A DNA stretch of 64,000 nucleotides. It comes from a virus. The stretch covers positions 31,857 through 95,856 of IMG/VR virus record IMGVR_UViG_3300009128_001633. One strand, written 5' to 3'. The translations under genes and the position numbers were made by a program. Positions within the stretch are counted from its first letter, which is position 1. Each line of letters starts with the position of its first letter. Below are positions 1 through 64,000 of the stretch, one piece after another. Below the pieces are notes generated by a model that ran no database searches, was not told the DNA's origin, and saw only the letters and a program-made list of their open reading frames with translations.

Positions 1-318
1 ATTAATACCGCAATTATTACCAATCCTAGTATCTCCTTCACAATTAACTAATCCTCCTACATAAGTATTGTTCCCTATTATGGTACGAGGAAGGATGATT
101 GAATTATGACCTATGAATACTTTGTTTCCAAACTTACATCCTCCGTAAATAACACAACCAGATGAAAGTCTACACCAATCACCCAACTCAATTCTTCCAT
201 TTAATGGAAGTATATCCACAAAAGATACAGTTTCATCTATCGAAACATTATCGCCAACTTTCAAGTAGTTACGTTCAATTAGATGTTTGAATTTTTCTGG
301 TATTTTCGGAACTAACAC
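1..318 (-). CDS. Hexapeptide-repeat acyltransferase, partial (runs off the left edge)
   Basis: Translating the minus strand through the window edge gives a beta-helix protein with repeated hexapeptides such as IELGDW, CKFGNK and TIIGNN, typical of left-handed beta-helix acetyltransferases that acylate sugars. I chose a GTG start at 318 because GAAGGAG lies 8 bases upstream and the protein then opens MLVPKIPEKF. The start overlaps the end of the upstream helix-turn-helix gene. The C-terminus lies outside the window, so length and active-site residues cannot be judged. It is one of three such enzymes in this sugar-modification region. Confidence 0.75.
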   Translation of the reverse strand, partial: MLVPKIPEKFKHLIERNYLKVGDNVSIDETVSFVDILPLNGRIELGDWCRLSSGCVIYGGCKFGNKVFIGHNSIILPRTIIGNNTYVGGLVNCEGDTRIGNNCGIN

Positions 319-844
319 TTCCGCTACTCCTTCTTTCTCTAACACTAACAATACTAAAAACAGCTGGTTTTGAGATATGTACTAATTTAGCTAATTGTCC
401 ATAAGAAAAACCCATTTTCTTTCTCAGAATATATATCTCATCTTTTTGTTTTTTATTTAATTTCCATGTTGCTTTATTACTAACACGAAATCTATTTTTA
501 GAATAAAAATAATTTTTTGTACTCTTCACTGGACCAACACTTTTTTCTTTAACTCTGCTGAGTAAATGTTTTATCCGATCATATATTTCCCTTATTTCTC
601 TAAGTGCTTTATTATAAGAAGGATCGTTAACACCTAAACTGTTATGTATTTTCATAACCTTTTTTCTATACAACCAATCTGCCCAACTTAATTGTTCGCC
701 AATACATAACTTGTCATCTATATTAACAACTTCTTCTTCAAGAGCACCTAATGCGACAAAACACTTTTTCTTATTTAATGACTTTCTAACAACACTATAT
801 TTAACTTTCTTAGAAGGAAGTAGAGTATCCATATTATATACCAT
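275..844 (-). CDS. Helix-turn-helix protein of unknown role
   Basis: A 189-residue basic protein. Residues about 130-168 (KLNKKQKDEIYILRKKMG, then SYGQLAKLVHISKPAVFSI) form a plausible helix-turn-helix. The middle is a charged helical region (KALREIREIYDRIKHLLSR). There is no HNH or GIY-YIG motif, so I do not call it a homing endonuclease. It starts inside the 3' end of the upstream glycosyltransferase gene. No good ribosome binding site precedes either candidate ATG (844 or 832), which suggests coupling. It is an odd DNA-binding-like protein inside a sugar-transfer operon and could be a small inserted gene or a regulator. Confidence 0.6.
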   Translation of the reverse strand: MVYNMDTLLPSKKVKYSVVRKSLNKKKCFVALGALEEEVVNIDDKLCIGEQLSWADWLYRKKVMKIHNSLGVNDPSYNKALREIREIYDRIKHLLSRVKEKSVGPVKSTKNYFYSKNRFRVSNKATWKLNKKQKDEIYILRKKMGFSYGQLAKLVHISKPAVFSIVSVRERRSSGSVSSENTRKIQTSN

Positions 845-1739
845 ATACAGATTTTAATTTATCACCAATAGCTTTATAACTATGGTGATTTTCAACCCAT
901 AATCTAGTGTTTTTCTTGCATGAAAGTAGCTCCGAATTATTGAATTTAAGAAATTCTTTTAAGACACTTCTTAGTTCATTAATGTTATTAGCCACAATCA
1001 ACTCAGGATTATTATTGTATTCTCTAACATATCTATTGTAACTATTAAAATTAGTTATTACTAATTTTCCAAGAGCAGCAGCTTCTAACGCAGACACACC
1101 CCATTCACCTAATCTCATCTGCTCTATATAAATATCACATTCATTAACTCTTTCCATTTGCTCCTTCCAAGTAACTCTTTCTATAGAAAACCTGTATATG
1201 AATCTGCTTGCAACATCTCTATTGTGCTTTAATTCACTTATTGCTTTATTAACTATATTTGAACCTTTCGTATCAGCAGAAGATGGATAATGACCTACAA
1301 TTATTTTTTCACCTTCATTGAAGGAATAATCAGGCTTAATAGCTTCAATGTCTACAGCAGGAAGAACCCACTTCTCATTCTTGGCTCCCCTACCTAACAG
1401 ATCACCAGTTTGTATTAATGTTCTTTCTACAATGGGATTAAATACAGCATTTACTTTAGCAGGATTATCTCTATAGTGACCACCACCATGAAAAACAAAC
1501 ACTCTTTTTTTAGATAAATCAATACCGGTATCTATATAACTACTATGCATAAATTGTATAATGTCTGCTTCCTCAGCATAGTGTCTAACGTTTTCTAATG
1601 CAAAAGCTTTGTTTGGGTATTTATAGTAGTTAGGAGATTTACCCAACATTACAGCATCAACGCCAACTTTCTGTAGACACATGGAAAATGTGTACCCCAA
1701 ATTAGCCCAATCATTTTTTGCAAGTAACAAAACTCTCAT
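834..1739 (-). CDS. Glycosyltransferase, GT4/GT1-like (GT-B fold)
   Basis: A 301-residue protein with an N-terminal Rossmann-like start (MRVLLLAKNDWANLG) and the C-terminal signature of GT-B retaining transferases: an acidic EQMRLGEWGVSALEAAALGK stretch corresponding to the E-x7-E nucleotide-sugar binding motif, followed by LVITNF. I place the start at 1739 rather than 1748 because AGGTGG sits 5 bases upstream and the ATG overlaps the stop of the preceding gene as ATGA. It probably transfers a sugar in the phage glycan pathway. Donor and acceptor cannot be read from the sequence. Confidence 0.8.
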   Translation of the reverse strand: MRVLLLAKNDWANLGYTFSMCLQKVGVDAVMLGKSPNYYKYPNKAFALENVRHYAEEADIIQFMHSSYIDTGIDLSKKRVFVFHGGGHYRDNPAKVNAVFNPIVERTLIQTGDLLGRGAKNEKWVLPAVDIEAIKPDYSFNEGEKIIVGHYPSSADTKGSNIVNKAISELKHNRDVASRFIYRFSIERVTWKEQMERVNECDIYIEQMRLGEWGVSALEAAALGKLVITNFNSYNRYVREYNNNPELIVANNINELRSVLKEFLKFNNSELLSCKKNTRLWVENHHSYKAIGDKLKSVYGI

Positions 1740-2659
1740 TTCATCCACCTCTCACAAACAAGATCTGTGAATTTATCAACCATGACCTTATTATTATAAT
1801 GTTTTCTAACAAATTCCATACCATTATTGGCAATCCACTCACGTTCGTGTTCTTGCTCTAAATAATATAGTATTTTTTTTCTCAAATCATTAAGACCATT
1901 ATAGATAACTAAATGTTTTCCATCAATGTAACCAAATTCTTTAAGATCCTCTGGTTTATCAGCTAATAAGAAAGATCCACAAGCCATCACTTCAGTATAT
2001 TTTCTACTTAGTGATCCAAAAATATTATTACTTGTGACAACTATCCTTGAATAATTAATATCATCAACATATTGACTAACTGTTGTTTTATTACGTTTAT
2101 AAGATACATTCATGGTTGATAACATATCCAACAACTTAGCTCTTAATGGATACACATCATCACGAATTGTGTATCTTGCACAAACATCATACTCTTTAAA
2201 AAAATTAAGTCTCTTTCTAAACACCTTAGTATTTACAGAAAATGGCATCAAAAAAGATTCTCTGCAAGCACCACATTCAACAACATATTTTCCCATATAT
2301 GACACTGGAACAAATGCTAAATCATATTTACTTCTTTCCATATATTCTTGATATTGCGGCTGACATCCTCTATAATTACCCTTCGGTGGAAAATAATCAA
2401 CAAGATAAATAAGTTTAGGTATAGTGACCTTATCCATATCTATTTCAAATGGCATTCTGAACCCATACTTAAATATAATATCAGGCTTATATTGGCTAAC
2501 AACATCTGTAATTGGCCTGTTTTCATCATAACCATCTCTAAGTGGACCCCACCATATAACCTCATGATATTTTGCAAACTCACTTACAAAATAGTGATGA
2601 CCAAGCAAATTCTGTTTCCCAACCTTCAACATATCTCTTACAATTAACAATATTCTCAT
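1736..2659 (-). CDS. Glycosyltransferase of the CgeB/Glyco_trans_1_2 type
   Basis: 307 residues. The C-terminal half has the pattern of CgeB-like glycosyltransferases: SRKYTEVMACGSFLLADK followed by a DLKEFGYIDGKHLVIYNG segment, with the conserved late motif (NNGMEFVRKHYNNKVMVDKF). The N-terminal half has MRILLIVRD and DIIFKYGFRMP. The start overlaps the upstream methyltransferase stop as ATGA. The fold and role follow from family resemblance. The substrate is unknown. Confidence 0.8.
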   Translation of the reverse strand: MRILLIVRDMLKVGKQNLLGHHYFVSEFAKYHEVIWWGPLRDGYDENRPITDVVSQYKPDIIFKYGFRMPFEIDMDKVTIPKLIYLVDYFPPKGNYRGCQPQYQEYMERSKYDLAFVPVSYMGKYVVECGACRESFLMPFSVNTKVFRKRLNFFKEYDVCARYTIRDDVYPLRAKLLDMLSTMNVSYKRNKTTVSQYVDDINYSRIVVTSNNIFGSLSRKYTEVMACGSFLLADKPEDLKEFGYIDGKHLVIYNGLNDLRKKILYYLEQEHEREWIANNGMEFVRKHYNNKVMVDKFTDLVCERWMK

Positions 2660-3243
2660 TTTTTTATAAATAACCTTGTGCGTAGTTTTAATCTTCTAAA
2701 AACACTATTAAATTCATGTGCATAGAATCCAAACAATATTTTTCTCACTTCATCAGCATAATTATTAAACACTTCAGTTTCCCAATCATGAACACCGAGC
2801 ATATCCCCAGATTTTAAATATTCAGCATACATAATTATTTCTTTACCTTTATCACCATTATCACAATATAAAAATTTTCTACGAGGATTTGAAAGTAAAG
2901 AAACTAATAATTCATTTTTTTTATTCAAAATATTATCAACTATAAAAACTACATTACTATTAAACCCTTTTTCAACTAATTCAGTAATATCTTCGCTTGT
3001 AACTAACCCTCTGATTTTTTTACTTTCATATATAGAATTATTATCAAAAGAATATAGTAGAATGTTTTCATTACATTCATGCAATAATAAAGTAAACCCT
3101 CCAGTTCCTGTTCCCAATTCTATAATGATTTCAGGATCACGAAGTCTCACAGCATTTCTGATATATTGTTCAACTTCTTTTTCATGACACATTAACGCTT
3201 TCAACTCTGGAAAATATCTACTTTTATAAAAGTTTCTAATCAT
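2656..3243 (-). CDS. SAM-dependent methyltransferase (class I, CmcI-like)
   Basis: 195 residues with motif I IIELGTGTGGFTLLL near residues 40-54, then YSFDNN as the acidic motif II position, and a later YCDNGDKGKEI / SGDMLGVHDWE segment. This layout resembles small-molecule O-methyltransferases and cephalosporin-hydroxylase-like proteins often found in surface-polysaccharide clusters. Sitting among glycosyltransferases and an acyltransferase with ATGA overlaps on both sides, it probably methylates a sugar. A role on protein or lipid cannot be excluded. Confidence 0.75.
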   Translation of the reverse strand: MIRNFYKSRYFPELKALMCHEKEVEQYIRNAVRLRDPEIIIELGTGTGGFTLLLHECNENILLYSFDNNSIYESKKIRGLVTSEDITELVEKGFNSNVVFIVDNILNKKNELLVSLLSNPRRKFLYCDNGDKGKEIIMYAEYLKSGDMLGVHDWETEVFNNYADEVRKILFGFYAHEFNSVFRRLKLRTRLFIKK

Positions 3244-3755
3244 TTTTTCACCATAGATTTAGCTGGAATACCAATAACTATATCACCTTCCTCAACGTTT
3301 TTTATCACAAGTGACATTGCTCCAACAACAGCATTCTCATCAACAACAACTCCTGGCATTATAGTTGACCCTGCACCAATATACGCACCATCGCATATGA
3401 TAGGAGGTAATTGAACACCTTTTACTTTACCTCTTAAAGTCATAACCATTGGACCAATAAAGACATCATTTCCTACAACAGTGCCGTCGGCTATGGATGC
3501 CGACGGCTTCCATTGTATGCGATTACCAAAAGAAGAATCAGTACCGGTTTTACAATAATGATCAATGAAAACATTATTACCTATTTTTGTTCCTTCCTTT
3601 AATAAAACCCAATTTTCTAATGTTACATCATCACCCACAATAACATTTTTTTCTATAACACACCAGCATCCAATCTTAAAATTACTTCCATGCTTAAAAG
3701 TAGGATGTACCGCATTGTTACCATAGCCCTCAACTTCTTTCCAATTTTCTAACAT
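3240..3755 (-). CDS. Left-handed beta-helix (hexapeptide) sugar acetyltransferase
   Basis: 171 residues made almost entirely of hexapeptide turns (KIGCWC, VIVGDD, KIGNNV, VVGNDV), ending with the usual AVVGAMSLVIKNVEEGDIVIGIPAKSM tail of WbbJ/WlbB-type acetyltransferases that use acetyl-CoA. A His lies in the DHYCKTG turn and is a candidate catalytic base. It overlaps the methyltransferase and deacetylase genes on either side. Deacetylase, acetyltransferase and methyltransferase together suggest trimming and capping of amino sugars. The gene contains an unusual GC-rich inverted repeat at 3483-3507. Confidence 0.85.
   Translation of the reverse strand: MLENWKEVEGYGNNAVHPTFKHGSNFKIGCWCVIEKNVIVGDDVTLENWVLLKEGTKIGNNVFIDHYCKTGTDSSFGNRIQWKPSASIADGTVVGNDVFIGPMVMTLRGKVKGVQLPPIICDGAYIGAGSTIMPGVVVDENAVVGAMSLVIKNVEEGDIVIGIPAKSMVKK
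3483..3507. repeat. GC-rich 9-bp inverted repeat inside the acetyltransferase gene
   Basis: GCCGTCGGC (3483-3491) and GCCGACGGC (3499-3507) are perfect inverted copies around a 7-base loop. The surrounding DNA is strongly AT-rich, so a stem of only G/C-containing steps stands out. There is no T-tract on the transcribed (minus) strand, so it is not a classical terminator. Confidence 0.8.
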
Positions 3756-4348
3756 AACGCCCTCCTATATATTAACTTTCTTACAATAAATGCTTCTGCA
3801 TATGCTTTTTCTGCATCTGTAATCAATGATGCCCAATATGCTTCTTTTTTCTTTATTATATTGATTTTTATAGTCTTCCTTTCAATTTGAGATTTAAAAT
3901 GTTTAACAAGTTTTAGTTTTAAATCAAAATCTATTAAACTAAACACATTCGGATGAAAATCATATGCACTACCACTATCATATATGTATGTTGTTATATA
4001 TTTTTTTCTACCAACCGACATGCCTATCCTAGAAGCTCTTATGTGATGTTGATGAGTATCCTTTTTAAATGGGACAAAGATAATATCAGGATGAAGATCA
4101 TCTAATTCCTTTATAACGGAATGATCTTCATCCATACTACAGAATGTAATGATATTAAACCTAGAAAATACATTAGCTTCTAACTGTTCTAAATATCTCT
4201 TCTTAGGATCTCCGGCCAAATCATCATCACTATTAGTTATACCAACAACAACTTTATCACCTCTCATTACATGCATATATAATGTTCCACCACAACTCAT
4301 CTCAGCATCATCGTAATGTGCTCCGACTGCCAATATGGTTTTACTCAT
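3749..4348 (-). CDS. PIG-L/LmbE-family sugar N-deacetylase
   Basis: 199 residues beginning with a clear PIG-L metal motif, AVGAHYDDAEMSCGGT (His11, Asp13, Asp14), the variant of AHPDDE found in N-acetylglucosamine deacetylases. A later KKDTHQHHIRASR segment supplies the second metal-binding histidines. The start at 4348 is chosen over 4366 because GGAGG lies just upstream and the ATG forms an ATGA overlap with the preceding small gene. It probably removes an acetyl group from an amino sugar, possibly for re-acylation by the adjacent beta-helix acyltransferases. Confidence 0.88.
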   Translation of the reverse strand: MSKTILAVGAHYDDAEMSCGGTLYMHVMRGDKVVVGITNSDDDLAGDPKKRYLEQLEANVFSRFNIITFCSMDEDHSVIKELDDLHPDIIFVPFKKDTHQHHIRASRIGMSVGRKKYITTYIYDSGSAYDFHPNVFSLIDFDLKLKLVKHFKSQIERKTIKINIIKKKEAYWASLITDAEKAYAEAFIVRKLIYRRALC

Positions 4349-4539
4349 ACACCCTCCTTCATCCAATCTTTTATTTTTTTATAATCATTTTTAGTCCACT
4401 TTTCTTCTTTAGGATACACACAATATTTCGTACAATCAGGATGCATATCTCTAATGTTCTTCTTGTCTTGCTCGGTCAAAATAACCATCACCGGCTCTTT
4501 CTCTCTATCATAAACTTTATTACCAACTTTTACTTTCAT
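4345..4539 (-). CDS. Small hypothetical protein (64 aa)
   Basis: A charged 64-residue protein (MKVKVGNKVYDREKEPVMVI...) with two cysteines in PDCTKYCVYP. It overlaps the upstream acyltransferase stop by one base and the downstream deacetylase start, so it is embedded in the operon. I do not recognise a named family. The KVYDREKEPVMVILTEQDK part looks like a small phage protein of unknown role. Coding is supported by tight packing and a normal length for such genes. Confidence 0.6.
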   Translation of the reverse strand: MKVKVGNKVYDREKEPVMVILTEQDKKNIRDMHPDCTKYCVYPKEEKWTKNDYKKIKDWMKEGV

Positions 4540-5282
4540 TAGAAGTTATACCCCCCCTCATATGGTTTTTGATATTTTGCTGGTCTACCAAAATAAATCC
4601 CAGGTTTTTCTATATTTTTCATGACTAATGAACCCATTCCGATAATGACATTATCACAAATACTTACACCGTTTTTTATCGCAGTAGTTGCACCTATCCA
4701 ACAATTCTTACCAATTGTAACAGAACCACATATATGAACTGCTCCTGCTATAACTGTATTCTTACCTATGTAGCAATTGTGACCAACATTTGATTGAACA
4801 GCAATTTTGACACCATTTTTTATTATCGTTGAATCCATAGCTGCTCTATGCACTATTGCATGAGCTCCTATTTCAACATTATTACCAATGACAACATTTC
4901 CAACATGTATGAATTGTACTTTGCTTCCATCTGGACAATTAGCAAATTTGAATCCCTCAACACCAAGAACTGCTTTTGGATGTATTCTACAATTATTACC
5001 TATAAAAACAGATTGTATATCGAGTTTCATTCTACTTTTATTTATTTCATTATGTGTTACAGTAAACTCATAATCAGGATCATCAACAAAACAAATGTTA
5101 AGACTTTTATCTAAATTCAAACAGTTTCTCATATTTTTTGGAGCATATATAATAACATCAAACTCTTTACACTTATCTAATAGGTGTAGATAACTAAGAT
5201 CTCTTATGAATGTCATACAGCCATCTCTTGGTTTTAATAATGAACATGTATCAGTGTATTCTTTTTCAACTTTATACATCAT
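4539..5282 (-). CDS. LpxD/NeuD-like beta-helix N-acyltransferase
   Basis: About 247 residues: an N-terminal alpha/beta domain (residues 1-85) followed by a long left-handed beta-helix. The helix begins IGNNCRIHPKAVLG and contains IGNNVEIGAHAIVHR and SNVGHNCYIGKNTVIAG, which match the catalytic-His region of LpxD-type acyltransferases (GHN). It ends YFGRPAKY. LpxD acylates UDP-3-O-acylglucosamine, and related enzymes acylate other UDP-amino sugars. The start at 5282 forms an ATGA overlap with the upstream gene and is preceded by GGGAGGG. Specificity is unknown. Confidence 0.82.
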   Translation of the reverse strand: MMYKVEKEYTDTCSLLKPRDGCMTFIRDLSYLHLLDKCKEFDVIIYAPKNMRNCLNLDKSLNICFVDDPDYEFTVTHNEINKSRMKLDIQSVFIGNNCRIHPKAVLGVEGFKFANCPDGSKVQFIHVGNVVIGNNVEIGAHAIVHRAAMDSTIIKNGVKIAVQSNVGHNCYIGKNTVIAGAVHICGSVTIGKNCWIGATTAIKNGVSICDNVIIGMGSLVMKNIEKPGIYFGRPAKYQKPYEGGYNF

Positions 5283-6028
5283 ACGCCCTCCCATGATAAA
5301 AATTGATTTTTACTTGGTTTGTTGTAACCCATTTTCTCTCTCCAGTATCTACCACGTTTACCATCAACTAATGCATGATCTCCTGGATTGCCATATATGG
5401 CATAATCCCATTTCATAACTAACTGACTAAGGATTGGATCTTTTCTACGAAACTGCTTTTCTGGATTTACATCTCTTCTCATTAGTGGCAAAGCTTCTTT
5501 CATAAAAGATGTTCTTATTAAAGAAGGATTTAGAGAGAACGAATTTCCTGGGCTTTTAGATATACAAAAACCATCATGAACATCAAAAAACAAACCACTA
5601 ACTTCAACTATCCTTTTCGTATATGACTTTAGTTTTCTATTACAAAACCTTATAGAAGCCACACTATTATTTTTTTTCATAATTCGTATTAGACGACTTA
5701 TATCCACATCCCTAAATATTTGCCAATCATCTTCTAAATGAAAAAAATAATCAGATTCAACTTGATTCCATGCCCATATAACTGCGTTAGGGAAAGATGG
5801 CTTTGGTGATATGTTATATATAACATTTTTTCTGTTAAAAAATTTGTAACACATCTCAAGAACAACTTGTGGTATATGATTTTCACCAACAACATCTATA
5901 TTTATAATAAGCCTATAACTACCTTTTTCTTTAAAGACACGTTTAGTAAATGTTTCAAGTGTTCTTTTGACTATTTTGGGACGTATAACAGAAGTCATAG
6001 CTATGTCAATTTTTTTATTCAATTTCAT
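5279..6028 (-). CDS. GT2-like (GT-A fold) glycosyltransferase
   Basis: About 249 residues with DIAMTSVIRPKIVKRTLETF at the N-terminus, typical of GT-A enzymes, and a metal-binding LEDDW motif in YFFHLEDDWQIF. The C-terminal part (RRKDPILSQLVMKWDYAIYGNPG, GKRGRYWREKMGY) resembles a family of phage and metagenomic glycosyltransferases. Candidate starts are ATG 6034 or 6028, and the ribosome binding site is weak at both. The gene overlaps both neighbours, as is usual in this operon. Confidence 0.75.
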   Translation of the reverse strand: MKLNKKIDIAMTSVIRPKIVKRTLETFTKRVFKEKGSYRLIINIDVVGENHIPQVVLEMCYKFFNRKNVIYNISPKPSFPNAVIWAWNQVESDYFFHLEDDWQIFRDVDISRLIRIMKKNNSVASIRFCNRKLKSYTKRIVEVSGLFFDVHDGFCISKSPGNSFSLNPSLIRTSFMKEALPLMRRDVNPEKQFRRKDPILSQLVMKWDYAIYGNPGDHALVDGKRGRYWREKMGYNKPSKNQFLSWEGV

Positions 6029-6812
6029 CTCCATTTCCAAATTGGAATGCTAACTCATTATTGTCACTAAAACAGCACATAGTAGACATTCGCTTATCTA
6101 TCCTTCTAGTAACCCAAGCATCAACAACTTTACCAACATCTATGGACCTACCACCATTTCTACGTATTTCACCACTATAAATCCGGCCTAATTCACCAGA
6201 AGCTAATATCCAAAGATCATAATCATTTGCCTCTTTTCTTATTTCATCTATAATACTATCATATGAAACATCATAATGATTACCAAAAAATCCAGGAATT
6301 AGTTTAACTGTAACAGATCTTGTATGTCTTGATAAAATTCTGTCAACCCTATAATAATTTGATATACAACATATGGAACGATGTCTAATTGTTTCAATTA
6401 GATTATGTCTAGCATTTTCAGCAAATAATAAAATACCCATTTCTGGACTACAAAACTTTCTGTTAATATTAATTCCTATCTCTGAATAAATTTCCTTCCA
6501 TTGAGATAACAATTTCCAATTATCAGGTGATGTTTTGCCTCTTTTTTTATGAGTTTTTTCAATAAAATAGAACTCAGGAGAATCAATATAATCAGCTTCG
6601 TTCGCACTATTTATCCAACTTTTTATTAAATTTTTAAAAAAGAAATGAGGAATGCCCTCCTGTCTACTGGTGGAATAGTCTGTGGTTCCATCTATAAATC
6701 TTTTCATGACCTTTAAACCACCATCATTAAACCTAATCATTGAAAATGGACTCCTAGAAACAATAGCCACTTGAAGATCACGAACAACCTCAGATACAGT
6801 TGACAATTTCAT
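6015..6812 (-). CDS. GT-D-fold-like glycosyltransferase (DUF1792-like)
   Basis: 265 residues. The N-terminal SPFSMIRFNDGGLKVM resembles the SFxRFGDGEL motif of the GT-D family (DUF1792). The C-terminal LWILASGELGRIYSGEIRRN followed by GRSIDVGKVVDAW fits that family's late motif with a conserved Asp-x-Gly. AGGAG lies 7 bases before the ATG at 6812. The assignment rests on motif resemblance only and could be wrong in detail, but the position among sugar-transfer genes agrees with it. Confidence 0.6.
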   Translation of the reverse strand: MKLSTVSEVVRDLQVAIVSRSPFSMIRFNDGGLKVMKRFIDGTTDYSTSRQEGIPHFFFKNLIKSWINSANEADYIDSPEFYFIEKTHKKRGKTSPDNWKLLSQWKEIYSEIGININRKFCSPEMGILLFAENARHNLIETIRHRSICCISNYYRVDRILSRHTRSVTVKLIPGFFGNHYDVSYDSIIDEIRKEANDYDLWILASGELGRIYSGEIRRNGGRSIDVGKVVDAWVTRRIDKRMSTMCCFSDNNELAFQFGNGDEIE

Positions 6813-6821
6813 TTTAAACTC

Positions 6822-7868
6822 CTAAAGCACAGATTCAAATATGGTTTGCATTTTTATAGCATTGTCTTTAACACTACCAATTTTTTCATGCAGTAATTGT
6901 TTTAAATTAGATTTATGATTATTGGCCAAATCCAAATTTTCAGCGTACATAAATATTGAATGAATCGCATCAGGAATGCTTATATAATTAAGTGATGTGA
7001 AATTGTTTATAGCATAATCACTTACACCTGACTTAGTGCAATCTCTAACAACTAAATTACAATTGCATAATCCAGCTTCCATTGGTGGTATATGTAGTCC
7101 TTCAAGTATGGTTGTTGAAAGCCATATATCACACAAAGACATAATTTCGATTTTCTTCTCAAATGTAGGTCTTAAGAAAAACTTAAACGGAATATAAGAT
7201 AAACCATCAACAACTTGAGGCATGAGTGTTTTATCTCCAAATAAAATTAACTCATGTAATAAACCAATTGTTTGAAGATGATAAGCCATTTGCAATATAT
7301 CCATAAACTTTTTTGTATGTTTGTCCATATAATACAAAGCACCAATGGTAACTTTTCCCGTAGGACTTTCAGTCATACCATGCTTTAGACAAGAAAATAT
7401 TTCATCTATAGGTAATCCCGGATATTGAATTTTAGAATCAACAAGACAAACATCATTAAGCATTCTTTTTAACCACTCTGAATTAACAAGAAGATTTAAT
7501 CCTGATTTATATTTTTTAAAAAGTTGCTCCTCTGGATTAGCCCACGTTTCATGTCCCCTTATCCAATAAAACTTATTTTTCATTGATAAATGTGGATAAC
7601 TAACCGTACTTTCCACTGTATTACATCCAGTGGCTACAATTATATCATATTTCGGCCATCTACTAACATCTCTATCTATACCTGTGACAAAATGTTTCAA
7701 ACGTGCAGGTATTTCAAACCAAGTAAATCTATCTGGACTATCTAATAAAATTTTAACACTATGGCTTAATTCATCCAAAGCCATAGCCATTCTTGCTATT
7801 GATTGACTACCTCCATTATTGGCAAGCCCACATGAAACCAAATTGAATGCTATATTAATTCCTGGCAT
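6822..7868 (-). CDS. GT-B glycosyltransferase (GT4/GT1-like)
   Basis: 348 residues starting MPGINIAFNLVSCGLANNGGSQSIARMAMAL, the glycine-rich acceptor-side opening typical of GT4 enzymes, with the middle hinge VTIGALYYMDKHTKKF and the C-terminal donor motif WLSTTILEGLHIPPMEAGLCN (ExxxxxxxE). The start at 7868 is chosen because GGAGGTG lies 7 bases upstream. The 89-base space before it (7869-7957) has no ORF and no clear promoter. Confidence 0.82.
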   Translation of the reverse strand: MPGINIAFNLVSCGLANNGGSQSIARMAMALDELSHSVKILLDSPDRFTWFEIPARLKHFVTGIDRDVSRWPKYDIIVATGCNTVESTVSYPHLSMKNKFYWIRGHETWANPEEQLFKKYKSGLNLLVNSEWLKRMLNDVCLVDSKIQYPGLPIDEIFSCLKHGMTESPTGKVTIGALYYMDKHTKKFMDILQMAYHLQTIGLLHELILFGDKTLMPQVVDGLSYIPFKFFLRPTFEKKIEIMSLCDIWLSTTILEGLHIPPMEAGLCNCNLVVRDCTKSGVSDYAINNFTSLNYISIPDAIHSIFMYAENLDLANNHKSNLKQLLHEKIGSVKDNAIKMQTIFESVL

Positions 7869-7957
7869 AAAATTACACCTCCGCAAAATTACTAAAACAC
7901 TGGCCTTCTCATATTGTGATTAACAATTTCTCAATCCACAATTAACAAGGTTAAAAG

Positions 7958-9820
7958 TTACATCCATATTCTACCCTCCTTTACTTGCTCTGCAAATTTC
8001 AAAACTTCCTCTACACACTTTTCTTTGTTAATTATATAGCCTATATCACTTTTTAAGCCTTCGAAAAATCCAGCAAATGTTTTAGCCCAATTTTCCTCAA
8101 TCATGTGTCTCTTCTTTTCATGACCAACAATGAAAGAAGGTATGCCGCATAATAAAGAAATTTTAGATAATCCAGACTGAGGACCAAATGTGAACATTGC
8201 TTTATTGAGATTACAAAAAGCAACCAATATATCTAAGGTTTCATTATCATTAAAGTAAACAAGATCACGATGCACTATCTCATCTTTTAGTTCATATGCA
8301 CCGCTCTTAGAGCCAATTGATATTAATAAATGATTAGGAAACTTATTACGCAATTCATGGCAAAGATCTACATAAAACCTATATGATAAATTCCTGTCAC
8401 CATGTATTCCTTCTCTTCTTCTGGGAAAAATTAATATGCTATTATCTTTGCCACACAATTTTCTAACATAATCTCTAGCTTTTTTACTTGAAATATACGG
8501 CGTATAAAACTTATTGGAAACATATTTCACTTTATCAAAACTATTAAAAATATCGCATTGTGGATAAATCTTACTTAATATTGAAGACATTTTTTTACCA
8601 ACAAAACGATTATTTATATTATGAGGATCTATCATGAAATGTTGTTCTGCTGACATATTTTTTGTCATTTCTTTAATTTTATCTGGCAATTCAAGTAAAT
8701 CATCACAACAATCTCTATAAAATACAAATTTAGCTTTTGAAGTTATGACTATTAATCTTCTCCACGGATGTTTTTCTCTAAACTTTTTAACAAAAGCAAC
8801 TAAATATTGAGTCCAACCAACTTCACCAACATCACAAAACAGTAATGGGTCATCATTGTAAAATCTACTTATGGGATGCGATGCTCGATCTTCCCTTACA
8901 ACCTTTTCATCAAAAATAATAGGCTTATCTATATTACCAAACCTAATTATTTCATCTATACATTTTTTATGATTATTTAATCTGTATTTACCATTTACTC
9001 TCTTAACAACATGAAATCCAACTCTTGTATTCATCCAATTATCATCGATCATATGTCTTTTCTTTTCATGCCCCATTATGAATGTTGGTACACCGCACAT
9101 TAAAGAAATTTTTGGTAACGAAGATTGGGAACCAACAGCAAAATCAACTTTTTGATACACACATGCTGCTATCATTAAATCCAAACTTTGTAGATCAGAC
9201 CAAGTTGTTAGATCTACAAAATTGTCGTACTTAATATTAGAATCGATATGATGGGATCCAACCACTGAACCCATGGCTGATACTGTATGCATGGGATAGT
9301 CGTTGCATAGTCTATTACACAAATTTATATAAAATTTTTCTGTCAAATTTCTATTGCCAAACTTACCTTTTCTTTTTCTTGGAAAAACTAATATTAATGG
9401 TTTATCACTAAAAAGATTTTTGCATGTTTTCATTGCTTTTTGAGATGAATTGAACCTATACGGCATTCTTTTATTAAAAAAAGCACCATATTCATTAACA
9501 ACTTCATAACTATCACGGAAATGTTTGTTTATATATTTAAAAAGTATGTCATTCGTTATGCATTTTTTCTTTTTATGTGAATATAAATGCGTACCGTCTT
9601 GATCAAGACTACTATCGTTTATATTATCAAATATTTTATCAGGAATTGGTATCCTTTCAATTTTTATGCCGTTATACAGTACAAAACGCTCTGGAAATGT
9701 ACAAACTGCTATCTTGCGGTTGTCATTTATGAGAAGCCAGTTCATATGAGCAGTTAACGGCAAGCTCCAACCTAATTCACCAACATCATAAAATAATAAT
9801 GGTTTCTTTTCATTTCCCAT
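7958..9820 (-). CDS. Tandem-duplicated GT9-like (heptosyltransferase-fold) protein
   Basis: About 620 residues built from two homologous halves. Each half opens with FYDVGELGWSLPL or FCDVGEVGWTQYL, has a central LILVFPRKRKGKFGNRNL or ILIFPRRREGIHGDRNL segment, and ends with GSQSSLPKISLMCGVPTFIMG or GPQSGLSKISLLCGIPSFIVG and then GHEKKRHMI plus NW. The last motif resembles the conserved C-terminal region of GT9/GT-B transferases. The start at 9820 has GGGGGAAG upstream and overlaps the preceding gene. It could act on two substrates, or one half may be regulatory. The exact enzyme class is inferred. Confidence 0.7.
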   Translation of the reverse strand: MGNEKKPLLFYDVGELGWSLPLTAHMNWLLINDNRKIAVCTFPERFVLYNGIKIERIPIPDKIFDNINDSSLDQDGTHLYSHKKKKCITNDILFKYINKHFRDSYEVVNEYGAFFNKRMPYRFNSSQKAMKTCKNLFSDKPLILVFPRKRKGKFGNRNLTEKFYINLCNRLCNDYPMHTVSAMGSVVGSHHIDSNIKYDNFVDLTTWSDLQSLDLMIAACVYQKVDFAVGSQSSLPKISLMCGVPTFIMGHEKKRHMIDDNWMNTRVGFHVVKRVNGKYRLNNHKKCIDEIIRFGNIDKPIIFDEKVVREDRASHPISRFYNDDPLLFCDVGEVGWTQYLVAFVKKFREKHPWRRLIVITSKAKFVFYRDCCDDLLELPDKIKEMTKNMSAEQHFMIDPHNINNRFVGKKMSSILSKIYPQCDIFNSFDKVKYVSNKFYTPYISSKKARDYVRKLCGKDNSILIFPRRREGIHGDRNLSYRFYVDLCHELRNKFPNHLLISIGSKSGAYELKDEIVHRDLVYFNDNETLDILVAFCNLNKAMFTFGPQSGLSKISLLCGIPSFIVGHEKKRHMIEENWAKTFAGFFEGLKSDIGYIINKEKCVEEVLKFAEQVKEGRIWM

Positions 9821-11714
9821 TTGCTTCCCCCAACATTTCATCTAATTTTTGTAGAGTGTTAAAAAATTTTGGATATAATATATCAATTACACTTCTCATA
9901 TTCTCAACCCTTGGATATTCATGAGCAAAATGCATAATATAAGCTTCTGTTTTATTTGGATTTTGACCTCTGGAAGTAAACCCATTTATTTCCATACCAT
10001 TAAACTTTTTATCAAGTGGAAAAAACTTATACCCATTTCTAAATAAATTAAAGTTCAAAAGAGTCTGGTCTTTAAATTGAGAATTAAACCTTTCTCTTAA
10101 CTCTGGATTACTAAACAGACCTTTATGGTGTTTAGAAAATAACAACACTCCAGAATTGAAGTATCCAGAATGCCAACCAACAAAACCTAATGCTCTTTGA
10201 ACTTCCATTGCTTCATCGTATCTATTTAGATTACCCCATATACCATCAAAATTATCTGCAACAGCAGCAACATGATCGAAAGGTACTATATTAAATAAAT
10301 CTGGACAATCAGGATGAATAACTATGTCTACATCTAAATATAATATCCTATCATATTTATCCAAAAACTCAGCCATTTGAAATTTTTCTAAATTTGGGTA
10401 CATGCCATTAATTTTTTCATCATCAATTACTATAACCTCTGCATTTGTCTTACTACCATAATTCATAAAACAATCTAGCGTAACCCCCAACATCTCTTTT
10501 GCTTCATCACCAATAGCCAACGTAACTATTGCTCTTTTTTCATCTACATCATGCTCAAGTTGTTTAGACTTAGGTGTCATATGCTTTGTTACACTATATA
10601 ATGGCAATAACTCATTGTTAATTGTATCAACAATAACATCTGGCTCTATAACCACTAAACATGGACTATAGCCATCGGATAGAGCATGACGACATGGTCT
10701 ATTGCCATGCAAAAAACATGGAGAACAGTTTGTCGCACCATCAATACCTATTGCATTATCGAAATATTTAATCCTGAGTTCACTTGGTATCGGACCAAAT
10801 AATCCAATCATTGGTTTGTTAAGTGCTCCCGCTATATGTAACCCCGAAGTGTCTGCCCCAACAAATATGTTACAACAATTTATTATTGAAAATAAATGTT
10901 TTAAAGAAAGACAATGACGAGCAAAGTTAAATGACATCTTTTCGTCACACATATCGTATCTATTTATTAATTCAGTAACATTAGGTTCACCTATTATTAC
11001 TGTTTTTATATCTTGTGCGTTCAATAGTGAAACGAGATGCTTGAATTTTTCTAACGGATAATTCCTCAATATTGTTGAAGTTTGTAACTGAATCCCAACA
11101 ACAGGATAACCTTCAGCTAAACCCAATCCTTCAAAAGTTATTGCCACATCATGATCTATGTCAGGGTTGAAATGTATTTCAGGTATTTTATCGATTCTTG
11201 GAAAATCATCATGATTCATTGAGAACGCTTTTATAAACAAATCATAAATATTTATAGTAGTTGAATCCACTGTTTTTGTTTCAACTAAACCTTGAAAAAA
11301 TATTGTATAATCTGATTCGTTTACTATTTCGAGTGGATATGGTAGGTGTACATATTTGTCAACAAAAGGATTGTTGACAAACAATTCACTGTACATTTCA
11401 GAACTGCCAACTATAACTTTACACGAAGGATTTCTTTTCTTTATGATTTTAATAGGGACCATCATTGCCATAAGGTCCCCAATACCAGAAGTTCTAAAAG
11501 CAAATATTGTTTTACCTTCTAAATTCTGACCAGTATATGGCTTCATGTATTTATAAAAACTAAGTTCTTCACTTATAGCCCTTTCACCATATACAAGCTT
11601 TATTTCTGTTATCAACCTTTCATCCAAAATGTAAAACTTGCCCTTATCGACCTTAGTTGAGTCTCCCTTCGACAGAGGTAAATCTATATCTGTCGTAAAT
11701 GAAAATATTCTCAT
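9810..11714 (-). CDS. Bifunctional glycosyltransferase: N-terminal GT9, C-terminal GT8
   Basis: 634 residues with two recognisable domains. Residues about 60-375 match GT9 heptosyltransferases: FRTSGIGDLMAMMVPIKIIK, YPVVGIQLQTSTILRNYPLE, VGADTSGLHIAGALNKPMIG and LFGPIPSELR. Residues about 390-615 match GT8: RAIVTLAIGDEAKEML and a DVD metal motif in DRILYLDVDIVIHPD near residue 458, followed by YFNSGVLLFS and DQTLLNFNLF. GGAGGG precedes the ATG. GT9 enzymes add heptose to lipopolysaccharide core and GT8 includes lipopolysaccharide galactosyl/glucosyltransferases, so two consecutive transfers by one polypeptide are likely. Confidence 0.85.
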   Translation of the reverse strand: MRIFSFTTDIDLPLSKGDSTKVDKGKFYILDERLITEIKLVYGERAISEELSFYKYMKPYTGQNLEGKTIFAFRTSGIGDLMAMMVPIKIIKKRNPSCKVIVGSSEMYSELFVNNPFVDKYVHLPYPLEIVNESDYTIFFQGLVETKTVDSTTINIYDLFIKAFSMNHDDFPRIDKIPEIHFNPDIDHDVAITFEGLGLAEGYPVVGIQLQTSTILRNYPLEKFKHLVSLLNAQDIKTVIIGEPNVTELINRYDMCDEKMSFNFARHCLSLKHLFSIINCCNIFVGADTSGLHIAGALNKPMIGLFGPIPSELRIKYFDNAIGIDGATNCSPCFLHGNRPCRHALSDGYSPCLVVIEPDVIVDTINNELLPLYSVTKHMTPKSKQLEHDVDEKRAIVTLAIGDEAKEMLGVTLDCFMNYGSKTNAEVIVIDDEKINGMYPNLEKFQMAEFLDKYDRILYLDVDIVIHPDCPDLFNIVPFDHVAAVADNFDGIWGNLNRYDEAMEVQRALGFVGWHSGYFNSGVLLFSKHHKGLFSNPELRERFNSQFKDQTLLNFNLFRNGYKFFPLDKKFNGMEINGFTSRGQNPNKTEAYIMHFAHEYPRVENMRSVIDILYPKFFNTLQKLDEMLGEANGK

Positions 11715-11723
11715 TTTGCCCTC

Positions 11724-12089
11724 CTAACTTAAATTGTATTTAATTATCTCTATATCCCCATTCACCACCCCCTCTTGACTTACAATAATTTCATTAGACA
11801 TATATGTTGCGAATCTATTAACTATTATCTGATGTGGCATGTTTAAGACATCAGATAATAGTTTTAACAAAGAATTTGCAATAACACTTTGAATTGAGCA
11901 TTCCCTACGCAACTGAACAAAACCTTCTTTCATGTCAAGACTATCTTGTGTAGATGAGATTTTAAAATTAACAAAATCTCTAGCAATTACTGATATCATT
12001 TGATTCGTTCTATAGTCAGATTCAGTTCTACTAAGACTTTTTGATCTTGGCGGTTTTTTCTTTCCAACTTTACTCCTATTTTTACCCAT
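11724..12089 (-). CDS. Hypothetical protein (121 aa)
   Basis: A 121-residue protein with a basic N-terminus (MGKNRSKVGKKKPPRSKS) and a helical remainder (SLDMKEGFVQLRRECSIQSVIANSLLKLL). AGGAGG lies just before the ATG. I recognise no family. It stands between the lysis-like lipoprotein gene and the glycosyltransferase block with short gaps, and it is probably co-transcribed. Confidence 0.6.
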   Translation of the reverse strand: MGKNRSKVGKKKPPRSKSLSRTESDYRTNQMISVIARDFVNFKISSTQDSLDMKEGFVQLRRECSIQSVIANSLLKLLSDVLNMPHQIIVNRFATYMSNEIIVSQEGVVNGDIEIIKYNLS

Positions 12090-12108
12090 ATCGCCCTCCT
12101 AAAGTTAA

Positions 12109-12342
12109 TCAATAACTTTCTAACTTTTTTTCCTTCTTCGGCTCTTCACTTAGCATATTGTATAATTTCTCTATATTTTTTACAGAATCGTTACCTTCGA
12201 ATCCAACAGAGATTTGCATACCTGCTGGAGTATATGTCTTTGTAATATGAGCTTTTTCAACACGCTCACCCTTAAACAATACAGTAAAACATCCAGATAA
12301 CAATAACGACAATAATATTATACTAAGCAGTAATTTTTTCAT
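12109..12342 (-). CDS. Small lipoprotein, possible outer-membrane spanin
   Basis: 77 residues with a basic N-terminus, a hydrophobic segment and a lipobox LLSGC with Cys18 as the predicted lipidation site. The mature part is about 60 residues and charged. Small phage lipoproteins in a lysis neighbourhood are often o-spanins that act with an inner-membrane partner to breach the outer membrane, and membrane proteins encoded at 13.4-15.8 kb could supply that partner. The spanin role is an inference from size, lipobox and location. It starts inside the upstream virion-like gene. Confidence 0.7.
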   Translation of the reverse strand: MKKLLLSIILLSLLLSGCFTVLFKGERVEKAHITKTYTPAGMQISVGFEGNDSVKNIEKLYNMLSEEPKKEKKLESY

Positions 12343-13099
12343 AATATTCTATTAACACTCCTATTACGCCGACCTTCTGACCATAATCATCGTTACCATC
12401 ATGATCTCTATAGAGTTTCAACATAACAGTTTCACCCGCTACTAAATCTGTCACTGTAACTGTATTACTTAATGGAGTCATAAAAATATCATATTGAGCA
12501 TGTGTCATTCCAGTTTCATTAGAAGCAATCTCATCACCAAATGTACCATTCAAAGAATCTCCATCTCCTATTGAATATCCACTTAGTTTAAATTCAACTT
12601 CTTCGTTGCTGGGACCAGTCGCATTGGTTACTAAACATTTGACAATGAATTTTATTCCTGAAGATGCTATGATATTGGTTGGCACTTCCCACCCATAAAC
12701 TAGATCCTCACTAGAATCATTAGCAAAAGTTCTAGCAGATATAGCACCATTACCACTTGTGTAATTAGAAGCACTATCCGGCGGAGAAGATCCGTTTAGC
12801 CAATCTCTTACGGGAATAAAACTATACGTCTTTCGTATAGTTACAGGGCCAACAGAAGTCCAATCTGTTCCATTCCATGCCACTTCGTCATTAGCATAGA
12901 ATGATTGACCAGTGTTTGTCTTAGTACCGTCGTTATCTGTAACATCAGCGGTTACTCTATAAAACCAACCAGTTTCAACAGCGGCAGATGTTGGAAAATC
13001 AGCAGCAACACCAATTGCGCCCTTAAACTGTAAAGGAGAAGATATGTTCTGGACTTGATCAAAACTTCCAGAAATTGGATTTATCGTATGCTTTTTCAT
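12323..13099 (-). CDS. Tail fibre / virion-associated protein
   Basis: 258 residues. The N-terminal 90 residues contain FKGAIGVAADFPTSAAVETG and GQSFYANDEVAWNGTDW, a pattern seen in phage tail fibre and neck-appendage proteins that measure out short beta segments. The C-terminal half is beta-rich (SGNGAISARTFANDSSEDLV, YSIGDGDSLNGTFGDE, VMLKLYRDHDGNDDYG) and resembles the domain shared by the proteins at 24424 and 25217. It probably folds as a jelly-roll-like virion domain. AGGAGG precedes the ATG. Confidence 0.65.
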   Translation of the reverse strand: MKKHTINPISGSFDQVQNISSPLQFKGAIGVAADFPTSAAVETGWFYRVTADVTDNDGTKTNTGQSFYANDEVAWNGTDWTSVGPVTIRKTYSFIPVRDWLNGSSPPDSASNYTSGNGAISARTFANDSSEDLVYGWEVPTNIIASSGIKFIVKCLVTNATGPSNEEVEFKLSGYSIGDGDSLNGTFGDEIASNETGMTHAQYDIFMTPLSNTVTVTDLVAGETVMLKLYRDHDGNDDYGQKVGVIGVLIEYYEKITA

Positions 13100-13110
13100 T
13101 TATATACCTC

Positions 13111-13338
13111 CTAACTATAGGAATATCCTGCTCTTTCATCCCACTCTTTGTCAAACTCATTAGTACCATCTGCAAATTGAACATCTGTGACGTTGCCATC
13201 ACCATCAACTGTTACTTTTCTAATTTGCCATTCTGTATCACTTGTGGCAGTTCCTGGAGCAGCATATCCTATATAAACAGGATTACCACCAGAATACGTC
13301 GCTTTCATAGTCAGTGAAGTCTCTTGAAACGGTAACAT
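13111..13338 (-). CDS. Small virion-type protein (75 aa)
   Basis: 75 residues (MLPFQETSLTMKATYSGGNP...) ending with WDERAGYSYS and containing WQIRKVTVDGDGNVTDVQFADGTNEFDKEWDERA-like features. It is a beta-rich, acidic small protein typically encoded next to phage tail fibre genes. AAGGAGGTGG lies upstream of the ATG. I assign no function. A gap of 67 bases before the next gene has no visible feature. Confidence 0.6.
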   Translation of the reverse strand: MLPFQETSLTMKATYSGGNPVYIGYAAPGTATSDTEWQIRKVTVDGDGNVTDVQFADGTNEFDKEWDERAGYSYS

Positions 13339-13405
13339 TTTTCCACCTCCTTTAAATTAGTATAATATAGTTAATATACAAGTTAAGAAGCTAATTTATA
13401 ATAAA

Positions 13406-14053
13406 TTAATTTTTCAAATTCCCATCATTCAATCGCATCATGAACTTAGCTATCCTTCTATCTGAAAACCACCATGACACACAAGTTACTGTCAAATAAA
13501 TAGCAGCATCAACAGATAACATCACTATTTTAACAGCTTGTTCAACAGTCCATTGATGATTAGAAACTTTTAATATGCCCAATGCTTCCGTTAATATTTT
13601 ACCAAAAACAATAATAAGAAAAATTGTAATTCCAGGTCTCATTAAGTGTTTTATGAAATCAACAAGTCCGAAAGCAAAAGCAACAATAGTGGCAATTGGA
13701 ATTGTAAAATATCTAGGCCATCCCTCTACTTCCATCATCTTAGTCATAAAAGAAGCCTTAAACAAAGAAACCATAGCATTCTTTTGACTTTGCATAAATG
13801 ATTCAGCTTCTTTAAGATTAATAGCACCTTCAATTTCTGACTTCTTGATCTGCATATTCATATCAGCTTCGGCCATAGCATAAATATGATCTTGTCTATC
13901 TGCCTTAATTTCAAGCTCTTTCAACTCCATCTTTTGCTTGTGAGCCTGTTTTTGTTTGAAATAGTTAAATATGTTGGAGAACAATGATCCAAAAATACCA
14001 GTTACGACTCCTCCAACAGGTCCACCGAAAATAGTTGCTAATGTTGATAACAT
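13406..14053 (-). CDS. Membrane protein, holin-like (3TM type)
   Basis: 215 residues: a glycine-rich hydrophobic N-terminus (residues 1-28), a charged coiled-coil region (32-95, KQKQAHKQKMELKELEIKAD), then three predicted membrane helices near 112-138, 141-163 and 173-196. The WPRYFTIPIATIVAFAFG-like segment resembles the 3TM holin family found in phages and gene transfer agents. It overlaps the upstream gene as TAATG. Its place in a cluster of membrane, secreted and lipobox proteins supports a role in lysis timing, but nothing proves hole formation. Confidence 0.62.
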   Translation of the reverse strand: MLSTLATIFGGPVGGVVTGIFGSLFSNIFNYFKQKQAHKQKMELKELEIKADRQDHIYAMAEADMNMQIKKSEIEGAINLKEAESFMQSQKNAMVSLFKASFMTKMMEVEGWPRYFTIPIATIVAFAFGLVDFIKHLMRPGITIFLIIVFGKILTEALGILKVSNHQWTVEQAVKIVMLSVDAAIYLTVTCVSWWFSDRRIAKFMMRLNDGNLKN

Positions 14054-14472
14054 TAGAATTCCTCCCTTATTTTAAGTAAATACGTTTCACCGCACATAAT
14101 TCTCATAAACTTCTTTACTATTGGGCGAGAACACAAAACAGCTTCTTGCCCTTTTAGCTTTCCAAGATATTTTCCTAATAACTGGCATCCATTTGTATGT
14201 GTAAATAATCCTAAAGAAACATCTCCACATAGATTCCCAGAATGTTGTAATATATATAATCTGCCGGGAACATTTGTAATATGATAAGTTATCCCATATT
14301 TAGGAGATTCTCTTAGCTTAACCAAATAATCTCCTACTGGAATGCAAGATATACTTCTTACATTATTTCTCCATGGCAATTCACCAACAAAAAAAGAAAA
14401 CTCAGGAATTATAATACGACCAAACGTCCCATGATCTGATTTTTTGATTCTTATGTGTATTACTTCTATCAT
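14053..14472 (-). CDS. DUF5675-family protein
   Basis: 139 residues, with the start at 14472 preceded by AGGGGA and overlapping the upstream stop as TAATG. It carries the pattern of DUF5675: GRIIIPEFSFFVGELPWRNN, SCIPVGDYLVKLRESPKYG and YILQHSGNLCGDVSLGLF. This family is common in phages and is often encoded beside lysis genes, and its biochemical role is not established. No canonical endolysin is seen in the cluster, so this protein is a candidate for a murein-active function, as an inference only. Confidence 0.8.
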   Translation of the reverse strand: MIEVIHIRIKKSDHGTFGRIIIPEFSFFVGELPWRNNVRSISCIPVGDYLVKLRESPKYGITYHITNVPGRLYILQHSGNLCGDVSLGLFTHTNGCQLLGKYLGKLKGQEAVLCSRPIVKKFMRIMCGETYLLKIREEF

Positions 14473-14870
14473 TATATATCCCCTAGACATTCTGGTTTAA
14501 CACTAAGTGCAGATGGATAAGGAGACCCGTTAAAAAATTTATCAACTTTTCTATCAAAATCACTATCAATGTATAAAAATTTTAGTTTATAATCAAATAT
14601 AACAAAAGGTTGTTTCATTTTAACTCCATTACAAACAAGAAAAACAGCATTAAAAGCACAATTATCATTTTTATCATGATAATGATGCAATATTGCATCA
14701 TTAGGACTTATATTACGAACTAGACTAGTGAAAACAATATTATATCCACTAAGATCTGGCATAAAACGTTTATCAGAAGAATCAACATTATGTGGAGATG
14801 AAAAAACTATGAAGGGATAAAAAAAACATAAAAACAAAATAAACAACGAAAATCTTTTTAAAGTACACAT
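14472..14870 (-). CDS. Secreted hypothetical protein (132 aa)
   Basis: 132 residues with a strong signal peptide (KRFSLFILFLCFFYPFIVFSS, likely cleavage near residues 24-26). The mature part contains cysteines in DNCAFNAVFLVCNG and KPECLG that could form disulphides in the periplasm. It lies between a membrane protein and the DUF5675 protein. The family is not recognised. Export plus position suggests a periplasmic role in lysis or exclusion. Confidence 0.6.
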   Translation of the reverse strand: MCTLKRFSLFILFLCFFYPFIVFSSPHNVDSSDKRFMPDLSGYNIVFTSLVRNISPNDAILHHYHDKNDNCAFNAVFLVCNGVKMKQPFVIFDYKLKFLYIDSDFDRKVDKFFNGSPYPSALSVKPECLGDI

Positions 14871-14896
14871 AGTTATATCTCCTGTTTTGCTATGAA

Positions 14897-15373
14897 CTAT
14901 CTTATGTTTTTGTTACTAAAAAACTTAAATATTTTTTCATATTTTTTTACAATCCATCTACTAAAACCATTAGCAATTTTTAAATCTCTTAATCTACAAT
15001 AAATATGCAATGGATTTAAAAAATGACTAAAACCACCTTTCCTTAAAACAAATTTCTCAAGAAACATACGATAAATCATTGTGATCATTATTAAAAATGT
15101 ACCAATCACAATAAATAAATCTTTTACTTTCCAATACCATCTATGCAAAAAATCAAAATCATAAAACGTACTTCCAATTCTACCGTAAACTAACATGTAA
15201 TAATGTAATACAATCCCCGCCATGGTTATTCCTACAGAAAAATATACATGACCAATACTTCCACGTTTAACCCATTTTCTTGTCCAATCCCAAACAAACA
15301 AACATAAAGTTATATAAGAAAACAAAGATATTGAAATATAACTCCAAAGAGTCCAATCATTTAGCACATCCAT
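14897..15373 (-). CDS. Integral membrane protein with three TM helices, possible holin
   Basis: 158 residues, starting at 15373 where GGGGGAGG lies 6 bases upstream. Predicted membrane helices are at about 8-30, 42-64 and 78-100, followed by a basic cytoplasmic-type tail (KKYEKIFKFFSNKN). Three helices and a charged tail fit class I holins, but the C-terminal region is longer than usual. The gene overlaps the small upstream gene. It is an alternative holin candidate to the one at 13406-14053. Confidence 0.55.
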   Translation of the reverse strand: MDVLNDWTLWSYISISLFSYITLCLFVWDWTRKWVKRGSIGHVYFSVGITMAGIVLHYYMLVYGRIGSTFYDFDFLHRWYWKVKDLFIVIGTFLIMITMIYRMFLEKFVLRKGGFSHFLNPLHIYCRLRDLKIANGFSRWIVKKYEKIFKFFSNKNIR

Positions 15374-15548
15374 TAGACATCCTCCCCCACTTATTTTCAC
15401 CATTAAGAGTAACTTCAGCATTCTCTAATAAACAGTTAGCATTTTTAATCGATTTTTTTGTTTCACTTATGACCTTTAACACTTCTTCTCTTGATGTTCT
15501 TAAAGGCTTCCTCCACAAATGAAATTCTATATTCCCAAATAGTTTCAT
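15357..15548 (-). CDS. Small hypothetical protein (63 aa)
   Basis: 63 residues, mostly helical (RTSREEVLKVISETKKSIKN). AAAGGAG lies upstream of the ATG, and the end overlaps the next membrane protein gene, so it is likely translated. No known family. Confidence 0.5.
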   Translation of the reverse strand: MKLFGNIEFHLWRKPLRTSREEVLKVISETKKSIKNANCLLENAEVTLNGENKWGRMSNGCAK

Positions 15549-15563
15549 TTTTCGTTAACTCCT

Positions 15564-15788
15564 TTACGGTTTTTGGATGACTTTCATAATACCATCAAGT
15601 ACACCTGAAAAATGATCTACCGAAGTCCTAACATCCTTAAATGTATCCTGCATATCACCAATGGTACTCCAAGCCTTATCAGCTTCTTTTTCTCTTGCTT
15701 TTTCTTGCCAATATATAACAACTAAAAGACAAAACATACCAACAAGAGGCAATGGAATAACATTAAAAGCATCAGCTAACCATTTCAT
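15564..15788 (-). CDS. Small N-anchored membrane protein, possible inner-membrane spanin
   Basis: 74 residues with one membrane helix near residues 9-28 (VIPLPLVGMFCLLVVIYW) followed by a charged helical tail (QEKAREKEADKAW...). AGGAG lies 6 bases before the ATG at 15788. An N-terminal anchor with a helical tail fits an i-spanin partner for the lipobox protein at 12109, but it is shorter than most i-spanins. A small holin or an accessory protein is equally possible. Confidence 0.5.
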   Translation of the reverse strand: MKWLADAFNVIPLPLVGMFCLLVVIYWQEKAREKEADKAWSTIGDMQDTFKDVRTSVDHFSGVLDGIMKVIQKP

Positions 15789-15797
15789 AAACATCTC

Positions 15798-15998
15798 CTA
15801 TATTACAAACATTTTACCATTCTCTGTTATGTCAATTGTGGCAGTTTCAACTATGAATTCTCCACCGACTATTAGCTGTTCATATTCATCTATTGTTAAT
15901 GTTCCACTTGCTATTTTCCAATCCGTCACATTTTCAGCAGCATGTTCATCAGCATCTAATGTGCCATCAATGTCAAGAGATGTAGTTTGTATAGCCAT
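15798..15998 (-). CDS. Small beta-rich protein sharing the MAIQTT start
   Basis: 66 residues opening MAIQTTSLDIDGTLDAD and continuing with an acidic beta-type sequence (GTLTIDEYEQLIVGGEFIVE). The first six residues match the repeat protein at 19799-20329, suggesting a shared N-terminal module such as a virion-attachment segment. No known family. Confidence 0.5.
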   Translation of the reverse strand: MAIQTTSLDIDGTLDADEHAAENVTDWKIASGTLTIDEYEQLIVGGEFIVETATIDITENGKMFVI

Positions 15999-16008
15999 AA
16001 TGAATACC

Positions 16009-17253
16009 TCATAATGATGTCTTACTTAAAACTAATGAACAAATATCAAGAACTGCCTTCAGATGTCTGACTGTAAGTTCTTTTACACCACTTTTCGCTA
16101 TTGCTAATTCATACAACACAACGAATAACAATTTCTGCAAATCATTCAATATCGCAGAATTGATTCTTATTTCCTTACCAACTAATTTAGCATCCGAACT
16201 AAGAAAATTATACGGATTAATAACTATGTTTGAATCAACAATGGCGACCAATTTTCTACAAACACTAAGATTTCCATCTTCATCATCGCTCAGAATACTC
16301 TTGCTAATCATAACTTCCTTCTTTTCATCCAATGCTTCAACAACTTTAGCATCTGTATTAATAAATTCTGCAAGAATATTTGTTAAATCTTTTGGAAAAG
16401 ATACAACAACATATTTATCAATTGATTTAAGCCTTTTAGAAGCAGATTTATCAACAGAAAGAACAGCATTGTTGCCATATTCTTTGTAAAAAGCTTTTTT
16501 CCAACGACCAATGTTTTCCTTTTGAATTGAAACTAAATCAGCACCATATTCACCTTTTTTAGTCCTGACGGCCTTGTAAAAAGTTCTTATTAGAGAAACA
16601 TCATCTACGGAAGACCATATATAACCAATACACCTTCTTATATCATACGGATCAGCAACATTTCCTTCATCTAATTTTATAAAAGGAGAATTATAACTAT
16701 ATCTATATTGACTTATTCCCTGACAAAATATGTCTCTGACATACAAACCTGAAGGTCTTTCTGCAACTATCTGTCCTTTGTTAGAAGAAAAAATTATTCT
16801 TTTATCACCTTTCTTAATTATTCTATTTTCAAAAACATCACCATTATACCCTTTTATGAAAACAGTTGTTCCATTCTTATGTTTAGCGTTATTTGTATAT
16901 TCAACAGCAAAAACAGATTCATTTTCTATTTCTTCAACAACAGATGATATCAACAAATCACCAGTATGGACTTTGACAACATAACCATTACGCAGAAACA
17001 CTATCATCGCTATTTTTAAACCTTCTCCATGTTTACCTCTTGGATTTTTAATCTTCTTATCCGTAACACCTAATATCAAATGTTTGAAGCTGAAACCATT
17101 ACCATTATCAAATATGGTGACACCTTCAAGAGATTTTTTAACAATAAAATACCCCGCTTCATCAAGCGAATTTTGATAAATCTCTCTAAAAGCTTCCCAA
17201 AATCCCCAATTTTTACGATATTGAATGCTTATTGGATATACTATTTTCTCCAT
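16009..17253 (-). CDS. GHKL-type ATPase (histidine-kinase/Hsp90/MutL fold)
   Basis: 414 residues with the three ATP-binding boxes of the GHKL fold near the N-terminus: N box EIYQNSLDE (Asn28), G1 box DNGNGF (Asp49) and G2 box GKHGEGLK (73-80). The rest has a transducer-like beta/alpha region (NGTTVFIKG) and an unclassified C-terminal half. GHKL ATPases in phages include the rIIA type, and in bacteria Hsp90, MutL, gyrase B and MORC-like proteins. No DHp or histidine phosphotransfer helix is visible, so it is not a sensor kinase. It lies between tail-type and glycosyltransferase genes, an unusual place. Confidence 0.78.
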   Translation of the reverse strand: MEKIVYPISIQYRKNWGFWEAFREIYQNSLDEAGYFIVKKSLEGVTIFDNGNGFSFKHLILGVTDKKIKNPRGKHGEGLKIAMIVFLRNGYVVKVHTGDLLISSVVEEIENESVFAVEYTNNAKHKNGTTVFIKGYNGDVFENRIIKKGDKRIIFSSNKGQIVAERPSGLYVRDIFCQGISQYRYSYNSPFIKLDEGNVADPYDIRRCIGYIWSSVDDVSLIRTFYKAVRTKKGEYGADLVSIQKENIGRWKKAFYKEYGNNAVLSVDKSASKRLKSIDKYVVVSFPKDLTNILAEFINTDAKVVEALDEKKEVMISKSILSDDEDGNLSVCRKLVAIVDSNIVINPYNFLSSDAKLVGKEIRINSAILNDLQKLLFVVLYELAIAKSGVKELTVRHLKAVLDICSLVLSKTSL

Positions 17254-17255
17254 AA

Positions 17256-18032
17256 CTAATATCTTTCTGGATACTTTTCTTTTAATAAACTTAAATTATG
17301 TTTCCGCAATTTCTCATATTCATCATCATTAAACATAATTTTAAATGTAGCTTTTGAATGGTGTATTACATAACAACTTAATGCTAATGCTAATTCTAAG
17401 CCACTCTGTTCTAATCTCCTTGCATAATCATCGTCATCACCTAGCCCAACACCAAACCTTTTATCCAAAAGCCCGACCCTCTTGATCGTTTCTCTACGAA
17501 ATGCGACACAAAAGAAAGCCAACATGCCTCTAATTCTTAAAAAAGTTGACCCATATTTATCTTCTAAAATCTTATTACATTCTTTGAGATTATTTGGATT
17601 ATCAAATTTCGGCAAATCATAAACTAGTTTTTCCCTCACCCTACCAAAATATTGCCAATCATGATCATTTGAATTAATTGGACCACATGCACCTATGTCC
17701 GGATTATTAAGTGGAGACAAAAGTTTTTGAATCCATCCATCACTAACAACAACATCATTATTCATAAAAATAACATATTTTCCATTAGTAGCTTTTATGC
17801 CTTGATTCAAACCACTAATCCACCCTAAATTTACATTATTATTAATTACATTCACCCAACTATGCTTCTTTAACCTATCAAGATATTGACACGTACCATC
17901 AGTGGAATTATTATTTATAATAGTCAATTTAAAATTCATTCCTCCACTACCATGAAGCATTGAAGTGATACACCTATGAGTATATTTTAAATTATTCCAC
18001 ACTGGGATTAATATATCTATATAGCTACCCAT
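17256..18032 (-). CDS. GT2 family glycosyltransferase
   Basis: 258 residues with a textbook GT2 layout: IDILIPVWNNLKYTHRCITSM, IINNNSTDGTCQYL, NVNLGWISGLNQGIKATNG and the YVIFMNNDVVVSDGW acidic motif, then DDDDYARRLEQSG as the later ED-like motif. It is predicted to use a nucleotide sugar with an inverting mechanism. Spaced 2-3 bases from its neighbours. Confidence 0.9.
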   Translation of the reverse strand: MGSYIDILIPVWNNLKYTHRCITSMLHGSGGMNFKLTIINNNSTDGTCQYLDRLKKHSWVNVINNNVNLGWISGLNQGIKATNGKYVIFMNNDVVVSDGWIQKLLSPLNNPDIGACGPINSNDHDWQYFGRVREKLVYDLPKFDNPNNLKECNKILEDKYGSTFLRIRGMLAFFCVAFRRETIKRVGLLDKRFGVGLGDDDDYARRLEQSGLELALALSCYVIHHSKATFKIMFNDDEYEKLRKHNLSLLKEKYPERY

Positions 18033-18034
18033 TT

Positions 18035-19078
18035 TTAATTCCTCTTATTACTTATATCCACAACTTCTTCATATAATTTTAGATATTTCTTCGTTGCATT
18101 ATCCATGCAAAAGTTTTCTTGAGCATATTTAAGTGTTTCATTAAAAACATTTTCTGGATTATCATTTATGTTTTTCCAACATTCATAAATTGCATTTGCT
18201 ATTGAAACTGGATCCATAACAATGGCATGATATCTAGTATATCCACCACGATATGAAACGACCGGAATGCCCATAGCCATAGCTTCCAAAGTATCTCTAC
18301 TAGTTATACCATTTATGTTTGAATTAAATGAAATATCGGCACCTCTTAAAAATGGCCTTAAATCCCTTAACTGTAGTTGAACATTTTCACAATATATGCT
18401 TAAATTTTTTGCTTTCAATATTGTTTCTCTCCATAATGAAACATCTGTAAGTCTGATGCAAAATATGTTCAACCTTGCCTTGGGGATTAACTTTATAACT
18501 TCAGACATAGACCATAATAAAGACATAGGAGTTTTATTAAACCGTATGTTGGCAGTAGATATTATTGCTGGTCTATAGTCATATTCCCACTTAAACCCAT
18601 CAGGATTAAATCTTTGCAGATCAACAGAATCCTGTATGAACACTAAATTATTACCACGCTCATACATTTTCATTATATAATAATCAGACTCATTTATTGC
18701 AACAACTTTGTCAAATCGTTCTAAAAACGAAATATGTATATCAAACTTTTGCTGACCAGTTTGAGTTTCTAACATAACCATATATTCAGCAGTTCCATGC
18801 ATAATTGCTATATTACCATGTTTCCTAACATAAGGAACTAACTTCATCGGAACTGACCTATGCACGACCCAAACATCACATTCGTGTGCGTTTTTCCAAG
18901 GTTTACAAACAATACCACGATCAGTAAACCTTTCTGGATCTGGGTTTTCTTCATCGCAGTTTATTAAAATAGAATCCAATTCAGCTCTACGTTCACAAGT
19001 AATCTGGTCTATAACAAATTCGTGTAATCCAGATCTCCTTGGAGCCCATAAGCTAAAGTGAGCTATTTTCACTATCAA
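18035..19078 (-). CDS. GT4/GT1-like glycosyltransferase
   Basis: 347 residues with a GT-B organisation: an N-terminal acceptor half (HFSLWAPRRSGLHEFVIDQI) with IAMHGTAEYM, a hinge near RPAIISTANIRFNKTPM, and a donor half with ISFNSNINGITSRDTLEAMA followed by GIPVVSYRGG, the E-containing motif of retaining transferases. The 5' end overlaps the preceding GT2 gene by 26 bases. Sugar donor unknown. Confidence 0.83.
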   Translation of the reverse strand: MIVKIAHFSLWAPRRSGLHEFVIDQITCERRAELDSILINCDEENPDPERFTDRGIVCKPWKNAHECDVWVVHRSVPMKLVPYVRKHGNIAIMHGTAEYMVMLETQTGQQKFDIHISFLERFDKVVAINESDYYIMKMYERGNNLVFIQDSVDLQRFNPDGFKWEYDYRPAIISTANIRFNKTPMSLLWSMSEVIKLIPKARLNIFCIRLTDVSLWRETILKAKNLSIYCENVQLQLRDLRPFLRGADISFNSNINGITSRDTLEAMAMGIPVVSYRGGYTRYHAIVMDPVSIANAIYECWKNINDNPENVFNETLKYAQENFCMDNATKKYLKLYEEVVDISNKRN

Positions 19079-19799
19079 CCTCCCTAAAGAACCTTTTCCA
19101 CTTTATCATCTTCTTATATTGCTTCCACTCATTTTTACAAAATAAGTTAAAATCTTTTTCAGGTTCATCAATTTCTACATTCATAGCACCTAAACAAAAA
19201 CCAAAAATTCCAGCAAGAATGAAACCACTTTTTTCATTTAACCATTTTTCGCACAATATGTTGAAATGTTCAAAATCTACATCAAAGAAAGAAGCAAATT
19301 TTTGACCAGTTCCATAAAATCTTTTAAAATACCCTTCTTCAGAAATTTCAGGCATATGTATTCCTAAATTTCTACAAATCTTATGCTCCTCATATCCCCA
19401 TTTTTGTTTTATACTTCCCAAAGCCCATCTATCCCAGCCTATTTGATTTTTTATTTCTATATCTTTAATATAAGCTGTCTTCCATATGCGTACACCATAT
19501 ATTGTTGTTTGTAAAGTTACATCAAATAAACTACCAATGACAGAAGCAACATTTATCCTAGATATTATTTTATATAGTACATCTATTGCACTTGGAAATA
19601 AAATACAATCAGAATCCAATATTATTAAGTATTCATAATTACATTCATTTATAGCCTCTGATACAGCATTATATAATGGCTTATTTTCTATAATACGAAT
19701 ACTAAACTTTTTAAACGTTTGATGTTGGAGAGAGTCGATGCATTTATTAAAACGACTCTCTCCAACAGTCAATATTACTATTTCTAGCTGTTTATTCAT
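19053..19799 (-). CDS. GT2-like glycosyltransferase
   Basis: 248 residues opening LEIVILTVGESRFNKCIDSL with the usual NYEYLIILDSDCILFPSAID acidic motif of GT-A enzymes. The C-terminal half is less conserved (DKSGFILAGIFGFCLGAMN-like). Its stop overlaps the next gene. The first 30 codons contain a 15-bp perfect inverted repeat (see separate entry). Confidence 0.78.
   Translation of the reverse strand: MNKQLEIVILTVGESRFNKCIDSLQHQTFKKFSIRIIENKPLYNAVSEAINECNYEYLIILDSDCILFPSAIDVLYKIISRINVASVIGSLFDVTLQTTIYGVRIWKTAYIKDIEIKNQIGWDRWALGSIKQKWGYEEHKICRNLGIHMPEISEEGYFKRFYGTGQKFASFFDVDFEHFNILCEKWLNEKSGFILAGIFGFCLGAMNVEIDEPEKDFNLFCKNEWKQYKKMIKWKRFFREVDSENSSL
19723..19767. repeat. 15-bp perfect inverted repeat near the start of a GT2 gene
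   Basis: TGTTGGAGAGAGTCG (19723-19737) and CGACTCTCTCCAACA (19753-19767) are perfect reverse complements around a 15-base AT-rich loop. The repeat falls about codons 11-26 of the GT2 gene (start 19799), so the mRNA would fold into a strong hairpin just after the ribosome binding region. Confidence 0.85.
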
Positions 19800-20329
19800 T
19801 ATGCAACCGAAACATCATTCCATCTAAATACAAAATCTCCAGCAGAATCTCTACGAATATCCGTAACACGATATTCTTCAGAAACTGGTATTGACTTAAT
19901 GTATTGTTCTAAACTAACTTCACTCTCGGCTTTTCGTGCCATTGAAATAGCTTTTTCAGCTTCTGAATCGACAATAACAGCATATGACTCTGCTATATCG
20001 GCTATTGAATCACCAACGACACCAAAAGACTCTCCACGACGTGCAATCGAGATAGATTTCTCACCTTCAGACTTGGCAAGTTCAGTTTCTGAATCAACAA
20101 TAACAGCATATGACTGTGCTAACACAGCTATTGATCTTGCTTCAGAAGGATCAGTAGAAAGATCAGCTTCCGACCTAGCTTCACTGGCTTCATCTTCAGC
20201 TATTCTTGCAATTGATATTGCCTTCTCAACTTCCGATTTTGAAAGTTCAGTTTCTGAGTCAACAATAGTAGCATATGACTTTGCAGTAGAAACATCATTT
20301 GGATCAAACTTAGTAGTTTGTATTGCCAT
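19799..20329 (-). CDS. Ser/Glu-rich repeat protein sandwiched between glycosyltransferases
   Basis: 176 residues. After MAIQTTKFDPNDVST come three imperfect copies of a unit of the form SYAxIVDSExELxKSExEK followed by ISIAR or ISMAR, predicted helical and rich in Ser, Ala and Glu. The C-terminal 35 residues (KSIPVSEEYRVTDIRRDSAG, then FVFRWNDVSVA) resemble the C-terminus of the 61-residue protein at 21469-21654, so that is a shared beta module. It overlaps the next glycosyltransferase gene by one base. It may be a virion fibre component or an acceptor for the surrounding enzymes. The role is inferred from position and composition. Confidence 0.65.
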   Translation of the reverse strand: MAIQTTKFDPNDVSTAKSYATIVDSETELSKSEVEKAISIARIAEDEASEARSEADLSTDPSEARSIAVLAQSYAVIVDSETELAKSEGEKSISIARRGESFGVVGDSIADIAESYAVIVDSEAEKAISMARKAESEVSLEQYIKSIPVSEEYRVTDIRRDSAGDFVFRWNDVSVA

Positions 20330-20330
20330 A

Positions 20331-21452
20331 TCATACCTCCATAATCTTAATTATGTCACTAACCATACTATCTAATTGATAATCTCTTAAATGAGAAAAC
20401 TTCTCCTCATAAGCATGTTCACCAACTTTCTTGACACTATGGTTGAATAATTCTTTATTTTTTAAGTAACTATATAACTCTTTGTGACTTTCTGATTTAA
20501 GGGAGACCTCTCTCTTTAACGCTTCCTCTAAACCATCACAAAACTTTTGCCAACTAAACTGTTTAATTTTTACCAATCCAGATCTAGAAAGAATTACTCT
20601 AAGTTCACCATTATTTTTCAAAATACTATAAAACCTAGCTATTGTTTCTGGATTTACGTCAGGAATAACTAACGCTGTCTCATTGTTTATGGCAAAATTA
20701 GTAGTTCCAGCACTTGTACAAATAACTGGAGTTCCACACGCCATCGCTTCAGCAGCAGTATTACACCATCCAGCAAGACCTTCGGCACTTATGAAAATAT
20801 CAGCTTTACTATACATTTCCCTTAAACTATCTTGCGGTGGATTAACGTAATGTTCTATTTCTAATGGTGTGTCATACTTCCATTTCTGTACATCATATAG
20901 CATTAATACTGGTGGATCTTTAACTAATTCTAATGCCTTAACGATATTACCAGTATTTTTCCATCCACGATCAAACTTTGCATAAATAAGAACTCTAAAT
21001 TTATCATCTTTCTCAACTTCAACAGGATAAAATTGCTCAAGATTCACACCACCACTTATTGTATAACCTTTATTATTGAACTTTTGTGGAAACCTTTTCT
21101 CCCAACCATTTGAAACACCTATTAATATATAATCACTTTTAATATCATATGTACCAATACCATACCTTCTTGTATATGGAAAAATAATAAAAACAAATTT
21201 CTTTTGAGCATTGCATCTATCAAATATATCTAATGAAGGTGCATCACCACACATAAGCACTTCATGTTTAACACTATGTACATTTTCAATTGGTGACAAT
21301 TTACCATTATATTTAAACCAATCTGGAGGAGAACCATCACTGTGATATATTGTATAATCATATCCCCTGATAACCATCTCATTACCTATCTCAAGAAATC
21401 TCTTAACTCCTCCGTATAATTTCAAATGTGGTAATATAACGCTTATTTTCAT
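20331..21452 (-). CDS. GT4 family glycosyltransferase
   Basis: 373 residues with clear GT4 motifs: MKISVILPHLKLYGGVKRFLE at the N-terminus, FRVLIYAKFDRGWKNTGNIV at the hinge, and DIFISAEGLAGWCNTAAEAM followed by ACGTPVICT (the E-x7-E donor motif). AGGAGGG lies upstream of the ATG. The C-terminal 50 residues are helical and not part of the standard fold. Confidence 0.88.
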   Translation of the reverse strand: MKISVILPHLKLYGGVKRFLEIGNEMVIRGYDYTIYHSDGSPPDWFKYNGKLSPIENVHSVKHEVLMCGDAPSLDIFDRCNAQKKFVFIIFPYTRRYGIGTYDIKSDYILIGVSNGWEKRFPQKFNNKGYTISGGVNLEQFYPVEVEKDDKFRVLIYAKFDRGWKNTGNIVKALELVKDPPVLMLYDVQKWKYDTPLEIEHYVNPPQDSLREMYSKADIFISAEGLAGWCNTAAEAMACGTPVICTSAGTTNFAINNETALVIPDVNPETIARFYSILKNNGELRVILSRSGLVKIKQFSWQKFCDGLEEALKREVSLKSESHKELYSYLKNKELFNHSVKKVGEHAYEEKFSHLRDYQLDSMVSDIIKIMEV

Positions 21453-21468
21453 TTTGCCCTCCTAAGAA

Positions 21469-21654
21469 TTAAATCGGACTATCATCCCATTCCAAAGCAA
21501 ATTGTCCATCGGCCTCTCTTTTAATCCTAACAACAGTATATTGTCCAGGATCTGGAATTGACTGTACTGCTCTCTGTAAAACAAGTTTATTAGCATCTGT
21601 CAATAGTCTACTTTCATCATCATTAACTTGTGTACTCATTCTTACTTGAGACAT
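21469..21654 (-). CDS. Small virion-type protein (61 aa)
   Basis: 61 residues (MSQVRMSTQVNDDESRLLTD...) with a C-terminal IPDPGQYTVVRIKREADGQF segment that matches the end of the repeat protein at 19799. The shared segment suggests a common beta-hairpin attachment module. No enzymatic motif. Confidence 0.55.
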   Translation of the reverse strand: MSQVRMSTQVNDDESRLLTDANKLVLQRAVQSIPDPGQYTVVRIKREADGQFALEWDDSPI

Positions 21655-21663
21655 AATAAACTC

Positions 21664-21909
21664 CTAACTACTTTTTATATAATGAACCCATAAAGTGTCA
21701 GCCGGAACAGGAGTTGACAATGGTGCATTAGTCATAACGAAACCATTAAGATTACCATTTTCAGCATAATCAGTATCTCTGATTTGTAATAAACCATTCA
21801 AATATACTTCTAGAGATTCAGTAACAAAAGTATATGAACAAGAGAATGTTTTATTAGAACCATCTATCGTTCCTGATGGTGTTTCATGAAATTCATGTTC
21901 GTGAGTCAT
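21664..21909 (-). CDS. Tail-fibre-associated beta-domain protein (paralogue of the next gene)
   Basis: I place the start at 21909 (MTHEHEFHETPSGTIDGSN), because upstream residues in this frame lie opposite the coding sequence of the adjacent gene and show no virion-like pattern. The 81-residue protein has the repeat GTIDGSNKTFSCSYTFVTES, LEVYLNGLLQ, DYAENGNLNG and LWVHYIKSS. It matches the C-terminal half of the upstream 139-residue protein segment by segment (GLINGTNTEFIFSQQFVG, VRLFMNGLQL, VVWGIYLKS). This kind of domain is common in phage tail fibres and adhesins. Confidence 0.65.
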   Translation of the reverse strand: MTHEHEFHETPSGTIDGSNKTFSCSYTFVTESLEVYLNGLLQIRDTDYAENGNLNGFVMTNAPLSTPVPADTLWVHYIKSS

Positions 21910-21916
21910 AACAAAC

Positions 21917-22336
21917 CTACATAGTTGATTTAAGATAAATACCCCAAACAACATCACCACTCTCAGGAGCAGTCGTAAAAATAACCTTATTACTCTGCAC
22001 TCGCTCCTGATAATCAATATTATATTGCAACTGCAAACCATTCATAAAAAGCCTGACTGACCTTCCGACAAACTGTTGAGAAAAAATAAATTCAGTATTA
22101 GTGCCATTTATTAAGCCTGTTGGTATCTCGCACACATGATCATGATCAACAAGGAAACCATAGAAACTAACCTCATAATCAAGCTCATTAGAAAGCTGTT
22201 CAGCGACAATTCCAACTTGTGAAGTTGTTACATTATAATTAATCTCATTTTTGTCAATCTCATAAGTTAATGTTTGAGCTGACAGAAATTCATAATTAAT
22301 CTCATTTGTTATCTGTTCTGAAACTATTTTTCCCAT
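21917..22336 (-). CDS. Virion protein with the same beta domain as its neighbour
   Basis: 139 residues. An N-terminal stretch contains three short repeats of the form NEINYEF / NEINYNV / NELDYEV, and the C-terminal 75 residues hold the GLINGTNTEFIFSQ...LFMNGLQL domain shared with the gene at 21664. The first residues (MGKIV) also begin the protein at 24424. It overlaps the next gene by one base. Likely a tail fibre or baseplate decoration. Confidence 0.62.
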   Translation of the reverse strand: MGKIVSEQITNEINYEFLSAQTLTYEIDKNEINYNVTTSQVGIVAEQLSNELDYEVSFYGFLVDHDHVCEIPTGLINGTNTEFIFSQQFVGRSVRLFMNGLQLQYNIDYQERVQSNKVIFTTAPESGDVVWGIYLKSTM

Positions 22337-22614
22337 TATACTGCCAACACTTCTATATTTTCATCTATGATGGTATATATCTCAGTATCCTTAGTGACAA
22401 CCCAAATAAATTTATACTCTCCAGCAGCAGCAGTGACATTAGAAAAAGTAATTGTGTAATAAATTTGATTACCAGAAGCTCCAGCATTAGTAGTATCGAC
22501 AATAGTTGTTCCACCTTTTGTAATTTTTATAGTAGCAGAATCTGGCTCAAAATCGGCATTATCTAAGTATAACGCTAAAGTTATTATTCTCGCATCACCG
22601 ACATAAAGTTTCAT
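22336..22614 (-). CDS. Ig-like beta virion protein (92 aa)
   Basis: 92 residues: LYVGDARIITLALYLDNADF, ATIKITKGGTTIVDTTNAGA and TAAAGEYKFIWVVTKDTEIY form alternating beta strands resembling an Ig-like or BppU-like tail domain. It overlaps its neighbours closely, so it is part of the tail fibre operon. No catalytic features. Confidence 0.6.
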   Translation of the reverse strand: MKLYVGDARIITLALYLDNADFEPDSATIKITKGGTTIVDTTNAGASGNQIYYTITFSNVTAAAGEYKFIWVVTKDTEIYTIIDENIEVLAV

Positions 22615-22616
22615 TT

Positions 22617-23126
22617 CTAATCTCCAATCGTAGGATCACTAGGCCATCTATTACTTTGAACTTCATCTATAACCTCAGTATTCCAATTAAATTCAACAAG
22701 ACTATCATAATCATTAAGAGCATTTATTTCATCTTCAATTGTATTAGATAAAGCTCTGACATTACTTCTAAAATCAGAAATATTTTTTGGAACATCAATG
22801 CTTTCAACACTCCTTATTACATACCAATCTGTATTATTAAGAAGAGATTTAGCTTGTTCTTTAACTTTTTTAATTAACATACCTTTAAGATCATCAATGG
22901 ACATTTTCGGTTCTATCTTATGAACTCTAGTAACAACTCCATTTAATTCAGAATCAACATGACTAACGGATTTATAGTAAATTTGATTAAATCCTTTTTC
23001 TACAAATTGTTTGATGTTAAGTTCATCAAGTGTATCTGGTTTATCAAAAATATTTGATTTGTGAAACTTTCCATCTAATATAAACTCTTTTCTATTAATC
23101 ACTCTTCCATCTGGTAATAACCACAT
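22617..23126 (-). CDS. Tail fibre / assembly protein with a tail-chaperone-like C-terminus
   Basis: 169 residues. The C-terminal SLLNNTDWYVIRSVESIDVP followed by NISDFRSNVRALSNTIEDEI and EFNWNTEVIDE resembles the conserved C-terminal region of phage tail fibre assembly chaperones (an LL...TDW...R...R motif). The N-terminal half (MWLLPDGRVINRKEFILDGK) is beta-rich. It could help fold the neighbouring fibre proteins. Confidence 0.6.
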   Translation of the reverse strand: MWLLPDGRVINRKEFILDGKFHKSNIFDKPDTLDELNIKQFVEKGFNQIYYKSVSHVDSELNGVVTRVHKIEPKMSIDDLKGMLIKKVKEQAKSLLNNTDWYVIRSVESIDVPKNISDFRSNVRALSNTIEDEINALNDYDSLVEFNWNTEVIDEVQSNRWPSDPTIGD

Positions 23127-23144
23127 TTGTTTTTTCCTCCTTTA

Positions 23145-23450
23145 TTATAATACTTTATCAGGATCCCAGTTATCCGTTCCTTTTGGAACAACCTGAAAAC
23201 AATCCTTATTATCCACTACTCTCTGTATGCCATTAGGATGCAAGGACTCAAGTTCCTCCATATTCATAATATACCTTCCATCCGGAACATATTCCTGATC
23301 TTCATCCACGGCAACCAAACAAGAAACATCTTCAATTTCATCCATTTTCATTATCGCTGCAAGACATTGATTACCTCTATTAACAACATAAGTACCACCA
23401 TCCCTAATATTAGAACAGGATAGAGGATTTTTCAGTCCAATGATTACCAT
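23145..23450 (-). CDS. Hypothetical protein (101 aa)
   Basis: Starting at ATG 23450 (MVIIGLKNPLSCSN...), a protein of about 101 residues with four cysteines spread along it and an acidic middle (VAVDEDQEYVPDGRYIM). A GTG two codons upstream (23456) is possible. I recognise no family. It is packed with tail fibre genes. A gap of 45 bases before the next gene has no feature. Confidence 0.5.
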   Translation of the reverse strand: MVIIGLKNPLSCSNIRDGGTYVVNRGNQCLAAIMKMDEIEDVSCLVAVDEDQEYVPDGRYIMNMEELESLHPNGIQRVVDNKDCFQVVPKGTDNWDPDKVL

Positions 23451-23495
23451 TTCCACTTACGTCCGTTCCAGCGCCATTCCCTTCCTCTATCATCT

Positions 23496-24413
23496 CTATG
23501 CTGCATCGTCTATTAAAAGGTCTGTTGACATCAAATGATAAAATAAATTTCCGCTCATACTTTCAGCTCCATGCCCTGTCATTATATAATTTTTCGTAAA
23601 ATCACCATTGGCAAATCCCCATGCGGCAGCACTATCCCATGACCAGGTCAGGTCTGACTTTTTTGTGGGCTGCCCATTGACGCCGCTGCCTCCTGTCCCA
23701 TTCTGAAAGCCAATGACAAACTTGGAACCGGTTACATTATACGCTACAAAATAGACGACCCCACCGCCGACATCCACGGCGGTATCTCCCGTATGGTTAC
23801 CGGTCTGAACGGTAGCATCCATCACATTAACGTTTATAAAACTGTTTGCTGATAATACTGCAATGGCAATATGATCAGTAGCCCACACACCTTCTAAATT
23901 GATCCAGGAAGGGTTGTTGTCGGTAAGGGTAACGTTAGAAATCTTGGTGATTATAGTACAGTTACCGCCACCATTAGCAGCGAAGTTATTGCAAAGACCG
24001 GTTGTGAACGAAAAATAATCTTCCGCATCCAACGCCCTTGACGGTGGTGATCCTGTTGCCCCAGCTATGCTGGCACCTGCATCCGTAAAAACAAGATCAG
24101 CTCCAGCAGCAACGCCCTGAGATGTTTCATTCGCATTGGCCGAGGTGTTCTCCATCATACAGAGGTTTATAGCCTCGCTTGCCCCACCATTAGTAAGGTC
24201 AAGCCCGCTTTCTGTTGATTCGTCCCAGTTGACATACAGCGACGTGCCACCTCCAAAAGCTTTCCTCCTATGTGATAAAACTGGTTGAACATAACCATTA
24301 TTATTTTGAAGAATTTTTTTAACTGTACCAGAACTTAAAATATTTCTTTGAAATGGGAATAGCCCTTTATGAATAAGATCCAATGTAAAATTTTTAAACT
24401 TATCAAGTATCAT
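23496..24413 (-). CDS. Virion adhesin-like protein with a higher-GC C-terminal domain
   Basis: 305 residues. The first 55 are helical and basic (MILDKFKNFTLDLIHKGLFP). The remaining 250 form a Gly/Asn/Thr-rich beta domain (NGGGNCTIITKISNVTLTDN, VAYNVTGSKFVIGFQNGTGG) that resembles lectin-like or LamG-type receptor-binding domains. The DNA for the C-terminal domain (about 23600-24260) is visibly GC-richer than its surroundings: 37 of 60 bases are G or C at 23761-23820, against 13 of 60 at 24301-24360. This suggests the domain came from another phage. Receptor binding is inferred. Confidence 0.68.
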   Translation of the reverse strand: MILDKFKNFTLDLIHKGLFPFQRNILSSGTVKKILQNNNGYVQPVLSHRRKAFGGGTSLYVNWDESTESGLDLTNGGASEAINLCMMENTSANANETSQGVAAGADLVFTDAGASIAGATGSPPSRALDAEDYFSFTTGLCNNFAANGGGNCTIITKISNVTLTDNNPSWINLEGVWATDHIAIAVLSANSFINVNVMDATVQTGNHTGDTAVDVGGGVVYFVAYNVTGSKFVIGFQNGTGGSGVNGQPTKKSDLTWSWDSAAAWGFANGDFTKNYIMTGHGAESMSGNLFYHLMSTDLLIDDAA

Positions 24414-24423
24414 CTTAAACCTC

Positions 24424-25203
24424 CTACCAAGCTGCTACAGCTTTATCTACTTTATATTGAATCCAACAACCAAACAACCATGCATCTTCTGTCATGTCGT
24501 CTGTTCCGCTCACATTTCTAGATACTTTGAATAAAACAAGATCTCCCAACGCTGGAGTACCACCAATTGTTACAGCAGGAGTTGGCCCGGACACATGTAG
24601 ATCAGCATCTTTACCTGCCAAAACTGTATCTGAAATTACTTCTCCTGCATCACCTAATGCAACATCTATGGCATCATCATCACTAATTGCCTGACCTGCA
24701 ATTTGCCATTCTACAGTATCTGCAGCAGAACAAGCAGAATCACCTGGAGCCCAATAGAACTTGACTTTAATGGTTCCACGATCCCAATTCTCAGGCATGG
24801 CAAACTTGAAATTTACAAATTCCTCAGTTGCCCCATCAAAAGCAAAATAATCTAGATCCCAATCATTTGTTGTAAATTCACTAGAACCAGATTCAGCACC
24901 ATTAGTTGTTCCTGTAAGCATTGCTCCAGCATCTATATATATATTTTGATACTGCAAAAGATCACCTAATCCATCAGCAGTTATAGCTCTTGCAGTATCA
25001 GTCATGGCGATAATTTCAGCATTAGTTGCTATTTCTATTTTACCTTTAACAGTAGTTGAAGCATCAGCAACTCCTCCCATTAATGTTTCTGTTCCAGCAT
25101 CATCCTTTTGATACATTAATCCATCTGATTTTGGATATATAGAAACTCTATTAGATGCAGGAGTATCAGGAGCAGCTTGCTCCGTCATTACTATTTTACC
25201 CAT
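24424..25203 (-). CDS. Tail fibre protein
   Basis: 259 residues. The N-terminal part has KIVMTEQAAPDTPASNRVSI and LMYQKDDAGTETLMGG followed by TTVKGKIEIATNAEIIAMTD and AITADGLGDLLQYQ, the standard repeating opening of phage tail fibres. Residues about 95-259 are a beta-rich domain (FAFDGATEEFVNFKFAMPEN, KVKFYWAPGD, TVEWQIAGQAISDDDAID, AWLFGCWIQYKVDKAV) that is duplicated in the adjacent larger fibre gene. It is probably a trimeric distal fibre domain. Confidence 0.8.
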   Translation of the reverse strand: MGKIVMTEQAAPDTPASNRVSIYPKSDGLMYQKDDAGTETLMGGVADASTTVKGKIEIATNAEIIAMTDTARAITADGLGDLLQYQNIYIDAGAMLTGTTNGAESGSSEFTTNDWDLDYFAFDGATEEFVNFKFAMPENWDRGTIKVKFYWAPGDSACSAADTVEWQIAGQAISDDDAIDVALGDAGEVISDTVLAGKDADLHVSGPTPAVTIGGTPALGDLVLFKVSRNVSGTDDMTEDAWLFGCWIQYKVDKAVAAW

Positions 25204-25216
25204 AATAAATATCTCC

Positions 25217-26455
25217 TTATGACCAAGCTGTTACTGCTTGATTTATTTTATATTGTATAGCACAACCGAACAACCATGCATCCTCAGTCATATCGTCTGT
25301 TCCACTCACATTTCTACTTATCTTAAATAATATAATATCATCAAGAGCAGGAGTTCCACCTACGGTCACAGCAGGAGTTACCCCAGAAACATGTAGGTCA
25401 TCATTTTTCCCTGCTAAAACAATATCTGATATGACTTGAGTTGTCCCAAGCGTAGCATCAATTGCATCATCATCACTAATTGCAACACCACCAATCTCCC
25501 ACTCAACAGTATCTGCAGCAGTACAAGCACTGTCTCCAGGAGCCCAATAGAACTTGACTCTTATTGTACTGCGATCCCATGCTGATGGAAATCTAAATTT
25601 AAAGCAAACAAATTCCTCAGTTGCCCCATCAAAAGCAAAATAATCAATCTTATGATCATTTGTTGCATATTCGTTGGATCCAGATCCTGCTCCATTAGTT
25701 GTTGTTGCAACCATTGCTCCAGCATCTATGTATATTTCTTGATATTGTAAAATGTCAGCTACAAGATCAGCAGTAATGTATCTAGTAGCATCTGTCATAG
25801 TTAAAAATTCTGCCTGAGTAGCCAACTCAACAATACCCTTAGCTGTAGCTGAGGCATCATCGTATATTCCAGTATTGTATTGTGGTTGTCCATAAAAAAC
25901 ACCACTTAAAGAACCATCCAAAACAGCATCTTGTATGACTATTGATGTTGAAGATGTATAAGTAGAACTAACAACTCTAGAATATTGTGGAGCTCCAGCA
26001 ACTCCCGAAAAATAAACTGGTCTTCCGACTGTATAGACAGCTGTCTGATCACCTGGAAGTGTAAACGTTGTCGTGTTAACATACGTTGCAGTTTCACCTT
26101 CCGTAGACCACCATCCAGATGCAGGAGCAGAACCTTTTAGTGTACCATCTTCATTTAATGCTTGATCAAGTCTAGCATCTAAAGAAGCAGCCGTTCCACG
26201 AGCTTCTATTACTTCATCATTAATAGCAGACTCATAATCTATATCTTCCCAAGTAGCACCATTGTACTTCTTTAACATACCATTTGTGCCAAGATCAGTA
26301 CGATAACATAATTGCCCTGCAACTGGACTAGAAGGGTAAGAAGTTCCAGAGAAACTACTAACAAGAGCAGCTATATGATCCCTTATGATTTGATACAATT
26401 CTCCAAGTGTAGTCACCCCACTCTCAGGCTTAGTTGAATTATAAGTTTGTGACAT
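25217..26455 (-). CDS. Large tail fibre protein
   Basis: 412 residues. The N-terminal 75 residues (LYQIIRDHIAALVSSFSGTS, SPVAGQLCYRTDLGTNGMLK, KYNGATWEDID) are a typical fibre attachment module. A middle domain has a beta segment (TYVNTTTFTLPGDQTAVYTV). The C-terminal 165 residues repeat the domain of the protein at 24424 almost strand for strand. The DNA of the two copies is similar enough to suggest recent duplication. Its gene directly follows the tail-tip J gene, as expected for a fibre. Confidence 0.82.
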   Translation of the reverse strand: MSQTYNSTKPESGVTTLGELYQIIRDHIAALVSSFSGTSYPSSPVAGQLCYRTDLGTNGMLKKYNGATWEDIDYESAINDEVIEARGTAASLDARLDQALNEDGTLKGSAPASGWWSTEGETATYVNTTTFTLPGDQTAVYTVGRPVYFSGVAGAPQYSRVVSSTYTSSTSIVIQDAVLDGSLSGVFYGQPQYNTGIYDDASATAKGIVELATQAEFLTMTDATRYITADLVADILQYQEIYIDAGAMVATTTNGAGSGSNEYATNDHKIDYFAFDGATEEFVCFKFRFPSAWDRSTIRVKFYWAPGDSACTAADTVEWEIGGVAISDDDAIDATLGTTQVISDIVLAGKNDDLHVSGVTPAVTVGGTPALDDIILFKISRNVSGTDDMTEDAWLFGCAIQYKINQAVTAWS

Positions 26456-26467
26456 TTTTTGACCTCC

Positions 26468-29400
26468 TTAAAAACCTTTAATTCTAAATTTAACTGTACC
26501 ATCTGATGTATTTCCATCGGAATCATATAACTTAACATCGAAAACGGTAAGCGTATCATTGCTCATCACAGGATAAAGACCAGTAGATCCAATAACCGTT
26601 ATACCAACAACATAATGATCCTGAAATGTTAGCCCAAAATCAGATGACATATTAAAAGTTGTCCCACTGGCAGATACACTCTGATTAGAAGATACATAAT
26701 CAATATCAGGAACATCAACTGTCATTGCCAATTTCGTAAACTTTAAATATGAAGTAGTATTGTCTAATTCAAATGCAAACTTTATTTGAAAAGTTCTAGC
26801 CTCAACTTCTACAGACGATGAATATGGCAACCAAGATTCTCCAGTTGGATCAGCTCCTGTGGAATATCTATAGTAATAGCTTAACGCCAGTTCAGAAGTT
26901 ATACTTATATCCGTATCATTAGGATATGTTGTATCCAATCTATCAGGATATGTAAGATCAGTAGTTGATATGTTTTGTGATTCCCATTCAGTGTCAAGTT
27001 TTATACTTATATCATCGCTAATGGTACAATCTATAATTTCTGTTATATATGAACCAGTTAGAACAGAATCACCTTCGTAACTTGTTATGTCTGGATTAGC
27101 AGTTGTGTCAAGCCAACCAGTAATAATTTCGTCATCATCCAGAAACGCATGTGGTACTCCCAAATATGGCGTTGAAGCAGCAACAAATAAACAATTATCC
27201 TTAGTTCCAGGACATGGAGTTGGGCTTAGAGTTATTTCATCTCTTGTTATAATTACGTTAAGATTATTTAAAACATTTCTAACAGTTAAACTAACAGAAT
27301 CTTCTGTGCTTGACTCATTTCCACTGTCATCAACAGCTTTGATCATGTAAATCTTGCTACCATCACTTGTTGGCATGAAATCATAACTATTCTGTTGAAC
27401 GAGATTGACGACAATTGTTCCAGCTCCCCATGTTGGCCCTTCTTTTATTCTGTACCCATCCCTATCAACATCAGTTATGTGATCCCAATTAAAATATACC
27501 CTCCTATCACTGTCTTGATAAACTGTAAAGTTTTCAACATCATCTGGCTTAGCTTGCTTCCATCTAATTGTTATTCTCTCAGTTGTTACGTTTTCAACAG
27601 AATCAGTTGCTCCGGTTAAATCAGATACTCCAACAACAGCTATCTCATACTGATTATTCATTTGCCAATTATCAGATGAAATAAAAGTATTTTCACTTGT
27701 TTCACCTAAATATTGCCAAAATGCATCATCGGCAGTCAAATTTTTCCTATGTATTCTCCAAAAACCCTCAGCAGAACCAGAAGTCTGTTCCCAAGTTATA
27801 TGTAATTCAGATACATAAGCACCACCTTTATTGAATCTTAATCTCTCAGCAATATCGAGTTCAGTCGCGACAGGATAGACAGTTAATGCAGATTCTGTTA
27901 AATAAGTTGGTGTACCCTCCACATACATGGAAGCATTATACTCCGCACCTTGTATTGTTCTTTTAAGTTCACCATTTCTACTTATTGCAGATATTCTGAA
28001 ATTTTTGTACTCAGAACCATCTACACCAAATAGAAAAATATCATATTTCTCAGGAGTTATTGTCCAAGTTCCGCTAATGGTTAGTGTATCAGTTGTTGTA
28101 TTTGAAGTTGTTACAGTTTGTTCTTCGAAAGTATCTGTATCAGAATCACGGATATGAATTTTATATGTGCTAACAGCATCTAGTGTAACTTCTTTATCTA
28201 ATGTAACCGTATTAGAAGTAGCTGATACAACTCTGCCACTATATCCCCATTGTGGAAGGTCACATTGAAATGCAATCACATCACCTATTTGACACCCTAT
28301 TGCGTCAACATCGGCATCAAAACTAATTGCTCTTATTAGATACAAATTGCTTTTTAATAAAAAATCACCAAATTTCCAAGCACGATCATAATTGATACAT
28401 CCATGTAGTGTTATTTGAGCCTTCTTCACAATTAAAGCTGTATTGTAATCATTGCCATATACAGGAAATGTTTCGCGTTGATAACTCCTATCTTCATCAA
28501 AGTATGTCACTTCTACCATATTTGCCCTATCTTCTAATGGCAAATAGTTTATTTTAACAGAATCAGTATAAACATTAGCTGTACTGAACCATTGTCTCAC
28601 AGTATCAGTTTTATCAATCACACATGAAAACTTAGTACCCTTCATAACAACTGACCCATGACCCATTTGACCAACTTGTGCAAGAGCAGACCATATACTC
28701 ATCTGTGAATCAAAATATATATCTACGGTGTATCCATAAGTATCACAATGATTAGCCCAAACTAAAAAATCAGCATATATTATTCTTGAATAATCAACTC
28801 CCTCCAAATGATGAACATCTAAACTAGACCCATCATAATTTATATCGTAGACAGGACGTGTAAGTATATCATAGGAAGCCCATGCTGGATTATCAGAACT
28901 TTTAGCAACCCATTCAGTCCCATCATGTACAGGGACATATCCTCTATCAGCAATACAGGTTACAGTTGGCCGATTTCCAGATATTTGCGAAGTGGCAAGG
29001 ACTCTAACTCCTAACAATGCTGTACTTGGATAAGTAAAATCATCTGGAATTAATTCGGATATACCAACAAGATAAGTCTTATTAATATATCTTGCAGTTG
29101 TTCCACCAAACGAAGAAACTTTAAATCTTGCTTCATATTGACCAACAGGAAGGTTTCTAATAGTATATGTCCTTTTTACAGAACTATTTGAAGCATCAAC
29201 TATGTTAACATAACCTCCAGCACCTCCGGTATTTATATACCTTGTATGATCTGCAGTCCACCAGGTAGGTTGATTCATCGGACTTTCAGTGATCTTAACT
29301 TCAACTGGTTGTCTTCCTATACCAGTTATCGTTACGGAAACATTATACCCAGAAAAACTACCCCAAAGTCTCCAACCACTTGTTGTATCACCACTTGGAT

Positions 29401-30592
29401 AGGAACCTATACGATAATATACTGGCTGATTATTAGCTGCATTTGGAAGTTGATTAGTTGCTAATGTAAACGTTATATAATCACATGGATCAACAAACAA
29501 AAAGCCTCTTTGGGTATAAGTGGAATTAGTATATGAAGTAATTCCACCTTCACCAGAAGCAAAATTAACCCAAGATCCAGCGCCAACGATCCTATATTCC
29601 ATTATAATCTCAACATTAGTGGAATTAATCGACCCATCAGCTGCAGAATAAAATAGCCCATTAGGACACGTTATTTCAAATCTTAAACCCTCGGCACTAT
29701 CTCCTTCTGTTTGTTTTGTAATATATGAACCAGTAGTTAATTCAACAGAATATGATTGCCTATTAAAAGTATCACCAAAATACTGTAGACATAGCTGGTC
29801 AGTTCTACCATGAGTAGCATTTTGCCAAGCATCTGTATAATTACCTATTGGTTGTTTATTCAGTTCAACACTACTCGCGCTAATTATACACCCTTCACAT
29901 AATGATTGTAGAATATTTATATATTGATTATTACCAGATTGCTCTATGAATCTATTTATTATATTACCCGCAATTCTACGTTTACCATACAGTCGTGGAA
30001 TAGGAAACCCTTGATTCTGAAGGTTTCCCATATCACCCCAACCATATGTCTGTGTTTGGTCCATCTCACCAAGAGCTCCGGCATGAGTGGCGGCGGTAGC
30101 TCCAAGAGTAGGCATGGTTGGAGGAGTTATCGGAAATAAAGCATTTACTATTAATCCTCCAACAGTAGCGACTACTGCTGCCGCAGTAGCAGCGACCCAG
30201 ACTGGATAGAATTTAGCTGCTGCACCATAAGTCAAAATTGTAGCAATTGTAATTACTATAAATCCAATAATCCTAGCAACACTATTACCACCACCATGAA
30301 CTCTTGATATAACAACTATTTGATCACCAGGATTTGGACAAATGTGTACCGCATCATAGCTATCAAGAACACGACCATTTACAGAATAAGCAAGCTCTAT
30401 ACTGCTTTTAGTAATAAGATTTAACTCAGAAACATATTCACTTACTGGTTTGGCTATTTCAAAAGGAACTTTAAACTCTTTTTTATCACGTGGATTAAAC
30501 GGATTATAGAGAATGGTTATACGAACCCTCTCCCTATAAATAACAGGCAAAAATTCTTTATTACCTTCACTATTTAGAATTATTGCTTCCAC
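26468..30592 (-). CDS. Tail tip / host specificity protein (lambda J-like)
   Basis: About 1,374 residues. It begins EAIILNSEGNKEFLPVIYRE, then hydrophobic segments near 105-160, followed by the conserved J motif region (TQTYGWGDMGNLQNQGFPIP, RLYGKRRIAGNIINRFIEQS) and fibronectin-like repeats further on (KPDDVENFTVYQDSDRRVYF, NWDHITDVDRDGYRI). I choose the GTG at 30592 because AGGTGG lies 4 bases upstream, while the TTG at 30613 has no ribosome binding site. In lambda, J forms the tail tip and contacts the receptor. The position beside the K and L homologues fits. Confidence 0.88.
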   Translation of the reverse strand: MEAIILNSEGNKEFLPVIYRERVRITILYNPFNPRDKKEFKVPFEIAKPVSEYVSELNLITKSSIELAYSVNGRVLDSYDAVHICPNPGDQIVVISRVHGGGNSVARIIGFIVITIATILTYGAAAKFYPVWVAATAAAVVATVGGLIVNALFPITPPTMPTLGATAATHAGALGEMDQTQTYGWGDMGNLQNQGFPIPRLYGKRRIAGNIINRFIEQSGNNQYINILQSLCEGCIISASSVELNKQPIGNYTDAWQNATHGRTDQLCLQYFGDTFNRQSYSVELTTGSYITKQTEGDSAEGLRFEITCPNGLFYSAADGSINSTNVEIIMEYRIVGAGSWVNFASGEGGITSYTNSTYTQRGFLFVDPCDYITFTLATNQLPNAANNQPVYYRIGSYPSGDTTSGWRLWGSFSGYNVSVTITGIGRQPVEVKITESPMNQPTWWTADHTRYINTGGAGGYVNIVDASNSSVKRTYTIRNLPVGQYEARFKVSSFGGTTARYINKTYLVGISELIPDDFTYPSTALLGVRVLATSQISGNRPTVTCIADRGYVPVHDGTEWVAKSSDNPAWASYDILTRPVYDINYDGSSLDVHHLEGVDYSRIIYADFLVWANHCDTYGYTVDIYFDSQMSIWSALAQVGQMGHGSVVMKGTKFSCVIDKTDTVRQWFSTANVYTDSVKINYLPLEDRANMVEVTYFDEDRSYQRETFPVYGNDYNTALIVKKAQITLHGCINYDRAWKFGDFLLKSNLYLIRAISFDADVDAIGCQIGDVIAFQCDLPQWGYSGRVVSATSNTVTLDKEVTLDAVSTYKIHIRDSDTDTFEEQTVTTSNTTTDTLTISGTWTITPEKYDIFLFGVDGSEYKNFRISAISRNGELKRTIQGAEYNASMYVEGTPTYLTESALTVYPVATELDIAERLRFNKGGAYVSELHITWEQTSGSAEGFWRIHRKNLTADDAFWQYLGETSENTFISSDNWQMNNQYEIAVVGVSDLTGATDSVENVTTERITIRWKQAKPDDVENFTVYQDSDRRVYFNWDHITDVDRDGYRIKEGPTWGAGTIVVNLVQQNSYDFMPTSDGSKIYMIKAVDDSGNESSTEDSVSLTVRNVLNNLNVIITRDEITLSPTPCPGTKDNCLFVAASTPYLGVPHAFLDDDEIITGWLDTTANPDITSYEGDSVLTGSYITEIIDCTISDDISIKLDTEWESQNISTTDLTYPDRLDTTYPNDTDISITSELALSYYYRYSTGADPTGESWLPYSSSVEVEARTFQIKFAFELDNTTSYLKFTKLAMTVDVPDIDYVSSNQSVSASGTTFNMSSDFGLTFQDHYVVGITVIGSTGLYPVMSNDTLTVFDVKLYDSDGNTSDGTVKFRIKGF

Positions 30593-30995
30593 CGACCCAC
30601 CTATAATATCCAATTATCATATTTTTCCAAAAAGGATTATCAAGTCTATCAATCATTGAACTACTATACCTTTTTAACGTATGTATGAAATCACCATTAC
30701 CTATACATATTCCAACATGACCAACAAAACTTGTTTCACCATCCAAATCCCTAAATAATATTAAACACCCATCTTCTGGCTCGTTTAATTCCTCCCAATC
30801 TTCATGTATTTTTGAATATTCAACAAATTCATTAAATTTTTCTGTATCTCCAGCACTTATATTGGCATCAGGTATATTCATACCATACCTTTTAAACACT
30901 TGTATTGCAAGACCAGCACAATCTAAAGCCACTTTTGGATCACGACCTCTATTTTTAAACGGTATTCCTACTAAATCACTAACATCTATTGACAT
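30570..30995 (-). CDS. NlpC/P60 peptidase, tail tip protein (lambda K-like)
   Basis: 141 residues with the NlpC/P60 catalytic layout: Cys26 in ALDCAGLAIQVF, His93 in FVGHVGICIG, and a polar His105 in FIHTL. In lambda, K carries this peptidase domain in the tail tip and probably cuts peptidoglycan peptide cross-links during DNA entry. Here the protein is only the NlpC domain, without the N-terminal Mov34/JAB domain of lambda K. The gene overlaps the J start. Confidence 0.88.
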   Translation of the reverse strand: MSIDVSDLVGIPFKNRGRDPKVALDCAGLAIQVFKRYGMNIPDANISAGDTEKFNEFVEYSKIHEDWEELNEPEDGCLILFRDLDGETSFVGHVGICIGNGDFIHTLKRYSSSMIDRLDNPFWKNMIIGYYRWVGGSNNSK

Positions 30996-31003
30996 AATAT
31001 CAC

Positions 31004-31651
31004 CTATTCATTAGCAGCATATAAACCACCTTCTGGAATTCCTGGAAAACCACCAAACGGTAACGTATCAGAATCAGCAAACCTTAATCTGCAATTAGCT
31101 AATGTTTTATTACATTCCTGATAAGCATCTCCGGTGTATCCACATCTAACATCAGTTCCAACCGGATAATTAAATTTAAACCTACACCAACTTCTAAGAT
31201 ACCTATTATCCGGAAATTGAACTTGAAATAAATTGGCAGCAGACAACGACACATTTATCCACTGATTATCTGCATGCGAAGAGGTTACTGTAAAAGTTTC
31301 TTCTATTGCGGGATTTGCTTCACCTAAATTATCAGAATGAACGACATATAGCGTACAATCACAACCAACAAGACCTTTTTCGCCTTCCATATAGACCATC
31401 AAAGCTCGTGTTACGTTACCGACTCTAATATTCAATATAGTATGTTCGCCACCCTTTTCCTCTTTAAGATCATCAATTACAAGAGGAAACTTTTGATATG
31501 TTTGCCCATCCCAAACTATATCATCTGTATTTTTAGCTAATCTAACATGCGTAGTTCCATCAGAAAGAGTTAGATCAATTAAAATAATCCAAGCACCAGA
31601 CGAACTTAGTTTATTCTTTTCAGCTAAATATGCACTTGATAATGTTAACAT
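31004..31651 (-). CDS. Minor tail protein L-like, with a four-cysteine cluster
   Basis: 215 residues matching the lambda L/DUF2163-type tail proteins: WIILIDLTLSDGTTHVRLAK, TDDIVWDGQTYQKFPLVIDD and EHTILNIRVGNVTRALM. Four cysteines (Cys156, 170, 180 and 187) in WCRFKFNYPVGTDVRCGY and ECNKTLANCRL match the C-terminal set that coordinates an iron-sulfur cluster in lambda L. Gene order J-K-L-M is conserved. Confidence 0.85.
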   Translation of the reverse strand: MLTLSSAYLAEKNKLSSSGAWIILIDLTLSDGTTHVRLAKNTDDIVWDGQTYQKFPLVIDDLKEEKGGEHTILNIRVGNVTRALMVYMEGEKGLVGCDCTLYVVHSDNLGEANPAIEETFTVTSSHADNQWINVSLSAANLFQVQFPDNRYLRSWCRFKFNYPVGTDVRCGYTGDAYQECNKTLANCRLRFADSDTLPFGGFPGIPEGGLYAANE

Positions 31652-31653
31652 AA

Positions 31654-32004
31654 TTATTCCTGAGCTAAATCAAACTCACATGACCAATAATCATCGTTTT
31701 CATTTGGTTTATATACTATTGGAGCCATAAATGTCACATCATAAACTGTATTATCCATTGGATTAGTCCAATCAAAATTCCCAGCAAAGTTAATAGTTGT
31801 TTGCTCAAATGTTTTTAAAGTATTCTTGTCAGCAGTTGGCAATACTTCATATGCAACATGCCACTTCTGTGGGGTTCTTGTATACCTTGCTCTCTTCTGA
31901 ACATATCCAGCTTCAAAAGGAGACCTTATTACAGGATCACTAACAACAGTTTCTTTCCATGCTTTAACAGACGGTTTTTCAGTTAATGTTGGAAAAGTTG
32001 GCAT
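31654..32004 (-). CDS. Minor tail protein M-like
   Basis: 116 residues (MPTFPTLTEKPSVKAWKETV...) containing the run of features seen in phage tail proteins next to L and H: SPFEAGYVQKRARYTRTPQK and FAGNFDWTNPMDNTVYDVTF with WSCEFDLAQE at the end. It probably sits between the tape measure and the L protein in the tail tip. Confidence 0.78.
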   Translation of the reverse strand: MPTFPTLTEKPSVKAWKETVVSDPVIRSPFEAGYVQKRARYTRTPQKWHVAYEVLPTADKNTLKTFEQTTINFAGNFDWTNPMDNTVYDVTFMAPIVYKPNENDDYWSCEFDLAQE

Positions 32005-32006
32005 TT

Positions 32007-35000
32007 TTACCTCGCATTCATTGTATCACGAAACTGCTTTGATGTTTGTTGTTTACTAACAACAACATCTATTATCATACTTTGAAAATCTATTTTTGGA
32101 ATAACATCAGCTGCTTCAAGGTTTTCACCTGTATTATTAATTACATTTACTTGAACATTTTTAATACCAGTCGAACCACCTGACGAACCATTAGATGAAC
32201 TATCTGTACTAACAAGACCACCAGTCTGCATTTTCCTTATTGATTGGCTTCGAAGACGATCAAACAATTCTCTGCCGTAAAAATCAACAGAATCTTTTGG
32301 AATCATATATTCTCCAGGCATTCCCATAATAGGAACAGAATCTTTATTAGGAATTCCACCAACAAGCAAACCACCATATTGATATTGCATAGATATGCCA
32401 GAAGGCATATTACCTAATTGAACAGATGCACCACTCACCGGAGCACTTCCTCCAGTCGGCGATCCAGCCATAGCACCTGATGGCTCGGGACCACTACCTG
32501 CTCCACCTCCTATAGCACTACCGACCATACCTATAACTTGCTGCCAGAAAGCAACTACGATTAATTGCATAACATATTTTTGCATCGCAGACAATATATC
32601 TGTCAATACACTCTCAATTACATCTTTCCAATCCATAGCTGCATCTCTGTTACCAAGAAGCCAATCATTAGTCTTTTTAAATATAGCTTCACCAACCATA
32701 TTTATAGCTTCGTATGTTGTTCCAGTTATAGTCTCAGCATACGTTTTTTGCTCACCAACTAACTGAAAAGTTGCTGCCTTCATTGCATCAGCTATTCCAC
32801 TAAAATGAGTTGTTAAATTAGTAAATTGTTGTAGTTTGAACTCAGCGTCACGCCTAAGAGCTGCTTCCTCCATTGTAAGCCAATCTTCCTGCCATTTTAA
32901 CTTTATATCAAATTTTCTTCTTTGATGATTCTCTTCCATATTTTCAATAATTGTATCCATTTGACTTTTTAATCCAGATCTTCTACCTTCATCACTCTCA
33001 CCCGCAATTCTACCTTCCCATAGCTTCGTCGCTTTAACAATAGCCTGTTGTTGTCTAAATGCTTCTGATTCTAATCTACCGCCTAAGCCTTCACTATAGT
33101 TTCTTGCACCCATTTGAGACTTAGCATATTCACCCCATGTTGTTCTCGCCTTTCCCAACCTTGTTATTTCTTTAGTTAACTCAGCTCTTCTTTCTAGTTC
33201 GTTATTGTATAATATCGTAATATCAATTTCTTCTTTTAAATTACTTATCCTCGTCCTAGTCTGCATTAACATTTTTTCATAATAAAACTCTTGTTCCGAA
33301 TTTAATAAACCTTTTTCACTTAACAACGCAAGTATTCTACCTTCTTGCCACTCATACTCTTCCAGAGATCTTCTTAACTTACGAATCTGACGACTATGAG
33401 TTTCTCTAAGTCTATCCATTTGTTCTTCAATAGTATGATACTCTTTCATCTTATACGTCAAATCATACACTTTATTAGAATGAGTTTCAACCAATTCTGC
33501 AGATGTTTTATTATATTTATGCCAAGCTTCCTTACTAACTATCTTTTTCTGTAATTCATGATATTTCTCCAATTCCTTTACTTGTTTCTCCCACTCTTTT
33601 CTAGCACTTTCAACAGTTGTCTTTTCACCTGTAAAGAAACTTTTAACATCTCCAGGTTTCCTTCTTTTAAGATCCTCAAAAAAAGCTACTTGTTTATCCA
33701 TAAGTTGTTTCCTTTGAAAAGCAGCTCGATCATCAAACTGTAGCAACTTTTCAAATGGACCAACTCCACCTGCTATTCCTTTTATAACATCTAGTTTAGC
33801 TTTCTTTAGACTATCAATTATACCGTCATAAGCTCTTCTCAGAGTTTCAATATTCGAAATTTGACTACGAATATCTCTCTTGGCTTTATTAGCCCTATTC
33901 TGTTCTTCTTTGGCAATTTGCCTTAACAAGCTTTGTTCTTCCTTTGTTAACTTTACAATTTTCTCACCCTCAATACCTATCTTGACTTTTGCACTTTCCT
34001 CTCTGTTACTAAGAATTAATAATGCTGACATATTCTTAGCATAATCAATAACCCATTTATCAGAAGTACCATATTGTAAACGAATTGCTTGCTCCAAATT
34101 TAGTCTAACATCTTTTAACTCACGTCTTAATTGCAATATCCTATTTTTACCTTCATCCTCAGATCTTTCTTGCAAAACTTCCAGTGATCCAAGCGGAGAT
34201 TCAGAAAGTAACCAACCCTCATCAGGTTTTACTATTTCTTTTTTAGAAGCAGTAAAAACTCCCTTTAACGACTTGTTGTATCTAGTAAACTCACCAATAA
34301 TTGTCTTATTAAGATGCTTTATGCGTTTAATATTGTATTTAAGTTCACCAATTCTCACTTCCCAAAACCTTTTCTCTTCTTGAGTTTCCGATTCCAACAT
34401 ATATCTAGTTGTTTGATTAAGTTTAACATTTAATTCTGTATAAACCTTCATTAATTCCCTATTAGTTTTTGTTAACTCTTTAAAAGCCTCATTTCTTTGA
34501 ACCTTTAAAGCTTCTTTAAGATCCTTTTCAGATAATGGTAATCTCTGCCTTAAATTTTTGGATAACCCTTCAACATTAACATCAGAAATCTGACTAAAAA
34601 CATTTTTATAAAACCAGTTTATATCTTTCCGAATTTCCTTCATGCTATCCTTAAAACCAATCATAAACTGCTCTTTCTTCATTAATTTTTCTTCTTTCAA
34701 CAATCTAATTTGCTCACCAAGCTGTTCATTGGTTTTAAGAATTGCTTCGCCTTCAAGATTTCTATAACTTATTAGTTCGGGATATTTACTAACCAACTCA
34801 CTATGAGTCATTGCATTTTCTTTCATTACTTTTTGTATTTCTTTGTATCTATTTATTTTTTTACTAATTTGTATTACTTCATCTTGACCTTGCTTAATGT
34901 TCTCAATAAGTTTCATCGTATTGGAAGATATTTCTGCAGAAGTTTTATTAAAATACTTATATAGCTTATATCCAATAATTCCAGCAGAAGCAGCAGCAAG

Positions 35001-38000
35001 AGCAATTAATCCAGCAACTCCACCTGGAATTGCAGCAGTTAAAGCAACTAGCCCTCTCTTAATCCATACTAATTTTGCAGAAAGAACTCCTAAGCCAATA
35101 TGTTTTACTGCTTTTCCAAAGGTTTTAAACCTCTTTGTTATACCTTTTAATAATTCAGACACAGTCCTATAATCTTCTCCTCCTTTTTTAAACTTGTTTG
35201 AAAAGAATAATAGGAGTTTACTAGCTACAACAAATTGAGCAAAAACAGCCAATATTTGAACAACTGAAGACATGAATTCTCTAGTGAAACTACTGGTTTC
35301 ACTAAATGATCGTCCTATTTGTCCAGAAAAGACAGCTACTTGAGCCATCATCTTAACCAAAGGCTCAAAACCCAATCTAATAAGAGCTTCTAGGGATTGT
35401 TGTAATTGCTTAAAGGCAACATCTGGCTTTTCCAACATAACTCGTGCCATAACCTCAGCAGCATCTTCTGCTTCATATTTCAGCTTATAAATATTATTAT
35501 GCAACTCATCAACATTTCTTATTAGAGTAATAAATGTCTTGGCTCCACGCATTCCCATACGCTCAAATATTGTACCAACTTCTTCAACTGTTAATGAACC
35601 TTGTTTATATTTTTTATTAAGTTTATCCAAAATATCTATTAAATCAAGCGGTCCTTTTAAATTAACTTTAATTCCAAAAGCTTCTGAGAATTGTACTGGT
35701 TGTTTAGCAATTCTACTTAAAACAGTCTGCATAGATCTACCGGCAATACCAGATTTAATTAAATGATCATTGAGAGTTCCTAATAAAGCAGACATCTGGA
35801 GAAAAGTAAGATTACTTTCTTTACCCATAGCCATGAGATATTTATAACCTTCACGTAATTCATTTAACTCAACCTGATGATCTCTAAACGTAGCAACAAC
35901 TATATCATTTATGTATTTAAATTTCATTTGCAATGAAGTAACACCTTCTATGCTATTTTTGAAATTATTATAAACAGCAGCAACCATCTTAGTTGAATCG
36001 GTTACATCACCCTCAGTTGCAACCAACATATTCATAGTGGAATTAAGAGCAGCTAAATTCTCCTCAGCAGTTAATCCAGCACTACCTAATTGGTAAAGAA
36101 CCTCACCAACATAATCAGCTCCTTCACCAAACTTAATCATTGCAGTAACACCTTCTGTCTCGTATCTTTTTAATACTCCAGCAGTAGTTTCAAACTCAGA
36201 CCTTGCTGTTCTCATTGCTCTCGCCATCTGGTGTTCAACTTCTATTACAGAACCTAAAGCTTCTTTGAATCCACGAATGGCACCAAACATAACACCATAT
36301 CCTAGAACCCATGCAGCTTGAGATTTCATCATGTCTTTGAAACCTCTTAGTTGCGTACGAATTGTTCCACGAAAAGCTTCAGCAGTACGGTCAAGTTCTC
36401 TACGTTCTTTCATCTGTAACTTAGACAAATCCTGCTCATACTTTCTTCTTTCTTGAGCAACTATCTGCAGCCTTCTTCCAACAGATTTTAAAGCTTGTTC
36501 CTCATTTCTGTACTGTGTTGTTCCTTTCTTGCCCTGCATTTCCAACTTGGCAATTTTATCCAGATGCTGATCCATAATTGCATTTAATCCAGCTTCTGTA
36601 CTTTTTAACTTATTAATGTTATCGGACAAAACTCTCATACCAGAATTAAGCCTAACAATGCCCTGTCCCCATTTATCTGCATCAACACCAACAGCCTTAA
36701 AACGTAACCTCAATTCTCTTGTTAGTTCACTAATCTTCCTTTGATTTGTCTCTAAATCAAGAAATTCTTTACGATTATGAGCAACGGCTTGTGAGAGAAC
36801 TTGCATTGTTTTAGAAACATTGTTCGCACCATCAGCTAATCTTCTTAATTCCTTATCTTCTCTAACAACAACATCAACTGACTCTTTTAAATCAGAAGTG
36901 AGCTTATCTGTCTTATCGCTCACTTTTTCTTCTCCACGAACTACTCGTGACAACGTTTTCACAAATTTATCATGCTCACCTCTTAAACGCTGAGATTCAC
37001 CCTTAGTTTTATTCATCTCTCTAGCCACTCTTTGGAGTTCCATGGCCCTTTCTTTCTCAACTCCAGAAACGGACTTACTAAGTTCTTTTGTTCTTTGAAT
37101 TTCATCTTCTGTGAGAACCCCGCCACCCGCTAACTTCTCTCTATATCCTTCTTGAACTTTTCCCTCAAATTTAGTTATACCTCCAGCACGTCTTTGTAAT
37201 TCAGCAAATCTAGAATCTAATGCAATAGCTTCTTTTAATTTATTATCATATAATGTTAATTGCTTTATTAGATTTTCAGTATGAGCAGCTTTTTTAGTTT
37301 GTGCATTATCTGCAGAAGATTCAGCAGAAACATAGTTACTCATTGTAGCAGATAAATCATTAATCATCTTATCATACTGAGTCATTTTAACTTTAGTTAA
37401 ATTAACACTTTGACCTAACATTTGTTGTTTCAAATAAGTTTGTGTTAAAGCTTGATCATACTGACTAAGAGCAACCACTGAATCACTTATTGCTCCTCTA
37501 CCTTTTAATGTTCTATCCCAAACAAGACTAGTAAATGGAGTTCCACCTCCTCCACCAGAAGGTGGTGTTCCAGCAGGAGGTACTCCTCCTGCTCCTCCAC
37601 GTCCAGATGCTGTTATTATTCCTTTCTTAAAGGCATCCTTTTGTTTTATTAAACTATTGATTTGTCTTTCACTATTCAACTCTCTATTTTGTAATTCAGC
37701 TATTTCTTTATCTTGTGCTAATATCCTTTCATTTGTTTCTCTTTCTTTTTGTTTCTCTGCAACATATTGCTTTTGATCTTCCAATATTTGCTTACCGGAA
37801 GCAAGTTCTTTAGACCTTATATCTGTTTCAGAAACACCAAAACCAGTCTCAGATAAAGAACTTTTCCTTGTGGAATATGTAAAAGACCCAACGCCACCCT
37901 TTCCCCAACCCATCGGAATCATTTTCTCACGACCAAGCTGTAATGAATATGGCATAGCCTGACCACGAGCATATCTTGGATCTGCCATTCCTGTTTTATA

Positions 38001-39725
38001 ATCTATGTTAGCAATATTCCCAGCTATTTCGAGAACTAAATCTGCCTTTCCTGCTAACACCATGCCGTATCTATTTATATCAGCCATAAAAGCCTTAAAC
38101 TCTACAGATTCTTCACCAACAGCTTCTCTGACTTTGCGGATACGCTCATCCATATATTTCTGAGCGTCTTTTTGTAGAATTTGCGGTAGTTTTCTTGATA
38201 CTTGAACTGCTCCAGTTTTTGCATCAACTGCTCCAGGTTCAGCTATTTGTAATGGAGCCAAAGTTTTTTCAACTTCAACACCCATACTCCTCAACATATG
38301 CTTATATTTCTTTTCTACACTACCACCTTGTTTTCTGGCAAGTTCTAAAACCATACTATCAATCCTACCAAAAATACTGCCAGGACCAACAAATGATTTT
38401 TCTATATCTCTTCTGAGATTAGCAGCAGCTCTTCCTATGGACTGTAATATTTTTGGATCTGCTACTTGTTCTTTGCTAAGAAGCCTTGTAGCCATTTTTG
38501 TAAACTGACCTTCAGCTTTTTCAGCTTCTTGTATCATTCTACTTTTATGCCCACCAGTCTCATACCCTTTTCCAGCTATAAACTTGCCAAGACCTCCAGT
38601 TGCACCTATTTTCTTTACAAATTGTTCTGAAAACTCATGAAATGCAGTTCCACCCGCCATTGCAATTCCAGTTTGTATGCCCTTAGCACCTTCACCCCAT
38701 TTTTTACCAGAAAACAATGACCCTTCCATTGAACCAGTTACAATCCCCGCTGTACCCATCTTAGACTTTTGTATATCGGCAGCAAATTTTCTAACCCATT
38801 TATCAGGATGTTTTGCCCACTCTTCAAGATATTTCTGTATTCGTAAATTACTACCTTGTATGGATTCCCTTATTCTACTTACAGCTTCTTTTGGACCAAA
38901 TTCTCCACCGGCAGATGTATCTTTTATCGCACCTTCTAATGACTTGTATATTTTTTCAGCACCACTACCCTTCTTCCTTGGATCCCAACCCATAATAGAC
39001 ATGTTAGTTACAATTCTACCATAGTCGGGACCACTACCTGCTCCACCAGTAGTTCCACCTCTGGGACCCCATCCAGCAGAACCCATAACGCCACCAACCA
39101 TTCTGGCAGATCCTGCCTGAGCACTTGTGCTTCCTAAAGCAACTGTCATAGAAGTTATTGCATTAGAAATGGCAATTATATCGTCCTTCATCGTTCTTAT
39201 CTGAGTCAGAGCAGGAACTAATCCACTTGTAGTGTTAACATTAGCCATTTTCTGAAACATATCACCAATTGTCTTAAATTTGTTAACACTACCAGATTCA
39301 CCCATTTGCTTCATAGCACTAGCAATCCTACTAAAGGCCCCAGAAGCACTTTTAACATTTTTGTCAAACTTCTGTAAATGTTCTCCTGTAGCCATTATTG
39401 TTGCTGACGCTTTCGCAAACGCACTTATACCTTCTCCAGCTTGCTTACTAAAAGAAGCTATCTGACCAAAAGACTTTGCTACATCCTGAAAGCCTTTAAA
39501 ATACTGCGTCTTAGTACCAACACGATTCATCTCCTTCATAAACGATATCATCGTGTCTTTTGTTTTCTTTAGTTTAGCATCACTAACTTGACCGAGAGCA
39601 GTATTGAAGTCTTGGACGCCTTTTTTCATCATCTCAATATCTTGTTTAAAATGACCCATTTCTGCACTAAACTTATTAGTCATTTTAACAACAAAATCAA
39701 TCTCTCTATTAACCTTCTTAGCCAT
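32007..39725 (-). CDS. Tape measure protein with an embedded PD-(D/E)XK nuclease-like domain
   Basis: 2,572 residues, mostly coiled coil, which implies a long tail. A PhageMin_Tail/TP901-type region lies at about 1140-1360 (QLGSAGLTAEENLAALNSTM, LSRIAKQPVQF). Hydrophobic segments lie near 1555-1585 (GGVAGLIALAAASAGIIGYK) and the C-terminal 130 residues are Gly-rich. Residues about 355-600 contain the motif set of RecB/Cas4-type nucleases: GTAFHE (His363), GKADLV (Asp562), IDYK (Asp575, Lys577) and QAMPY (Gln589-x3-Tyr593). A low-complexity Gly/Pro linker (GGAGGVPPAGTPPSGGGGG) follows. The tape measure role is certain by size, position and motifs. Nuclease activity is inferred. Confidence 0.92.
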   Translation of the reverse strand: MAKKVNREIDFVVKMTNKFSAEMGHFKQDIEMMKKGVQDFNTALGQVSDAKLKKTKDTMISFMKEMNRVGTKTQYFKGFQDVAKSFGQIASFSKQAGEGISAFAKASATIMATGEHLQKFDKNVKSASGAFSRIASAMKQMGESGSVNKFKTIGDMFQKMANVNTTSGLVPALTQIRTMKDDIIAISNAITSMTVALGSTSAQAGSARMVGGVMGSAGWGPRGGTTGGAGSGPDYGRIVTNMSIMGWDPRKKGSGAEKIYKSLEGAIKDTSAGGEFGPKEAVSRIRESIQGSNLRIQKYLEEWAKHPDKWVRKFAADIQKSKMGTAGIVTGSMEGSLFSGKKWGEGAKGIQTGIAMAGGTAFHEFSEQFVKKIGATGGLGKFIAGKGYETGGHKSRMIQEAEKAEGQFTKMATRLLSKEQVADPKILQSIGRAAANLRRDIEKSFVGPGSIFGRIDSMVLELARKQGGSVEKKYKHMLRSMGVEVEKTLAPLQIAEPGAVDAKTGAVQVSRKLPQILQKDAQKYMDERIRKVREAVGEESVEFKAFMADINRYGMVLAGKADLVLEIAGNIANIDYKTGMADPRYARGQAMPYSLQLGREKMIPMGWGKGGVGSFTYSTRKSSLSETGFGVSETDIRSKELASGKQILEDQKQYVAEKQKERETNERILAQDKEIAELQNRELNSERQINSLIKQKDAFKKGIITASGRGGAGGVPPAGTPPSGGGGGTPFTSLVWDRTLKGRGAISDSVVALSQYDQALTQTYLKQQMLGQSVNLTKVKMTQYDKMINDLSATMSNYVSAESSADNAQTKKAAHTENLIKQLTLYDNKLKEAIALDSRFAELQRRAGGITKFEGKVQEGYREKLAGGGVLTEDEIQRTKELSKSVSGVEKERAMELQRVAREMNKTKGESQRLRGEHDKFVKTLSRVVRGEEKVSDKTDKLTSDLKESVDVVVREDKELRRLADGANNVSKTMQVLSQAVAHNRKEFLDLETNQRKISELTRELRLRFKAVGVDADKWGQGIVRLNSGMRVLSDNINKLKSTEAGLNAIMDQHLDKIAKLEMQGKKGTTQYRNEEQALKSVGRRLQIVAQERRKYEQDLSKLQMKERRELDRTAEAFRGTIRTQLRGFKDMMKSQAAWVLGYGVMFGAIRGFKEALGSVIEVEHQMARAMRTARSEFETTAGVLKRYETEGVTAMIKFGEGADYVGEVLYQLGSAGLTAEENLAALNSTMNMLVATEGDVTDSTKMVAAVYNNFKNSIEGVTSLQMKFKYINDIVVATFRDHQVELNELREGYKYLMAMGKESNLTFLQMSALLGTLNDHLIKSGIAGRSMQTVLSRIAKQPVQFSEAFGIKVNLKGPLDLIDILDKLNKKYKQGSLTVEEVGTIFERMGMRGAKTFITLIRNVDELHNNIYKLKYEAEDAAEVMARVMLEKPDVAFKQLQQSLEALIRLGFEPLVKMMAQVAVFSGQIGRSFSETSSFTREFMSSVVQILAVFAQFVVASKLLLFFSNKFKKGGEDYRTVSELLKGITKRFKTFGKAVKHIGLGVLSAKLVWIKRGLVALTAAIPGGVAGLIALAAASAGIIGYKLYKYFNKTSAEISSNTMKLIENIKQGQDEVIQISKKINRYKEIQKVMKENAMTHSELVSKYPELISYRNLEGEAILKTNEQLGEQIRLLKEEKLMKKEQFMIGFKDSMKEIRKDINWFYKNVFSQISDVNVEGLSKNLRQRLPLSEKDLKEALKVQRNEAFKELTKTNRELMKVYTELNVKLNQTTRYMLESETQEEKRFWEVRIGELKYNIKRIKHLNKTIIGEFTRYNKSLKGVFTASKKEIVKPDEGWLLSESPLGSLEVLQERSEDEGKNRILQLRRELKDVRLNLEQAIRLQYGTSDKWVIDYAKNMSALLILSNREESAKVKIGIEGEKIVKLTKEEQSLLRQIAKEEQNRANKAKRDIRSQISNIETLRRAYDGIIDSLKKAKLDVIKGIAGGVGPFEKLLQFDDRAAFQRKQLMDKQVAFFEDLKRRKPGDVKSFFTGEKTTVESARKEWEKQVKELEKYHELQKKIVSKEAWHKYNKTSAELVETHSNKVYDLTYKMKEYHTIEEQMDRLRETHSRQIRKLRRSLEEYEWQEGRILALLSEKGLLNSEQEFYYEKMLMQTRTRISNLKEEIDITILYNNELERRAELTKEITRLGKARTTWGEYAKSQMGARNYSEGLGGRLESEAFRQQQAIVKATKLWEGRIAGESDEGRRSGLKSQMDTIIENMEENHQRRKFDIKLKWQEDWLTMEEAALRRDAEFKLQQFTNLTTHFSGIADAMKAATFQLVGEQKTYAETITGTTYEAINMVGEAIFKKTNDWLLGNRDAAMDWKDVIESVLTDILSAMQKYVMQLIVVAFWQQVIGMVGSAIGGGAGSGPEPSGAMAGSPTGGSAPVSGASVQLGNMPSGISMQYQYGGLLVGGIPNKDSVPIMGMPGEYMIPKDSVDFYGRELFDRLRSQSIRKMQTGGLVSTDSSSNGSSGGSTGIKNVQVNVINNTGENLEAADVIPKIDFQSMIIDVVVSKQQTSKQFRDTMNAR

Positions 39726-39727
39726 TT

Positions 39728-40540
39728 CTACCTCTTACCAGTATTCTTCTTGGTCTTAGCGTCGGCCTCTTTTTTTAATCTATCCATTTCTTCCTTCAAC
39801 ATTGCATTCTGCTCTGACAAAACTATCGCCCTAACAACATAGAAAAAATTTGATTGTTCTAACGCTCCTTCTTTGAATGGTAATGACTTTGAATTATCAA
39901 TGTAATTTATTAAATTGGTTAACTTTATTGATCTTGAAGTTAACAATCCCAGAGGACATCTTGTTACGAAATCATTGTTTCTATTACTGAACCTAAATTT
40001 GAATTTCAATCTTTTTTTAACTCCACACGCACTACAAGTATCATCATTATTGTTTTCTTGACAAGATGGACATATCCAAGTTAAAGCACCATCACAATTA
40101 CGAGATTTAAACATTTTATGATCAACGCAATATTCACAATCCCATTGATATGCTTTATCAGCTCTACTCAGCCAATCAGACCATCTTGCTATTAACCTCA
40201 ATTCACTTGCTAAATCATCATCAACTTCAGATAGTTCCATTATTTTTTCAGCAAGTTCCTGTTGATAATGTGGGGAAATAGCACTAAAATTCTCCACATT
40301 AAATGGGATAACTTCACCATTTTCAAAGGCAAAGTTATCCCATCCGACTAGACCATACATGAGAACCCTTAGTATGAAATTACCAGAAAAACGAGGATGA
40401 AGTTCCTCACAAGAACGATATCCCAACACCGTTAACGGCCTGAGAATAAACGAAGTGGAAGACCCATTATTTCTGTCATTCTTACATATATAAGAAAAGA
40501 CAGTTTTTGGGTCTAGTCTTAGCATTACCGAATTTTCCAT
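39728..40540 (-). CDS. Tail assembly chaperone-like protein with a zinc-ribbon domain
   Basis: 270 residues. The N-terminal 110 residues end LMYGLVGWDNFAFENGEVIP followed by FNVENFSAISPHYQQELAEK, and match the 118-residue protein encoded just upstream. Residues about 130-180 form two Cys pairs (CEYCVDHKMF, then WICPSCQENN and CSACGVKK), a zinc-ribbon-like module. A C-terminal helix (EQNAMLKEEMDRLKKEADAK) follows. Position just before the tape measure gene is where lambda G and T reside. The shared N-terminal domain suggests a G/GT-like pair made as two genes. Confidence 0.7.
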   Translation of the reverse strand: MENSVMLRLDPKTVFSYICKNDRNNGSSTSFILRPLTVLGYRSCEELHPRFSGNFILRVLMYGLVGWDNFAFENGEVIPFNVENFSAISPHYQQELAEKIMELSEVDDDLASELRLIARWSDWLSRADKAYQWDCEYCVDHKMFKSRNCDGALTWICPSCQENNNDDTCSACGVKKRLKFKFRFSNRNNDFVTRCPLGLLTSRSIKLTNLINYIDNSKSLPFKEGALEQSNFFYVVRAIVLSEQNAMLKEEMDRLKKEADAKTKKNTGKR

Positions 40541-40560
40541 AATACATTCCTACTGCTATG

Positions 40561-40917
40561 TTAAATTTCATCTTCTTCTATACCTCTGATATAGTTAGCG
40601 ATTTCATCTCTCTCAGCAGGAGGAATGCAAGAAAAATTCTCAACATTAAATTCTATTTTCTCACCTGTATCTGCATAAACAAAATTTTTCCAACCTAACA
40701 GACCTTTCTTTAATGCCATCAGAGCTGACGATCCAGTAAGAAATTTTTCTCTTCTAGCATTACCTATGCCTGTCACATTAAACATTGCATCCCTAATTTC
40801 AGCTTGCTCATCAGCAGTTAAATACCTGACTTCAAAAGCTGTTCTATCGGCCTTTGGTGACTTTCTATCGGCCTTACAAACATACTCATGTGGTTTATCA
40901 AACCTTATACCTTTCAT
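40561..40917 (-). CDS. Tail assembly chaperone-like protein (lambda G-like)
   Basis: 118 residues starting at 40917, where AAGGAGGT lies 10 bases upstream. It continues FDKPHEYVCKADRKSPKADR and contains ALKKGLLGWKNFVYADTGEK, EIEFNVENFSCIPPAERDE and IANYIRGIEEDEI. The C-terminal region corresponds to the first 110 residues of the next gene. Upstream sequence in the same frame (to 41172) is hydrophobic and probably untranslated. The gene follows the tail tube gene and precedes the tape measure, where tail assembly chaperones are always found. Confidence 0.72.
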   Translation of the reverse strand: MKGIRFDKPHEYVCKADRKSPKADRTAFEVRYLTADEQAEIRDAMFNVTGIGNARREKFLTGSSALMALKKGLLGWKNFVYADTGEKIEFNVENFSCIPPAERDEIANYIRGIEEDEI

Positions 40918-41178
40918 AATGAATTTTACCTCCTTCTGTTTTAATAGATTTAAAATAATCCTATTGCAAATTATTAGTATATATCCAAATTTCCGCTGTC
41001 TAAACCTTGAGTAAGCAATCCAATCCAATATACGAATAGTAGCAAGGTTAATGAATATGTAGGAGACTAACGGAAACCAAAACATACAAATTGCTAGTCT
41101 TATCGCCCTCCAATCTATTAACAGTAGAAAGAAGATCAAGACTATTATTAAATTTAAACTATAATCGACCATTTTGGC
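40918..41178. other. Region between terminator and tail chaperone gene
   Basis: About 260 bases without a supported gene. It is very AT-rich. An open minus-strand frame runs through it but encodes only a hydrophobic stretch with no ribosome binding site. Since the chaperone gene lies immediately downstream of a strong terminator, a promoter for the chaperone-tape measure unit should lie here, but I cannot identify a convincing one. Confidence 0.4.
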
Positions 41179-41209
41179 AAAAAGGCGGGGTTCTTAATCC
41201 CGCCTTTTT
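41179..41209 (-). terminator. Rho-independent terminator after the tail tube gene
   Basis: AAAAAGGCGGG and CCCGCCTTTTT form an 11-bp stem around a 9-base loop. Read on the minus strand, the 3' arm ends in a run of T, as in a classical terminator. The A-tract on the other arm makes it potentially bidirectional. It lies 18 bases after the end of the tail tube gene and would cut transcription between the abundant head and tube proteins and the tape measure. Confidence 0.88.
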
Positions 41210-41226
41210 CATCAGTTATTTAATTA

Positions 41227-43266
41227 TTAAATATAAGATTGTCCATTAGTTAAAACAATTCTCATATCGGGAATATCCTCCGTATCATCAAACAAAGCAT
41301 TAAACGGAAAATCAGTAGCTATTAATTCCTCACCACCAACAACAGGAGTTGACCCAGAATACTTAATGTTCGGCAACCTAATCTGAATACTATAAAATGT
41401 AGAACTTCCACCAACATATTCATCAGAAGTGACAGTAACAACTAAATCTCCAGCAGTACCGTTTACAAACATTCTATAGACATCAAGATCATCAAATTCA
41501 AGATTCATTGAACCATCAGTCGTTCTCCTTTGTGGAACTAACGCTGCTCTCTGCCTGTCACCCAACTCATATTTATCACCATACAGATTATTATTAATTG
41601 TTGCAGTAAGACCCATAATGGATTGAGCAACAGCACCAGCCCCATCTCCCTTATTCAGTGTAACATCACCCTGATATCCAGTTAAGATATCTTCTGTTTG
41701 ATATGTTGCACTAGCATTCTCATCCTTAAATGTAGTGAATGACCAAGTATCATTTGCAACTAATGTAACATTCTCAGGAAACATTATATCAAATCCAGTA
41801 TCAGTGTCATTTTCATCTAAAATATTATACCAAGTATTGTAAGTTATAAGTGTTTCAGTGCTCCAATTCGCATTATCACTGGAACCCTTGAAACCCGCTG
41901 TTCCATCGCAGGCTCCACCAGTAGTAATATCAACATAGAACGTAGCACTATCTCCAGCATCAGTCCCAATGTAATTACCCCTAAACAATGGCATGATAGT
42001 TGTTGAAATTAAAAGAGTTAAATCCGTATCAGAAGTTGTAGAAATGGTCGTACTATTAAGATCAGTCATACCAGTAGACAGTGTATCTATATCAGCTCCT
42101 GCCTTCCTAGCTATCGTAAAATACGTAGACTCATATTCCATAAACTCTAATAACCCTTTAACATAACTAGTTTCCCAATAATAACCATCATGATCATAAT
42201 AATTGCGTTCAAGAGAAAAATGATACACTGTATCACCACCATGAGCAAAATAGAACATTTCTCTTGTTCCGTCTAAGTCAAGTTCCAAAGTTGGTGTAGC
42301 AGAAGAACCTGCATATCTAACGGAACATAACGGAGCAGCCCATCCTGTATTAGAACCAACAACAGCAGGATCACCAATTGTACCTCCACCTTTAAACATA
42401 ACATTAGCTGTTCCGGTAATGATCTCTCCGGGATTAATTGTGAATGAAAGAGAGTTGAGACGTCCACCATAATAATTAAACGCAGCAACATCCCTTCCAA
42501 CCTCAAGTGTGAGCCCCTCAGGAAGATCTTGATGAGCATCCAAAGTGTGTTCATAAATACCATACCTATAATTAACTGGAAAAAACACGTATTTATTTCC
42601 ACTTGTATCAGCACCAATTGCCATATTTTCAAACGCTACTTCAAGATTAACAACTCCAGCAGCAGTTTTCGCATAAGCAGTTGTACTATAATCAGAAGAA
42701 CCAAGAGTTTGAGCAGCACTACCTTTGCTCGCAAGAGCTCTTGCAAAATATCCTCCATTAGAAGTATCAGTACCATCTCCCCATGGAGCATAACAACTAT
42801 GATTAGTCGCACTATTGATTGAATTAATTACAGTTTGCACAGTTGTTCCGGGTGCAAACTCAACTTCCCAATTGTCACCTGCTGTAGTTCCAACAGATCT
42901 AATCATCGCACTTGTTAATGTGATAACTCTATCTGTATCACTACCATCATACACTATGACAAAGGCCACATCCTTCCTTTTTGTTCGCTTTTTGCCCAAA
43001 GCATGTTTCAATAAAGTTCCAAATCCCTCGGGAGCAAATTCGAAGTTAACATCACCTCCAGCAGTTTCTGTTCCTATCCTCTGTTTATGAATAGCTCTAT
43101 CTGCCCTAACAGCAGCACTTACTAGATTAGTATAATCACTAACAATACCTTCACTAGTAAATTCGACAAATTTGTTAGGAGGTGAAGCAGGATAACCCCA
43201 CTTGCTCTCTTCTTTAAAACCGATCTGGCCTTTACTTCCAACTGCCGGACCTACAGTTCTTACCAT
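41227..43266 (-). CDS. Major tail tube protein, unusually long
   Basis: 679 residues. The N-terminus (MVRTVGPAVGSKGQIGFKEE, SKWGYPASPPNKFVEFTSEG) and the PEGLTLEVGRDVAAFNYYGG, LNSLSFTINPGEIITGTANV and MFKGGGTIGDP regions match siphophage tail tube proteins. Typical tube proteins are 150-250 residues, so about 400 extra residues are inserted as beta-rich modules (roughly residues 105-200 and 350-560), probably exposed on the tail surface. GGAGGT lies 7 bases before the ATG. Position between the tail terminator and chaperone genes fits. Confidence 0.88.
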   Translation of the reverse strand: MVRTVGPAVGSKGQIGFKEESKWGYPASPPNKFVEFTSEGIVSDYTNLVSAAVRADRAIHKQRIGTETAGGDVNFEFAPEGFGTLLKHALGKKRTKRKDVAFVIVYDGSDTDRVITLTSAMIRSVGTTAGDNWEVEFAPGTTVQTVINSINSATNHSCYAPWGDGTDTSNGGYFARALASKGSAAQTLGSSDYSTTAYAKTAAGVVNLEVAFENMAIGADTSGNKYVFFPVNYRYGIYEHTLDAHQDLPEGLTLEVGRDVAAFNYYGGRLNSLSFTINPGEIITGTANVMFKGGGTIGDPAVVGSNTGWAAPLCSVRYAGSSATPTLELDLDGTREMFYFAHGGDTVYHFSLERNYYDHDGYYWETSYVKGLLEFMEYESTYFTIARKAGADIDTLSTGMTDLNSTTISTTSDTDLTLLISTTIMPLFRGNYIGTDAGDSATFYVDITTGGACDGTAGFKGSSDNANWSTETLITYNTWYNILDENDTDTGFDIMFPENVTLVANDTWSFTTFKDENASATYQTEDILTGYQGDVTLNKGDGAGAVAQSIMGLTATINNNLYGDKYELGDRQRAALVPQRRTTDGSMNLEFDDLDVYRMFVNGTAGDLVVTVTSDEYVGGSSTFYSIQIRLPNIKYSGSTPVVGGEELIATDFPFNALFDDTEDIPDMRIVLTNGQSYI

Positions 43267-43302
43267 GATTGATACCTCCGTAAATTATTATTTTTAAAAT
43301 CT

Positions 43303-43328
43303 TTTGTGGCTCACTAAATTGTTTAAGA
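43303..43328 (+). repeat. Conserved 26-base motif, copy 1 (TTTTGTGGCTCACTAAATTG plus GTTTAA)
   Basis: TTTTGTGGCTCACTAAATTG followed by TTTAA lies on the plus strand at about 43303-43326. A copy with one difference (C to T) lies on the minus strand at about 46663-46687. One sits before the tube gene, the other after the capsid gene, so they form an inverted pair 3.3 kb apart flanking the connector and tail terminator genes. See findings. Confidence 0.7.
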
Positions 43329-43787
43329 AATAGATGTTACAATATCCTGATAGGGAGCTAACACTATCAGTCTGGCCGAAGCCATTAGACCACCAGACCT
43401 TATTCTGGGTGTATAAGAACATGACCTAACAATCGCTCTGGTGGATGTTAACCAACTATTTAACGAAGCATTCTCCATTATATGCCTCATTATTTTGTAT
43501 GCATGTCGCATAACCAGATTTTTTCCTAAATCTGGATTAGCAACACCGTGATAATACCACAACTCTCCAACTATATCTAACTCATATCTGACAGTATTAC
43601 TACCAATTGTCCTCTTATCATTAAATACAGCAGAACAAGAAATAGATAAAGAAGGAGTAACTGGAATTAAATGCACATCTTCCTTGAAAATTTCCTTCAG
43701 TTCTAATGATTCTTGACTTCCCTCAAGAGTTTCGTATGTGTTTAATATGAAATTATCAATTAAATTATCTACATCTATTGCAGTCAT
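43323..43787 (-). CDS. Tail terminator / tail completion protein
   Basis: 154 residues with an alpha/beta make-up (KEDVHLIPVTPSLSISCSAV, TVRYELDIVGELWYYHG, SARLIVLAPYQDIVTSIS) like lambda U-type tail terminator proteins. Location between the connector genes and the tube gene supports the role. The exact family is inferred. Confidence 0.6.
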   Translation of the reverse strand: MTAIDVDNLIDNFILNTYETLEGSQESLELKEIFKEDVHLIPVTPSLSISCSAVFNDKRTIGSNTVRYELDIVGELWYYHGVANPDLGKNLVMRHAYKIMRHIMENASLNSWLTSTRAIVRSCSYTPRIRSGGLMASARLIVLAPYQDIVTSIS

Positions 43788-45418
43788 TATATTTTACTCA
43801 AAATTTTGTGTTGAACAATATCAGCAACCTTATCTTGCAACCCAGATCTATTAAAAAGTTCATGGCTAACTATTGCTCTTATGTCTTTTATTAAATTATC
43901 CGATACACCAATTGCTCTTAGATTTGAATTTAATTGTCTATTTATATAAAAAACATGCCTTATTGACATATCACTATCTTTAACACGTCTGTGACCGTAA
44001 AACTCCATTGGCCTTCCAGACCTTATTTCACCATGCTCAACATCATTAACAACTTTCTTCAATCCAGTAGGACCAAAATATTTATCATATTCAGCACGAG
44101 AGGGAGCAGAACTTTCCAAATTGTTAAGAATGTTAATAAAGCCCTTAAATGAACCTGATATCCATGATAGATTTGTATATAACATATTAAGTATTAATCC
44201 ACCACTATAACTTGAACCAATGCTAATTCCTCTTCTTTTTGAACCACTAACTGATGTTCTGCCAATTGCAGCCTCAGAAAACACTTTTCCGACTAATTTT
44301 TCTATAATATCTAATAATAATTCAATTTTAAAACTTAAATCAGAAATAATTGACTCATTTACATTCTCAATACCAAAATTAACCAAACTATTATTGTTTG
44401 TAAAATCAAGAAAACTATTCGATAAAAATTCAAGCTCTATGGCATATGATCTCAACTCCTTTTCAGACCTATCAACTACTCTCTCATATTCATACAATAA
44501 ATCTCTATATGAATATCCAGAAACATTCTCATAATCACCGCTGAACATATCTTTTAAATGTCTCTGCATACCAACATTGTGCTTTGATCTATCAGCTGAA
44601 AGGTTATTCAATGTTGCATCTAGTCTACTTTTAGAATGTGTTAGTATCCTATTATACTCAACAGCCAAACCATATCTTTGATTAAAGCTACCTTCCAACT
44701 TCATAAATTCTTCTTCCAAAAAATCATTAACTGTTGTTCTAACCTGTTGTAAAATTGATTTATTGAAAATGACATTAGAAACATGTTGAAGATCCTGCTT
44801 TTTTAATAAGGTTTTTCTACTAAACTCCTTGAGAAAACGATCGGCATCTGTAGCATCAAATATGACTTCCCAATTCTTTTTAGCTTGTGTTATTTTAGGA
44901 GTAGCAATACCCATATGTTCTCTTAATACAGGAAATGCTTCTTTTGTTTCCAAAATTCTAGCAGGATTATCAGTATATGTATAGTTATCAATCAAATTCA
45001 TTATCCCTTCAACAGCTTCTTTTCCCTTACCACCTTTGGCATATAAGGATAACAATTGAACTTGAGCTCTCTCCAATTTAACATTTGTTTTAAGATCGCC
45101 AATAGCTGCTTCTATCAACTCCATATCAGCTCTTTCTCTAGCTTCAGAATATGACGTTTGCTTACTTGCATCAAGTTCACCAAAAACATCTCTACTGTCC
45201 TCATACAACAATCTTTCACCTGCTAATAACTCTTCTGTTGACAACTGCTCAGTTATCGTTTTTTCCTCACCTACCATCCTCCTAGTTATTACTCTCTTTT
45301 TCCACTCACTAGCTTGAGAAGCAGCATCTGCAACTAACTCTTCATCAGTTAATTGATCAGGATCCTGATCCAACTCATCAAGAAAATCTTCTAATTCTTC
45401 TTCATCATAAGTAGCCAT
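43787..45418 (-). CDS. Head-tail region protein, helical, unknown function
   Basis: 543 residues. It begins with a very acidic segment (DEEELEDFLDELDQDPDQLT) and is mostly predicted coiled coil or long helix (TVNDFLEEEFMKLEGSFNQR, RSEKELRSYAIELEFLSNSF). No transmembrane or catalytic motif is visible. It sits between connector and tail terminator genes with one-base overlaps, so a neck or head-completion role is likely. Possible fibre or minor head protein. I do not recognise a family. Confidence 0.6.
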   Translation of the reverse strand: MATYDEEELEDFLDELDQDPDQLTDEELVADAASQASEWKKRVITRRMVGEEKTITEQLSTEELLAGERLLYEDSRDVFGELDASKQTSYSEARERADMELIEAAIGDLKTNVKLERAQVQLLSLYAKGGKGKEAVEGIMNLIDNYTYTDNPARILETKEAFPVLREHMGIATPKITQAKKNWEVIFDATDADRFLKEFSRKTLLKKQDLQHVSNVIFNKSILQQVRTTVNDFLEEEFMKLEGSFNQRYGLAVEYNRILTHSKSRLDATLNNLSADRSKHNVGMQRHLKDMFSGDYENVSGYSYRDLLYEYERVVDRSEKELRSYAIELEFLSNSFLDFTNNNSLVNFGIENVNESIISDLSFKIELLLDIIEKLVGKVFSEAAIGRTSVSGSKRRGISIGSSYSGGLILNMLYTNLSWISGSFKGFINILNNLESSAPSRAEYDKYFGPTGLKKVVNDVEHGEIRSGRPMEFYGHRRVKDSDMSIRHVFYINRQLNSNLRAIGVSDNLIKDIRAIVSHELFNRSGLQDKVADIVQHKILSKI

Positions 45419-46233
45419 TATGTTGAACCAATTGCCTCTTCTTCATTATAATCATAATCATACTGTTCATTAATAGTTTCGATTTCACCCTTCATGTTTT
45501 CAACTCCAGCCGCTTCTTTAATACCTATTTGTTCTTGCAAGAGAGGTTCATGAGATACAAATCTTGCATATCTAGAATACTTAAATTTAGCTTTACCTGG
45601 AATACTCTCAAGGTATAATTTGACAAAATTTTTACCTTGATTATACCATCTTCTAACCAATGTTGGAACTTGGTCAGTGTTTAAGTTTGAAAACACAGAA
45701 GTGAAAATAACACTTGCACCAATATATTGACAAGCTCTCTTTAATAAAGATGGAGGTGAAACAAAAGGAACATATTGATCATCTATAAACTCTAATGCCA
45801 TACCATTAATTATTTCGTTAGCATCTTCTAAAAAGCCAATACCATCTTCCTCAGATATATTTGAATCAGTACGAAACTTAAACTGGTCTCCAGTAATAGG
45901 AGTTCCAGCCCACTGAGCAGCAGCTATAGTTATAATACCAGAAGTTGACGTGAAACTAGAGCTTATAGTTCCAGTACCATCAGGCGTACTAGTACCTTCT
46001 CCTCTATATAGAGTAAAAGCTGTACTAGAGGAAAATGTTATATGCCAAAGCTCACTTCCAGCATAACTATCAACTATAGAAGAAATACCTTTAAGAATAC
46101 CACTTCCGGTATTTGAACTATAAGCCTTCGGTATTGTATATGAACCAGAAAATTTAACTTTATGCTGATTATTTCCAGCAACTGAGAGAACTCTCAGCAA
46201 TCTTTTGGTATCATCAAGTTTACAGTAAGCCAT
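45418..46233 (-). CDS. Head-tail connector/adaptor protein with a beta insertion
   Basis: 271 residues. MAYCKLDDTKRLLR resembles the opening helix of HK97 gp6-like connectors. It is interrupted at about residues 20-115 by a beta-rich insertion (VKFSGSYTIPKAYSSNTGSG, ITFSSSTAFTLYRGEGTS), and resumes with EEDGIGFLEDANEIINGMAL followed by LLKRACQYIGASVIFTSVF. Position after the capsid gene fits. The insertion resembles the decorations seen in the tube and capsid proteins. Confidence 0.65.
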   Translation of the reverse strand: MAYCKLDDTKRLLRVLSVAGNNQHKVKFSGSYTIPKAYSSNTGSGILKGISSIVDSYAGSELWHITFSSSTAFTLYRGEGTSTPDGTGTISSSFTSTSGIITIAAAQWAGTPITGDQFKFRTDSNISEEDGIGFLEDANEIINGMALEFIDDQYVPFVSPPSLLKRACQYIGASVIFTSVFSNLNTDQVPTLVRRWYNQGKNFVKLYLESIPGKAKFKYSRYARFVSHEPLLQEQIGIKEAAGVENMKGEIETINEQYDYDYNEEEAIGST

Positions 46234-46234
46234 A

Positions 46235-46642
46235 TTATATAGTCCTTAGAAATTGAATTATTTCTTTTAATTTATTTTTATCCTTTATTGTCTTAACAAT
46301 TGGCTTTTTCATTCCAAGGGTAGAAGCTAAAGTAATCAGCTCGCTTCTACCCTTGTCCTGAAGATCATCATCAAATCCTCCAGAAACAAATACAGGAGTA
46401 CGCTTAATATCACTTTTGCTCTTATTTATCTCAATTTCGTACTCTTCATACTCACCTTCATCATCCAACCTAACAAACTTGCAAATTCTCAATTCCTTTT
46501 TAGAGTCGGTATGATATTGTTTGGTTTTATTTCTAGCTGCATCCATTAAATAATCTGAAGGATTTTTCTCTATATCTCCAACGTTATACATTTTACCCAT
46601 ATGGGTTAGTCCAGGAAATAAAACTTTAACGGCCTTTGGCAT
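46235..46642 (-). CDS. Small head-completion-type protein (135 aa)
   Basis: 135 residues (MPKAVKVLFPGLTHMGKMYN...) with a charged middle and a C-terminal helical domain (SELITLASTLGMKKPIVKTI, KDKNKLKEIIQFL) that resembles Rho-N/SAP-like modules often fused to phage head proteins. AGGAGGG precedes the ATG. Function not assigned. Confidence 0.6.
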   Translation of the reverse strand: MPKAVKVLFPGLTHMGKMYNVGDIEKNPSDYLMDAARNKTKQYHTDSKKELRICKFVRLDDEGEYEEYEIEINKSKSDIKRTPVFVSGGFDDDLQDKGRSELITLASTLGMKKPIVKTIKDKNKLKEIIQFLRTI

Positions 46643-46662
46643 TTTTCGCCCTCCTTTTTTAT

Positions 46663-46687
46663 TATTTAAACAATTTAATGAGCCACA
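46663..46687 (-). repeat. Conserved motif, copy 2, inverted relative to 43303
   Basis: On the minus strand this reads TTTTGTGGCTCATTAAATTG followed by TTTAAA. It matches the plus-strand copy at 43303 in 24 to 25 positions with one change. It lies in the 75-base gap between the major capsid gene and the next gene. A GTGAGCCAC-like core is nearly dyad-symmetric. Confidence 0.7.
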
Positions 46688-46717
46688 AAAAAATTTTATA
46701 TCACCTGCATACTATCA

Positions 46718-47956
46718 TTATGCGATAGTTGCAGCTATGAAACCACGTTTCCTATAAAGAACAGGAAGAGCATTAATACCAGCAATAATTTCAATCTGTT
46801 TAGGATCTTTATTAAGAAAAATAGTTTCAGCAAATTTTCCAGGAGCGGGATTAGTGAGACTACCCTGTCCATAAACAGCGTCTACACTAATAACCTCACC
46901 TTTTGGACCAGATCCCGGAGGAAATTCAAGTTCCATAAGAAATACATTATCGGGAATGTATGTTTTATAACATCTCAACATACTCTGGGCTGGATATGTT
47001 CCTGTAACTGTAGTTCCTGTAAAATCAATTGTATCACCAGATATACTGGCAATAGTCATATTCTCCTCCGCACTTTCATCAGCAGCAGAGAATTGGCAAA
47101 CATCGGCAGCAGCAAATCCCTTAGCATCGTCCATAACTATGGTAGTTACTGATCCTGCGGCTTGAGCAGCCTGAGAATAAGTAATCAAGTTATATCCTGC
47201 ATCATAAACTTCATATTCATAATTGCCAATATAGGTACTGAAAATTTGTTGGAGTATCTTACGACTCATAAGACCAACATTGCCAGCATTAAACACTCGA
47301 TCAACAAGAGCTAGTACCCTGGCATTCCTAAACAAATACTGTTCACACATTGTATTAAACCAGAATTTCTTGACTTTACCACCAGACCCACGAGCAAGAC
47401 GTACCCAAGTCTGAATATCATTGATTGGGTCTGAAGTCGCAGCTGTACTCCACAACGGAGAAGCAGTAGGCCTCTGTCTTCCAGGAATATTATATGAAAT
47501 TGTAAACTGAACCTTATTATCGTTGATAGCTAAGGTATTAGCAACCGGAGGTTGCCACCTCATCCATTCAATTCTTGTTTCTAACCTCGAATCAAGATCA
47601 ATCATAATATCGGCAATAAGCTCCGCAGCAGTTGATCTTTGCTCCCACGTCCCAAGTTTTCTCAATGTGGTCACATCAGACTCACCAAGGATAACTTTTT
47701 CACGAAAATGAGCAGGCTCAAAAGACGCTTGCCCGACACCCCTACGATGGATAACCGGAGATTCGGCTCCTCGTGCGACTGCTTGAGTCATTCCACCAAG
47801 TGGTCTTTTTATATCCCATTCAACCTTTGGTCCAGGCTGAGTGACTAACGGCATAATATCCTGACCACGATAAGTTTCTGTCTGAGGAGGAATGTCATCA
47901 ATCACCTTCATAAGATACCTCGGGGTCAAGAGTGTGCTTTCTACTAATGCATCCAT
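46718..47956 (-). CDS. Major capsid protein (lambda gpE family)
   Basis: 412 residues. The N-terminal region (YRGQDIMPLVTQPGPKVEWD, LGGMTQAVARGAESPVIHRR, ILGESDVTTLRKLGTWEQRS) and the end (KGEVISVDAVYGQGSLTNPA, KQIEIIAGINALPVLYRKR) match the lambda E-type capsid family. A roughly 75-residue insertion (SQAAQAAGSVTTIVMDDAKG to DTIDFTGTTVTGTYPAQ) adds an Ig- or beta-type domain, probably on the capsid surface. The gene has visibly better codon balance and higher G+C than its surroundings, as expected for an abundant protein. AGGAGGT precedes the ATG. Confidence 0.9.
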   Translation of the reverse strand: MDALVESTLLTPRYLMKVIDDIPPQTETYRGQDIMPLVTQPGPKVEWDIKRPLGGMTQAVARGAESPVIHRRGVGQASFEPAHFREKVILGESDVTTLRKLGTWEQRSTAAELIADIMIDLDSRLETRIEWMRWQPPVANTLAINDNKVQFTISYNIPGRQRPTASPLWSTAATSDPINDIQTWVRLARGSGGKVKKFWFNTMCEQYLFRNARVLALVDRVFNAGNVGLMSRKILQQIFSTYIGNYEYEVYDAGYNLITYSQAAQAAGSVTTIVMDDAKGFAAADVCQFSAADESAEENMTIASISGDTIDFTGTTVTGTYPAQSMLRCYKTYIPDNVFLMELEFPPGSGPKGEVISVDAVYGQGSLTNPAPGKFAETIFLNKDPKQIEIIAGINALPVLYRKRGFIAATIA

Positions 47957-48005
47957 ATTTATAACCTCCTAAATTGTTTTATATAGTTAATTGTTCACTA
48001 AACTG

Positions 48006-48446
48006 CTATGCAGACGGACTATCAACGAAAGTCAAATGCTGCATTTCCTCAACCTGATCATCAGTAAGGGCAGTTGAAGATGAGTAGTTATATTTAATTT
48101 TACTCCAATCAAAAGTCCCTTTAATATATGCTTTAACAGGCTGATCACCCCAAGAAGCATCAAGGATTGTTTCTGCTAATACAACAGCGTCACCAAGGAA
48201 CTGAGTAGGAGTACCGTTAACACCATTATTTCCAGCTTCAGTATCAACGACATTATAAGTCCCGTCAGCCAAATCAGTATCCTTAGTCAACAAAACACCC
48301 TTAGGAATCTTAACCACTCCTGACCCAAATCCGGCAGCAGCATATCTCGCAGTTGAATCAAGCGTAACGCTTATTAACTGAAAGTTACCGCTTCGAAGGA
48401 TCTCAGAATCGAATTCCCCTGTTTGAAAAGTTGTTCCAGGTTTCAT
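48006..48446 (-). CDS. Head decoration protein (lambda D-like), copy 1
   Basis: 146 residues: GEFDSEILRSGNFQLISVTL, SGVVKIPKGVLLTKDTDLAD, TYNVVDTEAG and TPTQFLGDAVVLAETILDAS, ending AYIKGTFDWSKIKYNYSSST. This matches lambda D-type capsid decoration proteins, which stabilise the expanded shell as trimers. It is paralogous to the next gene. AGGAGGT lies upstream of the ATG. Confidence 0.82.
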   Translation of the reverse strand: MKPGTTFQTGEFDSEILRSGNFQLISVTLDSTARYAAAGFGSGVVKIPKGVLLTKDTDLADGTYNVVDTEAGNNGVNGTPTQFLGDAVVLAETILDASWGDQPVKAYIKGTFDWSKIKYNYSSSTALTDDQVEEMQHLTFVDSPSA

Positions 48447-48481
48447 AACTATGACCTCCTATAATTAATAATTAATTTTTA

Positions 48482-49048
48482 TTACGAAAAATCACGCTTT
48501 GTTATAGTCGTTTCTTTTCTATTCCAGAGCAATGCTCTGACTAACGTTTCTGTTCTATCATAAATAGCCATCCCAGATGGAATCCTATTAATCCTTTGAC
48601 ATTTATTCCACTGAGCAGTAGTTATCGCTAAGTTACTTGAATTATTATAATAAACCTTACCAGACTTGATGTTGCACTTGATGTATGCAGGAACAACTCG
48701 ATCCTCAGCATCTACTATTCTTCTACGTTTATTGCCCATAATATAGGCATAAATCATATGTTCTTCTCGAGCCAAAACAACAACATCCTTCATATACTGA
48801 GTCGGAGTACCATTTATAAAACCATCAACAGTACTCACAGGAAAATATTTATCGCTATATCCAGTAGTTGGTGCTAATAGCAAACCCTTTCTCAGCTTTG
48901 TTGTATCAGCAGAATTACCATCATCTCGAGAAGTAGAATCAATGGTCACGGAGATAATTTGATAAGTCCCATCCATTAACAGGTCGTCATCATAAAAACG
49001 ACTCTGTTCTCCGAAACCTGATGCTGCAAAATTTACATCTTGTGACAT
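48482..49048 (-). CDS. Head decoration protein (lambda D-like), copy 2
   Basis: 188 residues with the same layout as the adjacent 146-residue protein: MDGTYQIISVTIDSTSRDDG, TTKLRKGLLLAPTTGYSDKY, GTPTQYMKDVVVLAREEHM and PAYIKCNIKSGKVYYNNSS, plus an extra loop of about 20 residues and a C-terminal extension (RTETLVRALLWNRKETTITK). Two decoration proteins could occupy different capsid sites or serve as alternatives. Confidence 0.78.
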   Translation of the reverse strand: MSQDVNFAASGFGEQSRFYDDDLLMDGTYQIISVTIDSTSRDDGNSADTTKLRKGLLLAPTTGYSDKYFPVSTVDGFINGTPTQYMKDVVVLAREEHMIYAYIMGNKRRRIVDAEDRVVPAYIKCNIKSGKVYYNNSSNLAITTAQWNKCQRINRIPSGMAIYDRTETLVRALLWNRKETTITKRDFS

Positions 49049-49056
49049 CTGTCAAC

Positions 49057-49686
49057 CTACTTCTTTTCTACTAAACGAAGACCCTTTTTCCTGAAAGACC
49101 TACCAATAGCTTCGTTTTCCATTTTATTTTGCTCTTCTTCTGTAAAAGAAACACCGTCGCCTATATTGGTTTCCTCATTATAGTTAGCACGCTGAGAAGT
49201 AGGAATGGCTTCAAGAATCTTAAGAACAGCTTCGCGAATTGTAAGTTCAAGATCAACACTCTTCTCTTCTTCGCCTTCACCAATTGTTTCAGTAAATTTT
49301 ATAATCCTATCCTCTTCCTGATCACTAAGCATAATCTCTTTGGCAATACTAACAACAGCAGGATGATGATGTTTATCAGTAAGAAGCTTATCACAAATCC
49401 GATCAATCTCAACAACACGAGCTCTTTCATCACTCGCAATCTGTTTACTATGAAGTGTTTTTGTCTTCTCTTCATATTTTTCAATTTTATCAGACATTTC
49501 CTTCATTTCTTTTTTCTGTTCAAGGATGAAATCTTGCAACTCTTTATTGTTATCATCTGAAGATTCATCAAGCTTTTTCTGAAGCTCATCATTCTTTTTC
49601 TCAAGCTCCTCGTTCATTGCTTGCAAATCTTCAAGAGTCACATCTTCATCCTTAACAGCAGGATCACGTTTAATATCTTTTTTCAT
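49057..49686 (-). CDS. Predicted nested scaffold protein, in frame within the protease gene
   Basis: In the protease reading frame, ATG at 49684-49686 is preceded by AAGGAGGTAAATAGT, an excellent ribosome binding site inside coding DNA. Translation from here gives a 209-residue acidic coiled coil (MKKDIKRDPAVKDEDVTLED...) that is the scaffold domain alone. Nested, in-frame scaffold genes are known in lambda (C/Nu3) and Mu (I/Z), so this one is expected by architecture. Confidence 0.75.
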   Translation of the reverse strand: MKKDIKRDPAVKDEDVTLEDLQAMNEELEKKNDELQKKLDESSDDNNKELQDFILEQKKEMKEMSDKIEKYEEKTKTLHSKQIASDERARVVEIDRICDKLLTDKHHHPAVVSIAKEIMLSDQEEDRIIKFTETIGEGEEEKSVDLELTIREAVLKILEAIPTSQRANYNEETNIGDGVSFTEEEQNKMENEAIGRSFRKKGLRLVEKK

Positions 49687-50244
49687 ACTATTTACCTCCT
49701 TGGTTTGTAATCTATAAACAGAAACGTCGGAATCATCACTGTTTAATGAAAATTCTATTTTCTTCAGTTTAGAAATAAATGGTCTATTAGTTAAAGCTCC
49801 ACCCATTATGGCCGGACCAAATTCTTCACCACTTTCTGGATCCTCATAGTTATCACTGTATTCAATGCTAAAATATCCATAACGTTTCTTTTCAATGCTA
49901 TCTTTACCCTCTTCAGTAAGTTCAGTTGTCCCTATGAGTACGCCTTCTTCAATCTTAAGTTCTTTTAACCAACCACTTGCAGCTTCAGCTTTGTGATTCC
50001 AATCAAAACTAATCTCTCTACCAACTATCTCTTCGTTAAAATTAGTGACCATACTTTCAAGCATTTCTTCAGTAATTTCAAGATCACCATAAATCTTATG
50101 CTTGAAATCCCCTACCCTAAGCATTTCAATATTAACAAAATTTTCAGCTAATTCAGATACAATTTCCGAATCTAAAGAGACTATGCTGAAAAACTTGCCT
50201 TTATCAAAATGCACATCAGATAATTTCTTTCTTTTTTTGCCCAT
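49057..50244 (-). CDS. Head maturation protease with C-terminal scaffold domain (Mu I-like)
   Basis: 395 residues. Residues 1-190 match phage Mu protein I-type proteases: FKHKIYGDLEITEEMLESMV, GREISFDWNHKAEAASGWLK and KKRYGYFSIEYSDNYEDPES, with EEFGPAIMGGALTNRPFISK. His and Ser in FDWNHK and YFSIEYS are candidates for the catalytic residues. The remaining 200 residues are an acidic coiled coil (LQAMNEELEKKNDELQKKLD) typical of scaffolding. An internal ATG at 49686 with its own strong ribosome binding site would produce the scaffold alone. Confidence 0.85.
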   Translation of the reverse strand: MGKKRKKLSDVHFDKGKFFSIVSLDSEIVSELAENFVNIEMLRVGDFKHKIYGDLEITEEMLESMVTNFNEEIVGREISFDWNHKAEAASGWLKELKIEEGVLIGTTELTEEGKDSIEKKRYGYFSIEYSDNYEDPESGEEFGPAIMGGALTNRPFISKLKKIEFSLNSDDSDVSVYRLQTKEVNSMKKDIKRDPAVKDEDVTLEDLQAMNEELEKKNDELQKKLDESSDDNNKELQDFILEQKKEMKEMSDKIEKYEEKTKTLHSKQIASDERARVVEIDRICDKLLTDKHHHPAVVSIAKEIMLSDQEEDRIIKFTETIGEGEEEKSVDLELTIREAVLKILEAIPTSQRANYNEETNIGDGVSFTEEEQNKMENEAIGRSFRKKGLRLVEKK

Positions 50245-50253
50245 AGCATCTCC

Positions 50254-50892
50254 TTAAATTAATTTACCAGCAATCTCACAATTACTATTCTTCTTCTTAT
50301 CGCAATGTTTATTCAAAAGACGTTTAGCCTTAGAAGCTATTTTTGGTCTTTTTGGAGCTCCACGAGCTCCACGAGCAGCACTATACGCAGCCTTAAGACC
50401 TCCACAATTAACAGTACCATCAGCATTTTTATATGGAAACTTTTTCTCTTTTGGCATGAGAAAATGATTAGAAGGAACTTTCTTACGAGCAGTAGGAGCA
50501 GTCCATAATGAAATTGCACCAAACTCCTGCAAAATAACCCTATATTCAGTTTCTTCTAGATCAAACATACTTTGATCAGGCGGAGGATCATACCCACTAC
50601 TTGCCATTTTTAAATCATCCGGCAATGTATCATCCAAATCACTATCCCAATCATCATACCAATGACCACTCCCATTATCAATAAGAATTCTAGCAATGGA
50701 AGTATGTATCTCTTCTAATGACTTTTCTGAATAGCCTTTCAAACTCTCTTCACCAACAAGAAGCGAAACTGCTCTGCGAAGTTTGTAAAGATAATGAACA
50801 TCCCTATGGTCTTTACTTGTTGCAGAAGTAATAACTATAACACTGCCATCATCCTCTAACAACTTCTTTTTTGGTTCAAAGATTTTAAACAT
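50254..50892 (-). CDS. Virion or head-assembly protein with a conserved phage C-terminal domain
   Basis: 212 residues. The C-terminal 60 residues (KKFPYKNADGTVNCGGLKAA, YSAARGARGAPKRPKIASKA, KRLLNKHC) match a small domain that often ends phage prohead proteases and head proteins, possibly a DUF6582-like module. The N-terminal part (KDHRDVHYLYKLRRAVSLLV) is helical with an acidic middle (DDWDSDLDDTLPDD). It lies directly upstream of the protease gene. Function unproven. Confidence 0.6.
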   Translation of the reverse strand: MFKIFEPKKKLLEDDGSVIVITSATSKDHRDVHYLYKLRRAVSLLVGEESLKGYSEKSLEEIHTSIARILIDNGSGHWYDDWDSDLDDTLPDDLKMASSGYDPPPDQSMFDLEETEYRVILQEFGAISLWTAPTARKKVPSNHFLMPKEKKFPYKNADGTVNCGGLKAAYSAARGARGAPKRPKIASKAKRLLNKHCDKKKNSNCEIAGKLI

Positions 50893-50904
50893 AACTAAGC
50901 TCCC

Positions 50905-51234
50905 TTAATATGCATATTGGATCATAACTTGATGTCCGCTAAGATCAGTCAAATAAGTAATTGTGCCACTTGCTCTTGAATAATCAGTATCCTCAACTCT
51001 TTGAGTGAGCGTATTGGCAGTCCCCTGAGCAGTAGCAATGGTCATGAAATTAAAGACCCCACCACTTATTGGAGTTTGCGCAAGGGCCTTAGTCGCACCA
51101 CTGGAATCACCAACAAAGCATTCAGTTTGGATTTTGAACGGTCCAACAATCTTAGGAGCTGCATCAGCAGAAAGGATGCCTATTTCACGCAACTCCCTAA
51201 TTAATGGATGATTTACACCTACATTAATTGACAT
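50905..51234 (-). CDS. Small virion-type protein (109 aa)
   Basis: 109 residues (MSINVGVNHPLIRELREIGI...) that read as a small beta-rich protein (GVFNFMTIATAQGTANTLTQ, SGTITYLTDLSGHQVMIQYA). AGGAGGT precedes the ATG. It lies between the portal and protease genes, where minor head proteins are commonly encoded. Not recognised. Confidence 0.55.
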   Translation of the reverse strand: MSINVGVNHPLIRELREIGILSADAAPKIVGPFKIQTECFVGDSSGATKALAQTPISGGVFNFMTIATAQGTANTLTQRVEDTDYSRASGTITYLTDLSGHQVMIQYAY

Positions 51235-51266
51235 AACATACCTCCTATAATTTTAATAATAATTCA

Positions 51267-51512
51267 TCACTCTGAGCAAAAACCAAGACATTTACCATCA
51301 GCATCAAGATGCACATCCATTCCCTGACAAACATAAATGTCAAACTCATCGATTTTCTTATTCCATTTGCAATCATTGTTATCACAGGTCATGGAAACTT
51401 TACCTAATTTACAAAAACCACCTTTCATCCAATGTGCGCACATCTTAGCTTGACAAACATACTTGCCATCGACCTTTTCCCAAGTACATTCTGAACTATC
51501 ATCACTCATCAT
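51267..51512 (-). CDS. Cysteine-rich small protein (81 aa)
   Basis: 81 residues with eight cysteines spaced as SECTWEKVDGKYVCQAKMC, GFCKLG, MTCDNNDC, YVCQG and KCLGFC, suggesting metal binding or disulphides. GGAGGG lies just before the start, with ATG 51512 or 51509 possible. The gene overlaps the end of the portal gene. Its family is not recognised. It is unusual between portal and head genes. Confidence 0.55.
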   Translation of the reverse strand: MMSDDSSECTWEKVDGKYVCQAKMCAHWMKGGFCKLGKVSMTCDNNDCKWNKKIDEFDIYVCQGMDVHLDADGKCLGFCSE

Positions 51513-53742
51513 TGCCCTCCTCAGTAAGTTTTTTCAGCAAATACACTTGAATAAAATGTTTATGCTCACCATTCTCATCTTCTTCAACGTCACCTTCCGT
51601 ACTATAGGTATCCATTACAGTTAAATTGTTAACAACAAATGTATCCTTGAGTTCAGCAGAATCAAAATTAACCTCAACAGTATCTTCATCACCATAATAT
51701 TCTGTCTTTTCATACATAAAGACCAGAACAATACCACCTTCTTTAGTAACTCTACTTATTTCACCAAAACTTTTATCCATATTAGTAGAATGAAGTACAG
51801 AAAGTGAATACACTAGATCAAACTCCTCATCATCAAACTCTAAATTTTCTGCATCACCGACCATATACTCAACATTTTCATGGTTATTACTCTTTATAGC
51901 AGCATCTATGGCAACAGGAGTTATATCTATAGATATAACTTTATATCCACTTTCACCAAAATATTTACTATCTCTGCCATTACCACACCCTATTTCTAAT
52001 ATATTCCCTTTTGTTTTATTAACTTTTTCATTAGCTATTAAAACCTCTGCCAAATCAGAATGTTCATCAGAATCAGCCCAATGGACTTCACCAGACTTAT
52101 ATGCATCTAACCATCCTTTTTTATCTATATCTTTAAATTTAAGAATCTTATCATTCTTAACATTCCAAACCCTTTCTGATTTCTTAACAGGTTCACGCTT
52201 CACTTCTTTAGCAGCAGGTTTACGTTTTACTTCTTTTTCCTCCTTTTCTTTTTTTGGAGTTTCCTTAGGAGAGACATTTGGATCAATGCCAGCACCAGAA
52301 TTTTCATACTCTTCTTCTACTGGAATTATCGGAATACCCAAAACATCACTCATTTGCTTGATACTTGGCATCACTGTAGGTATAACTCCGGCCTTCATCC
52401 AAGTATTCATGTTCTGAATAATTGATACCATTATTTCCTTAAGAATACGCCTCCTATCATATTGTATTTTTTCAATTTTAACACGACATGGGACAATTTT
52501 CTTTGGATTAAAGTTAAATTGAACAATAGGTGGTATCAATTGAGCATTAACCGAATCAGCTAATTCGCTAGCCAAACCCTCTTCACTTAGCAAAAAAATC
52601 TCAGCATGAGAAGAAGCCATACTGAAGCTACCAGTTGAAAGATCTTGCGTCATAACTCTTTCTGGAGTTAACAAACCTCTTAATATTTGAGCATTTAAAT
52701 GATTAAGTGCATTTACAAACATTTCACCACGACGATCATCTGCCAAATACTCTATTGCCCACTGATTACCACCTTCCCTATCAGCTTCATACGGTAAAGT
52801 AACTGTACTATTTTCCAACAAATTTTGCGAGATTCTTAATGCTATTTCAGAATTATCATATTCAGTACCATCCAACGTAACACCACCACCTATTGGATGA
52901 GTAACAACAGTGGCAGGACTTCCCTTCCTCTCAAAATATCTCAACATAAACTGTGTTAAGACCTCTTTCCAATACCATGATTTATAGGCAGCTTTCAAAC
53001 GAGCATTACCAAAAAAGTTACCAAATTCGTCGCCAACTGTAAATAACAAACATTTCTCAGCATCTAATTTGATATTCTGACCACTTATATTCTGAACTAT
53101 TCCAATAAAATCATCCGTCTTACTATCAGTTCTAATTTTAATCGTAGCAGGATAATGTGCTTTGATCTTCTTCCATACTTCTGCCTTACCACTAAAATGG
53201 GTTTTCTTTCTACCATTTGGACTTTGAGAAGATATATCTATGTCTAACAATTCCCATATTATTTCATGACTCGCAAAACCAAAGTCAATTGAAGTCAACA
53301 TAGAAATTATTAGTTTTTTCCATACCCTTGTTAATGCTTCCTTAACAAACTCCCTTATATCAGGATCCTCACATTCTATAGTCCATCCCAATGAAACTAT
53401 TGGCATTTTAATCATTGCTAGACCAATTGCAATCTGGGGATCCGTCTTCATTTTAATATATGTATCAATTGGAATTGTATCTGGATTATAAACACCTATT
53501 GTTTCTGAACCAAAAGCAGCAGCAGTCAAAGGACTACCGTGTCTTGTTACATCCCTATGCATAGCAGTTTTCTTAAACTTAGCTTGTTGAGTGGATAAAT
53601 AAACCCTCATTTCATCACGAACATCTTTAGGCATACCTCTTTGTCTCATTAGAGATATTAACCTTCTACCACCCTCAGGATATGAATGTGCTCTGTAATT
53701 CAAAAAGTTAGGGTCAATTACTCTTGCTATGGTCTGTTTCAT
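51502..53742 (-). CDS. Portal protein (DUF935 type) fused to a C-terminal SAM methyltransferase
   Basis: 746 residues. Residues about 1-470 match Mu gp29/DUF935-type portals: FLNYRAHSYPEGGRRLISLM, PIVSLGWTIECEDPDIREF, EVLTQFMLRYFERKGSPATV and SFSMASSHAEIFLLSEEGLA. A Lys/Glu-rich linker (about 490-540, KEKEEKEVKRKPAAKEVKR) leads to a class I methyltransferase at about 575-740: motif I ILEIGCGNGRDSKYFGESGY (Gly585, Gly587, Gly589), acidic Asp606 in VISIDITP, GDAENLEF and FDLVYSLSVLHSTN. No frameshift separates the two, and the fusion frame is open throughout. The portal gene overlaps the terminase stop as ATGA. Portal role secure; methylation target unknown. Confidence 0.88.
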   Translation of the reverse strand: MKQTIARVIDPNFLNYRAHSYPEGGRRLISLMRQRGMPKDVRDEMRVYLSTQQAKFKKTAMHRDVTRHGSPLTAAAFGSETIGVYNPDTIPIDTYIKMKTDPQIAIGLAMIKMPIVSLGWTIECEDPDIREFVKEALTRVWKKLIISMLTSIDFGFASHEIIWELLDIDISSQSPNGRKKTHFSGKAEVWKKIKAHYPATIKIRTDSKTDDFIGIVQNISGQNIKLDAEKCLLFTVGDEFGNFFGNARLKAAYKSWYWKEVLTQFMLRYFERKGSPATVVTHPIGGGVTLDGTEYDNSEIALRISQNLLENSTVTLPYEADREGGNQWAIEYLADDRRGEMFVNALNHLNAQILRGLLTPERVMTQDLSTGSFSMASSHAEIFLLSEEGLASELADSVNAQLIPPIVQFNFNPKKIVPCRVKIEKIQYDRRRILKEIMVSIIQNMNTWMKAGVIPTVMPSIKQMSDVLGIPIIPVEEEYENSGAGIDPNVSPKETPKKEKEEKEVKRKPAAKEVKREPVKKSERVWNVKNDKILKFKDIDKKGWLDAYKSGEVHWADSDEHSDLAEVLIANEKVNKTKGNILEIGCGNGRDSKYFGESGYKVISIDITPVAIDAAIKSNNHENVEYMVGDAENLEFDDEEFDLVYSLSVLHSTNMDKSFGEISRVTKEGGIVLVFMYEKTEYYGDEDTVEVNFDSAELKDTFVVNNLTVMDTYSTEGDVEEDENGEHKHFIQVYLLKKLTEEGNDE

Positions 53743-55595
53743 CTTCCTAAATTCTCCCGAAATATTGGAACTTCAAACTGATCCATATGATTAGGAATAG
53801 CAGGAAACTTATTCCAATTAACACCATGTATATCTGGAAGTTTCTTAAACTCTCTTGGACGTGTTGCGGGAATTAATCTCTTTGAAATAATCGGAGTAGA
53901 AAGTGAAGATCCTATTAATCTAACTCTATGCATTTGTGCAAGCTTTCCAGCAGACGACGCTAATGCTAAAGCCCAAAACTTATCACCATGATGACGCCGT
54001 CTTTCACTTGGACTAACTTCATATTTTATAATAGCACCTTCCATTACCTTTCTTTTAATACTATGTATCTGCCTTATTAAACCCTTATCGTTTGGATAGG
54101 CCAATGTCTGATCTTCCATCCGCAGCTTTACATTGGTCGCCATTTCACCCTTATTAGCATTATTGAACTTCACATCCTCAATTCTACTATGAAATTTGTG
54201 TCTAAGATCCTCAGCAAGATTATCACCTTGCCCAGTTGAATCTATTTTCATTTTATTTATAGGCATTAAGCCAAATAACTTTTCAACAGTCTGAAATTGC
54301 TTCCTATATCTAGTTTTTCTAAGAGAAATTATTAATCTAACAACTTGTAAAAAATCCAATTCAGGAATTTCCTCTAAAACAAATATCTCAGATGAATCCT
54401 CCCTTCTACCTATATCGTATCCTGCAAATAACCTTTTGCTAACTATTCCCTTGCTAATAGCATGAGATAGTTCTTCCATTGTTTTATATATTTTAAAATT
54501 AAAGTCAGGATAAATAGGATTGGTATAAACAGGATTGTCACCGTATAAATCACCTTCCTCAACACTAGCAAATCCCATCAATGCTTCGAAAGTACATTGC
54601 TTAATTAAATCCATCGGATAGTATGAAACAGACTCATCTATGGCTTCTAACTCATATTCCTGTTGAAAATACTCTATCAACATGCTATTAAAAGCCTGTT
54701 TAATAGCTTCGTTTCCAAACTGCAATACTCTATCTTCTGTTTCTAACTCTAAAGCTACTTTATGGATTTCATCAAAATTTCTAACAGCATCTTCATTTAA
54801 AAAGTCAGGATTATTCCACCAATACACTCTGTGTCTTGAATAATTACTATAAGTCTCGATATCACTACCTATTTCATAATGTAAACCTGACTGTCCCAAT
54901 GGAGAAGAAGCCATACTTAGCTGACCAAATCCACGAGTTACTATTGGAACAGCAGCAATATAAACTTTCTCAGGCCATTGATAATGTGCTATCTCATCAA
55001 GAAATACATCAGTATTATAACCCTTACCACGAGGTTCTCGTTGAGGATGACTTATAAGGCGAGTGCGTGTTTTCCTGCCATCAGGGAGTTTTCCCTCCCA
55101 TTCAAGAGCAGTAACACGATCAACCACAAGTTTTTTCTTGTATTTATAAGGAACACTTTCATTAAGAGTTCTTGCATAAGTTATCTTTTCATTAGCTTCA
55201 TCCTGATTAAATGATACAAATATACCAGTATATATGTCAAGCAGTTGGCTCTTAGCATAACCTTCACAAGAAAATCCATAGGATTGTCCAATTTGACGAC
55301 TTTTATCACAGTGACGATATTTACTGCGATCACTCATGAAATCTCTCTGATATGAATAGAGGCAGGTTGGTTCAAGGTTGGTTTCCGTCAAGGTCTCTAT
55401 GTAACCAACCTCATTTGATATTTTATCAATGAAATTACTTCCAGCACGTTTTCTAGCTTTAATAACCTCCTTTTTATAATCCTCCAAGTTATCACGAGGA
55501 TCCTTTTTAGACAGAATCAGCGGACCCGTAACCGGAGTCCGCTTAACTTTACCCTTTAAAACAGGAGTTCTTTTAATAGCAGGAGTTCTTTTCAT
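53739..55595 (-). CDS. Terminase large subunit (Mu Gp28-like)
   Basis: 618 residues. The ATPase domain has a deviant P-loop KSRQIGQSYG (Lys98, Gly103, Ser105), Walker B DVFLDE (Asp200, Glu201) and SMASSPLG as the coupling motif. The RNase H-like nuclease has GYDIGRRED, MKIDSTGQGDN and HHGDKFWALALA. In many phage terminases the Walker A lysine lies at the N-terminal side as here. The N-terminus holds three KRTP-type repeats (MKRTPAIKRTPVLKGKVKRT) of unknown function. Confidence 0.9.
   Translation of the reverse strand: MKRTPAIKRTPVLKGKVKRTPVTGPLILSKKDPRDNLEDYKKEVIKARKRAGSNFIDKISNEVGYIETLTETNLEPTCLYSYQRDFMSDRSKYRHCDKSRQIGQSYGFSCEGYAKSQLLDIYTGIFVSFNQDEANEKITYARTLNESVPYKYKKKLVVDRVTALEWEGKLPDGRKTRTRLISHPQREPRGKGYNTDVFLDEIAHYQWPEKVYIAAVPIVTRGFGQLSMASSPLGQSGLHYEIGSDIETYSNYSRHRVYWWNNPDFLNEDAVRNFDEIHKVALELETEDRVLQFGNEAIKQAFNSMLIEYFQQEYELEAIDESVSYYPMDLIKQCTFEALMGFASVEEGDLYGDNPVYTNPIYPDFNFKIYKTMEELSHAISKGIVSKRLFAGYDIGRREDSSEIFVLEEIPELDFLQVVRLIISLRKTRYRKQFQTVEKLFGLMPINKMKIDSTGQGDNLAEDLRHKFHSRIEDVKFNNANKGEMATNVKLRMEDQTLAYPNDKGLIRQIHSIKRKVMEGAIIKYEVSPSERRRHHGDKFWALALASSAGKLAQMHRVRLIGSSLSTPIISKRLIPATRPREFKKLPDIHGVNWNKFPAIPNHMDQFEVPIFRENLGR
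55519..55543. repeat. GC-rich inverted repeat near the start of the terminase gene
   Basis: AGCGGACCCG and CGG-A-GTCCGCT pair as a 10-bp stem with one bulged base around the loop TAAC, about codons 18-26 of the terminase gene. A strong hairpin close to the translation start stands out in this AT-rich DNA. Confidence 0.6.
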
Positions 55596-56102
55596 TTATC
55601 GCTTATCGTTCAGATTAACAACTTTTTTACCATTAGTACGATCGGTTTTATACTTTTTTCTTGCTTCAGCTAAAGAATCCTCACCATCATCCTCCTCAGA
55701 TATTTCTTTACCTTTCTGTTCACCGTCACCAACACTGAGGAACTTTTTATTAAAATTACCATCAAGTCTTAACTCAGACTGTAATTGCACCATTATTCTA
55801 AGCAATTCTTTAAATGGAATGTTATCTAATGCACCTTCCTCATCTAATCTTCTTTCTATTTCTCTATAAACTGGTTTTAGGTATTTATTAATTCTTTTTG
55901 TACGATAAGTTCTATCAAGATCTATGTTTCCATCAAAAAGTTTAAGAACTTTTAACTTAAACTTGATATCGCTTTTCCATGACCTAAGCGTACTCATTTT
56001 AACACCGACTTTCTTAGCAACTTGTTTATCACTCATCTGTTTTCCAGAAGCCATAAGTCTAGCTGCTTTTTCTTGTTCTATGGATAAACCATTTTTCGGC
56101 AT
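55596..56102 (-). CDS. Terminase small subunit-like DNA-binding protein
   Basis: 168 residues starting at 56102, with AGGAG 7 bases upstream. Residues about 1-70 contain a helix-turn-helix (NGLSIEQEKAARLMASGKQM, SDKQVAKKVGVKMSTLRSWK) of the type found in small terminase subunits, and the rest is helical and charged (LKPVYREIERRLDEEGALDN). It directly precedes the large subunit with no gap, as expected. Confidence 0.82.
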   Translation of the reverse strand: MPKNGLSIEQEKAARLMASGKQMSDKQVAKKVGVKMSTLRSWKSDIKFKLKVLKLFDGNIDLDRTYRTKRINKYLKPVYREIERRLDEEGALDNIPFKELLRIMVQLQSELRLDGNFNKKFLSVGDGEQKGKEISEEDDGEDSLAEARKKYKTDRTNGKKVVNLNDKR

Positions 56103-56375
56103 AGCAACACTCCTAAACAAACCAATACGCCACAAATAAATGTCTGCAACGTATCAGTTAGGAAGAAAGAAAACGAAAAATAAAATCTTATTCATTATTT
56201 TACATATACCGTAAATAGAATAAACATTTAATCTTTTTTACAATTTTGACAACAGAAATTAGTATGATCAAAACGCTTTCCATAGTACAGAAAACTCTAA
56301 AAAACAAATTACAACTTTAATGTATTTTACTGTATATAATAGGTTAAGTGCAATCTTTAAATGAAGGGAGTCCAT
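56103..56375. promoter_or_regulatory. Divergent control region between the two arms, with a candidate plus-strand promoter
   Basis: About 270 bases separate the minus-strand terminase genes from the plus-strand exonuclease gene, so promoters should face both ways. On the plus strand TATAAT lies at 56335-56340, about 36 bases before the ATG at 56376, with no convincing -35 element (ACAACT-like bases about 17 upstream). On the minus strand, AT-rich TTGTCA- and TAAAAT-like words occur but no pair has good spacing. A promoter for the phage sigma factor could lie here. Confidence 0.5.
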
Positions 56376-57302
56376 ATGGAAATAGTGGTCATAGACAGCA
56401 GTTATTTGACATACAAATCATTCTACGCACTCAAGAACAAACATTTATTTGTCAAGAAGGATGGTGAAAAAATAATAACAAGTGCTGTATTTGGATTTGT
56501 ACGAGAAGTAATAAATCTAACAACAAAATATAAGTATAACTTCATTATATGTGCTTGGGATGCACCACCATATATAAAGAAAACAAAAGTTAGTTCATAT
56601 AAAGAAAGACCAAGAACTGATACACCTGAATTAATTTCTGAAAAAGAAATTATAAAAGCAATAATGTTCGACTTAAACATCCCTTCCATAATAGCAAAAG
56701 GTTATGAAGGTGAAGAAGTTGCAGCATCAATAATAGACAGATTAAATGACAATAAAATAGATCTATATACGAATGATGAAGACTGCTACGCACTGATATC
56801 AAACAGAACAAGTATTGTTAATTCAAAAGACGCTTCACTAATAAGATTTAAAGCAGAAAATCTCAACAAAAAATACAAAGTAACACCAGAACAATTTACA
56901 CACTTTAAGACATTAACAGGATGTAAATCAGACCATATATCTGGAGTAGAAGGCATCGGACCAGTATATGCATCATGGCTCATAAATAAGTTTGGTACAA
57001 TAAGCGGTATAATGGAAAATATAGATAGAATAGAAAAAGAAAAACCAAAAATAGCAGAAAAAATAATAAGATCAATGAAAGACAGAAGTATAATGGTTTC
57101 AAAATATTTAGTTAAAATAAATAGACCAAAAAAATTGCTACAAATAATCCCATCAGAAAGTTTAACTTATAATGAAATATTAGAATATTTAGAAGCAAAT
57201 TCATTTCTAAGAGGATCTAATCTTATAGCTTTAAAATTTATAAAAAAGAATCAGAGAAAATTAATAAAAAAGATAAGAAAGGTTGTGAAATGGAAAAACT
57301 AA
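56376..57302 (+). CDS. 5'-3' exonuclease, FEN/T4 RNase H-like
   Basis: 308 residues. MEIVVIDSSYLTYKSFYALK carries the first metal-binding Asp7, FIICAWDAPPYIKK the next acidic cluster, and EGEEVAASIIDRLNDN with LYTNDEDCYALI further acidic residues. GCKSDHISGVEGIGPVYASW is the helix-3-turn-helix DNA-binding motif. Proteins of this family remove RNA primers and flaps during replication. The start at 56376 has AAGGGAG five bases upstream. It is the first gene of the plus-strand arm. Confidence 0.88.
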   Translation: MEIVVIDSSYLTYKSFYALKNKHLFVKKDGEKIITSAVFGFVREVINLTTKYKYNFIICAWDAPPYIKKTKVSSYKERPRTDTPELISEKEIIKAIMFDLNIPSIIAKGYEGEEVAASIIDRLNDNKIDLYTNDEDCYALISNRTSIVNSKDASLIRFKAENLNKKYKVTPEQFTHFKTLTGCKSDHISGVEGIGPVYASWLINKFGTISGIMENIDRIEKEKPKIAEKIIRSMKDRSIMVSKYLVKINRPKKLLQIIPSESLTYNEILEYLEANSFLRGSNLIALKFIKKNQRKLIKKIRKVVKWKN

Positions 57303-57463
57303 TAATGCCATTTGGTGAATATGCAGGTGAATATTTAGAAGATGTTGTGACAGAAAAAACAGATTATATTAAATGGTTAATGAATCAAGACTGGTTTAAA
57401 TACAAATTCAAAAACTTGTACAGAGAAGCTGAAAAATTACTAGAAGAAATGGGAATTAATTAA
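57290..57463 (+). CDS. DUF3820-like small protein (57 aa)
   Basis: A 57-residue product (MEKLIMPFGEYAGEYLEDVV...) that matches the DUF3820 pattern MPFGKYKGxxLxDVPxxYLxWL. It starts inside the end of the exonuclease gene in another frame. Small proteins of this kind occur next to exonucleases and DNA polymerase genes in phages and may be a replication accessory. It is too short for default gene callers, but the motif match is good. Confidence 0.75.
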   Translation: MEKLIMPFGEYAGEYLEDVVTEKTDYIKWLMNQDWFKYKFKNLYREAEKLLEEMGIN

Positions 57464-57606
57464 AAATGCACTTTTTTATTATAACTTTACATCTTTTTTT
57501 GTACATACATAGTGTAATAAAATCCTTTCCGTTTTCCTTGTCAGTGTATGTGTTGAGATCGTTTTTTGTCATGTTTCTTTTCTTCGTAGTCTCCTCCTTT
57601 CTTAAG
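57464..57606. other. Short non-coding stretch before a terminator
   Basis: 143 bases of T-rich sequence without a supported gene. An open plus-strand frame at 57466 encodes a hydrophobic peptide that runs into the terminator hairpin, so I reject it as a gene. Confidence 0.5.
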
Positions 57607-57646
57607 AGTCACCAACCAAGCGGGGCATTGGTTGGTGACTTTTTTT
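57607..57646 (+). terminator. Strong rho-independent terminator
   Basis: AGTCACCAACCAA (57607-57619) pairs with TTGGTTGGTGACT (57628-57640) in a perfect 13-bp stem with an 8-base loop, followed by six T's. It ends the exonuclease transcript and separates it from the following genes. Confidence 0.93.
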
Positions 57647-57659
57647 ATGGATAAATATA

Positions 57660-57968
57660 ATGATTAAAGATCTCATACATCCTAAATACATAGCTTATCT
57701 TGAACATAGAACAGGTGATGACTTGTCATTACTGTTCTCCCACATAGCGTTTTATATACCGAAAAAAAAAGCCAAACACATTAAGAAAAATAAAACTTAC
57801 AAAACATTTTTAAGATGGAAAAGTTTAAAATTAATAAGTTTTAATGTAACAAGCATAGAAAAATTGTCAAGAAGAACTAACACTAATATGTTGCCACAAG
57901 AAGTAGAAACTATGAAGTTTAGAAGTTTATTATTAATAAAAGGCAAACTAAAAAAAGGGAGGAGTTAA
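57660..57968 (+). CDS. Hypothetical basic protein (102 aa)
   Basis: 102 residues, highly basic and lysine-rich (KKKAKHIKKNKTYKTFLRWK). No recognised family, and only a weak ribosome binding site precedes it. It is near-contiguous with a following block of genes that have strong binding sites. Coding likely, function unknown. Confidence 0.45.
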   Translation: MIKDLIHPKYIAYLEHRTGDDLSLLFSHIAFYIPKKKAKHIKKNKTYKTFLRWKSLKLISFNVTSIEKLSRRTNTNMLPQEVETMKFRSLLLIKGKLKKGRS

Positions 57969-57969
57969 A

Positions 57970-58017
57970 ATGAAGAACTTCAATGTTTTTTTAATTAGAA
58001 ATTTTGTTTTAAAATAG
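57970..58017 (+). CDS. 15-residue leader-type peptide with a strong ribosome binding site
   Basis: ATG at 57970, immediately after GGGAGGAGTTAAA, opens a 15-codon frame (MKNFNVFLIRNFVLK) that closes with TAG. The binding site is as good as for real genes. It may be a leader peptide or a relic. Not a confirmed product. Confidence 0.35.
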   Translation: MKNFNVFLIRNFVLK

Positions 58018-58028
58018 AAGGAGAATAA

Positions 58029-58061
58029 ATGATTCCTTATATAGAAAGTGGGAGGGTGTAG
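58029..58061 (+). CDS. 10-residue leader-type peptide coupled to the next gene
   Basis: AAGGAG lies 5 bases before ATG 58029, opening MIPYIESGRV and a stop at 58061. The GGGAGGGTG binding site of the next gene lies inside this short frame, so translation of the peptide could feed ribosomes to the following start at 58066. Confidence 0.35.
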   Translation: MIPYIESGRV

Positions 58062-58065
58062 AATT

Positions 58066-58461
58066 ATGTGTTTACATAGGCTTAAAAAAGATATTAAAAT
58101 TAGAAAAGAAAAAGGATTTAATGTTGGATTTAAAAGATTTAGAAAAGATAGTAAAGGAAATTTATATTCATGTTTTAGAGGGAAAAGAAAAAGATATCAA
58201 GTAGGAAAGTGGCTGAATCAAAAAGATTTTAGAGAACATCCTGAAATGGATTATATAGGATGTGATTCTGCATCAGATTTTTATTATAAAACAGGTTTTC
58301 ATATATATACTGGAAAATCATTTGTAGGTTTTAGAAAAGTTTATTTTAGAAAAGTAGTTGCTAGAGGTTTAGAAGTTAATGATGAGATTATTGTAGCAGA
58401 AGAAATGTATATAGTTCCTTTTAAAGATCTTACTAAAGAAGAAAGAAAATTATATAAATAA
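58066..58461 (+). CDS. Hypothetical protein (131 aa)
   Basis: 131 residues starting at 58066 with GGGAGGG 9 bases upstream. It is Lys/Arg/Tyr/Phe-rich (FKRFRKDSKGNLYSCFRGKR, YKTGFHIYTGKSFVGFRKVY) and reads like a small phage protein of unknown role, with a later acidic segment (GLEVNDEIIVAEEMYIVPFK). No recognised domain. Confidence 0.6.
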   Translation: MCLHRLKKDIKIRKEKGFNVGFKRFRKDSKGNLYSCFRGKRKRYQVGKWLNQKDFREHPEMDYIGCDSASDFYYKTGFHIYTGKSFVGFRKVYFRKVVARGLEVNDEIIVAEEMYIVPFKDLTKEERKLYK

Positions 58462-58471
58462 AGGAGTTAAA

Positions 58472-59098
58472 ATGGAAGATTTATTATTTATAATGAAATT
58501 ATATTTAATGGCATTCAAAAAAGAAATTGGATTATCAATACAAAGATACGAAATCGGTGTAAATAACAATGTTAAAATTAAGAAACTACCATGGAGTGGA
58601 AAATACAATATACATAAGATAAACGATTGGAGAAAAAGAGAACTAGAAATTCTAGAACCAAGCATGAAGAATAGAATAACTGGACTATTAACCGCAGAAC
58701 ATATAAAAGCAACAAACAAAATCCACTGGGAAATACATAGAAAAATAAAGTATATAAAAGACGATATTAAATGGTACAAAAAAGACCATTGGCAAACAAG
58801 TGACAATACTTTCAGAACAGAAACTGGAGATTGTGAAGACCAAGCTTTCGCTCGTATGGCTTTAATGCGTTTAGCAAAAATACCGGATTGTTATCTTGGA
58901 ATAGTTATTACACAAAGACATGCTCTAGCCATTCTATACAAAAACATAAATGCAGATGACTTCTATTTGCTAGACAATGGAAACACCTGTTATAGTATGC
59001 AACATGCATCAAAAGTTTTTCCGTACATTAAAGATAAAAAATACCCATTATTTGGATTTAATTTATTTGACCAATGGGAGTATGGATATTACCTGTAA
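58472..59098 (+). CDS. Transglutaminase-like / cysteine-peptidase-like protein
   Basis: 208 residues. The C-terminal half has the layout of transglutaminase-like cysteine proteins: TETGDCEDQAFARMALMRLA with Cys121, TQRHALAILYK with His150 and FYLLDNGNT with Asp168, in the correct order for a catalytic triad. The N-terminal half (KEIGLSIQRYEIGVNNNVKI, KSMKNRITGLLTAEHIKATN-like) is helical. The substrate is unknown. Possible roles are in host-protein processing or cross-linking. Confidence 0.7.
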   Translation: MEDLLFIMKLYLMAFKKEIGLSIQRYEIGVNNNVKIKKLPWSGKYNIHKINDWRKRELEILEPSMKNRITGLLTAEHIKATNKIHWEIHRKIKYIKDDIKWYKKDHWQTSDNTFRTETGDCEDQAFARMALMRLAKIPDCYLGIVITQRHALAILYKNINADDFYLLDNGNTCYSMQHASKVFPYIKDKKYPLFGFNLFDQWEYGYYL

Positions 59099-59157
59099 TT
59101 TCATTATACATTTTACTCAAATGTTGTATATAGTTTATTAGCTTAAAAGTTTAAGTT

Positions 59158-59163
59158 TATAAT
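59158..59163 (+). promoter_or_regulatory. Possible -10 element for the following small genes
   Basis: TATAAT lies in a 137-base gap. Upstream there is a short palindrome CTTAAAAGTTTAAG (59142-59155) but no convincing -35. The position, ahead of the strongly translated small gene at 59248, makes it a reasonable guess only. Confidence 0.3.
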
Positions 59164-59190
59164 CTACTCAAATAGTATGTCGAAATAAAT

Positions 59191-59229
59191 GAGGGATGGA
59201 GCAAATATGTGTTCCCTCCCTATTTTTTT
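59191..59229 (+). terminator. Possible rho-independent terminator
   Basis: GAGGGA (59191-59196) and TCCCTC (59213-59218) can pair as a 6-bp stem with a 16-base loop, followed closely by a run of T's (59222-59228). The stem is short for a strong terminator. Confidence 0.45.
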
Positions 59230-59247
59230 ACCTGATTGGAGGTAAAA

Positions 59248-59469
59248 ATGAAAAAAACATATTTAAAAGGAAGATTACACATTAGCTATATAGCTGAAAA
59301 AACTATAATTGAATATATAACTAAGAAAAAGTGGAAAAGAATGTCTTTGTTTGAAAAAACCAAAGCTGAATATGGAGATGATGCAGAACAATTTATAGAT
59401 GATATTAAGAGTGGAAAAATTAAAAAAAGAACAGAACCACAGCCTAATGGAATAATTATAGGAGATTAA
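59248..59469 (+). CDS. Small hypothetical protein (73 aa)
   Basis: 73 residues (MKKTYLKGRLHISYIAEKTI...) with GGAGGTAAAA just before the ATG at 59248. The second half is charged helical (EKTKAEYGDDAEQFIDDIKS). No known family. Packed against the next zinc-ribbon gene. Confidence 0.6.
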   Translation: MKKTYLKGRLHISYIAEKTIIEYITKKKWKRMSLFEKTKAEYGDDAEQFIDDIKSGKIKKRTEPQPNGIIIGD

Positions 59470-59479
59470 GGAGGATAAA

Positions 59480-59707
59480 ATGATTTGTGATGGATGTGAC
59501 AAAAGAGTTCAAAAGACAATTTATAAAGCAGAAGATGGAAAACATTTATGCAAAGAATGTAGGGGTTACTATATTAAACCACTAGATATTCACATGAACT
59601 TTACAGATTACGTCCAACAAGAAGCAGAAGAAATAGTTAAAGACAGAATAGGTAAGGGGGTGCAATATGGAAAACCAGCAGACTTAGGAAAGAAATTCAG
59701 AAGATAA
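59480..59707 (+). CDS. Zinc-ribbon small protein (75 aa)
   Basis: 75 residues. MICDGCDKRVQKT and HLCKECRGYY give two CxxC pairs, as in a small zinc ribbon, followed by a helical tail (TDYVQQEAEEIVKDRIG). AAGGAGG precedes the ATG. Likely a nucleic-acid or protein-binding adaptor. Confidence 0.65.
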   Translation: MICDGCDKRVQKTIYKAEDGKHLCKECRGYYIKPLDIHMNFTDYVQQEAEEIVKDRIGKGVQYGKPADLGKKFRR

Positions 59708-59708
59708 A

Positions 59709-59860
59709 TAGTGCTGTTGACGTATTCTTGGAAAAACATATTGCCAATATTTGAAGGCAGGTATGGATGGAGAGACATTAATATAGCTGAAGAGCCATAA
59801 ACTTAGAGATATTATTAACCTTTACTCCGATACTATGCCACGAATCACGTTGACAGCACT
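59709..59860 (+). ncRNA. Candidate structured RNA closed by a 14-bp helix
   Basis: AGTGCTGTTGACGT at 59709-59722 and ACGTTGACAGCACT at 59847-59860 pair along 14 positions, 12 of them Watson-Crick and two G-U wobbles in the middle, closing a 152-base region. Inside, ATATT-GCC-AATAT and GCT-GAAG-AGC are possible hairpins. The region has no supported gene on either strand. It resembles a compact folded RNA or a riboswitch-type element before the zinc-ribbon gene at 59886, but the family is not recognised. Confidence 0.5.
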
Positions 59861-59885
59861 CTGTTCCATACCATAGGAGATTGCA

Positions 59886-60173
59886 ATGGAAATAGTTAAA
59901 TGTATAAAATGTGGAAGATCATTAGACGGTAGTTATTGTTATATAATATATCCTCCACAAATCAAGATAGTTAAAGCGTACCAACCATCTGTGGATATAG
60001 AGTTTTTGTGTGAATCCTGTAATAACGAATTGTTTGGAAATAACAACAAACAAAATAGACCATTACCAGATCCAGATTTAAGAGATCCATTCCCAAAACC
60101 ACATTCCAGCAAATTAGTTGATAAACTAACAAAATCCATATTTGTAACTATGCTCAAAAGGTTTAGGCTATAA
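59886..60173 (+). CDS. Zinc-ribbon protein (95 aa)
   Basis: 95 residues opening MEIVKCIKCGRSLDGSYCYI with CxxC (Cys6, Cys9), and FLCESCNNELFG gives the second CxxC. A Pro-rich middle (RPLPDPDLRDPFPKPHSS) and a basic C-terminal end follow. AGGAGATTGCA lies just upstream. The function is unknown. A similar small zinc ribbon lies at 59480. Confidence 0.65.
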   Translation: MEIVKCIKCGRSLDGSYCYIIYPPQIKIVKAYQPSVDIEFLCESCNNELFGNNNKQNRPLPDPDLRDPFPKPHSSKLVDKLTKSIFVTMLKRFRL

Positions 60174-60208
60174 ACAAAAATCATTTAAAAGAGTATAAGA
60201 TAAGGGAG

Positions 60209-60304
60209 GTGAATGATATATATAGACTAATACAAAATACACTGACAGTACTCGCAGTAATATCCATTCTATTATGGATAACATTAAAATATATGGGATA
60301 TTAA
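60209..60304 (+). CDS. Possible single-pass membrane peptide (31 aa, GTG start)
   Basis: From GTG 60209 a 31-codon frame encodes VNDIYRLIQNTLTVLAVISI LLW-type hydrophobic residues ending KYMGY. A GGGAGG binding site overlaps rather than precedes the GTG, so start and expression are uncertain. Confidence 0.3.
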   Translation: MNDIYRLIQNTLTVLAVISILLWITLKYMGY

Positions 60305-60329
60305 TTTAACATTACAAAAGGAGGAGACT

Positions 60330-60470
60330 ATGGGATTATGTATGTTTAGAAATGAAGAGGTTAACCCATACAGGATATATGAACTATATCCAAGAATAGA
60401 ATGTGGAGGAGCAGCATTTAACATAATAGAAAGGGAAAACAAATGCTCAGTAAAAGAGAATGGAAGTTAA
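60330..60470 (+). CDS. Small hypothetical protein (46 aa)
   Basis: 46 residues (MGLCMFRNEEVNPYRIYELY...) with AAAGGAGGAG 3 bases before the ATG. Cysteines recur along it. It overlaps the following gene by 28 bases, an arrangement typical of compact phage operons. No family recognised. Confidence 0.5.
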   Translation: MGLCMFRNEEVNPYRIYELYPRIECGGAAFNIIERENKCSVKENGS

Positions 60471-60649
60471 ACAAAATAGACTGTCCTGGACTTAACAAAG
60501 TTCCAAAATGGAGACCAAATCAAAATCCAACATTTAAAAGCAAATGTCTTTTATTACAAATTGGAGAAACAAGAACAAGAATAGATTGCTCATACGAAAC
60601 TTGCCCATTTATGTTTTGGGGTAGGAGGACTGAAATAGTGAAAAAATAA
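60443..60649 (+). CDS. Small cysteine-containing protein (68 aa)
   Basis: 68 residues (MLSKREWKLNKIDCPGLNKV...) with CSYETCPFMFWG near the end and a basic tail. It starts inside the preceding gene in another frame. AAGGG lies upstream. Unknown function. Confidence 0.5.
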   Translation: MLSKREWKLNKIDCPGLNKVPKWRPNQNPTFKSKCLLLQIGETRTRIDCSYETCPFMFWGRRTEIVKK

Positions 60650-60687
60650 GAGATCTAATAATAAAGTGGAGTGAAGAAGCAGAAAAA

Positions 60688-60801
60688 ATGGAACAATTTA
60701 ATTCAATACCTGATGATGATGCAGCAAAGATGTTGAAATCAGTTGCTGATGAATTAGAAGAAACAATGAAAGATGGAGAGAGCTTTAATGAAACATACTA
60801 A
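60688..60801 (+). CDS. Small acidic helical peptide (37 aa)
   Basis: 37 residues (MEQFNSIPDDDAAKMLKSVA...) that read as a short acidic helix. The frame is open further upstream but has no ATG, and a ribosome binding site is not clear. It overlaps the ribbon-helix-helix gene. Tentative. Confidence 0.35.
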   Translation: MEQFNSIPDDDAAKMLKSVADELEETMKDGESFNETY

Positions 60802-60958
60802 AATCTCATTTGGTCATGTTACTCATACACAAGATTCCGTAGTTGTGTATGTAACGAAAGAAGAAAAAGAAGATATACGAAAAACAGCACGTGAACAAAA
60901 TAAATCTATGTCAAAATACTTGTTAGACTTACATTTAAAACAGAAGCCGTTTATTTAA
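60788..60958 (+). CDS. Ribbon-helix-helix DNA-binding protein (56 aa)
   Basis: 56 residues. VYVTKEEKEDIRKTAREQNK followed by SMSKYLLDLHL matches the beta-strand, helix, helix layout of MetJ/Arc-type repressors and mobilisation proteins. The start at 60788 has GGAGAGAG about 6 bases upstream. It lies just ahead of a sigma factor gene and may regulate it or early genes. Confidence 0.68.
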   Translation: MKHTKISFGHVTHTQDSVVVYVTKEEKEDIRKTAREQNKSMSKYLLDLHLKQKPFI

Positions 60959-60960
60959 AA

Positions 60961-61530
60961 ATGACATATCTTGAACCTGAATATTATTACGAATTCGTCA
61001 GAGCATTGGCATGGAAAAAGGTGTATGGGAATCCGTATGTTGAATTTGACGACGTCAGTCAAGAAGGAATGATAGGACTACTCAACGGAATAAAGAAAGT
61101 GAAACAACACTATAATAAAAAACAAACAATATCTTATATCAAAATACGTATTTACGGTGCTATAATGGATTATATTAGAATACAAGCATCAAAAGGATTC
61201 ACAAAGACAAACCAAAGAAGAACGAAAATACTACCAAATATAAATTATTTTAATGACCCTATATATCCACAATTTAAAAATAATCCGTATTCATATCCAA
61301 CATTAGGAGACACATTTGGAGAAGAATATGTGATACAAACAAAAATATTCATAACACAAGCGTTCACAAAAATACTAAAAACATTACCAATGAGAACTGC
61401 AATCATATTAAAAATGTACACAATTTACGGATATACTTTTGATGAAATTGGTGAAAAAATTGGATTAACAGGATCAAGGATATTTCAAATAATTAGTCCC
61501 ATTATAAAAAAATTTGAATACACATTATAG
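60961..61530 (+). CDS. Sigma-70 family RNA polymerase sigma factor
   Basis: 189 residues. Region 2 is visible in VEFDDVSQEGMIGLLNGIKK, YIKIRIYGAIMDYIR and SKGFTKTNQRRTKI. Region 4 is visible in YGYTFDEIGEKIGLTGSRIF, a canonical helix-turn-helix. The protein resembles SigF/SigB/FliA-type sigma factors. A phage-encoded sigma factor would redirect the host polymerase to phage promoters, probably for the late minus-strand head and tail genes. It starts two bases after the ribbon-helix-helix gene. Confidence 0.85.
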   Translation: MTYLEPEYYYEFVRALAWKKVYGNPYVEFDDVSQEGMIGLLNGIKKVKQHYNKKQTISYIKIRIYGAIMDYIRIQASKGFTKTNQRRTKILPNINYFNDPIYPQFKNNPYSYPTLGDTFGEEYVIQTKIFITQAFTKILKTLPMRTAIILKMYTIYGYTFDEIGEKIGLTGSRIFQIISPIIKKFEYTL

Positions 61531-61540
61531 GAGAATAGAA

Positions 61541-61669
61541 ATGAGCTGTAAATGTGAAAAACAGTATAAAGTAGACTTATTGGTATCATGGTTGTGGGAT
61601 TATGCCTCTATTGAGGAACCGGAGAGAGCTATGATGTTGGCAATTAAACACATGAAGGAGGCTGAGTAA
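61541..61669 (+). CDS. Small helical protein (42 aa)
   Basis: 42 residues (MSCKCEKQYKVDLLVSWLWD...) with a Cys-x-Cys pair at the N-terminus. AGGAGAAT lies upstream. An AAGGAGG for the next gene lies within its end. Likely a small phage protein, function unknown. Confidence 0.5.
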   Translation: MSCKCEKQYKVDLLVSWLWDYASIEEPERAMMLAIKHMKEAE

Positions 61670-61671
61670 CT

Positions 61672-62025
61672 ATGATCATTATAGAAAATGGACAATGGAA
61701 TAGTATGGATGATATTAAAAACGCTATTGTTAATCTTTGTTCTAAGACAGTAGAGGATATGTTACGAGAAGGAATTTGTCCACGTGTCATACGTGGCATA
61801 TTTGAAGAGGAAGTAAATCACCTTATCAAGAAAATAAAACTGGATAAACATAGTATGGATGGTAAGATGACAGTAGAAATAGACGGACAAATCACTACAA
61901 GAAAAATAGATCATTATGAAACATTTGAAACTGATATTAGTCCAAAAGCAGTGCCGGTTTTGTTTTCTAATGAAGAGTTGGTAATTGAATTTGGCAAGGA
62001 TTACCCGATAATTGTTAAGATATAA
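61672..62025 (+). CDS. Hypothetical protein (117 aa)
   Basis: 117 residues (MIIIENGQWNSMDDIKNAIV...). A helical N-terminal half and a beta-rich C-terminal half (VPVLFSNEELVIEFGKDYPI) are seen. AAGGAGG is well placed. No recognised family. Confidence 0.6.
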   Translation: MIIIENGQWNSMDDIKNAIVNLCSKTVEDMLREGICPRVIRGIFEEEVNHLIKKIKLDKHSMDGKMTVEIDGQITTRKIDHYETFETDISPKAVPVLFSNEELVIEFGKDYPIIVKI

Positions 62026-62080
62026 TAACCTACTTTCAAAAAGGAGAAAACACTAGGATAACCTCTCTTATCCCACTCTA

Positions 62081-62109
62081 TTGACATATCATAGTTTTGC
62101 TACTTAAAT
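62081..62109 (+). promoter_or_regulatory. Candidate sigma-70 promoter
   Basis: A perfect TTGACA (62081-62086) and TTAAAT (62104-62109) are separated by 17 bases. The -10 matches four of six consensus bases. Transcripts from here would run into the terminator at 62177, suggesting a short RNA or a regulated leader. Confidence 0.45.
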
Positions 62110-62176
62110 CTACTTCGAATATTTTTATTTACAAGTAAAAACATGACTCAGTTATAATTTCGACAAATTTTTTAAA

Positions 62177-62217
62177 ATGCCCTTATCGTTCAAGAATAAC
62201 GGTAGGGGTATTTTTTT
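62177..62217 (+). terminator. Rho-independent terminator
   Basis: ATGCCCTTATCGTT (62177-62190) pairs with AACGGTAGGGGTAT (62198-62211) in a 14-bp stem that includes three G-T wobbles, with the loop CAAGAAT, followed by seven T's. It ends the sigma factor operon or a short RNA. Confidence 0.85.
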
Positions 62218-62284
62218 GCATAAACTCACTACCCACTTATATATTTTTTTAACCTCAAAACTCCTGAGGCCAAAATTGGACAAA

Positions 62285-62312
62285 TTGTATTAGGTTTATT
62301 AGGCACTATAAT
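62285..62312 (+). promoter_or_regulatory. Candidate promoter for the right-end genes
   Basis: TATAAT at 62307-62312 with a TTGTAT -35-like word 16 bases upstream (62285-62290). It precedes a leader of roughly 240 bases before the TTG start at 62559. Confidence 0.4.
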
Positions 62313-62393
62313 GTATTTAAAGTTCTATACGTAGCTCTCTTTGGTGTTTTTAAGTAATCTAGATTTTTACAGGTGGTCTGGGTTTTTAAACTT

Positions 62394-62459
62394 AAAAACG
62401 GATGGTCGAATATATTTTTATAGGGAGTCAATATTTTTTGACGAAAAAACGGATGGTCG
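62394..62459. repeat. Pair of 15-base direct repeats
   Basis: AAAAACGGATGGTCG occurs at 62394-62408 and again at 62445-62459, 51 bases apart start to start, close to a whole number of helical turns. The copies fall in a leader region and could bind a regulator or be recombination relics. Confidence 0.7.
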
Positions 62460-62558
62460 TTCAAGATGGTGGTGAACATAAGTATATGTAACGTGCCTAA
62501 CAATAAGTATGGGTACGCCTTTAAGAAGGCAACTCTATAAAGAAAGGAGGTGATATCA

Positions 62559-62783
62559 TTGAGGAAAACTTGGGGAGAATGGTCCCTCGAACGTGTTTAT
62601 AAGCACAAGCTGTTAGATGTGCTAACACGTCGTATGGCCATTCACTTCTGGTCACTTCCAACAGGACACTGTGCTGGAATATACTTCATTCGTGAAGGAT
62701 GGGAAAGCAAAGTGCTTGTTGCGAAGTTCAACAGGCAAGTGCCTTTTGTCCATGTATCTATGGTCGAAACGTGCTCCTGTTAG
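62559..62783 (+). CDS. Small protein with a TTG start and full anti-SD match (74 aa)
   Basis: Reading from TTG 62559 gives a 74-residue protein (RKTWGEWSLERVYKHKLLDV...) ending VETCSC. The upstream AGAAAGGAGGTGAT matches the 3' end of 16S rRNA over about 12 bases, one of the strongest binding sites in the window. A GTG at 62550 in frame is inside the site, so TTG is better. The DNA is less AT-rich than neighbouring genes. No recognised family. Similar small basic proteins occur in early takeover regions of large phages. Confidence 0.55.
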   Translation: MRKTWGEWSLERVYKHKLLDVLTRRMAIHFWSLPTGHCAGIYFIREGWESKVLVAKFNRQVPFVHVSMVETCSC

Positions 62784-62986
62784 ACCAGCAGTGAGCCACT
62801 GAATAAGATTCCGGGTCTTTGCCGTACCTGGGAACAGAAACGGCTTTCACCAGCAAAGCAATGGTAATAAATAGCGTGTCTATGTTTAAATATAGATTTG
62901 CTTATAAGCAATGCCTTATTTAGCCTACTATGTAAGCCTATTCAGCACCCCTATGCCACTATGATAAATTATGAAAGGAGATAGTT
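62784..62986. other. Non-coding stretch with hairpins
   Basis: 203 bases without a supported gene. It holds CAGTG-AGC-CACTG (62789-62801), a TTCC...GGAA hairpin near 62811-62836, and TTGCT-TATA-AGCAA (62898-62911). I see no tRNA-type acceptor or anticodon pattern. Confidence 0.6.
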
Positions 62987-63463
62987 ATGATAACAATTAG
63001 ATGGTTAGATTTATATGGTAGCGGGCATGGAATACAAATGGAACGGCATATAGAAAACCCATACAACCAGGCATCTGCTGAAACTATATTCAATTTAGAA
63101 AGCCAGATTAGTAAGGCTCGTTTTGGCTTATTAGTTGATACGAGCAAAACAAAACTAATAGCTGCATACGAAGATGATATTAATTCATGGTTTGTAGATG
63201 GTAAGGTCGTACCAGACGAACTATGTGAATGCTATGACTATGTTACTGAATGGGATGCAATACCAGAATTACTAAAGACAGAATGGGCTATTGAAAGGAA
63301 TGACAAAGGTGTAATTGAAACAGTAATAGAAAACCCAACATTTAAGGCTGTCGTAGTGGCAGGTAATAAAGCCACAAAAGAAACGATTAAAGAAGCAAAA
63401 GAAGCATCTGAATTCCTAGATCTTCCAATGTACATTATGAATGAACTAAAAATAAAGGATTAA
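62987..63463 (+). CDS. Hypothetical protein (158 aa)
   Basis: 158 residues (MITIRWLDLYGSGHGIQMER...). The C-terminal half is helical (GNKATKETIKEAKEASEFLD). AAAGGAGATAGTT precedes the ATG. Cysteines in ELCECYDYV. Not recognised. The stop codon lies inside a terminator-type hairpin. Confidence 0.6.
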   Translation: MITIRWLDLYGSGHGIQMERHIENPYNQASAETIFNLESQISKARFGLLVDTSKTKLIAAYEDDINSWFVDGKVVPDELCECYDYVTEWDAIPELLKTEWAIERNDKGVIETVIENPTFKAVVVAGNKATKETIKEAKEASEFLDLPMYIMNELKIKD

Positions 63464-63475
63464 CCCTAATCCTTT
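63454..63475 (+). terminator. Terminator-type hairpin overlapping a stop codon
   Basis: AAAGGATTA and TAATCCTTT pair as a perfect 9-bp stem around the loop ACCC, and the 3' side ends in a short T run. The TAA stop of the upstream gene lies in the stem. Confidence 0.7.
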
Positions 63476-63498
63476 TCATATATCCACCTTGGCTATAA

Positions 63499-63514
63499 CA
63501 GACCTATTGGTCTG
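63499..63514. repeat. 6-bp hairpin with a tetraloop
   Basis: CAGACC-TATT-GGTCTG forms a perfect hairpin in an intergenic position. Confidence 0.6.
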
Positions 63515-63610
63515 ACTACATATAAATATTAACCAGTTTGTTTTCATATGATGTCCCTCCAATTATATGAAAGCCCATTTAATAACTTAGGAGGAGAAAG
63601 GGGAACAACT

Positions 63611-63838
63611 ATGACTTTCGACATCTTCAGTCCTGCTGTTGGACTTCACGTGGCTCTTAGCGGAACCTATTTCCGCTTTCACGTGTCGTTGCACAGGGCC
63701 TTTTGTTTGGAAACTTGTTGGTCATGTAATCCACATGACCATGGCTTTAGGCTTCAGCTATGGTTAAATGGCGTGACCAACAGGGTCCAACGGACCACGG
63801 CCTTGTTGAGGGGCGGTAGTGTACGCATTTTTATTTAA
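63611..63838 (+). CDS. Small basic protein (75 aa), uncertain, in hairpin-rich DNA
   Basis: From ATG 63611 a 75-residue frame (MTFDIFSPAVGLHVALSGTY...) continues to 63838, with GAAAGGGG upstream. The frame contains several strong inverted repeats (see next entry) and its base composition is unlike the neighbouring AT-rich genes. The RNA structure may be what is under selection. No recognised family. Confidence 0.4.
   Translation: MTFDIFSPAVGLHVALSGTYFRFHVSLHRAFCLETCWSCNPHDHGFRLQLWLNGVTNRVQRTTALLRGGSVRIFI
63629..63808. repeat. Cluster of strong inverted repeats
   Basis: Four hairpins lie in 180 bases: AGTCC/GGACT (63629-63645), AGCGGAA-CCTAT-TTCCGCT (63659-63677, flanked on both sides by CACGTG), TGGTCATGT-AATCC-ACATGACCA (63719-63741, 9 bp perfect) and GGTCC-AAC-GGACC (63784-63796), the last inside a CAACAGGG/CCTTGTTG pairing. 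Several of these stems are long enough not to be expected by chance. Confidence 0.65.
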
Positions 63839-64000
63839 CAGTTTGACCTAACCATGTTGACCTCTAATTAACTTCATAACCTTAACACGAAAGGACATAA
63901 GAAATTTAACTATAATGGTTCATTGAACCTGATAGTATATAAGCGTTTGTCTACTAACTAACCTAACTACGAAACTTTAAATCCCTGAAAGGAGGTGATA
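63839..64000. promoter_or_regulatory. Right-end leader with a possible promoter and a very strong ribosome binding site
   Basis: TTGACC (63843-63848) with TAATTA 16 bases downstream (63865-63870) is a fair promoter, and a TATAAT occurs at 63911-63916. A hairpin GGTTC-ATT-GAACC lies at 63917-63929. The window ends with GAAAGGAGGTGATA, a perfect anti-SD match like that at 62542, so a further gene starts just outside. Confidence 0.5.

Follow-up and report, generated by a model that had tools for sequence, protein, structure and literature searches.

A class I methyltransferase on the portal protein of uncultured phages and its coupled Cys-rich partner

Phage portals, the protein rings by which DNA passes into and out of the head, are essential and structurally constrained. 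The locus described here raises the question of what a methyltransferase (MTase) is doing at the end of one. The DNA analyzed, called the window below, is a 64,000-nucleotide stretch from an uncultured virus (positions 31,857 to 95,856 of the 95,856-base IMG/VR record IMGVR_UViG_3300009128_001633). The original prediction was that a portal gene continues in a single frame through a charged linker into a complete class I SAM MTase, and our analysis upheld it: the ORF at 51502-53742 (-) encodes 746 amino acids from ATG to stop with zero internal stops, and both Pfam matches lie far above their cut-offs. The portal domain (52309..53742 (-), residues 1-478; PF06074 E 4.6e-33, phrog_113 E 4.8e-41) identifies the protein as a Mu-type phage portal, with a Portal_Mu match at residues 93-427 that scored 115.4 bits against a gathering threshold of 23.9 and covered 302/336 positions. 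It is followed by a fast-evolving K/E/P-rich linker of pI 9.5 (52123..52308 (-), residues about 479-540) and by the MTase domain (51502..52122 (-), residues 541-746 and the stop codon), in which residues 582-673 matched Methyltransf_11 (PF08241) at 79.1 bits against a cut-off of 21.2 (E 3.9e-22). SAM motif I, ILEIGCGNGRDSKYF (51958..52002 (-), residues 581-595), contains an intact ILEIGCGNG, and together with the Rossmann-like fold indicated by the structure model and Foldseek it places the domain among the class I SAM MTases. The interval first given for the fusion, 51502-52065, had to be extended, since it covers residues 560-746 only; the domain itself begins at about residue 541 (nt 52122), and the gene as a whole extends to 53742.

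The same portal-MTase fusion was found end to end, at 70% identity, in a second contig (IMGVR_UViG_3300035698_025650, L002). Because this contig is independent, assembly error is ruled out, and the fusion in the window is confirmed as real, neither a chance product nor an artifact of assembly. Identity between the two differed by part, at 79% for the portal core, 43% for the linker and 66% for the MTase. The MTase domains gave a dN of 0.28 and a dS of 1.5, a sign of purifying selection like that on the neighboring genes, and dN/dS was well below 1 in both the portal and MTase domains, with dS saturating.

The substrate was considered from the predicted structure and from motifs. The isolated MTase domain was modeled by AlphaFold2 with a pLDDT of 84 and a pTM of 0.83, and the best 50 solved-structure matches in Foldseek were mostly small-molecule MTases (TleD, TehB, Rv0560c and phosphoethanolamine MTases), with a minority of a few RNA-type enzymes (METTL6) and no DNA MTases. 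The domain lacks both the (D/N/S)PP(Y/F/W) and the PC motifs, the fusion protein had no Pfam match to a DNA-MTase family, and by catalytic motifs and profile the domain is neither a DNA N6/N4 nor a C5 methyltransferase. It is also very acidic, with a pI of 4.3 and a net charge of -29. The original prediction had offered modification of the genome during packaging as one role. The position of the enzyme next to the DNA channel would suit an MTase that modifies phage DNA passing through the portal, and DarB of phage P1 is a virion DNA MTase (PMC5512222); given the acidity, the missing DNA-MTase motifs and families and the likeness to small-molecule MTases, however, we consider this reading very improbable. 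The structural comparison proposed with that prediction gave no support to a DNA MTase. Host factors and virion proteins, which the original prediction also named, stay in consideration as targets. The predicted fold and the motifs indicate that the substrate is likely a protein, an RNA or a small molecule.

The MTase is an optional extension of the portal tail. In at least seven close portal relatives of 55-67% identity (L003/L004, L007/L008, L011, L091, L092, L095 and L096), the portal stops after the linker, which they share with the window, and there is no MTase; the L093 portal also ends early. The MTase profile had zero matches in the records of these MTase-less relatives, which extend up to 114 and 98 kb. 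The MTase was therefore gained by, or lost from, the end of a pre-existing tail, and it is accessory, since close relatives do without it.

Work on other phages suggests where such a tail would lie. In JBD30 the portal crown remains within the capsid (PMC11445458). The Mu structure does not show the final 124 portal residues, which protease I is thought to remove (PMC11915804). Mu portal residue 388 aligns, in a distant alignment, near window residue 467, before the linker; on this boundary the linker and the MTase would fall wholly within the segment that Mu removes. In many distant Mu-type portals the same C-terminal slot is occupied by MuF, and one portal (L238) has both MuF and the MTase. 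Given the proposed Mu cleavage, the JBD30 crown and the MuF in the same position, the tail has the appearance of a site for cargo within the head. The location of the enzyme at the portal vertex, as first proposed, is accepted here as probable. The AlphaFold model of the full-length fusion, with a pLDDT of 46, was too poor to place the MTase domain. As a separate observation, the MuF part of the portal-MuF ORF in L118 is split by a long intein-like insert with an HNH-type endonuclease, which is absent from the sister locus L117.

The fusion gene sits in a normal head module of terminase, portal, Mu I-like protease and capsid genes. The terminase large subunit is encoded at 53739..55595 (-) (phrog_5909 E 3.7e-28), the Mu I-like head maturation protease at 49057..50244 (-) (PF10123 E 1.4e-13) and the major capsid protein at 46718..47956 (-) (PF03864 E 1.1e-25). 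The protease is a candidate for release of the MTase. L216 and L235 encode head proteases as well, and L226 gave a weaker match. A PF10123 search run without a positive control had no match in the other fusion records, two of which have phrog_80-type proteases.

To find related enzymes, 2.9 million viral contigs were searched at the DNA level for the SAM motif EIGCGNGRDS, with no reference to portals. The 24 loci returned all encode members of a single MTase subfamily, which matched one another in phmmer at E 7e-16 to 6e-89. EIGCGNGRDS, itself the search key, is invariant in 17 members, and the blocks W..Y...HW, SLSVLHST and D..GE.H are held in common. The MTase is the C-terminal part of a portal-fused single ORF at 19 of the 24 loci; at three it is a separate gene adjoining the portal or terminase gene, and two loci are cut by contig ends (L221 and L236). 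None of the 24 copies was seen away from head genes. The homologs are thus not always two genes, in agreement with the predicted fusion. The view that such a fusion is very unusual needs qualification: it stands in that about 50,700 phage isolate records held no relative, and it fails in that uncultured phages have the fusion repeatedly, on at least five families of portal. These are PF06074 (window, L002 and the L223 group), PF04860 (L216, L229, L235, L234, L232 and L230, with L222 assigned by PHROG), PF06381 (the L226 group), phrog_10963 (L224 and L217) and phrog_30703 (L238, in the order portal, MuF-like domain, MTase). The near-identical L225, L228, L231, L233, L237 and L239 were counted from their translations, outside the family scan.

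Other searches returned generic enzymes. In tblastn the window MTase had zero matches in phage isolates and only generic MTases in plasmids, and the L229 and L232 MTases found only generic phage MTases in phage isolates. Back-translated patterns that started from the MTase retrieved only L002 and one unrelated MTase, and it was the exact SAM-motif pattern that exposed the family. Some 200-odd cellular and viral MTase matches outside the subfamily were generic. The MTase profile A9, applied at E 1e-30 to 1,194 genomes of three bacterial phyla with no positive control genome among them, had one match (L241), a generic cellular MTase without the partner described below, which does not prove prophage absence. 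The portal-adjacent MTases of other Mu-portal phages (those of L143 and L144, and the Zn-ribbon/TPR types) belong to a different family. Several Mu-portal phages (L135, L137, L139, L141, L152, L154, L160 and L169) have, immediately upstream of their terminase-portal genes, another type of MTase with an N-terminal Cys cluster, Methyltransf_23 and often a C-terminal TPR.

The three separate genes differ in setting. In L218 the MTase gene follows an intein-bearing portal, in L220 it lies between the terminase and an ORF without a family match, and in L227 it comes after the portal, attached to a short stretch from the N-terminal end of the following gene. In L218 the intein-like insert splits an HK97-type portal (L218:6094-8640). 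These loci count against carriage of the enzyme on the portal, as does the Met that several fused members keep at the start of the domain, five residues ahead of the domain Trp, with which a free enzyme is possible. Both features would also fit a reading in which portal and MTase act as two proteins through re-initiation or processing and the fusion itself is meaningless. The window, however, has no Met at that position, nor does it offer a separate MTase any start codon preceded by a ribosome-binding site. Its fusion ORF contains no in-frame ATG or GTG from residue 514 to motif I, residue 514 itself being a GTG without a Shine-Dalgarno site, and the sole in-frame TTG (residue 564) falls inside the domain; a separate MTase start is therefore not evident, and we give the two-protein reading very little credence.

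The distribution of the MTase over portals points to movement. In the MTase tree the portal types require 6 changes, and the Mu type occurs in two places on well supported branches. This means that the MTase moved from one portal type to another and that the fusion was not inherited from a common ancestor. Since the backbone of the tree is poorly resolved, an exact number of fusion events is not given. L224 and L227 are sisters with portals 84% identical, and the MTase is on the portal in L224 and on the N-terminal 65 amino acids of the next gene in L227, a piece that shares 72% identity with the beginning of L224's next gene. In L216, 48 amino acids between portal and MTase share 62-65% identity with the beginning of the minor head gene of L229 and L235; what is left of that gene comes after the partner gene. 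The module has entered the portal/minor-head region at different points, always continuing the reading frame of a head protein. Such differing insertion points, the patchy presence of the module and the small-molecule MTases among the nearest solved structures would all be expected of a mobile accessory cassette (moron) inserted at the portal/minor-head junction, expressed through the in-frame fusion and serving a function unrelated to the virion, for example detoxification or metabolite modification. Whatever the portal family, however, the module stays within the head genes, and in-frame fusions prevail although an independent gene with a start of its own would be the simpler arrangement; we regard a moron of this kind as unlikely.

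The second gene of the module, to which the original prediction did not refer, is translationally coupled to the MTase. It encodes an 81-amino-acid Cys-rich protein at 51267..51512 (-), with an 11-nt overlap between its start and the MTase stop, and 7 Cys are invariant in the family. Wherever an examined locus continues past the MTase, a homolog of about 70 amino acids comes next, usually overlapping, at a distance of -11 to +12 nt from the stop codon of the MTase, and the ORF is absent from those relatives of the window phage that have no MTase. Ten of 17 partner family members matched DUF1540 (best E 7.6e-6), the window member weakly, at 19.1 bits against a cut-off of 22.1. The partner had no match in PHROG, NCBIfam or the PDB, and no solved structure resembling it was found. 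A dedicated immunity gene, as in MuF polymorphic toxins, was not recognized; the Cys-rich gene always trails the MTase.

The reading that we prefer, with a probability of about one half, is that a two-gene module of a TehB-like MTase and a coupled Cys-rich protein rides on the portal and acts on a target other than DNA. The dispensable C-terminal tail of the portal, after the inward-facing crown, would carry about 12 MTase copies into the procapsid, and the head protease may cleave the linker and free the enzyme. The Cys-rich protein would be a metal-binding subunit or activator of the MTase or, less likely, its substrate. The target could be a head protein, or a host molecule reached after ejection with the genome.

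A possible, though doubtful, alternative is that the tethered MTase works during assembly, with the portal, adjoining head proteins or the Cys-rich partner as its substrates, and does not reach the host. The MTase always lies within the head module, the co-translated partner could be substrate or activator, and virion proteins of other phages, including portal and capsid, can be methylated (PMC13288928). That study, however, held host enzymes responsible, and relatives of the window phage assemble without the module, so the modification would not be essential to this head. A broader form of the preferred portal-borne module, which we put forward tentatively and hold to be rather improbable, is a virion-delivered effector system in which a mobile MTase/Cys-rich module has repeatedly joined proteins in the head interior of tailed phages that are not related, the maturation protease frees it within the head, and it travels with the genome to methylate a host target. 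That a single MTase subfamily, with one partner, has been coupled to portals of five or more families suggests that its function lies at the head vertex or in the injected payload. If the enzyme is delivered, protein or small-molecule methylation would join the known early weapons of phages.

Portal-fused enzymes are already known. The polyvalent proteins include a PBECR RNase, a 2H phosphoesterase and an InPase fused to portal domains, and are proposed to be packaged and injected (PMC5512222). The fusion in the window resembles them in having an enzyme appended to the portal or MuF; the passages of that source covered here mention no portal fusion of a class I MTase, no fixed Cys-rich partner and no single subfamily spread over several types of portal. 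The MuF polymorphic toxins found in temperate phages (PMC5576092) also carry a C-terminal enzyme on a head-internal protein encoded beside the portal, whereas the window enzyme is on the portal itself, the MTase is not a recognized toxin and no immunity gene was recognized. Pfam and PHROG gave no MuF match in the window fusion, which on this test is not a MuF toxin, and within the subfamily MuF occurs only in L238. P1 DarB is likewise a methyltransferase linked to phage heads, but it is a methylase-helicase acting on DNA, in contrast to the strongly acidic window domain without DNA-MTase motifs. TehB/TPMT-type MTases share the fold, the N-terminal W...HW segment of the window resembles the TPMT type, and TehB is among the highest-identity structural matches (23-27%); at 57.5 bits against the TehB equivalog cut-off of 218, however, the window MTase is not a TehB. 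Trm112-activated enzymes, in which a class I MTase has a small Cys-rich partner, serve as a working analogy, and one Trm112-bound archaeal MTase was among the structural matches, although the window partner has no sequence match to Trm112. Searches of an open-access library found no description of portal-methyltransferase fusions. What is new here is the enzyme class on the portal, the conserved Cys-rich partner and the repeated capture by several portal families. The fusion would add to the enzymes known to be integrated into the packaging machine, and the recurrence of the MTase and Cys-rich pair in several unrelated groups of uncultured phages suggests that virus heads contain an enzyme package not described before.

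Some further features of these genomes were observed. A short KIKRTPVK-like motif recurs in the head-assembly proteins of the window, with 8 matches against 1.8 expected from shuffles. Three sites are in the terminase N-terminus (53739-55595), one is in the portal linker (KREPVK, 52183..52200 (-)) and one lies after the protease domain (49057-50244), with a further copy in a 135-amino-acid head ORF at 46235-46642. The motif was also recorded in L002, L003, L011, L091 and L096, and is possibly a docking motif. In L003, a homing endonuclease-like gene just before the capsid region (L003:9944-10882) ends in three RTPV-type copies. Finally, glycosyltransferases, a PIG-L deacetylase and hexapeptide acyltransferases are clustered beside tail genes at 834-11714 of the window, perhaps for glycan decoration of the virion or the host surface.
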